Below, piece by piece: positions 1 through 26,409 of a DNA stretch of 26,409 nucleotides (positions are counted from its first letter, which is position 1; each line of letters begins with the position of its first letter). The translations under genes and the position numbers were made by a program. The notes under the pieces are model-generated. The model saw only the letters and a list, made by a program, of their open reading frames with translations, had not been told where the DNA came from and did not search any database. The DNA comes from a virus. Where the stretch lies: positions 12,620-39,028 of IMG/VR virus record IMGVR_UViG_3300030107_004134. One strand, written 5' to 3'.

Positions 1-131
1 CTGAGTTGCTGTCTGCTATAAGTAAGTCTGGTGGAGAAGTACAGATCGACTCTGAGTCTGTGTTAGACCTTGCTCGTAAGATAGAATACTATACTTCTGG
101 CGATGATATTAAGGATTTAATGGAGTCATAA
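1..131 (+). CDS. 3' end of an unidentified phage protein (partial)
   Basis: An open frame without stops runs from base 3 to the TAA at 129-131, giving about 42 C-terminal residues that end in KDLMES. The start lies outside the window. The stop overlaps the ATG of the next gene (TAATG), a translational-coupling arrangement seen throughout this genome, which supports it as a real gene end. The visible tail is acidic and probably helical, with no motif I recognise. Its place directly before the exonuclease suggests a DNA replication or processing gene, but this is inference from position only. Confidence 0.7.
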   Translation, partial: ELLSAISKSGGEVQIDSESVLDLARKIEYYTSGDDIKDLMES

Positions 132-946
132 TGCCACGAACTGCTTTAGTTGACGGAGATATTATAGTTTATAGTTGCGGGTTTGCTTCTGATGTACGAG
201 AGTGGCATTGTCCAGACGGAACTATATTTTCTTATGCTAAAGAAGCAAAGCAATATTGTGACGATAACGGATTAGATAAAAAAGAACTAGAACTAAAATA
301 TACATCTAGTCCGTTATCTCACACACTACATAATGTTAATCAGGTTTTAAAAAAAATATTGTGGGACACAAAAGCAGATAACTTGATAGTATATTTAACT
401 GGTAAAGAAAACTTTAGAAATGACGTTCCATCTCCTTTAGTGTATAAAGGAAACAGAGATAAGAACCATAAGCCCACTCAGTATAAAGAGATCATAAAGT
501 TTTTATTAGAAAATTATAACACTATAATTACAAATGGAGAGGAAGCTGATGATGCTATGGGTATTGAGCAATCGTCAAGAGCTTATGGGGAAACAGTTAT
601 ATGCACTAAGGATAAAGATTTAGATATGATTAGTGGATTACATTATAATTGGACAAAGAATAAAGAACCATACGAAGTATCAGAGGAACAAGCTATAAGG
701 TCTTTTTACATACAACTGCTTACTGGAGATCGGGTAGACAATATACAAGGTATTAAAGGTATAGGAAATAAAAAAGCACACAAAATATTACATGGTGTTG
801 AGGAAGAACAAGAACTATTAGAACTTGTCGCTAAAGAATATAAAAAAGCAGGGTACGATGAAAAAGATTTAATAAATAATGGGAGGTTGTTATGGATAAG
901 GAGAAAGAAAAAGGAAATGTGGACACCACCAACCTCCACTTATTAA
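131..946 (+). CDS. 5'-3' exonuclease (T7 gp6-like, PIN/flap nuclease family)
   Basis: The 271-residue product matches the flap/5'-3' exonuclease family, which uses acidic residues to bind two metal ions and digest DNA from the 5' end. The N terminus reads ALVDGDII (D8, D10). An acidic cluster GEEADDAMG lies at about 136-144 and CTKDKDLDMISG at about 158-169 (D161, D163, D165). A helix-hairpin-helix segment, LLTGDRVDNIQGIKGIGNKKA, begins at about 196 with D200 and D203. YKGNR at about 105-109 resembles the basic clamp region of the family. The size is close to T7 gp6 (about 300 residues). In T7-like phages this enzyme removes RNA primers and degrades host DNA. The start is set by the TAATG overlap with the upstream gene. 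Its last 55 bases overlap the next gene in another frame. Confidence 0.93.
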   Translation: MPRTALVDGDIIVYSCGFASDVREWHCPDGTIFSYAKEAKQYCDDNGLDKKELELKYTSSPLSHTLHNVNQVLKKILWDTKADNLIVYLTGKENFRNDVPSPLVYKGNRDKNHKPTQYKEIIKFLLENYNTIITNGEEADDAMGIEQSSRAYGETVICTKDKDLDMISGLHYNWTKNKEPYEVSEEQAIRSFYIQLLTGDRVDNIQGIKGIGNKKAHKILHGVEEEQELLELVAKEYKKAGYDEKDLINNGRLLWIRRKKKEMWTPPTSTY

Positions 947-1167
947 AATTTCCTGAACAAGATGAAGAAACAGAATATCAAGAATATGAAATTAATATAG
1001 TATTTTCTTCTGGAAAAAACATACTTATAGTGTGTTCTGGTTTTGTACCTATGATAGACGTTGGTGTAGGTATGGTTGGGTTTTGGTCTACACATTCAGA
1101 AGATATACATACTATAGTAAACTTTAATAAAGTTGATTTTGTAGACGTAGAAAAGCGTGAAGTTTAA
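892..1167 (+). CDS. Small protein of unknown function
   Basis: I do not recognise this 91-residue product. It has a charged N terminus (MDKEKEKGN) followed by beta-rich hydrophobic stretches around residues 33-70. A strong ribosome binding site (GGGAGG at about 881-886) lies upstream of the ATG, inside the end of the exonuclease gene, so the 55-base overlap looks genuine. Its stop overlaps the GTG start of the endonuclease gene by 11 bases. Sitting between two nucleases, it could be an accessory DNA-metabolism factor, but nothing in the sequence shows a function. Confidence 0.75.
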   Translation: MDKEKEKGNVDTTNLHLLKFPEQDEETEYQEYEINIVFSSGKNILIVCSGFVPMIDVGVGMVGFWSTHSEDIHTIVNFNKVDFVDVEKREV

Positions 1168-1558
1168 AGGTAAGAGTAAATTTGAGATACGTCTTGGTAA
1201 AGAACTGACTAAGATGAAAGTTAAATTCTCATACGAATTAGAGAAGTGGGAATATAAAATAAAACCTTATAACGCCACTTGCTCTACTTGCGGGAGTGAT
1301 GAGGTGTATGAGACTCGCATATACACTCCCGACTTTTTTCTTCCATCTGGAGTAGTGGTAGAAGCTAAAGGAAATTTTACTCCTAAAATGAGAACTAAGA
1401 TAAAAGCTATAATAAAATCAAATCCAAGCAGAGATTTAAGGATTGTGTTTATGCAAGATAATTTTTTAACAAAAACTAGGAAGAAAAGATACAGTGATTG
1501 GTGCATACAACAAGGCATTAAATACGCAGTAGGCTCTATTCCAGAGGAGTGGACATAA
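1157..1558 (+). CDS. T7-type endonuclease I (Holliday-junction resolvase)
   Basis: The 133-residue protein aligns by eye with T7 gp3, which cuts branched DNA and helps degrade host DNA. The family's catalytic residues are visible: E10 in the first helix (KFEIRLGKEL), D59 in YTPDFFLPSG, and E69/K71 in VVEAKGNF. The C terminus, GIKYAVGSIPEEWT, parallels T7 GIKFADKLIPAEWI. It starts with GTG at 1157 inside the preceding gene, with only a weak A-rich binding site. An ATG at residue 20 would remove E10, so the GTG is preferred. An insertion before the catalytic strand carries TCSTCG (C42, C45), a CxxC pair that I do not recall in T7 gp3. Its TAA overlaps the ATG of the next gene. Confidence 0.93.
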   Translation: MKFKGKSKFEIRLGKELTKMKVKFSYELEKWEYKIKPYNATCSTCGSDEVYETRIYTPDFFLPSGVVVEAKGNFTPKMRTKIKAIIKSNPSRDLRIVFMQDNFLTKTRKKRYSDWCIQQGIKYAVGSIPEEWT

Positions 1559-2280
1559 TGTCAGGAATAATATTATTTGACATAGAAACTACAAACTTAA
1601 AAGCAAACTTTGGACACATTCTTTGCTTTGGTTATAAAGAGTTGGGTAGTAAAAGAACTAAAGTTCTTAGTATATCTGATTATCCGTCGGCGTTTAAGAA
1701 AGACCCGACTAATGACTACTTGCTATGTAAGGACATAGCAAAGGTATTGTCAGATGCAGATGCGTGGGTAACTTGGTATGGTATAAGGTTTGATGTTCCA
1801 TTTATACAGACTAGGTTATTGTCTCATGGACTACCTACAATACCAAACACACCACATATAGATGGTTGGAGAACAGCCAGGTATAAGATGTGTTTAAACA
1901 ACAATAGGTTAGCCACAGTACAATCGTTCTTAGAGTTACCAGATGCTAAGACAGCTATCTGTCCTAAGAATTGGCGTAGAGCTATATCAGGTCATAAACC
2001 TAGTATTAAGTATGTGAAAGATCATTGTAAGTATGACGTATTAGTATTAGAACAGGCTTATGAAAAGATAAGACCTTTAGTTGTAAACCACCCGAACTTG
2101 AATTTATTGAACAAAACAGAGAAGTGTTGTTCGTATTGTGGTTCAAAGAACTTGAGGTACAAAGGAGAGGTTATTGCTCACACTAGAATCTATGACAGAT
2201 ACCATTGCTTAGATTGTAATTCGTACCCAAGAGCTAGGAGTGCTAAGAAGATTCTCATTCCTGAGATAAGAAGTGCCTAA
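1558..2280 (+). CDS. DEDD-type 3'-5' exonuclease with C-terminal zinc ribbon
   Basis: The 240-residue product is a predicted RNase H-fold exonuclease of the DnaQ/YprB kind. The metal-binding motifs are LFDIETTN near the N terminus (D8, E10), WYGIRFDVPFI in the middle, and HCKYDVLVLEQAY near residue 160, which fits an H/YxxxD Exo III motif. The C-terminal part holds CCSYCGSKN and, about 25 residues later, HCLDCNS, four cysteines arranged as a zinc ribbon. I chose the ATG at 1558 (MSGIILFD) because it forms a TAATG junction with the endonuclease stop and has AGAGGAG eight bases upstream. A GTG at 1549 would add three residues. The neighbours are all nucleases. It may proofread for a polymerase outside the window or trim host DNA; the sequence does not decide which. 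Confidence 0.85.
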   Translation: MSGIILFDIETTNLKANFGHILCFGYKELGSKRTKVLSISDYPSAFKKDPTNDYLLCKDIAKVLSDADAWVTWYGIRFDVPFIQTRLLSHGLPTIPNTPHIDGWRTARYKMCLNNNRLATVQSFLELPDAKTAICPKNWRRAISGHKPSIKYVKDHCKYDVLVLEQAYEKIRPLVVNHPNLNLLNKTEKCCSYCGSKNLRYKGEVIAHTRIYDRYHCLDCNSYPRARSAKKILIPEIRSA

Positions 2281-2282
2281 CC

Positions 2283-2444
2283 ATGACACTTACTCTTGAA
2301 GAAATCAAGGAGAAGATAATCTCAGAGTACGACCCCGACTTAATCATAGAAGTTCTTGAGATAACAACTGAAGAACTTCTTGATAATTTTGAAGATAAAT
2401 TAATAGATAATTTATATAAATTTGATGTAGGAGAAAATACATGA
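2283..2444 (+). CDS. Small acidic helical protein (53 aa)
   Basis: This gene runs from ATG 2283 to TGA 2442-2444. The product begins MTLTLEEIKEKI and ends YKFDVGENT. It is strongly acidic and looks almost entirely helical. It starts two bases after the exonuclease stop and ends in an ATGA overlap with the next gene, so it fits the operon exactly. Small acidic proteins of this kind are common next to replication genes in AT-rich marine phages. I cannot assign a function. Confidence 0.7.
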   Translation: MTLTLEEIKEKIISEYDPDLIIEVLEITTEELLDNFEDKLIDNLYKFDVGENT

Positions 2445-2650
2445 CAGAAAAAGAAACAGAAGACGCTCTGGTAAAACGAACTATTGGTAGTTCTACTGGT
2501 AGAATTGCACAAAGAGCGGGAAAGCTATACGAAGAAGTATATGCACACGAGTACACGCTAACTTGGAGTGGTCAGTTACGTTCCACCAAGAAAGGGTGGC
2601 AAGAAATTTCAGAGTTACCAGAAGATGCAGAAATTTTGGAGGATTTATAA
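2441..2650 (+). CDS. Small protein of unknown function (69 aa)
   Basis: The product begins MTEKETEDALVKRTIG and ends PEDAEILEDL. It is charged, with a basic central part and an acidic tail, and has no membrane segment or known motif. Its ATG overlaps the preceding TGA (ATGA), with GTAGGAGAAA just upstream acting as ribosome binding site. The GGAGG for the following lipoprotein lies inside its last codons. It is supported as a gene by context and spacing only. Confidence 0.7.
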   Translation: MTEKETEDALVKRTIGSSTGRIAQRAGKLYEEVYAHEYTLTWSGQLRSTKKGWQEISELPEDAEILEDL

Positions 2651-2651
2651 C

Positions 2652-3011
2652 ATGCAATATATAATATTTTTAATACTTTTAGCGGGATTACAAGCTTGTG
2701 ATTACGGAAGCACAGCTAAAGATTCTAAACCAATAGTAGAAAAAGCAGTTACTACTGTTGTAGAACCTAAAGAGGAAATAACTTTAAAGGAAAATGAGTT
2801 AGTAAACTATACTTGTACTCCTATATGTGCAGACTTTATAGTCGCAGACCACGATAAAGACGAAATAGAGTTTTTACTAAAGAGGTCTGTGTTTTTTACT
2901 GAGGACATGATAGCTTGGTTTCAAGAAAACCAATGGGATTCTAGCGAACTAGAAAGCAAACTTGATTACCTTCAGATAAAATTAGCTAAGTTCATGGTTA
3001 GAGTAGACTAA
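2652..3011 (+). CDS. Predicted phage lipoprotein (119 aa)
   Basis: I start this gene at ATG 2652 because GGAGGA lies eight bases upstream at 2638-2643, and because that start gives a clean lipoprotein signal. MQYIIFLILLAGLQAC has a hydrophobic core and the lipobox LQAC, so C16 would be acylated and become the mature N terminus. A low-complexity linker follows (residues about 17-50), then a domain with a second cysteine pair (YTCTPICAD) and a helical acidic C terminus. The product should sit in the host cell envelope facing the periplasm. Lipoproteins made with replication genes can block superinfection by related phages (known for T5 Llp and others). That role is a guess here. Confidence 0.8.
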   Translation: MQYIIFLILLAGLQACDYGSTAKDSKPIVEKAVTTVVEPKEEITLKENELVNYTCTPICADFIVADHDKDEIEFLLKRSVFFTEDMIAWFQENQWDSSELESKLDYLQIKLAKFMVRVD

Positions 3012-3012
3012 T

Positions 3013-4896
3013 ATGAGTAAAAGCTTATACGAAGATTATATACATCAGAGTAGGTACGCAAGGTATCTACCAAACAAAAAGCGTAGAGAGACTTGGGAAG
3101 AAACAGTAGATAGGTACATATCTTTTTGGAAAGAAAAAATACCTACAGAGTATCATTCTGAGTTAGATCAGTGTAAGCAATTTATACTAGATAAAAAAGT
3201 AATGCCATCTATGCGTTGTCTTATGACTGCGGGAGAAGCGTTAGACAAAGATAATGTTGCGGGATATAATTGTTGCTTTGTTGCTATGGATAACGCTAGA
3301 AAGTTTAGCGAAATTATGTACATCTTAATGTGTGGAACAGGAGTGGGGTTCTCTGTATGCAAATCTGAAGTAGATAAACTTCCAACTGTTGCAGAGGACT
3401 TCCACCCTACCGACACTATGGTTTGTGTACCAGATAGTAAAATAGGTTGGTCTAAGTCTTTTAAAGAAATAATAACTTTATTATACTCTGGACAAATACC
3501 TAAATGGGACGTAAGCAAAGTAAGAAAAGCGGGCATGCCGTTGAAAACTTTTGGTGGTAGGGCTAGTGGTGCTGAACCTTTAGTAGAACTATTCAAATTT
3601 TGTGTAGAAATTTTTCAAAATGCAAAAGGTAGAAAACTTAAACCTATTGAAGTACACGATATAGTCTGTAAGATTGCAGATATTGTGGTAGTAGGTGGGG
3701 TTCGTAGGTCTGCTCTAATATCTCTATCTGATTTAGACGATAGAGAAATGCAAAAAGCTAAGAGTGGACAATGGTGGATAGATCACCCACACAGAGCATT
3801 AGCAAATAACTCTGTGTGTTATATGAATACACCCGCATTAAGCGTATTCTTAGACGAATGTGCTAGTTTGTATGAATCAAAGTCTGGAGAGCGTGGTATA
3901 TATTCTGTACCATCAGCTCAACGTGTAGCAGAAAGAAATGGGCGTAGAGATTCCGAGTATAAGTTTGGAACGAATCCGTGTTCTGAGATAATTCTTAGGG
4001 ATTCAGAATTTTGTAACTTATCAGAGGTTATAGTACGTTCAGGAGATAGTCAAGAAAAGCTAAAAGATAAAGTTAGAGTAGCCACCATTCTAGGTACTTT
4101 ACAATCTACCTTGACTAATTTTAGATTTCTTTCAAAAGACTACAAGAATAACTGTGATGAAGAGAGATTACTAGGTGTTAGTTTAACTGGCATACTAGAC
4201 CACGCTTCTCTAGGCGACCCAAACAATAAACAACTACCAAAAAAGTTACAAGAACTAAGAGAGGTGTCTATTGAAACTAACAAAGATTGGGCAAGTAAGC
4301 TTAAAATTCCTGAGAGCGTTGCTATCACTTGTGTTAAGCCTAGTGGTACTGTGTCTCAGTTGTGTAATACTGCCTCTGGTATTCACCCTCGTTATAGCTC
4401 TTACTATATACGAAATGTCAGAGGGGATAAGAAAGACCCATTAAGTAAATTTATGATAGATAAAGGCATACCTTGTAAAGATGCTCCAGAAAAACCTAAT
4501 GATATGTATGTGTTTAGTTTTCCTATACAGTCTCCAAATAGCTCTATTATGAGAGACGAATATGGAGCTATGAAACAACTAAAGTTGTGGAAAATATATG
4601 CTGAACATTGGTGTGAGCATAAACCAAGTGTTACTATCTACTATAAAGAAAAGGAATTTTTACCCGCTATGTCTTGGGTATACGATAACTTTGAGTCTAT
4701 GAGTGGAATTAGTTTTCTTCCACATACAGATCATGTGTATCAAGATGCTCCGTATGAGGAGATAGATGAGGAGAAGTTTAAAAAACTATCTAAAGAAATG
4801 CCTAAAGACATTGAGTGGACTGAACTTAATGAGGAGCTTGACTATACAACAAGTAGTCAAGAGTTGGCTTGTACTGCGGGAGCTTGTGACATTTAG
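3013..4896 (+). CDS. nrdJ: Class II (adenosylcobalamin-dependent) ribonucleoside-triphosphate reductase
   Basis: The 627-residue enzyme reduces ribonucleotides to deoxyribonucleotides using a thiyl radical made with vitamin B12. Family signatures are NCCFVAMDNARKFSE (from about 86), MCGTGVGFSV (106-115), VVGGVRRSALISLSDLDD (from about 226), FGTNPCSEIILRDSEFCNL (318-336) and VKPSGTVSQLCNTASGIHPR. C323 is the likely radical cysteine and C334 its partner, eleven residues away as in the Lactobacillus leichmannii enzyme. The C terminus ELACTAGACDI carries C620 and C625, the CX4C pair that shuttles reducing power. Size and signatures fit the monomeric RTPR type found in several marine podoviruses. 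It is the last gene of the + operon. It implies that the host makes or imports cobalamin. Confidence 0.95.
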   Translation: MSKSLYEDYIHQSRYARYLPNKKRRETWEETVDRYISFWKEKIPTEYHSELDQCKQFILDKKVMPSMRCLMTAGEALDKDNVAGYNCCFVAMDNARKFSEIMYILMCGTGVGFSVCKSEVDKLPTVAEDFHPTDTMVCVPDSKIGWSKSFKEIITLLYSGQIPKWDVSKVRKAGMPLKTFGGRASGAEPLVELFKFCVEIFQNAKGRKLKPIEVHDIVCKIADIVVVGGVRRSALISLSDLDDREMQKAKSGQWWIDHPHRALANNSVCYMNTPALSVFLDECASLYESKSGERGIYSVPSAQRVAERNGRRDSEYKFGTNPCSEIILRDSEFCNLSEVIVRSGDSQEKLKDKVRVATILGTLQSTLTNFRFLSKDYKNNCDEERLLGVSLTGILDHASLGDPNNKQLPKKLQELREVSIETNKDWASKLKIPESVAITCVKPSGTVSQLCNTASGIHPRYSSYYIRNVRGDKKDPLSKFMIDKGIPCKDAPEKPNDMYVFSFPIQSPNSSIMRDEYGAMKQLKLWKIYAEHWCEHKPSVTIYYKEKEFLPAMSWVYDNFESMSGISFLPHTDHVYQDAPYEEIDEEKFKKLSKEMPKDIEWTELNEELDYTTSSQELACTAGACDI

Positions 4897-4897
4897 T

Positions 4898-7800
4898 CTA
4901 AAGCTCCCCAAATACTTCATTAGCGTCTTCGCCAAACATATAATATAAAACTTTACCCGCTATAGGTATTTGTCTAACGCCTTTCCATATTTCTGCTGAA
5001 CCTGTAGCTGCTGCAAATACATCTCCACCAGTGCTTAATACTGGTGGAATTGCGAGGTCTGCAGCCGCACCCTCCCAATATCCACCCGCAATTTTATCTC
5101 TTAATATGCTATTCATGCCAAAAACTTTTAGTGTGTTTGCTACTACGACAGGAGCAAGACCTATGTTTTCTCCCTTATCGTTTTCAAACATTTCTTCAAG
5201 TTTGTTTCCGCCATTAATCCAATCTCTTACTGCCATTTTTAAAGACTCACTTCCAGTGTTAGCACTACCAACTATAGCACCATACCTAACAAGCTCTGCT
5301 GTTCCACCAACTACGTCTCCTTGAGCAATTTTTTTAAGTGATTTTTGTCTAACTAAGTCTAATTGTTTTAAAGCAAATGTTTTTAATTGATAAAGTATTC
5401 TTCCATTTGGGTGGTTAAGATATGCTTCTGGCATAGCAGATTGCACTACTGGTTGTGCGTCTATAAGATCATTAAAGACAACATATCTCATGTCATCTGT
5501 TATTTCTCCTTTAACTTTTTTTCCATCTACGTATCTACCTTTTCCATAGTTTCTAAAATCTTCTACAACCTTATTTAGTTGTGTTTCACTCATCGAGTCT
5601 CTATACTTATAACGCAATTCTTTTTCCATAGACAGTTTTCCACTGTCATATTGATACCACTTAGTAGGTTTTCCATCAGGGTCTTTAGAAATTTTAGACC
5701 ACTTTGCTAAAGATGAGTTTATATTTACGTTTTTACCAAAAATATCTACTGCTCTAAAACCAGACCATTTAAATACTTTTCCTAAATGGTTTTGTGTTTT
5801 ATTTACATCAGATAACTCAGCCATAAGGTCTAACCCAAAGTCCTGAAAGTCTAATTCTTTTCTTCCAGTAAGCGCTTTTACTGTTTGTATACTAGTGTTT
5901 ATTATTCCATGAAGAAACGCAGAAGTACCAACATCACCTATCTGAGTTATAGCTGAAAACGGGTTTCCTAAAGTCATCATGTAACCCGCAGTCTTAGCTC
6001 CAGATATTAATTCGTTAGCTCCTTTTTCTCCACCAATAAACCTAGCTTTTAAGAGACCTTCTACTTCTTTAATGTCTCCATTAGCTAGTCTACCAGCTTT
6101 TCTTTCTTCTCTTATTAAAGCACCTATTGAAGTTTCTATGCCGTCTACGTCATCTACACCTTTAGCAAACTTTCCGAAAAAGTTTCGTCTATGAACAGCA
6201 CGATTTACGTCTCTTAAATATCGCATTATTGCAATATCTGCTGTGTCGTAATGTTTCATTAACTTATTATTTAATTCTTCTATCTTTCTTTTTGACTCAG
6301 CACCAATTTTTTTAGTTATTGTTTCTATAGATGGCGCTCTTATAGACCTATTTAATACATCTGCTATTTCTGTTGGTGTTAGTTTTCTTCCTTTTTTAAT
6401 TAGATCGTTTAACAAAAGTTCGTGAAACTCATCTGTATCGTCTATGCCCAATTCTTTTACAAGTCCTTTTCTATCTTTTACTGATCGTGGGAAAAAATTT
6501 GTAAGCAACTCTACTTCTTCATTTGTTCTTGCTAGTTCTTTTCCTCTTTGTACTAGCAAAGGAGAAACTGCGCTAGAAAATTCATCACTCATTCCTTTAA
6601 TATTATTCATAATTTTAAAAGCACTTTTAAAATTTTTATTATTAAGATGTTTTGTTAAAAGTATTCTTGCCTCTTTAGGTAAACTTCTAAAATTTTCTAT
6701 CCATTTTTTAATACTTTGCATATCTTCATGTAATCTAATAGATGAGTCGTATTCGTGTTGTCTTACTCCACCACCAATTTTCATGTTTATATCATCAAGT
6801 CTACTAATTATAGGTTGCAAAGCTTTGTCTATTCCTAAAGAACCACGAAATAAACTTCTATTTAAATCTCTTACACTAGTAAGCGCTCTATCAGTAATTT
6901 TTCCTAATCTAGTTTTAGATAAAGATTTAGTATAACGACTTTTTAATCCCTTTTCAGTAAGCATTGGCATAACTTGTCCAGGTCTTTTAATTCCAAGAGT
7001 ATCTTGTAACAAACTATGATAAGTGCTTTTTTCTCTATAAGCTTTTAGTCCTGCTTCTTTAACAGACATATTTTCTCTAGCAACTAGCTCTGCTTGCCTA
7101 GTTTTTATTTTTGCTTCTACTTTTTTAGCTCGTTTATATCTTGCTTTTTTAGCAAAGCTTGTATTACCTAAAGCTTTTTTTCCTTTAGCAAAACCACTAA
7201 AAATTCCACCTACCCAACTAAGAGGGTCAGCTATAATATCAGCAGCCAAACCTGCAGCAACAGTTACACCTGCACTTGCTTTAGAGTTTTTTGCTAATGC
7301 AGTTAAAAGTGGTCCATAAGTTCCTTCAGGAGCAAGTCTGACTTTATCAAATTTTTCGTGAATTAATTCCATAAAAGAATCTTTTATTTTAGGGTCATCT
7401 GATTCCCAAGCTGCTTTTATGTTTTCTCTTGTTACTTCTATTCCGTTACCTTCTAAAAAAGATATTATACCCGCTCTTGTCGCTTCTCCAGGTCGAGCAA
7501 GGTCTTCTAAAATACCAAGATCATTTGCTTCTGTATCTATTACTTCATTTGTATCTATTACTTCATTATTACTAGATACTTTTGCGCTAGTTCTAGCTGC
7601 GTTTATTGTGTTTTCAGTTAAAGTATACGTTTTATTATCAATAATAACTTTATCACCAACATTAGAATTTGCAATATAATCTTGTGCTTCTTCTGAAGAA
7701 GTAAAATCTGCTGCACCAGCAGTGCCAGTTACAGCTAATAAACTTGCAGCTACTTTACCTTTTGCTTTAGAAGAATAAATAGGAAAAACATCGCTATCAA

Positions 7801-8857
7801 ACATAGGTAGCACAGCATCTCCATCTTCACTTTTTATTTGAGTTGGTCTTTCTTTAGGTGGAATATAATCATAACTATCTAAGTCATCCGCTGACCCCCA
7901 TCGTATAGACTTCTTCCCTTGAGAAGTAAATCGAACAGGAACTTTAGTAACGCCAAGTTCTTTTAAAGCCCTCATTCTATGTCTACCCTCATGCCCTACA
8001 ACTTGTGCCATACCTTTACCATCATGAGTAAAATCTATTGCAGGAAGATTTTCAAATTTAGTGCCACTTTCAATAAGCTCACTAACTTTCTTTGTTTTTC
8101 CTTTGTCTATACCTTTTTCTGCCAAAGCCAAAAATTCATCTGGAGACATATAAGTTATAGTTGACCTAGATTTATAAAACTTTGCTTCGTCTATATTACG
8201 TTCTAATGCTCCATCTGTAAAATACTTTTCACCCCTATGAGGAGGAGCTCTCCTTTTTGGTTTTTTAGTAGCTATTATATAATTACCGCGTCTTTCTACA
8301 TTACCTACCCCAAACACAGATTCAATTTCTGGAACATATTCTTCAGTTTTTAAATTGTTTTGCCATTGTTCTGGACCAGTTTGTTTACCTACACCAGATT
8401 TATTTCCCTCAAAAATTTGATAATAACTTTTAGAATTAGGCTTAGTAATATCATAAGCTTGTTCAATAAGTTGCTTTCTTGCTTCTGGTTCTTTTATTAC
8501 GTTAAGAGTATTTAGTGTAGTTGATGAATCTGCTCCTTTTTTTGAAGCCAGATTATTTAAAGCAGCGGCATTATGATCTTTTGTTCTATTATATGGGTCT
8601 ATTACTACATTAGTAATTCCTTTTTCTTTTTTAAGATAGTTTGTACCTATATCATATGCGCCACCACCTAAATCTGCATTAGTCTCTCCTTTTTTAGTAA
8701 CAAAAAGTTTACTTTTAAAAAAAGCAGCTACTTGGTTTCTTGATGTTCCTGCTGAAGGAAACTGTTGAGGATAAATTTTTTCTTTAACCCCAGAAACTAT
8801 ATCTTCGCCTATCTTTTGTATAGGCTTCATTGTTTTAGGTATTACTGAAAGTACCAT
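4898..8857 (-). CDS. Giant internal virion protein (T7 gp16 position) with methyltransferase-like and ParB-like N-terminal domains
   Basis: At 1319 residues and last in the late operon after two other internal-virion-type genes, this occupies the place of T7 gp16 (1318 residues), which is ejected into the cell with the DNA. The N terminus differs from gp16. ADLGGGAYDIG (61-71) looks like the SAM-binding glycine motif, followed by VVIDPYN and a TLNTLNVI strand, ending near 200. A second domain at about 230-315 contains VVGHEGRHRMRALKELGV (286-303), matching the G-H/E-G-R-H-R signature of ParB/Srx-fold domains. Hydrophobic, glycine-rich segments occur at about 367-385 and 528-558. The rest is long, basic and helical, as expected for an ejected channel protein. 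No transglycosylase motif is visible; a separate gene encodes one. An 18-bp tandem repeat lies in the linker at about residues 430-442. Domain calls are from pattern only. Confidence 0.82.
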   Translation of the reverse strand: MVLSVIPKTMKPIQKIGEDIVSGVKEKIYPQQFPSAGTSRNQVAAFFKSKLFVTKKGETNADLGGGAYDIGTNYLKKEKGITNVVIDPYNRTKDHNAAALNNLASKKGADSSTTLNTLNVIKEPEARKQLIEQAYDITKPNSKSYYQIFEGNKSGVGKQTGPEQWQNNLKTEEYVPEIESVFGVGNVERRGNYIIATKKPKRRAPPHRGEKYFTDGALERNIDEAKFYKSRSTITYMSPDEFLALAEKGIDKGKTKKVSELIESGTKFENLPAIDFTHDGKGMAQVVGHEGRHRMRALKELGVTKVPVRFTSQGKKSIRWGSADDLDSYDYIPPKERPTQIKSEDGDAVLPMFDSDVFPIYSSKAKGKVAASLLAVTGTAGAADFTSSEEAQDYIANSNVGDKVIIDNKTYTLTENTINAARTSAKVSSNNEVIDTNEVIDTEANDLGILEDLARPGEATRAGIISFLEGNGIEVTRENIKAAWESDDPKIKDSFMELIHEKFDKVRLAPEGTYGPLLTALAKNSKASAGVTVAAGLAADIIADPLSWVGGIFSGFAKGKKALGNTSFAKKARYKRAKKVEAKIKTRQAELVARENMSVKEAGLKAYREKSTYHSLLQDTLGIKRPGQVMPMLTEKGLKSRYTKSLSKTRLGKITDRALTSVRDLNRSLFRGSLGIDKALQPIISRLDDINMKIGGGVRQHEYDSSIRLHEDMQSIKKWIENFRSLPKEARILLTKHLNNKNFKSAFKIMNNIKGMSDEFSSAVSPLLVQRGKELARTNEEVELLTNFFPRSVKDRKGLVKELGIDDTDEFHELLLNDLIKKGRKLTPTEIADVLNRSIRAPSIETITKKIGAESKRKIEELNNKLMKHYDTADIAIMRYLRDVNRAVHRRNFFGKFAKGVDDVDGIETSIGALIREERKAGRLANGDIKEVEGLLKARFIGGEKGANELISGAKTAGYMMTLGNPFSAITQIGDVGTSAFLHGIINTSIQTVKALTGRKELDFQDFGLDLMAELSDVNKTQNHLGKVFKWSGFRAVDIFGKNVNINSSLAKWSKISKDPDGKPTKWYQYDSGKLSMEKELRYKYRDSMSETQLNKVVEDFRNYGKGRYVDGKKVKGEITDDMRYVVFNDLIDAQPVVQSAMPEAYLNHPNGRILYQLKTFALKQLDLVRQKSLKKIAQGDVVGGTAELVRYGAIVGSANTGSESLKMAVRDWINGGNKLEEMFENDKGENIGLAPVVVANTLKVFGMNSILRDKIAGGYWEGAAADLAIPPVLSTGGDVFAAATGSAEIWKGVRQIPIAGKVLYYMFGEDANEVFGEL
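7533..7568. repeat. Tandem 18-bp repeat inside the giant virion protein gene
   Basis: Two adjacent 18-base units, each starting gtatctattacttcatt, differ only at the last base. They encode a duplicated NEVIDT in the linker between the ParB-like region and the helical body. The repeat is in frame and adds six residues, consistent with slippage in a tolerant linker. Confidence 0.85.
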
Positions 8858-8866
8858 TATAAATCC

Positions 8867-10153
8867 TTATTGCAAGAATAATTGAGTTTTTGGAGGATCT
8901 AGTTTTTCATTTATTTTAAACAGCAAAGCTTCTTCAAGACTTTTCATTTTGTTTTTAACTTCTGGAGTATTCATATATTCTTTTAATGCTTTTTCAAATT
9001 TTAATTTACCAGCTGCTCCTTTAGAAGGAACACGTTGTCTTACTTCTGCTCGTATTTGTTTTTTATAATTTTCAATAGCTTTAAATTCTGGTATAGATTC
9101 TTTAAATTCTTTTATCATTTTATTTCTTTGGTTTTTTAATTGTGATCTTTCTGCTAGTCCTGCACCACCTAAACGTACATTTTCCATTTGTAAAGAAATA
9201 TCATTAGCACCAGATAATTCTAAAACAACATTATCTATTTCTTTTTCGTTATAACTATTAAGTTGTCGTTTTTTTACTGGAACGTCAGGTCGATACCTAT
9301 TTAAATCTTCTGGTTCATCTGAAGTTTGGTGTTCATTTATATTAAAAGTAGGTGTTTCGGCCGCAGCTTGTGTTTCAGTATCAGTTCCAACACGTTCAGG
9401 TAAACCAAGTTCTGCATTAGTAATTGGGTCTTCTTCAGAAACATATTTACTTCCATAGGTGGTCCATCTATCTTGACGACCTTTTTCTAATTGTTCTAAA
9501 GCAATAGTTTCCATAGCCTCAGAAACAGAAACACCAGTTCTTCTAGAACGCACAACAGCATCTTGAACAATACTCGATTTTTCGTTAGGACCTAAGTCTT
9601 TAAGATATTCTTTAACAGTATTGTTTTTAGAATCTCTTTTAATTGAATTATCAGCTAAAACTTCTAATTGTTCTAAGCCTAATTCTCTCTCGTCTTTACT
9701 AACTGCTTTTAGCATTCTACTTCTTTCTTTTGATAAATCTATATTTAATCGTGTTTGAGAAATTCTATTTGCTTCTTTTGTTGCCTCTGCCGCAACTCTT
9801 TTTGTAGCTAAATCTCTATACAATAAATTTGCTTGGTAAGCTTCGTTTGGAAACCCATACTCAGTTAATTTTAATGCCATGTTTTGAAAAAAACCTTCAG
9901 TTCCAAACTGATATTTATTTCCATCAGCGTCTGTAGAATCTAAAACAGCATTCATAGCTTCTTGTTTAGCTTCTGCTCGGTGTACTTCTGGTATGTCTCT
10001 TCCAAATAACCTTCCAAGAGAATATCCTAAACCTGTTCCTAAATTAGCTGATGCAGCAATAATTGCACTTTCTGGAGTAGAGCCTGGACTAACTCTTTTA
10101 CTTTCTAAAAAAGATCGTCTTATTGCTCCTGGATCTTCAAACAAAGCTGCCAT
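8867..10153 (-). CDS. Putative internal virion protein (T7 gp15 position)
   Basis: The 428-residue product lies between two other internal-virion candidates, matching the T7 order 14-15-16. It appears helical and highly charged. It begins MAALFEDPGAIRRSF, then has a glycine-rich segment (SANLGTGLGYSLGRLFG, about 34-50) and long helices rich in Lys, Glu and Ala to the C terminus. There is no signal peptide or enzymatic motif. I do not see direct sequence similarity to T7 gp15, so the call rests on order, size and composition. The gene ends nine bases before the next start, and its own ATG sits just downstream of the preceding stop. Confidence 0.6.
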   Translation of the reverse strand: MAALFEDPGAIRRSFLESKRVSPGSTPESAIIAASANLGTGLGYSLGRLFGRDIPEVHRAEAKQEAMNAVLDSTDADGNKYQFGTEGFFQNMALKLTEYGFPNEAYQANLLYRDLATKRVAAEATKEANRISQTRLNIDLSKERSRMLKAVSKDERELGLEQLEVLADNSIKRDSKNNTVKEYLKDLGPNEKSSIVQDAVVRSRRTGVSVSEAMETIALEQLEKGRQDRWTTYGSKYVSEEDPITNAELGLPERVGTDTETQAAAETPTFNINEHQTSDEPEDLNRYRPDVPVKKRQLNSYNEKEIDNVVLELSGANDISLQMENVRLGGAGLAERSQLKNQRNKMIKEFKESIPEFKAIENYKKQIRAEVRQRVPSKGAAGKLKFEKALKEYMNTPEVKNKMKSLEEALLFKINEKLDPPKTQLFLQ

Positions 10154-10167
10154 TATATCGTCTCCTA

Positions 10168-11040
10168 TTAATCAAATATATTTCTAAATGAACTAAAAAA
10201 ACTTGGGCTTCCACTACCTTGAGGTTGTTGTCCGTAGTCTTGTCCCATAAAATGACTACTTCTTCCCGAAAATGACGTTGAGTTAGGTGGTGATTTTGTT
10301 GCAGTACCTGCTGTCATTAACATATTCATAAAGTTCATGCTCGCTGCTCTATTTAATAATTCATTATTTGCTATCATTTGTGCTGATTGCATATTTCCTG
10401 GAGCTGTTGCTGCACCAGTTGCTAATGCTTGTTGAGCAACTTGTAATGGTTGATTTAAATAATTAACTATACTTTGCAATGAACCAATTTCTTCTGATTC
10501 TAATAATCTTCTTTCTGCTCTTGATCTATCTGTAGCCATTAATTGCCTTTCAAACATATCTCTAGCTATGTTTTGTTCATAGTTAGCAAAAGCTTGCTGC
10601 ATACCAGGTGTTGTAAATAATCCTCCAGTACGAGCAATAGCTTCTTCTTCTAACGCTCGCCTACCAAGAAGCTCTCCTGGCGCTGCCATTTTATTCATTA
10701 ACTCTATTTCTCTATCTATTTGCGCTTGGTCTCCACCTTGCGTATATTCTTGTAAAGCTAATTCTTTATCGCTAAATTGTCTTCGTAATACTTTTTCTAT
10801 GTCTCTACCTTCGTCTGTTAAATATGAAGTAGCTTTAATTGTTCCGTCTCTTTTTGCATCATATTGACCCGTAAACAAAGGACCTGATATTTGTACTCTT
10901 GGAGAAAAATATCCAACTCTACTTGTAGTTCCAGCAGGTACATCGCCTGTTATACCTAAAGCGTTTGTTATAGCACTAAAAAAAGTAGGCGTTAAAAAAC
11001 CTATTTGAAAGTTAATTAATTTTTGTATTACATTTATCAT
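10168..11040 (-). CDS. Putative internal virion protein (T7 gp14 position)
   Basis: The 290-residue product starts with a hydrophobic stretch (INFQIGFLTPTFFSAITNALG, about 9-29) that could insert in a membrane. A helical middle rich in Gln, Glu and Ala follows, then a Met/Ala-rich segment, and a low-complexity Ser/Gly/Gln tail (from about 245) ending SSFRNIFD. T7 gp14, the outer-membrane part of the ejectosome, is about 196 residues and occupies the same place. The assignment is by position, the hydrophobic N terminus and composition. It could equally be an unrelated tail-associated virion protein. Confidence 0.5.
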   Translation of the reverse strand: MINVIQKLINFQIGFLTPTFFSAITNALGITGDVPAGTTSRVGYFSPRVQISGPLFTGQYDAKRDGTIKATSYLTDEGRDIEKVLRRQFSDKELALQEYTQGGDQAQIDREIELMNKMAAPGELLGRRALEEEAIARTGGLFTTPGMQQAFANYEQNIARDMFERQLMATDRSRAERRLLESEEIGSLQSIVNYLNQPLQVAQQALATGAATAPGNMQSAQMIANNELLNRAASMNFMNMLMTAGTATKSPPNSTSFSGRSSHFMGQDYGQQPQGSGSPSFFSSFRNIFD

Positions 11041-11056
11041 TTAGGGTCTCCAAGTT

Positions 11057-11287
11057 TTATTCCCAATTTTCTTTTTCTTTTCCAAACATAGCTTCTACTT
11101 TCTTTTTATTAACTTTATAATTTAAATGTTTATAAACTAAACTAACAATTAAAGAACAAAAAGCTATACCAATAGCAAATAAAGTCGAATAATGATTTAC
11201 ATAAGCAGCAACACAAGCCCAACCACTACAACTATAAGTTATAAAATCTATTGCTTTAACAACAGATTCAGGGTGTTTATAAATCAT
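11057..11287 (-). CDS. Two-transmembrane-helix protein, holin candidate
   Basis: The 76-residue protein has a short polar N terminus, hydrophobic segments at about 13-30 (FITYSCSGWACVAAYV) and 34-52 (STLFAIGIAFCSLIVSLVY), and a basic, charged C-terminal tail (NKKKVEAMFGKEKENWE). This is class II holin topology and recalls small phage holins with an S-G-x-A/C-x-x-A first helix. Holins form lesions in the inner membrane that release the endolysin. It lies apart from the endolysin (about 22.5-22.9 kb), between membrane and virion genes. Other holin candidates exist in this window, so the role is uncertain. Confidence 0.6.
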   Translation of the reverse strand: MIYKHPESVVKAIDFITYSCSGWACVAAYVNHYSTLFAIGIAFCSLIVSLVYKHLNYKVNKKKVEAMFGKEKENWE

Positions 11288-11292
11288 TATTA

Positions 11293-11733
11293 TTATTCCT
11301 TATTATTATGGTAATCTTTTACAGTAAAATCGCTATCTTCGTCTGGATAATCTATTTTAGGATGGCGTACTCTTAAATATTCATATAAAAGCGTATATCC
11401 TTTTTTCTTTGTGTACCATAAAGAAATTGAATATCCAAGCATAATTAACCAAGGACAAAACACCGCTGCAAATATAACTAAATTCCATTGGCTTTCTTCT
11501 GTTAAATACATATACGGAGATAACGCAGATTGTAATAATATTTGTGTTAATGCTCCCATAGGAGCACCCATAACTACAGCATTAATTAGACTTTTTTTGT
11601 ACGTCCAAGGGGGTTTTCTTTCTTGCCTGTTTATGCGCTTTAAGTAAAGTTGGATATAAATACCTATTATTGTATTTATTAAGCAGGGTAGAAAAAGAAT
11701 TAATAAATATACGTACCATGAAACTGTCGTCAC
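11293..11733 (-). CDS. Three-transmembrane-helix membrane protein
   Basis: The product is 146 residues. Hydrophobic helices occur at about 5-29 (WYVYLLILFLPCLINTIIG), 50-70 (NAVVMGAPMGALTQILLQSAL) and 84-106 (NLVIFAAVFCPWLIMLGYSIS), with a charged, acidic C-terminal tail. It starts with GTG at 11733, overlapping the previous stop (GTGA), and is followed five bases later by the two-helix holin candidate. The pair could work together as holin and antiholin, or this could be an inner-membrane protein with another role. I recognise no family. Confidence 0.65.
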   Translation of the reverse strand: MTTVSWYVYLLILFLPCLINTIIGIYIQLYLKRINRQERKPPWTYKKSLINAVVMGAPMGALTQILLQSALSPYMYLTEESQWNLVIFAAVFCPWLIMLGYSISLWYTKKKGYTLLYEYLRVRHPKIDYPDEDSDFTVKDYHNNKE

Positions 11734-12017
11734 TTAGGGTTATCCTGTTTTACTTTTGTTATGTGATCTTTCCACGTAGTTGTTCCGTTTAATAAATCTT
11801 TATATTGCATATCTAATTGATCTTCAATATCAGCATATTCATTACGTCTTTTCTTTACAACTAATACTTTATTAGGATCAGTCCACTCTGAGCCATTCCA
11901 TACTTGTTTTCCTGACTGTGGAGCAACATTAACTTCTGTCAAGTTATCTGATAAATCTTGCGAATCGTCTGTCGCTTGATTTAATGTTCCGTCATCGTTT
12001 ACCCAAAATTTTGTCAT
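11730..12017 (-). CDS. Small protein after the fibre gene, possible tail-fibre chaperone or tail component
   Basis: I start at ATG 12017 because it overlaps the fibre-gene stop as ATGA and the downstream frame is continuous. An upstream ATG at 12044 would add nine residues inside the fibre gene. The 95-residue product begins MTKFWVNDDGTLNQ. A middle segment, KQVWNGSEWTDP, looks like a short beta module. The C terminus, RRNEYADIEDQLDMQYKDLLNGTTTWKDHI, carries the IEDQLDMxYxDL pattern seen in many phage tail-fibre assembly or fibre-adjacent proteins. The location right after the fibre supports that role. Confidence 0.6.
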   Translation of the reverse strand: MTKFWVNDDGTLNQATDDSQDLSDNLTEVNVAPQSGKQVWNGSEWTDPNKVLVVKKRRNEYADIEDQLDMQYKDLLNGTTTWKDHITKVKQDNPK

Positions 12018-12979
12018 AGCCACGCCCTCACTATCCATCTCCAATTACTGGGAGTTAAACCAGATTTATCAAACCCAGTTTTATTTATTGCCTGAATTTC
12101 CTCGCCTTGAATAATGGACACATTGGTTGCATCACAACAACTCGTGTAGCCTTGATCTGAGCCATTATGACTAATGTTATTGACCATTATTTCATCACCA
12201 GAAGAATAATTTGCGTCTCCTGTTTTACAAATTAAAGTTATTGTGTATTCCTTTGGTTTTGCACCTAACCCATGTGAAACATTTAAAGCAGTGTCTGTAG
12301 CTACTGTTTGTTCACCGCTTATAAAAGTTGGACTAATTCCAAAATCAGTACCCGCATCGTCTGTAAACATAAATCTATTTGGTGTTGCTGTATCTACCCA
12401 AATTTGACCTGCTCCTGCGGTATCGGCCTCCGCATTAGCTTGTTCTGTCATTTTAATAGTTCCTGCTGCCGTAATATCATTACCTTGACAATCAAGAGCG
12501 CCACCTAATTGAGGAGAAGTATCGTCAACAAGATCGCTACTTGCTGCTGTAACAGCCCTACCATTTGCTTTTGTGTAATTGACACACTGTGCATCGTTAG
12601 TTGCAGTACTAAAAAACTCTGCAACATCTCCTGCTGCGGTAGTTATATTAGCTTCACCAGGTAAATCTAAATCACTAGAATTATGTTGTAATACTAATGC
12701 TGCATCAAATTGAAAAAAGAAATGACGATTAGCAGCTACAACAAGACCGTTAATTTGTGTTGTTCCTGTTATATCAAAATAGTTACCATCAGTTCCTACA
12801 GTTAAAGAGTTAGCTGAAGCAATATCAGCTCCTTTTTCAACAGTTGCTTTTGTTGCTATTGATGTTACAATAGCGTCAAACTCAGCGTCTACTTCTGAAC
12901 CTTTTATAAGCTTAGAAGCATCTCCGCTACTTAAAGCGTCTTTTGCGCTAAAATCGTGTTGTCGTGAATAATCAGCCAT
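12014..12979 (-). CDS. Putative tail fibre protein
   Basis: The product is 321 residues. The N terminus (SRQHDFSAKDALSSG, then EVDAEFDAIVTSIATKA) resembles the virion-attachment segment of marine podovirus fibres. The middle is rich in Asn, Asp, Thr and Ala and contains SPQLGGALDCQGNDI, a motif common in phage fibres, and IWVDTATPNRFMFTDDAGT. The C-terminal part from about 225 is a beta-rich module (NVSHGLGAKPKEYTITL onward, with a CC pair at SCCDATN) that may bind the receptor. At 321 residues it is shorter than the T7 fibre (553). It starts at the stop of the tail nozzle gene and would be attached to the tail. Confidence 0.7.
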   Translation of the reverse strand: MADYSRQHDFSAKDALSSGDASKLIKGSEVDAEFDAIVTSIATKATVEKGADIASANSLTVGTDGNYFDITGTTQINGLVVAANRHFFFQFDAALVLQHNSSDLDLPGEANITTAAGDVAEFFSTATNDAQCVNYTKANGRAVTAASSDLVDDTSPQLGGALDCQGNDITAAGTIKMTEQANAEADTAGAGQIWVDTATPNRFMFTDDAGTDFGISPTFISGEQTVATDTALNVSHGLGAKPKEYTITLICKTGDANYSSGDEIMVNNISHNGSDQGYTSCCDATNVSIIQGEEIQAINKTGFDKSGLTPSNWRWIVRAWL

Positions 12980-14733
12980 TACCTTGCCACCCTTCCAATT
13001 TTAATTAATAATTCAACCTGAGATACAGCTATATTAGACCCATTAATAGTTACATCAAATCCATATTGTATATTTTGTCCAGAGCCAGAAAGTTGTGCTG
13101 GCACTTTATCTACTGTTATTGCGTCACCAGACCACTCTGCTAAGTTCCATTCTGAAGATCCCCATTGAGCGCCTCTTGCTATTGTGTCTCCTGATACTGC
13201 TGTAGCCTTTTGTCTATATTCTGTATTAACATAATCAAAAGCCCAAAAAAAGTTTATATCATAAGCAGAACCTTCGTCTACAGTCATTTTAATTTTTTTA
13301 GGTAATTTAACTAAACCCGCTACTTGTGGATCTAGAAACCCAAAGTCTAACCAATTAGACCTGTATTTAAAATTATATGAAGATTGTACTACAGAGCTTC
13401 CAGATAGCACACTATCTTTGTAGCCAGAATATTTACCTACATAACCAGACCTTGCAAGATATATTGTTCCATCATTAGCTGCAACTAAACTTTCTGGTTG
13501 CATTTCTAACCACCTAGAAACTTTAGGAAGTGGTACATCAATAGTTTTTGGGCTTGCTATCATGTCTTTAAAATCAAACATATAAACAGTAGACCCAACT
13601 AACAATAAATAAAATCCTTGTTCTTGTGAAAATAAAGATCTAATTTTATCTTTATCTTTAGAATTAATAAAATCTAAAAACTCTGTTCTTATGCTTTGAC
13701 TTAAATCTTGAGCTGGCATTTTTTCTAATTCAATAGTACGAGATAACGCCCTTAAACCATCACCAGATAAAAATATAATATCTGACCCTATGTTTTGTAT
13801 ACTATCTCTAGCAATACACCCCATACCTGATATTGTGTCTGCTAAAACTAATGAGCTAGGTGCTGAAGCGCTATTAAATATAGTAATATTATTTTTACCA
13901 AAGACTATTAATTGATTATTAAAAACTGCTATTGCTTTTATAAAATCTTGATCGAATGCAAAATTATTTAATAAGTCTATAGTTCCACCACCATTTTGGG
14001 TGTCCCATAATTTTTCATTATTAAAAGCACTATATCTAATAGTTGTTTTATCTGAATCTACTGCCCACAATCTACCAAAAGCAGATACAATACAATTTCC
14101 TTTTGGCATTTTAACTGTAGTCCAAGTAGCTCCGTTATCTACTACAGTAGTCCCCTCTGTGCTAGGAAAAGTAGGTTCAGAACCTCCTGACGTTCCTGCT
14201 GAAGTACAAACAAAATATCTTTCTTGAGTTGCAGAACTCACTGCTTTAACTGTAGCTCCTAAAGCATAAGCAGTTCCTGCTGCCCAATTAGAATGTTGAC
14301 TATGTATTGTTAAAAAATTACCTGAACCACCATCCCAAAATATAGGAAATTGAGATTGGCTAACACCAATAACTTTTCCATTTAAATTAGCAAATTGCCA
14401 ATTTGTATTACTAAAACTAAGAGACCCAGTTTTTTCTGTTATTGTAGTAGTGCCTGTATATAGTTTTCCGTTAGTATTATCTACTGTAATTATATGATCG
14501 TTACTTGCGTCTTCTGTATATTCAAAAGATTGATCTAAAGTTGGGTTACCAGTTATAGGAGTACCAGTTACTTTTAATAATCCTTTTCTAGCTGCCATTC
14601 TTCCTAAGTCATCAAATACAGCGTTATCTAAAAAAAACGCCCACTCTGGACCAAGACCTATTGAAGAGCTTTGTGTATTTAAACCTAATCTGCCAGGCGC
14701 TTTTATTTGTACTGGCAATAATTTTGTAGCCAT
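12979..14733 (-). CDS. Tail tubular protein B / tail nozzle (T7 gp12-like)
   Basis: The 584-residue product follows the adaptor gene, as gp12 follows gp11 in T7. Its start AFFLDNAVFDDLGRMAARKGL (about 29-49) resembles the N-terminal region of podovirus nozzle proteins, where an RKG-like segment is common. The remainder is beta-rich with propeller-like repeats such as GRLWAVDSDKTTIRYS (about 218-233), GDGLRAL and DGTIYLARSGYVGKY. The product would form the distal end of the short tail. It starts one base after the stop of the upstream gene and its own stop overlaps the fibre start. Confidence 0.8.
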   Translation of the reverse strand: MATKLLPVQIKAPGRLGLNTQSSSIGLGPEWAFFLDNAVFDDLGRMAARKGLLKVTGTPITGNPTLDQSFEYTEDASNDHIITVDNTNGKLYTGTTTITEKTGSLSFSNTNWQFANLNGKVIGVSQSQFPIFWDGGSGNFLTIHSQHSNWAAGTAYALGATVKAVSSATQERYFVCTSAGTSGGSEPTFPSTEGTTVVDNGATWTTVKMPKGNCIVSAFGRLWAVDSDKTTIRYSAFNNEKLWDTQNGGGTIDLLNNFAFDQDFIKAIAVFNNQLIVFGKNNITIFNSASAPSSLVLADTISGMGCIARDSIQNIGSDIIFLSGDGLRALSRTIELEKMPAQDLSQSIRTEFLDFINSKDKDKIRSLFSQEQGFYLLLVGSTVYMFDFKDMIASPKTIDVPLPKVSRWLEMQPESLVAANDGTIYLARSGYVGKYSGYKDSVLSGSSVVQSSYNFKYRSNWLDFGFLDPQVAGLVKLPKKIKMTVDEGSAYDINFFWAFDYVNTEYRQKATAVSGDTIARGAQWGSSEWNLAEWSGDAITVDKVPAQLSGSGQNIQYGFDVTINGSNIAVSQVELLIKIGRVAR

Positions 14734-15402
14734 TTATACTACCTCTAAATCGCCTTCGTTTGGATAAGATCTTCTATCTAATTGTATAGCTGTACTTAAA
14801 TGAAAAGCATATTTTTGTTGTATTTCATCCATAAGTTGACCTCCGTCTTCGCCTCTTTCAGATATACACAAACCCCAAACTCCATATATCATAGCTTGTC
14901 TAGCCATGCTTAAAGTTAATTTTTCATCGTCAGTTGATAAATCTTTTTGTGGATTTACTATTTCTGCTTTTATAGTGTAAACACCATCTGGTGTAGCAAG
15001 TAATTCTATTTGCTTATGTTCAGTTGCAGCATTTATACCCCTATCTCTATAATAAGATGGCCCAGCATTAGATTGTGTTCCTATAAGAGTGCTTCTATTA
15101 TAGTAATCTTCGGTTACATGTCTTATCCTAGAATTTTGAGTAGTATTCCACATAGAAAGTAATTTGGTTCTTACTGTTGTTGAAGGTAAAGAATACAAAG
15201 ATGTTCCTGATACAGTATCAAACTCTACAGTTTTTCTAAGTTGACCCCAATTCCAAGCGTCTTCACATTCTTGTTTAACATCATTAAGGAAAGAAGCCAC
15301 CATTGTAGCGTAAGTATTTGACGCTATAGTAGAGTCAGTTCCTAACTCTGGTTCTCTTAACCGTCTTAAAACTTCATTTACTAATTCTTTCCTAGTAGCC
15401 AT
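14734..15402 (-). CDS. Tail tubular protein A / head-tail adaptor (T7 gp11-like)
   Basis: The 222-residue size is close to T7 gp11 (196). The helical N terminus (MATRKELVNEVLRRLREPEL, then ATMVASFLNDVKQECEDAWNW) is typical of gp11/gp4-like adaptors, with the WNWGQLRKT motif after a long helix. YSLP (about 71-74), LLATPDGVYTI and LSMARQAMIYGVWGLCISERGEDGG follow, the last being a conserved C-terminal helix in this family. The protein would connect the portal to the nozzle. GAGGA lies upstream of the ATG. The call rests on motif pattern and the order adaptor-nozzle-fibre. Confidence 0.82.
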   Translation of the reverse strand: MATRKELVNEVLRRLREPELGTDSTIASNTYATMVASFLNDVKQECEDAWNWGQLRKTVEFDTVSGTSLYSLPSTTVRTKLLSMWNTTQNSRIRHVTEDYYNRSTLIGTQSNAGPSYYRDRGINAATEHKQIELLATPDGVYTIKAEIVNPQKDLSTDDEKLTLSMARQAMIYGVWGLCISERGEDGGQLMDEIQQKYAFHLSTAIQLDRRSYPNEGDLEVV

Positions 15403-15416
15403 TTATATACTATCCT

Positions 15417-15698
15417 CTATTTTCTTTTTACTAAAGCAACTAATTGGTCTACTGTTCCTCCTCCTGGATATCTAATTTCGTGAATATCACAAAACGCAGA
15501 TAGTGCGCCTATAGTTGCATTATGCTCTAAAATTTCATACTTACCTTGTTTTTCTAAAACAGATAAAGCATGAATTGCATCTACTTCTAGTTCTTTTCTT
15601 GTTTCTTTGTCTCTTATTCTAGCCATACCTTCAGCTAATTTAGAAACGGGTTCTGCTTTAACAGCAGTTTTTGCTTTTTTTGCTTGTGCTTCTGGCAT
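15417..15698 (-). CDS. Small Lys/Ala-rich protein of unknown function
   Basis: The product is 93 residues. It begins MPEAQAKKAKTAVKAEP, a basic disordered start, then has helices (EGMARIRDKETRKELEVDAIHAL) and ends YPGGGTVDQLVALVKRK. GGAGG lies seven bases before the ATG. It sits between the 117-residue structural candidate and the tail adaptor, a spot where podoviruses often keep small head-completion genes. I recognise no family and see no catalytic motif. Confidence 0.6.
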   Translation of the reverse strand: MPEAQAKKAKTAVKAEPVSKLAEGMARIRDKETRKELEVDAIHALSVLEKQGKYEILEHNATIGALSAFCDIHEIRYPGGGTVDQLVALVKRK

Positions 15699-15747
15699 TA
15701 TTGCCTCCTACAGTTACCTTTTTCAGGCTGTAATTAAATTTTATTTA

Positions 15748-16101
15748 CTACCAATCGGGTCTCGCTACTAATACTTTTATAACTCCGTTATTAAGAGCGT
15801 CTGCCGCAAACTCACCTTTATCTGCTTGTATATATAAACTTACGACATTAGCAGCAGTAACAGCAGCAGTAAGAACTGCTTGGTCTGTACCATCACTAAG
15901 ATCTACACTACAAGAAACACCAACAACCATATCTCCTAACTCAACGCCAGGAACAGCCATAGTTACAGTTAATGTATCATTAGCATCTATTGCATCTTGG
16001 TCAGCCCAAGTTGCCTTTACAGTCCACATATCACTAGCAAAAAAACCTTGAAATTGTCTACGACCCCTTTTTACTTCATTAAGGGTTAATGTATTTGCCA
16101 T
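15748..16101 (-). CDS. Putative small virion protein (capsid decoration candidate)
   Basis: The product is 117 residues. After a basic start (NEVKRGRRQFQGFF) it is beta-rich with alternating Val/Thr/Ala stretches (DTLTVTMAVPGVELGDMVVGVS, then QAVLTAAVTAANVVSLYI) and ends VLVARPDW. Such composition is typical of head-decoration or fibre-like virion proteins. It is downstream of the capsid gene and pqqA, with AGAGGAT before the ATG. No enzyme motif is present. A 157-residue protein at 23121-23594 has similar Thr/Val/Ala-rich character, but I cannot show that they are related. Confidence 0.5.
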   Translation of the reverse strand: MANTLTLNEVKRGRRQFQGFFASDMWTVKATWADQDAIDANDTLTVTMAVPGVELGDMVVGVSCSVDLSDGTDQAVLTAAVTAANVVSLYIQADKGEFAADALNNGVIKVLVARPDW

Positions 16102-16112
16102 GATTAAATCCT

Positions 16113-16187
16113 CTATTTATTGTTAATATACATCGTTACTTCAAATCCAAAACGGATATCTTCATAAGAAGGTGTTTCCCATTTCAT
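16113..16187 (-). CDS. pqqA: PqqA-like pyrroloquinoline quinone precursor peptide, 24 aa
   Basis: The 24-codon gene runs from ATG (complement of 16185-16187) to TAG (complement of 16113-16115). The peptide begins MKWETPSYED and ends RFGFEVTMYINNK. PqqA peptides are 22-29 residues, usually start M(K/Q)W-x-x-P, carry (R)xGxEVTxY, and end in Asn/Arg/Lys. Their Glu and Tyr, four residues apart, are crosslinked by the radical-SAM enzyme PqqE, with PqqD as chaperone, and become the whole carbon skeleton of PQQ. Here these are E16 and Y20, the same spacing and numbering as in Acinetobacter-type PqqA. AGGAG lies seven bases before the ATG. The gene sits after the capsid terminator and 11 bases before the next gene, on the late transcript. 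No pqqB-F gene is in the window, so processing would need host enzymes. Confidence 0.93.
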   Translation of the reverse strand: MKWETPSYEDIRFGFEVTMYINNK

Positions 16188-16194
16188 AGTATTT

Positions 16195-16199
16195 CTCCT
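16195..16199 (-). promoter_or_regulatory. Ribosome binding site of pqqA
   Basis: On the - strand AGGAG is followed by AAATACT and the ATG of pqqA. The perfect core and seven-base spacing argue that this very short frame is translated rather than a chance match. Confidence 0.8.
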
Positions 16200-16216
16200 A
16201 ACTAAGTATAAGTTTA

Positions 16217-16241
16217 TAAAAATGGGGGAGCGAACTCCCCC
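16217..16241 (-). terminator. Intrinsic terminator after the major capsid gene
   Basis: Read on the - strand, GGGGGAG-TTCG-CTCCCCC forms a perfect 7-bp, G/C-rich stem with a UUCG tetraloop, followed by ATTTTTA. It begins six bases after the capsid stop. T7 has its single late terminator at the same place, after gene 10. It is probably leaky, because no promoter is visible before the tail genes. That would lower transcription of pqqA and the tail genes relative to capsid. Confidence 0.85.
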
Positions 16242-16247
16242 GTTATA

Positions 16248-17201
16248 TTACGCAGGTGATATAATACATACACCAGCATCGTTACGAAGCTCACCTACAC
16301 CGTAGATTGTATCTGCGGTAAATAAGTCAGATAAGTACTCTTGCATATATTGAGTTTGAGAGCGAACGCCCATTTGCTCAACGTAACCAAAAGCTGAACG
16401 ATGAAATAAGCAATTAGCTCTGTAAGCTGTGCTACCATCATCAGCATTAAAGTTTACTACATTAGTAGATACGTATACTGGAACACCATAAACATCACCA
16501 ATATGACCATTACGAATAGTATTCGCAGGGCCACCTTCACCAACAAACGCTTGTTCAGTAAAACGAGAAAGACCCATTAGGTTTTTCTTTTCTACTGGAG
16601 CGATAACAAGATAACGTTCTGATAAGGGAACGTCAGCGTCATCTAGCGTTTGAATTACTTTGCGAAGACCAGCGTCAGCAATAGCAGTACCGTTACCAGT
16701 ATTTGTATTTGCTGCGTCATTAAAAGCAGTTGTACCGTCAGAGCCAATGACCCCTGCGGTATAAGAGCTTCCATCTGCTGTAGCGCCTTGTAGTCCTTCA
16801 AACAACTCGTGTAAGTTAGTATCAACTTTTTTTGCTAGTGCAAAACCAGCATCGTCAGTATAAAACTTACGGTAACTATCAATTGCTTGAACACCAACAA
16901 TATCTTCAATTAAACGAGAGTATTCAAAATGTTTGTTAATTGAGATATCTGTTTTACCTTCTGTTGCTACGATAAGTGTTACTGCGTTATTTCCTGAAGA
17001 CTTTGCGCTTGCAGCGCCACGAGTTCCATTAGGAATATGAACAGTATCACCTTTTTTGCCATTGTGCATAATCTTTGTTACGAGATTTGCCAAGACAAGG
17101 TTTGCTTTAAATGAGCCAATGATCTCATCAGACCACATTTCAGGAATATAATTCGCTGCTGTAGTAGTCGTGATGGCATTGCCTGCTGCGAAAGCTGCCA
17201 T
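16248..17201 (-). CDS. Major capsid protein
   Basis: The 317-residue product starts MAAFAAGNAITTTTAANYIPEMWSDEI, a typical start of T7/HMO-2011-like capsid proteins. It contains GDTVHIPNGTRG (about 53-64) and INKHFEYSRLIEDIVGVQAIDSYRKFYTDDAGFALAKKVD (about 88-127), the N-arm to spine-helix pattern of HK97-fold capsids. Later segments, YLVIAPVEKKNLMGLSRF and GDVYGVPVYVSTNV, are also typical. It follows the scaffold gene and is followed by a strong hairpin terminator. AAGGAG precedes the ATG. Its codons include more G/C-ending and CGT/GGT-type choices than the neighbours, as expected for the most highly expressed gene. Confidence 0.93.
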   Translation of the reverse strand: MAAFAAGNAITTTTAANYIPEMWSDEIIGSFKANLVLANLVTKIMHNGKKGDTVHIPNGTRGAASAKSSGNNAVTLIVATEGKTDISINKHFEYSRLIEDIVGVQAIDSYRKFYTDDAGFALAKKVDTNLHELFEGLQGATADGSSYTAGVIGSDGTTAFNDAANTNTGNGTAIADAGLRKVIQTLDDADVPLSERYLVIAPVEKKNLMGLSRFTEQAFVGEGGPANTIRNGHIGDVYGVPVYVSTNVVNFNADDGSTAYRANCLFHRSAFGYVEQMGVRSQTQYMQEYLSDLFTADTIYGVGELRNDAGVCIISPA

Positions 17202-17228
17202 TTTATTTCTCCTTTATTTTAAAATTAT

Positions 17229-18020
17229 CTATCTAACCCTACCAGTAGCATACGCTTCTCTGATTTCATCAGCCATTTCGTAATACTTATTAGGATTAGT
17301 AGCTCTTAGGTTAATAAGTTCTCTACGAGAAAAAGTTTTGGTTGACGTTTGTCCTGAACTACCAGACTCGGTGCTGAGTTCGTTAATTTTTTGTTTAGTT
17401 ACTTTTTGAGATTGGTCTTTAGAAGAAACTTCCTTCTTAGGATTTAATGCTTTCCAAGTATCTATTAACTCAACAGCAGCATTATATTCAAGCTGATCGT
17501 TGGCACGTCTATACAAATCTTGTCTAATAGGTGACGAATTTACCCAATCAGAAAACTCAGGAGAACTTGCAATATCCATATAATCAGGGTGCTGTTGTGC
17601 TAACTTATCTCTAGTTGAGATATCTTGAGTAGCTTTAAGTTGTTCCCTAACAGGATTTAGCTCTTGCTGTATCATTTTTCTTACGGATTCTAACGGATTA
17701 TCATAATCAAACTCTGTAGGTTCTTCAGTTTCTTGAGCCAAAGTTTGTTTATTTTTATCTAGCTCTTGCCTAAGCAAGTCATCTGCAAGCTTACGAGTGT
17801 CACCTAGCTCTTGGGCTTGCCGACCTAGTTTTTTTTCTAATTCCTCATAAGATTTAGATACGTCTTCAATAGACTTATCTTTAAACTTATCAGGAATAGA
17901 GTATTCTGGTTTTTGTTCGTCTTTTTTTTCTGTTACTTCTTCTTCTTCTTCTACTTTAAGATGAGCATTAACTTGATCTTGTACTTCTTTATCTAATATA
18001 ATTGCATTGTCGTCTGTCAT
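17229..18020 (-). CDS. Capsid scaffolding protein
   Basis: The product is 263 residues and lies directly before the capsid gene, as in T7 (gene 9 before 10). It is highly charged and helical. The N terminus is acidic (KVEEEEEVTEKKDEQ, about 22-36). It contains coiled-coil stretches (SYEELEKKLGRQAQELGD) and a conserved-looking core, HPDYMDIASSPEFSDWVNSSP (about 144-164). A basic C-terminal helix follows, ending EIREAYATGRVR, the usual capsid-binding end of scaffolds. There is no enzymatic motif. It would guide procapsid assembly and then leave. Confidence 0.85.
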   Translation of the reverse strand: MTDDNAIILDKEVQDQVNAHLKVEEEEEVTEKKDEQKPEYSIPDKFKDKSIEDVSKSYEELEKKLGRQAQELGDTRKLADDLLRQELDKNKQTLAQETEEPTEFDYDNPLESVRKMIQQELNPVREQLKATQDISTRDKLAQQHPDYMDIASSPEFSDWVNSSPIRQDLYRRANDQLEYNAAVELIDTWKALNPKKEVSSKDQSQKVTKQKINELSTESGSSGQTSTKTFSRRELINLRATNPNKYYEMADEIREAYATGRVR

Positions 18021-18022
18021 AT

Positions 18023-18250
18023 TTATTTCCTCTTAGTATTAAGTTCACCATGCGTTTCATGTATTCTTTCCCATTTACTAGCAGCAGTGGGAAAGTGACC
18101 TGTAATACCTTCCAATTTAAATTGAGAGGCTGATATAACAAACTTACTTAGTTTATTACATTTTGGACAGGGCTTCTCTGCTTCTCTGTCTGCTAATGAG
18201 CATAATTTAGAAAACCTACCGTGTGTGTTACATTTATATTCGTATAACAT
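18023..18250 (-). CDS. Small zinc-ribbon protein (FmdB-like)
   Basis: The product is 75 residues. The N terminus MLYEYKCNTHGRF carries C7 and H10, and PCPKCNK carries C28 and C31, making a CxxH/CxxC zinc site in the FmdB-type zinc-ribbon layout (start (M)xYEYxC). The C-terminal half ends in a basic tail. Such ribbons are frequent between portal and scaffold genes in marine phages. Whether they act in DNA binding, transcription or assembly is not known to me. Its stop lies two bases before the scaffold start, and its ATG overlaps the preceding stop. Confidence 0.7.
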   Translation of the reverse strand: MLYEYKCNTHGRFSKLCSLADREAEKPCPKCNKLSKFVISASQFKLEGITGHFPTAASKWERIHETHGELNTKRK

Positions 18251-18543
18251 TAGCCACCGTCTTCTATTTGTTCAACATAATTTGTATCTATTTTATCTTG
18301 TTCTTCTTGTTTTTTAGCATCATCATACATACTTTTTATATTATCTTCTAATGACAAAATAATATCCATATAATGAATAGCACCTTGTATTTTTCCTAAT
18401 TCTAATTCTGTTTTAATTTCATAAATAGTTGAATTAATCGCACCGTTTTTTTCTTCTATTACTGTGTTTTTAAATAGTTTCCAACCTTCTGAATTAAATA
18501 AATCAAAATAAGATTCATAAATCTTTTCTTGGTTTTTCAACAT
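18250..18543 (-). CDS. Small helical acidic protein of unknown function
   Basis: The product is 97 residues. The first third is amphipathic (KIYESYFDLFNSEGWKLFKNTVIEE), followed by an Ile/Leu-rich helical region (LGKIQGAIHYMDIILSLEDNI) and an acidic tail ending QIEDGG. It has no signal peptide or motif. It lies between portal and zinc-ribbon genes and overlaps the latter by one base, so it is probably co-translated. I recognise the type as common beside portal genes in AT-rich marine podoviruses, but the function is unknown. Confidence 0.7.
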   Translation of the reverse strand: MLKNQEKIYESYFDLFNSEGWKLFKNTVIEEKNGAINSTIYEIKTELELGKIQGAIHYMDIILSLEDNIKSMYDDAKKQEEQDKIDTNYVEQIEDGG

Positions 18544-18553
18544 AAGTTATCCT

Positions 18554-20527
18554 CTAGGTTATTGGGAGTTGTCCCGCCTGTGCAGCTAATTGTTCTTGTT
18601 GTTTTATTTGTGCTTCTTGTCTTTCTTTTTCTAATTTTTCTGTATCTATTTCTAGTTGTTTTATTCCTTGAAATCCTTGGATTATATTATCATCTTCGAT
18701 TTGTTCGGCTTTTGCAAGATTAAGTATACCAGCAGTCTTCTTATAAACCGCATCACTACCAGCCTTAAATGCATCTGTTTGTGCTTTGTCAGCTTCTATT
18801 TTAACAAGTTCCATAGCGACAGGATCAGTTTCTGGTTCTTGCGGTTGTAAGCTCTGTTGTAATTGCTGGTCAATAATAGGCATCATTTCTTCTCTATTAG
18901 AAATATTGCTTAATTGATACAATGATTTTATAAGCATCCAATAACTAGGAGAATTTGGTGGAGAAGTATTTAATAATTGTACTAATTGTTGTACTTCTAA
19001 TTCTCTAGCCATAATTCCTAAAGTAGAATTAATAACAAATCTTAAATTTACTAATGGATATTTTTCAGAATCTAATTGCATATACCGATACGCAGATTTT
19101 TTAACCCACTCGTCTAATAAATTAACTTCTATATTTTGTAATGTTCTTTTATTACGTTTAATTGAAGCCGAAGTAACCATACTCATACCACTAGCAGTTT
19201 GGTTTTGTGGTTGTGAATTAATAGAAGCAGCCGCTTGAAAAGCACCTGTACCCATTTCAACCATTCTTTCTAAATCTCCTGATTGATTAAAAGATAAAGA
19301 CGTTGGTGGTTGAAAATTTATTGGTTGTATAGCTTCTGCTGCTGGTCCATTAGTAAATATAGATCTACCTGGATAAACTTTAAAAGTAGTATTTAAATCA
19401 CGAGGTACTAATGCAGCATTAATAGCTACCATAGGATGAATAGCATAACTCATTGCGTCTATTCTTCCTCGTAATTCTGTATCTAAAGCTTTTTGAGGAG
19501 AATATCCTTTTTCTGCTATGCCCCTACCCCAAAATCTATTAGGTACTCTATCGTGTTGATATGCAATTATAGATCTATCTTGCATAAAAAACGGATTTTC
19601 TACTGCTCTAAGCAATACTCCATCATTTGCTATTGTTACTATAGCTTCTACAGTATCTGATTGTTTAGTCAACTCTTCACTTAAAATATTAAGTTCTTCT
19701 TCTACAGCAGCACCTATAGGTTCTAATAATTCTGACGGTACTCTACCATGATACTCAGTAATTTTTACCCAATCTTGTTTTTTTAATGGGCTTGCTTCTC
19801 CTCTAGCCCAATAATCACTATCATCTTTGCCACTACCAATATCTACATTAGCATAAACACCATCATCTTGTTTTCTTTTTACTGCGTCTTTATGCGAATA
19901 TAAAATATGAGCGCAACCTTCAGCGTCATTTATACTTTTAGCTAACGGGTCAATAGCAAATTCCATAGGGTCTATAGCTATTAAAGATACTTCTGGAACT
20001 ACAACCTTTTGAGAAGTTAAATTTCCAAGTTCATCCATCATAGGTGTTCTAGTAATTCTAGGCTTTACTACTACTTTACCAATACCAGTTCCGTATATAG
20101 CTCCATTTAAAAATATTTCAGATAAGGCATCAGGAACTTTAGCTAGTTCGTATTGTTTTAATAGTTCGTCTATAAAAACACCCATTATTTGTTGCTCTTC
20201 TGGATTATCTATAGAAGTTTTATCTATGTCTACCCAACGTTTAGAACTAAATACAGCTTCTTCTAATTCAGCTACAGTTACTTCTATAGCTTGTTGTAAA
20301 GCTGGAGCAATTAATCTACTTCTTTCGCTTTCTCTAGTTTTATCTTCAGATTTCCAAAGACCTCTCCATAAACGATAATACTCATTCCATTTTTCTCTAA
20401 AATTTGTATTTCTATAATCTTCCCAATCACGTACTTTATCTACTATCCACCCAACTAATGGGTCTTTAGTTTTGTTATTAGTGCTTGTCAGTGAATAATT
20501 ATCGTTTGTTACTATGCTGTTTACCAT
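18554..20527 (-). CDS. Portal protein (head-tail connector)
   Basis: The product is 657 residues, the largest structural gene near the terminase. The N-terminal helix (VDKVRDWEDYRNTNFREKWNEYYRLWRGLW) is typical of podovirus portals. It is followed by ESERSRLIAPALQQAIEVTVAELEEAVF and the core motif YGTGIGKVVVKP (about 151-162). The crown side is a Gln-rich helical C terminus (from about 585) with QIKQQEQLAAQAGQLP. It would form the dodecameric ring through which DNA enters and leaves. Its start overlaps the terminase stop, the usual terL-portal order. T7 gp8 is shorter (536 residues), so this resembles the larger HMO-2011-type portals. Confidence 0.88.
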   Translation of the reverse strand: MVNSIVTNDNYSLTSTNNKTKDPLVGWIVDKVRDWEDYRNTNFREKWNEYYRLWRGLWKSEDKTRESERSRLIAPALQQAIEVTVAELEEAVFSSKRWVDIDKTSIDNPEEQQIMGVFIDELLKQYELAKVPDALSEIFLNGAIYGTGIGKVVVKPRITRTPMMDELGNLTSQKVVVPEVSLIAIDPMEFAIDPLAKSINDAEGCAHILYSHKDAVKRKQDDGVYANVDIGSGKDDSDYWARGEASPLKKQDWVKITEYHGRVPSELLEPIGAAVEEELNILSEELTKQSDTVEAIVTIANDGVLLRAVENPFFMQDRSIIAYQHDRVPNRFWGRGIAEKGYSPQKALDTELRGRIDAMSYAIHPMVAINAALVPRDLNTTFKVYPGRSIFTNGPAAEAIQPINFQPPTSLSFNQSGDLERMVEMGTGAFQAAASINSQPQNQTASGMSMVTSASIKRNKRTLQNIEVNLLDEWVKKSAYRYMQLDSEKYPLVNLRFVINSTLGIMARELEVQQLVQLLNTSPPNSPSYWMLIKSLYQLSNISNREEMMPIIDQQLQQSLQPQEPETDPVAMELVKIEADKAQTDAFKAGSDAVYKKTAGILNLAKAEQIEDDNIIQGFQGIKQLEIDTEKLEKERQEAQIKQQEQLAAQAGQLPIT

Positions 20528-21804
20528 TAATATCCTGCCTGTTGGTCAATTGGATTCCAAGTATCAACCCAAGGTTGATCTATATATGAAGTTATAGCTA
20601 TTTGATCTATATAAGCAAGTGCATCTAACATATCATCGTGTGTTAATTGAGAAGGAAAATCTAATGCTTGCTCTATTAATTTTTTTAAATACTCTCCTGA
20701 ATTAAAAGAAACTCTACCATGTTCTAATCTTCCTTGCAAAGCCCACGTAATTCTTTCTTGTTTCTTTTTTCCGCCGTGACTTAATTCAACTACATTTGGA
20801 AAAGTGTTTAATCTTCTCATTTGATCTGTTAAATAAGGCATAATTGCGTTTTTTAAACTTCCTTTTTCAATACCTACGCAAAGAGGTTTGTATTTTTGTG
20901 CAGCTCTTAATATTTGTATGCTAGTTTCTCTAACATCCCATCTACCAGTTATAATATCTTTTATGTGCCAGCCCTCTGGTCCAGCTTTTACTATTGCTAT
21001 TGCACATTCATCTAATCTTGCTAACTTACTTGTAATTTTTCTACCGTGTAAATCTATAAAACCAGCGGGATCGACTGCAATATAATAATTTCCTTGTGGT
21101 TCGTCTTCTGTTATATTATTAAACCACTCTTCTTTAAATACATTTCCACCACCGCTTCTAAAAGAAGCTTGATATTCCTGTAAAAACACTTCAGAAGATA
21201 AAGTATTTCTAGCGTTTTCTACTTCATCTGCTGGAACAAAAGGGTTATCTGCGGTATTAAACTCAAATGCTTCCCAATCTTCTAGTTTAGTAGCATCTAT
21301 AAATAAATTATAAAAATGATTTTTACCTGCTGGAGTTCCTATAAATAAAGCTCCACCTTTTACATCAGAAAGTGTAGGTCTTATAATTTCTTCCCACACT
21401 GAAGGTTTCATTGTAGCGTATTCATCTAAAACTACGTAACTTAAACCAACTCCTCGAAGAGTATCTGGCCTGTCTGAACCTTTTATGTGTATCTCTCTAC
21501 CGTTTATTAACTTTACTACTCCAGTATTTTCTAAAGTATCTTTTATGACACCTTCACCTAATCCTTTTATAAGCTTCCACATAATATCTTTTCCTTGTTG
21601 AAAAGTTGGAGCTACGTAATAGGTTACTATCTCTGGTCCTAGCTTATATCCAAACTCATTTTCTTCTTTAAGAGCTTCTATTAGTAAAGTTACAGCAGAA
21701 AGATAAGATTTTCCAAATCTTCTACCTGCTGCGCATACTTTAAATCTTTTTTCAGAATTAAAAATATCTAATTGGCCTGGATGTAAATTAAAATTTAATT
21801 CCAT
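20527..21804 (-). CDS. terL: Terminase large subunit
   Basis: The 425-residue packaging ATPase and nuclease shows all expected motifs. Walker A is CAAGRRFGKSYLSA with K32. Walker B is YVVLDEYATM with D127 and catalytic E128. Motif III is ALFIGTPAGKNHFYNLF (about 152-168). The RNase H-fold nuclease has YYIAVDPAGFID (D245), CVGIEKGS (E313) and THDDMLDALAYI (D390, D391, D394). Length is within the usual range. The gene lies between the secreted small protein and the portal, joined to both by stop/start overlaps. It would cut concatemers and drive DNA into procapsids. Confidence 0.96.
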   Translation of the reverse strand: MELNFNLHPGQLDIFNSEKRFKVCAAGRRFGKSYLSAVTLLIEALKEENEFGYKLGPEIVTYYVAPTFQQGKDIMWKLIKGLGEGVIKDTLENTGVVKLINGREIHIKGSDRPDTLRGVGLSYVVLDEYATMKPSVWEEIIRPTLSDVKGGALFIGTPAGKNHFYNLFIDATKLEDWEAFEFNTADNPFVPADEVENARNTLSSEVFLQEYQASFRSGGGNVFKEEWFNNITEDEPQGNYYIAVDPAGFIDLHGRKITSKLARLDECAIAIVKAGPEGWHIKDIITGRWDVRETSIQILRAAQKYKPLCVGIEKGSLKNAIMPYLTDQMRRLNTFPNVVELSHGGKKKQERITWALQGRLEHGRVSFNSGEYLKKLIEQALDFPSQLTHDDMLDALAYIDQIAITSYIDQPWVDTWNPIDQQAGY

Positions 21805-22145
21805 TAATAATAAATATCCGCTTGATTTTTATAATTTGTTATGCATTTATTATAAGTAAGCTTAAATATATCAGAAGGTTTGCTTTTTATTGTAAATTCT
21901 TTCCAAACATAATCAAATACTTCTAAAACTTTTAAAACAAACCACCTAGGTCTACCATCATTAGTTAATATTTGTTTTACTGAGTTCCTATGATACAAAA
22001 GATCTTTCTCTTTTTCGTATTGTCTACCGTGTTGTAATGCAGATGCTATCTCTGCGTTCCACAAACATAAAGAAATAACTTCAGGTATTGCAAATACGTT
22101 GGAAGTAAATATTAAATATAAAAATATTACTCTAAAAAGAGCCAT
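21804..22145 (-). CDS. Secreted or periplasmic protein of unknown function
   Basis: The 113-residue product has a clear signal peptide: MALFRVIFLYLIFTSNVFA, with a likely cut before IPEV. The mature part is about 94 residues and contains two cysteines (SLCLWN and NKCITNY), which could form a disulfide in the periplasm, and a charged helical middle. It lies between the spanin genes and terminase, so it is probably part of the lysis block or an envelope protein. I recognise no family. Confidence 0.65.
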   Translation of the reverse strand: MALFRVIFLYLIFTSNVFAIPEVISLCLWNAEIASALQHGRQYEKEKDLLYHRNSVKQILTNDGRPRWFVLKVLEVFDYVWKEFTIKSKPSDIFKLTYNKCITNYKNQADIYY

Positions 22146-22146
22146 A

Positions 22147-22446
22147 TTACTCCTTTAAAACTTTCTCCATAGTTACATTATGTAAATATAGTTTTTGTTT
22201 TTCGTTTGCAGTCCACCTAGATTCATACCCATCATCAGGTATAAACACGTCTATACCATGTGGAACAACTTCTCTAACTGGTGGGTTACTATATTTATAA
22301 GTTTCATTAGCTGCTAGACCCATTGTTAGAATTGTGTTTAGTGTTTGACTTCCGCAACCTGTCAAAAAGCTCAGAATTAAGCCTATCGACATCAGCCTCG
22401 TTGAGCGAATCCATCCCTTGTTTAATTTTTTCAAATTCTTTTTCAT
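22147..22446 (-). CDS. Outer-membrane spanin lipoprotein candidate (o-spanin)
   Basis: The 99-residue product has a basic start (MKKNLKKLNKGWIRSTR), a hydrophobic core (LMSIGLILSF) and the lipobox LTGC, so C31 would be acylated. An internal ATG at M19 (22392) would give a shorter signal (MSIGLILSFLTGC). The gene overlaps the i-spanin candidate by 140 bases in a different frame and extends beyond it, an arrangement like phage spanin pairs. The rest of the mature protein (NPPVREVVPHGIDVFIP) is short and charged. It would join the inner-membrane partner and fuse the membranes at lysis. Sequence similarity to known spanins is not evident. Confidence 0.55.
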   Translation of the reverse strand: MKKNLKKLNKGWIRSTRLMSIGLILSFLTGCGSQTLNTILTMGLAANETYKYSNPPVREVVPHGIDVFIPDDGYESRWTANEKQKLYLHNVTMEKVLKE

Positions 22447-22558
22447 CCTCTTTTCTTTTTTCTTTTAATTTTTTTTGTATTTCTTTTTCATAAGATTTTT
22501 CAATTATAGTTACAAAAAAATTATAAAAGAAACTTAAAAGTTTTTTTAGTATGTCCAT
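22307..22558 (-). CDS. Inner-membrane spanin candidate (i-spanin)
   Basis: The 83-residue product has a short hydrophobic N-terminal stretch (LLSFFYNFFVTII, about 7-19), then a long charged helix with heptad-like Lys/Glu content (EKEIQKKLKEKRKEDEKEFEKI) as in spanin coiled coils, and a Ser/Asn-rich tail. It starts inside the end of the endolysin gene and contains the start of the lipoprotein gene. The order endolysin, i-spanin, o-spanin and the overlap fit a Gram-negative lysis cassette. The membrane segment is weak, so topology is uncertain. Confidence 0.55.
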   Translation of the reverse strand: MDILKKLLSFFYNFFVTIIEKSYEKEIQKKLKEKRKEDEKEFEKIKQGMDSLNEADVDRLNSELFDRLRKSNTKHNSNNGSSS

Positions 22559-22944
22559 ATTTTTGGTCTTTCTTTATCAGAAATACCCCAATCTAAATGT
22601 ATATGCCTTTCTTTTTTTGGTCCTTTTTGATGTATTCCTATCCCAGTAAAACCAAGTTGCAATGCAAGCATTAATACCAAGTACGCTTCTGTTCCACTTA
22701 CTAAAATATCTATTGCTTTTCCAGTAGTATGAGGACCGTTTAATCCTGTTTTACTAATTTCATTATTTCTATAAGGACATCTATATCCGCTTTTAATTTT
22801 AAAAGAAAAACTACATAATTTTTTAAGTTCTTCTACTTTATTCATAAACTCAACGTTCATGTTTTCGTCTGTCCCAAAACAACTGGGACAAGCTCCAGTA
22901 CAACTTAATTCTTCTTTAGTAAAAGATTTCCAACAACTTTTCAT
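22546..22944 (-). CDS. Endolysin: M15-type peptidoglycan peptidase
   Basis: The 132-residue product belongs to the M15 peptidases (M15A/M15_3 type), zinc enzymes that cut peptide stems in peptidoglycan. The metal-binding pattern is GPHTTGKAIDI (H72, D79), matching S/P-H-x-x-G-x-A-x-D, and ERHIHLDWG (H116). The N terminus has FTKEELSCTGAC plus PSCFG, with clustered cysteines common in this group. There is no signal peptide, so a holin is needed. Its start overlaps the stop of the small membrane protein upstream, and the spanin pair follows. Confidence 0.88.
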   Translation of the reverse strand: MKSCWKSFTKEELSCTGACPSCFGTDENMNVEFMNKVEELKKLCSFSFKIKSGYRCPYRNNEISKTGLNGPHTTGKAIDILVSGTEAYLVLMLALQLGFTGIGIHQKGPKKERHIHLDWGISDKERPKIWTY

Positions 22945-23111
22945 TACTTAGGTTTTTTAGCGTCTTCCATCCATTTTGCTAAACTGTATACTTTATCCCA
23001 AAAAATATCATCTTTTTTAGTTTCAGTCCAACCAGAAATTAATTTGCCAGCGTGAGCTACCGCTAATACGACAACTACAACTTCCATCCAATTTGTTACC
23101 ATCCACTCCAT
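22944..23111 (-). CDS. Small single-transmembrane protein, holin candidate (55 aa)
   Basis: This gene runs from ATG 23111, preceded by GGAG six bases upstream, to TAA 22944-22946. The product begins MEWMVTNWMEVVVVV and has one hydrophobic segment (VVVVVLAVAHAGKLI, about 11-25). A tail of acidic then basic residues follows, ending EDAKKPK. The stop overlaps the endolysin ATG as TAATG. Its place immediately before the endolysin makes it the best-placed holin or pinholin candidate. A single-helix protein this small could also regulate another holin. Confidence 0.65.
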   Translation of the reverse strand: MEWMVTNWMEVVVVVLAVAHAGKLISGWTETKKDDIFWDKVYSLAKWMEDAKKPK

Positions 23112-23120
23112 AATTTTCTC

Positions 23121-23594
23121 CTATGTGCTTGCTACAAATACTTCGACAGCAACAGAATTGCTGCCTGGGTCTACTAATAAACTTTCTAAATCATTTAAAC
23201 TAGTAACAATAGTAGCAGCATCGTCATCTAAAGCTATTCCATCGTGAGGAGTTCCCATTGTAAAAGTTTCTCCTGCACCTAATAAAATAGTAGTTGACAT
23301 ATTAGCCGTACCACCTTCTGCTCCAGCTACCTGTAAAGATAGGTTTACAGAGTTTGAAGAGTCTAAATTTGTTACTCTTATATATTTTGTGTTTTCTAAA
23401 TCTAACGCACTATCAGAAGTGCTAGTTGCTGTTTGAAAATTAGCAATAGTAGTATCTGATCCCGCTGGGCAAGTTACAGTTCTTTTAAGAACTTGCGCTA
23501 TACTAGCTATAGTATAAGTTTTTGTTCCACCCTGTTCTCTATCGTTTAAAGTTATAGACTCTGTGTGTGTTACGCTTAATGTAGCTGTTGCCAT
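23121..23594 (-). CDS. Thr/Ser/Ala-rich beta protein, probable virion component
   Basis: The product is 157 residues, begins MATATLSVTHTESITLND, and is rich in Thr, Ser, Ala and Val with Leu-Asp turns (TKYIRVTNLDSSNSVNLSLQ). It is probably all beta and resembles small decoration or tail-associated proteins of marine phages. No catalytic motif or signal peptide is visible. It lies between the transglycosylase and the lysis cassette. I could not identify the family. Confidence 0.55.
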   Translation of the reverse strand: MATATLSVTHTESITLNDREQGGTKTYTIASIAQVLKRTVTCPAGSDTTIANFQTATSTSDSALDLENTKYIRVTNLDSSNSVNLSLQVAGAEGGTANMSTTILLGAGETFTMGTPHDGIALDDDAATIVTSLNDLESLLVDPGSNSVAVEVFVAST

Positions 23595-23608
23595 TTAATT
23601 ATTCCTCA

Positions 23609-24481
23609 TTACTGTAATTGTCCACCCATACTCTTTTCTATTTTTTTTAAGTAATCTCTAGTTTCTTGTGGTAATTCTGATTCTTTTCCGCCTGCAGCTT
23701 TCCATTTTTTATAATTTCCTGGACCCCAATTGTAAGCAATTAACGCTTGTCTATCACTGCCATTTCCTATATTTTCATCTTGTTTTAGTTTATTATAATA
23801 TTCTGCTCCAAACTTTACGTTTTGTTCTGCATCCATTACTTGGTTTTCGTCTAACCATTTTCCGTACATACCATGAGCATAATTATATACTTTTACTTCT
23901 TTACCTTGTTTTATACTTTCTTTTTTACTTTCTTCTTTATTTAGTGTTCTTCCGTAAGTATTTGGCATAAGTTGCATTACGCCTCTAGCTCCTTTTGGAG
24001 ACTTAAGATTATGTCCACCTGAGCTTTCTGCTTGTATTATTGCGCCTATAATTGGGTCTTCACTAACTATTTTTCTAATAGCTCTATTATCTACTACAGA
24101 AGTATCCCAATTTTTTGCGTTATTCTGTATAGTTTCTGGAAATTTGTACAGGTTGTACATATCTGTAGGTTCTAAAACTTGTTCTCCAGCTTCTTCAAAC
24201 CCAGGTGGTGTTGTAAAATCTTTTTTAAGCGCTTTAGCTATTCTACTAATTCTAGAATCTCCCATTAGCCCTACGTTTGCGTTTGGTAACCTTGTACCAA
24301 AATTATGGGTTACAGAAGGCGTTCCTCCTAATAAAGTGTTTGTTGTATTTGCTCCATATCCACCATCACTTATAGTATTAACGTTAGGGTTTGGGTTTAT
24401 AGGGCCTGTTGTTATGTTACCAAATAAAGGTTGATTATTACCAGCTCTTCTAGCAGCTAAAATTCTATCTATAAAAGACAT
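23609..24481 (-). CDS. Lytic transglycosylase (SLT domain) protein
   Basis: I start at ATG 24481 (MSFIDRILAARRAGN) because it overlaps the preceding stop as TAATG; an upstream start at 24562 would add 27 residues. The product is 290 residues. The first 130 are low-complexity Gly/Asn/Thr-rich sequence. The C-terminal SLT domain has IIQAESSGGHN (catalytic E152), GARGVMQLMP (164-173), NVKFGAEYYNKL (221-232) and ALIAYNWGPGN (246-256). It would cleave glycan strands of peptidoglycan. T7 carries such a domain in gp16; here it is a separate gene. It may be carried in the virion to open the wall on entry, or act at lysis. Confidence 0.9.
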   Translation of the reverse strand: MSFIDRILAARRAGNNQPLFGNITTGPINPNPNVNTISDGGYGANTTNTLLGGTPSVTHNFGTRLPNANVGLMGDSRISRIAKALKKDFTTPPGFEEAGEQVLEPTDMYNLYKFPETIQNNAKNWDTSVVDNRAIRKIVSEDPIIGAIIQAESSGGHNLKSPKGARGVMQLMPNTYGRTLNKEESKKESIKQGKEVKVYNYAHGMYGKWLDENQVMDAEQNVKFGAEYYNKLKQDENIGNGSDRQALIAYNWGPGNYKKWKAAGGKESELPQETRDYLKKIEKSMGGQLQ

Positions 24482-24609
24482 TACCAACTTCCTATTATAA
24501 AACCAAGAATAAACATACCTGCATACCAAATGATAGGTGGCATATATTTTAACATATCCCAAAAATCATCTTTAACTTCTTCCATAGTAAATTTATGTTT
24601 ATTTTTCAT
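24481..24609 (-). CDS. Small transmembrane protein (42 aa)
   Basis: The gene spans 24609 (ATG) to 24481-24483 (TAA). The product begins MKNKHKFTMEEVKDD and has a hydrophobic segment near the C terminus (PPIIWYAGMFILGFIIG, about 25-40) ending GSW. Both ends are shared with neighbours: ATG and stop overlap with the 15-codon gene and the transglycosylase start. A charged N terminus and single membrane helix could suit a pinholin-like or membrane-anchoring role. The function is unknown. Confidence 0.6.
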   Translation of the reverse strand: MKNKHKFTMEEVKDDFWDMLKYMPPIIWYAGMFILGFIIGSW

Positions 24610-24656
24610 TAGTATTTTTTCTTCCCATTACCTTTTCCGCGTTTAGGTTTTGCCAT
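24609..24656 (-). CDS. 15-residue basic micropeptide
   Basis: The frame encodes MAKPKRGKGNGKKKY, more than half Lys/Arg/Gly. AAAGG lies eight bases before the ATG and the stop overlaps the next start, which favours translation. At 15 codons it could also be a leader used only for coupling. No function is visible. Confidence 0.45.
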   Translation of the reverse strand: MAKPKRGKGNGKKKY

Positions 24657-24660
24657 CGTA

Positions 24661-24831
24661 CTAACCTTTTTGATGGTCGCTAGATTTCATAGAATCAGAG
24701 CTTGGGCTTACTGATATTGAACCTATATCTTGTGGTCCACCATACATTTTTTTAGATGTTCCTTTAAAATCTCCAGTAGATAGCGCTGGACCTTCTTGCA
24801 TTGTACCGTATTGTTTTGAATCACTTGGCAT
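24661..24831 (-). CDS. Small polar protein of unknown function (56 aa)
   Basis: The product begins MPSDSKQYGTMQEGPAL and is rich in Ser, Gly and Lys, with no predicted membrane segment; it looks disordered. AGGAGGCAACC precedes the ATG, a strong binding site lying inside the end of the small-terminase candidate, so the gene overlaps that gene by 11 bases. I recognise no family. It could be a minor virion or capsid-associated protein. Confidence 0.6.
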   Translation of the reverse strand: MPSDSKQYGTMQEGPALSTGDFKGTSKKMYGGPQDIGSISVSPSSDSMKSSDHQKG

Positions 24832-25192
24832 GGTTGCCTCCTATTTCTTCAAATTGTGCGTCAATTGTTTCAGTTTTTGTAATCTTTGGTACTCCTTGTA
24901 CCGTTATTGTTACTCCTTGATTCGCTGGGTTAGAGATATGTTCCACTGCTTTTCTTGCTGGTACAACTCTATCCCAAAGAATTTTTAAGCAGACGGTATC
25001 TCCGTCTTCTGCTTTTTGAATTGTTGTTTTAACTATTCTATCAAAGTTTTTTAAAACTTTTGTCATTACTCCATTTACCGCAGCCTCTTGTAAAAGAGTT
25101 AAAGAATTTTTTGATCCTTTAGGTCTTCCCCCTAGATTCTTCTTTTGCTGTGTGGTAGTTTGCTTTGAGTTTTCTATAGACTTCTTTTTCAT
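24821..25192 (-). CDS. GRPKGSKN-motif protein, candidate terminase small subunit
   Basis: The product is 123 residues. A basic N terminus with GGRPKGSKNSLTLLQEA (about 21-37) is followed by a helical region ending EDGDTVCLKILWDRVVPARK (about 63-82). GRPKGSKN followed by helices and a D-R-x-x-P motif is the pattern of phage proteins in the DUF5681/small-terminase group, which bind DNA. The rest is beta-rich (GVTITVQGVPKITK) with an acidic end. It lies about 3 kb upstream of terL on the same transcript. GGAG lies four bases before the ATG. A DNA-binding role is likely; the terminase role is inferred. Confidence 0.55.
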   Translation of the reverse strand: MKKKSIENSKQTTTQQKKNLGGRPKGSKNSLTLLQEAAVNGVMTKVLKNFDRIVKTTIQKAEDGDTVCLKILWDRVVPARKAVEHISNPANQGVTITVQGVPKITKTETIDAQFEEIGGNHAK

Positions 25193-25259
25193 TTCTCTCC
25201 ATTTTTAAGGCTATCATTTTAGATAGTTTTCTTAATTTTTTATTTAGTTTTCCATTCAT
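25119..25259 (-). CDS. Small basic protein (46 aa)
   Basis: The product begins MNGKLNKKLRKLSKM and is rich in Lys and Arg. It overlaps the start of the GRPKGSKN protein gene by 74 bases in another frame. No strong binding site is seen (GAG only), so expression depends on coupling to the upstream gene. It may be a nucleic-acid-binding peptide. Confidence is limited by the large overlap. Confidence 0.45.
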   Translation of the reverse strand: MNGKLNKKLRKLSKMIALKMERNEKEVYRKLKANYHTAKEESRGKT

Positions 25260-25338
25260 TTACCATTCTCATAGAATTAAAAATATTCTTGTTAATTTGT
25301 AAATAAACTTTATAACATGGTCCAACATTACTTGGCAT
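25240..25338 (-). CDS. 32-residue micropeptide
   Basis: The product begins MPSNVGPCYKVYLQINKN and ends MVNEWKTK. AGGAG seven bases before the ATG is a good binding site. Its ATG overlaps the previous stop (TAATG), and its end overlaps the next gene by 20 bases. It has no membrane segment or recognised motif. Confidence 0.5.
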   Translation of the reverse strand: MPSNVGPCYKVYLQINKNIFNSMRMVNEWKTK

Positions 25339-25484
25339 TACTTATCTCCTAATACACTCATAGTCCATTCTTTTTTTAATTGTTTTATTGCCTTTAATGT
25401 TTTAGATTCGTTAAATGCTTTGTTATAATTTTCTCTATATTTTTTATTATTTTCTGGCCTTCTTTTGTCGCCTTTTCCGTTCAT
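25338..25484 (-). CDS. Small basic helical protein (48 aa)
   Basis: The product begins MNGKGDKRRPENNKKYREN and continues in Lys-rich helix (LKAIKQLKKEWT) to VLGDK. It shares its first bases with the previous stop (ATGA), so it would be coupled to the membrane protein above. It has no clear binding site of its own. It could bind nucleic acid. No family is recognised. Confidence 0.5.
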   Translation of the reverse strand: MNGKGDKRRPENNKKYRENYNKAFNESKTLKAIKQLKKEWTMSVLGDK

Positions 25485-25672
25485 ATTTTTTCATGCACCA
25501 TTAACAAAATAGTAAATGCTGTTATTACTCCAGCAGAGAAAAAATAACCAGCCCAAAGCGGCTCTTTAATATAAAGCTGAAGAACAGCGTTAATAAAATA
25601 TAATACAGCAATTATAACTGTAAAAGTAAATCTATTTGTAAAAATTTCTATTTTTTCATTCCTAATCTTTTT
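25481..25672 (-). CDS. Two-helix membrane protein without a canonical start codon
   Basis: The frame is open from the stop at 25673-25675 to TGA 25481-25483 and contains no ATG, GTG or TTG before its last few residues. The candidate starts are ATT at 25666 and ATA at 25651. The sequence has two hydrophobic stretches (FTFTVIIAVLYFINAVLQL and AGYFFSAGVITAFTILL) joined by YIKEPLW, a holin-like hairpin. The frame begins where the 85-residue gene above ends, at ATG-AAA-AAA-TAG. A -1 shift on the run of six A's would extend that gene into this one. The coordinates cover the whole open frame; the true start is undecided. It could also be unused. Confidence 0.45.
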   Translation of the reverse strand, partial: KKIRNEKIEIFTNRFTFTVIIAVLYFINAVLQLYIKEPLWAGYFFSAGVITAFTILLMVHEKI

Positions 25673-25905
25673 TTAAATAACCTTGAATATTTGCCTGGGT
25701 CATCTTTACTAGCTTTTCCTTTAACTTCTAGATCAGGTAATTTTTCTGTTTTTTTTATGGCTAAAGTAGTTTGAGTTCCATGTGTTCTGCTTCCCCAATC
25801 GTGTCCTCTTGGCTTATCTTTTCGAATTGGTAATTTACTACCTTTCCCAACATCTACTTTTTTCATAACCTTTTCACCAGCGATGTCTAATTTGTCTTTT
25901 GCCAT
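25648..25905 (-). CDS. Basic protein of unknown function (85 aa)
   Basis: The product begins MAKDKLDIAGEKVMKK and is lysine-rich, with a central PRGHDWGSRTHGTQTTLAIK stretch. It ends FKKRLGMKK. AAGGAT lies upstream of the ATG. It is the second gene of the late operon. It may be a small DNA-binding or virion protein. I recognise no family. It ends in AAAAAATAG, next to a start-less open frame that could be reached by a -1 frameshift. Confidence 0.65.
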   Translation of the reverse strand: MAKDKLDIAGEKVMKKVDVGKGSKLPIRKDKPRGHDWGSRTHGTQTTLAIKKTEKLPDLEVKGKASKDDPGKYSRLFKKRLGMKK

Positions 25906-25915
25906 TTTTCGATCC

Positions 25916-26170
25916 TTAATATTTTTTTCTTAAAGTTTGTACTTTTATAACACAAGGCCGAAGTATGTGGCTATATCCACCTTGACCTTCATCGTCTGTT
26001 AAAGTATCTACTACGTGGTAACTTTCAGGGGTTTCTTTTACCAGCCAACCTACGGTCTTACATCTAATTCCCATATCTGACATATCTTCTTCTTCTACCC
26101 AACCACTATCAGCACTGTGATCTTCCCATTCAATACAAACCAATGGAAAAGATTTATACTTTCTTGCCAT
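25916..26170 (-). CDS. First gene of the late operon: small protein of unknown function (84 aa)
   Basis: The product begins MARKYKSFPLVCIEWEDHSADSGW and has acidic and aromatic segments (EEEDMSDMGI, VGWLVKETPESYHVVDTL). It ends CVIKVQTLRKKY. GAGGT lies six bases upstream of the ATG, and the transcription start predicted from the promoter lies about 25-30 bases upstream. First genes of such operons are sometimes regulators, but this one shows no DNA-binding motif. Similar short proteins, with strands and a W-E-D start, are common and uncharacterised in marine phages. Confidence 0.7.
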   Translation of the reverse strand: MARKYKSFPLVCIEWEDHSADSGWVEEEDMSDMGIRCKTVGWLVKETPESYHVVDTLTDDEGQGGYSHILRPCVIKVQTLRKKY

Positions 26171-26203
26171 AGATACCTCTTATTATTTTTATCTAACGCC
26201 TCT

Positions 26204-26232
26204 ATTATACCATATATTTTATGCTTTGTCAA
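26204..26232 (-). promoter_or_regulatory. Sigma70-type promoter of the late - strand operon
   Basis: On the - strand TTGACA (26227-26232) is separated by exactly 17 bases from TATAAT (26204-26209). Both hexamers match the bacterial consensus perfectly. The first gene's ATG is about 35 bases beyond the -10 box. This is the only strong promoter I saw serving the whole operon, so host RNA polymerase could start it without a phage polymerase. Confidence 0.92.
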
Positions 26233-26282
26233 GTATTTGTTTTTACTAGGTTTTTCACGATTTATTTTTACACTATAACTTG

Positions 26283-26311
26283 TTGATATAATTGGTATTT
26301 ATTGGTATATA
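26283..26311 (+). promoter_or_regulatory. Divergent sigma70-type promoter candidate
   Basis: On the + strand TTGATA (26283-26288), a 17-base spacer, then TATATA (26306-26311) preceded by TGG, an extended -10 motif. It would transcribe rightward out of the window, back to back with the late promoter (-35 boxes about 50 bases apart). The -35 box has five of six consensus bases and the -10 four of six. Confidence 0.55.
26291..26310. repeat. Tandem 10-bp repeat in the divergent promoter, possible operator
   Basis: ATTGGTATTT is followed directly by ATTGGTATAT (9 of 10 identical). The copies fill most of the spacer and reach the -10 box of the rightward promoter candidate. One-helical-turn spacing suggests a protein binding site, but no regulator is identified. 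Confidence 0.5.
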
Positions 26312-26361
26312 CGATTATTTGAAAACTATGTTAAATACTCAAATTCTACCCTGTTGTGTAA

Positions 26362-26407
26362 GGGAGGGTTTAAAGGTATCGTGCTGAGTGATCGCTCCTC
26401 CCCTCCC
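26362..26407. repeat. GC-rich inverted repeat at the window edge
   Basis: GGGAGGG (26362-26368) is complementary to CCCTCCC (26401-26407), with a 32-base gap. There is no following T-run, so it is not a typical terminator. The purine-rich bottom strand is unusual in this AT-rich genome. It could be a leader structure or lie near a genome end or replication signal. I found no gene in 26171-26409. Confidence 0.4.
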
Positions 26408-26409
26408 CC

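Follow-up and report, generated by a model that had tools for sequence, protein, structure and literature searches.

Can a phage draw on a gene whose product is itself the raw material of a cofactor? PqqA is a peptide that is consumed in the synthesis of pyrroloquinoline quinone (PQQ), one PqqA for each PQQ, while the enzymes of the pathway can be used again, and PQQ is a cofactor needed, for example, for bacterial methanol oxidation. In an earlier note on the DNA studied here a very short frame had been read as a phage-encoded pqqA. In this study we analyze that stretch, called the window below (26,409 nucleotides, bases 12620-39028 of a 39,028-base viral record), and ask whether the frame is a true pqqA, how widely phages carry the gene and what it might do during infection.

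The 24-codon frame and its surroundings

The pqqA frame, 24 codons and a TAG stop, lies at 16113-16187, exactly where the earlier note had put it. It is read from the minus strand, with the ATG at 16187 and the stop ending at 16113; on the plus strand of 16113-16187 translation gave no PqqA-like peptide. The perfect AGGAG that had been described before the frame, its ribosome binding site, is found at 16195-16199 (minus strand), 7 nt 5' of the ATG. When the peptide, MKWETPSYEDIRFGFEVTMYINNK, was run against the curated models as the earlier note had proposed, it matched both NCBIfam TIGR02107, an equivalog model for PqqA (E=1.1e-12, 47.5 bits; cut-off 20), and Pfam PF08042 (E=8.3e-12, 45.2 bits; cut-off 21.1), in each case over the whole model length and at more than twice the cut-off score. 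E16 and Y20 form an E-x-x-x-Y with the spacing of characterized PqqA in the numbering of PMC10906245, as had been supposed. The window peptide shares its length and W3, P6, R12, G14, E16, T18 and Y20 with bacterial PqqA (TIGR02107/PF08042) of the gammaproteobacterial KW type, and in the clade of the window (n=6 sequences) the whole gene has a pN/pS of about 0.06. Judged by the curated models the frame is a genuine PqqA and a chance frame is excluded, the assignment being based on translation, model matches and purifying selection.

The gene stands among structural genes that are all encoded on the minus strand, in the order capsid gene, hairpin, pqqA, 117-aa gene. The major capsid protein gene directly upstream (16248-17201; phrog_267 major head protein, E=1.3e-46) ends 60 bp before the pqqA start, and between the two a sequence scan found a terminator-like hairpin, GGGGGAGTTCGCTCCCCC, followed by ATTTTT (16224-16241, minus strand). 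Directly downstream, the ATG of an open reading frame for 117 amino acids without a PHROGs match (15748-16101) lies 11 nt past the pqqA stop; this gene follows the capsid gene also in relatives that have no pqqA. Thus pqqA has viral flanks, with the 117-aa gene to one side and capsid, portal (18554-20527; PF23899 SU10_portal, E=1.1e-18) and terminase large subunit (20527-21804; PF03237 Terminase_6N, E=2.2e-12) to the other. Because the window encodes a transglycosylase and an M15 peptidase besides terminase, portal and capsid, the record is that of a tailed phage, and the claim that pqqA is phage-encoded and adjoins the capsid gene holds. Placed after the capsid gene, behind the hairpin and near the start of the next gene, pqqA would be expressed late by read-through. 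In our scan no sigma-70 promoter match was found ahead of the window pqqA. At 32 of the 58 viral loci whose upstream neighbour points away there were sigma-70 matches at 9 or more of 12 positions, compared with about 27% of mononucleotide shuffles, which is weak evidence for promoters since any intergenic DNA may show such an excess. The last of the structural genes (4898-8857, minus strand) encodes a 1319-aa protein without a PHROGs match, probably an internal virion protein.

Probable gain or loss, spread and selection of viral pqqA

Comparing filled and empty sites of relatives, whose capsids are 70-96% identical to that of the window over the matched part, we could outline a net 90-bp pqqA cassette at approximately 16121-16213 (minus strand). 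Its right end lies inside ATAAATAG, which is common to the empty sites, so that both ends could be off by a few bases. As had been suggested, we looked for the same short frame after the capsid gene in related phages, and it was found in L002, L009, L012, L013 and L383, and also in L160 and L109, where the capsids are 55% and 20% identical; at 11 further loci pqqA stands behind another capsid type, phrog_371. In the filled sites (the window and four measured relatives) the next ATG is 125-126 bp past the hairpin end, in the empty ones (L003-L008, L010, L011 and L014) 35-36 bp, the difference in site length being 90 bp. The presence of pqqA cuts across two alternative downstream genes: one follows filled sites in the window, L002 and L009 and empty sites in L003-L008 and L014, the other filled sites in L012 and L013 and empty sites in L010 and L011. 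Hence the cassette was probably gained or lost more than once, perhaps through recombination. Since phages closely related to that of the window do without pqqA, its benefit seems to be conditional.

Viral copies beyond these relatives were sought with degenerate DNA patterns, which are biased against divergent PqqAs, and the prevalence obtained from these scans is a lower bound. Several residues in the N-terminal half (W3, P6, R12, G14 and others) are prescribed by the patterns, and conservation there is therefore partly by construction; two unbiased patterns end at G14 and leave codons 15-24 free. Scanning IMG/VR for the core R-x-G-x-E-V-T-x-Y returned at least 120 stretches, nearly all of which are short frames for PqqA preceded by a ribosome-binding-site-like sequence. 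The K-W type pattern gave 60 matches, 57 of which are PqqA, and the M-W type pattern together with five phage genomes from tblastn gave at least 124 complete frames. A ribosome-binding-site-like sequence precedes 196 of 198 copies, a number that includes phage genomes and the window, covers 92 distinct peptides and may contain redundant contigs. The earlier note had proposed that E16 and Y20 should be fixed and dN/dS low in relatives. Besides the low pN/pS of the window clade, we found that E16, T18 and Y20, which the patterns leave free, are invariant in 181/181 viral copies among the matches listed. Among these matches, pN is zero at codons 15, 16, 18 and 20 with pS at 0.2-1.5, and the unconstrained tails of other viral pqqA genes in two pattern sets have pN/pS values of 0.24 and 0.15. 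By these measures viral pqqA is under purifying selection, which preserves the residues that PqqE acts on in many phages.

Phage pqqA stands alone. Whereas pqqB-E adjoin the gene at 90 of 120 bacterial loci obtained with a similar pattern, the phage gene of the window is a solitary member of a structural operon, and none of pqqB, C, D and E was seen beside pqqA in the DNA around each of the 192 viral loci with PqqA among the matches listed. Nor does pqqB occur anywhere in the 50 longest viral records with pqqA (0/50). With these two counts host contamination could be ruled out as the source of viral pqqA. The families found near the viral gene include capsid, terminase, endolysin, RecE/YqaJ and Sak recombination proteins, clamp loader, RegA and PAAR. 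Counted as pairs of neighbour families, the surroundings of the gene take 125 different forms, which suggests that pqqA has entered many phage backgrounds. One clear case of host contamination was noted separately: the record named Acinetobacter phage MD-2021a (L209, CAKLQF020000010.1) looks bacterial in the part examined because that part contains a pqqABCDE operon and other host genes.

Cultured methylophages, C1 oxidation and hosts

Searching with the window peptide by tblastn, we found pqqA in P19250A (LD28 host), Venkman, MEP301, MEP401, MEP402 and four Melnitz strains. All isolates examined of phages that infect the methylotrophs OM43, which are marine, and LD28 carry the gene, including every OM43 isolate named in a 2023 study (PMC10580990). 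TIGR02107 accepts, at 34-41 bits, the peptides of P19250A, Venkman, MEP301, MEP402 and Melnitz as well as that of a complete environmental record. It had been supposed that a gene this short is easily missed by annotation, and indeed pqqA is unannotated or a ‘hypothetical protein’ in the records of P19250A (L203), Venkman (L204), MEP301 (L205), MEP402 (L206) and Melnitz (L207); the papers on Melnitz and MEP401/402 make no mention of phage pqqA. In Venkman pqqA lies alone, on the opposite strand to both of its neighbours.

Some pqqA phages carry further genes of C1 oxidation. Among the 20 longest viral records with pqqA, two also contain pmoC (L368, 372 kb; L352, 171 kb), assigned to the AmoC family with E of about 1e-122 by a model that covers amoC too. 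A PQQ-dependent alcohol/methanol dehydrogenase accompanies pqqA in one of the 50 longest records (L125, 72 kb; record bases 34049-35731). In the window itself there is no recognised PQQ-using phage enzyme.

The cellular PqqAs nearest to the window peptide are gammaproteobacterial, with 21-22 of 24 residues identical. Of the ten genomes that encode these peptides, all have PqqE and nine a PQQ alcohol dehydrogenase that scores over the cut-off. As most of these genomes are, judging from their titles, gammaproteobacteria, the host of the window phage may be a PQQ-making gammaproteobacterium, a suggestion drawn from one short peptide only. TMED127 was considered as a host and set aside, since it is alphaproteobacterial whereas the nearest cellular PqqAs are gammaproteobacterial. 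The ribonucleotide reductase of the window phage had no match in ten candidate genomes, which is uninformative on the host, and the window contains no tRNA genes and hence no host hint from tRNAs. Two of the bacterial genomes, G001 (the genome of L284) and G003 (that of L210), have two pqqA copies each over the cut-off, on different contigs.

Proposed role, alternatives and relation to known systems

How might PqqA without PQQ enzymes serve a phage? Bound at its leader by PqqD, PqqA is presented to PqqE, which cross-links Glu16 and Tyr20 (PMC10906245). When purified PqqA was added to Gluconobacter extract, 70-80% of it was turned into PQQ, and in one methylotroph pqqA is present five times, three times as a solo gene (PMC9851590). 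In Acetobacter, overexpression of pqqAB raised PQQ by only 29% and that of the whole cluster eightfold (PMC7936290), so that in uninfected cells a larger supply of PqqA by itself may do little for PQQ levels. If a phage silences host transcription, the pathway would be starved of PqqA early; we propose that phage-made PqqA might then be bound by host PqqD and cross-linked by host PqqE at E16-Y20, and host PqqB and PqqC would finish PQQ from it. In this way the phage would renew the only pathway component that is consumed stoichiometrically after host transcription falls, and PQQ-dependent alcohol or methanol dehydrogenases would be kept supplied until lysis. We judge it quite probable that a substrate-competent phage PqqA replenishes the consumed component of host PQQ synthesis in infection. 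We also lean, with somewhat less assurance, to a wider reading: solo pqqA would be common in phages of PQQ-dependent C1 oxidizers (OM43, LD28, methanotrophs and other PQQ-making gammaproteobacteria), acquired again and again and so far overlooked, and would supply the consumed substrate. On this wider reading phages would carry the gene for the substrate and not one for an enzyme because PqqA runs out once the host makes no more.

The earlier note had left two roles side by side, feeding of host PqqB-E or a decoy. As a decoy, phage PqqA would occupy host PqqD and PqqE and thereby slow PQQ synthesis or divert flux from periplasmic oxidation, and an excess of phage-made substrate would presumably compete for PqqD. 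However, E16 and Y20 would be needless for this purpose, and yet neither varies in the 181 viral copies among the matches listed; the joint occurrence of pqqA with pmoC or a PQQ alcohol dehydrogenase in one phage likewise points to support of C1 oxidation and not to its inhibition. Of the two roles feeding is thus favoured, because the residues cross-linked by PqqE never change, and we consider a decoy unlikely. Our data fix the chemistry, that is substrate competence, but leave the use of the product free, and PQQ might serve redox protection or a PQQ-linked signal in infection instead of dehydrogenase supply. The partners that we did see on pqqA phages, however, are pmoC or a PQQ alcohol dehydrogenase, and such other use appears rather improbable.

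A small mobile cassette that arises from host/phage recombination and has little effect on infection would explain the clean presence and absence among close relatives as well as the many combinations of neighbours around pqqA. Purifying selection on the gene needs a benefit, however, as does its presence in all OM43/LD28 isolates examined, and we give a mere passenger little chance. Finally, host DNA binned as viral, of which the MD-2021a record is a real example, or a chance frame could imitate a phage gene. For the window such an artefact is refuted by the terminase, portal and capsid genes around pqqA and by model E-values of 1e-12; at large, the lack of pqqB-E at all 192 viral loci among the matches listed and the presence of pqqA in isolate genomes make it barely credible.

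Viral pqqA is of a kind already known, since one Lake Baikal population was reported with it in 2020. In that work (Coutinho et al. 2020, PMC7678222) the population with pqqA, VP_266, is T4-like and was reported to carry methanol dehydrogenase too; its pqqA was put forward as an auxiliary metabolic gene in a phage of methylotrophs. Our L125 record, which combines pqqA with a PQQ-dependent alcohol/methanol dehydrogenase, resembles VP_266, whereas the window phage belongs to a different lineage with a solo pqqA after the capsid gene. The Baikal paper described P19250A as being without its reported genes, but by tblastn that phage does carry an unannotated pqqA. Viral pqqA is also listed in a 2026 reservoir study (PMC13188868), and PHROGs has no family matching phage PqqA. 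Hence viral pqqA as such is less new than the earlier note suggested. In the literature searched, which covered few subscription journals and preprints, there was no account of the extent, solo state and fixed catalytic residues, nor of pqqA in cultured OM43/LD28 phages and its pairing with pmoC. The solo pqqA genes of methylotroph chromosomes (PMC9851590) likewise stand outside a full operon and are understood as precursor supply, but they are chromosomal and not viral; linkage to pqqBCDE, though usual in bacteria, is thus no requirement for a PqqA. A further C1-oxidation gene, pmoC, is known from large freshwater phages (Chen et al. 2020, PMC7674155). Both are C1-oxidation genes of phages, pmoC encoding an enzyme subunit and pqqA a consumed substrate; the text of that paper does not mention PQQ.

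Most auxiliary metabolic genes encode enzymes. The product of phage pqqA is the starting material of a cofactor, and each cofactor molecule made costs one peptide. If the proposed role were true, phages of lakes and oceans would help to keep infected cells oxidizing methanol and methane, which would bear on the C1 carbon cycle, and the cultured phage-host pairs (Venkman, Melnitz, MEP301, MEP401/402 and P19250A) make the idea testable now. In L082 (record bases 1-14000) the DNA polymerase frame is seemingly split into two parts (9538-10779 and 11378-12241, named from reading the translations) with about 600 bp without a long frame between them, similar to MEP401/402, where an intron is suspected. 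In the early region of the same record (3762-6654) we noted a gene pair whose products, from translation only, look like a VWA-domain protein and a MoxR-type ATPase.
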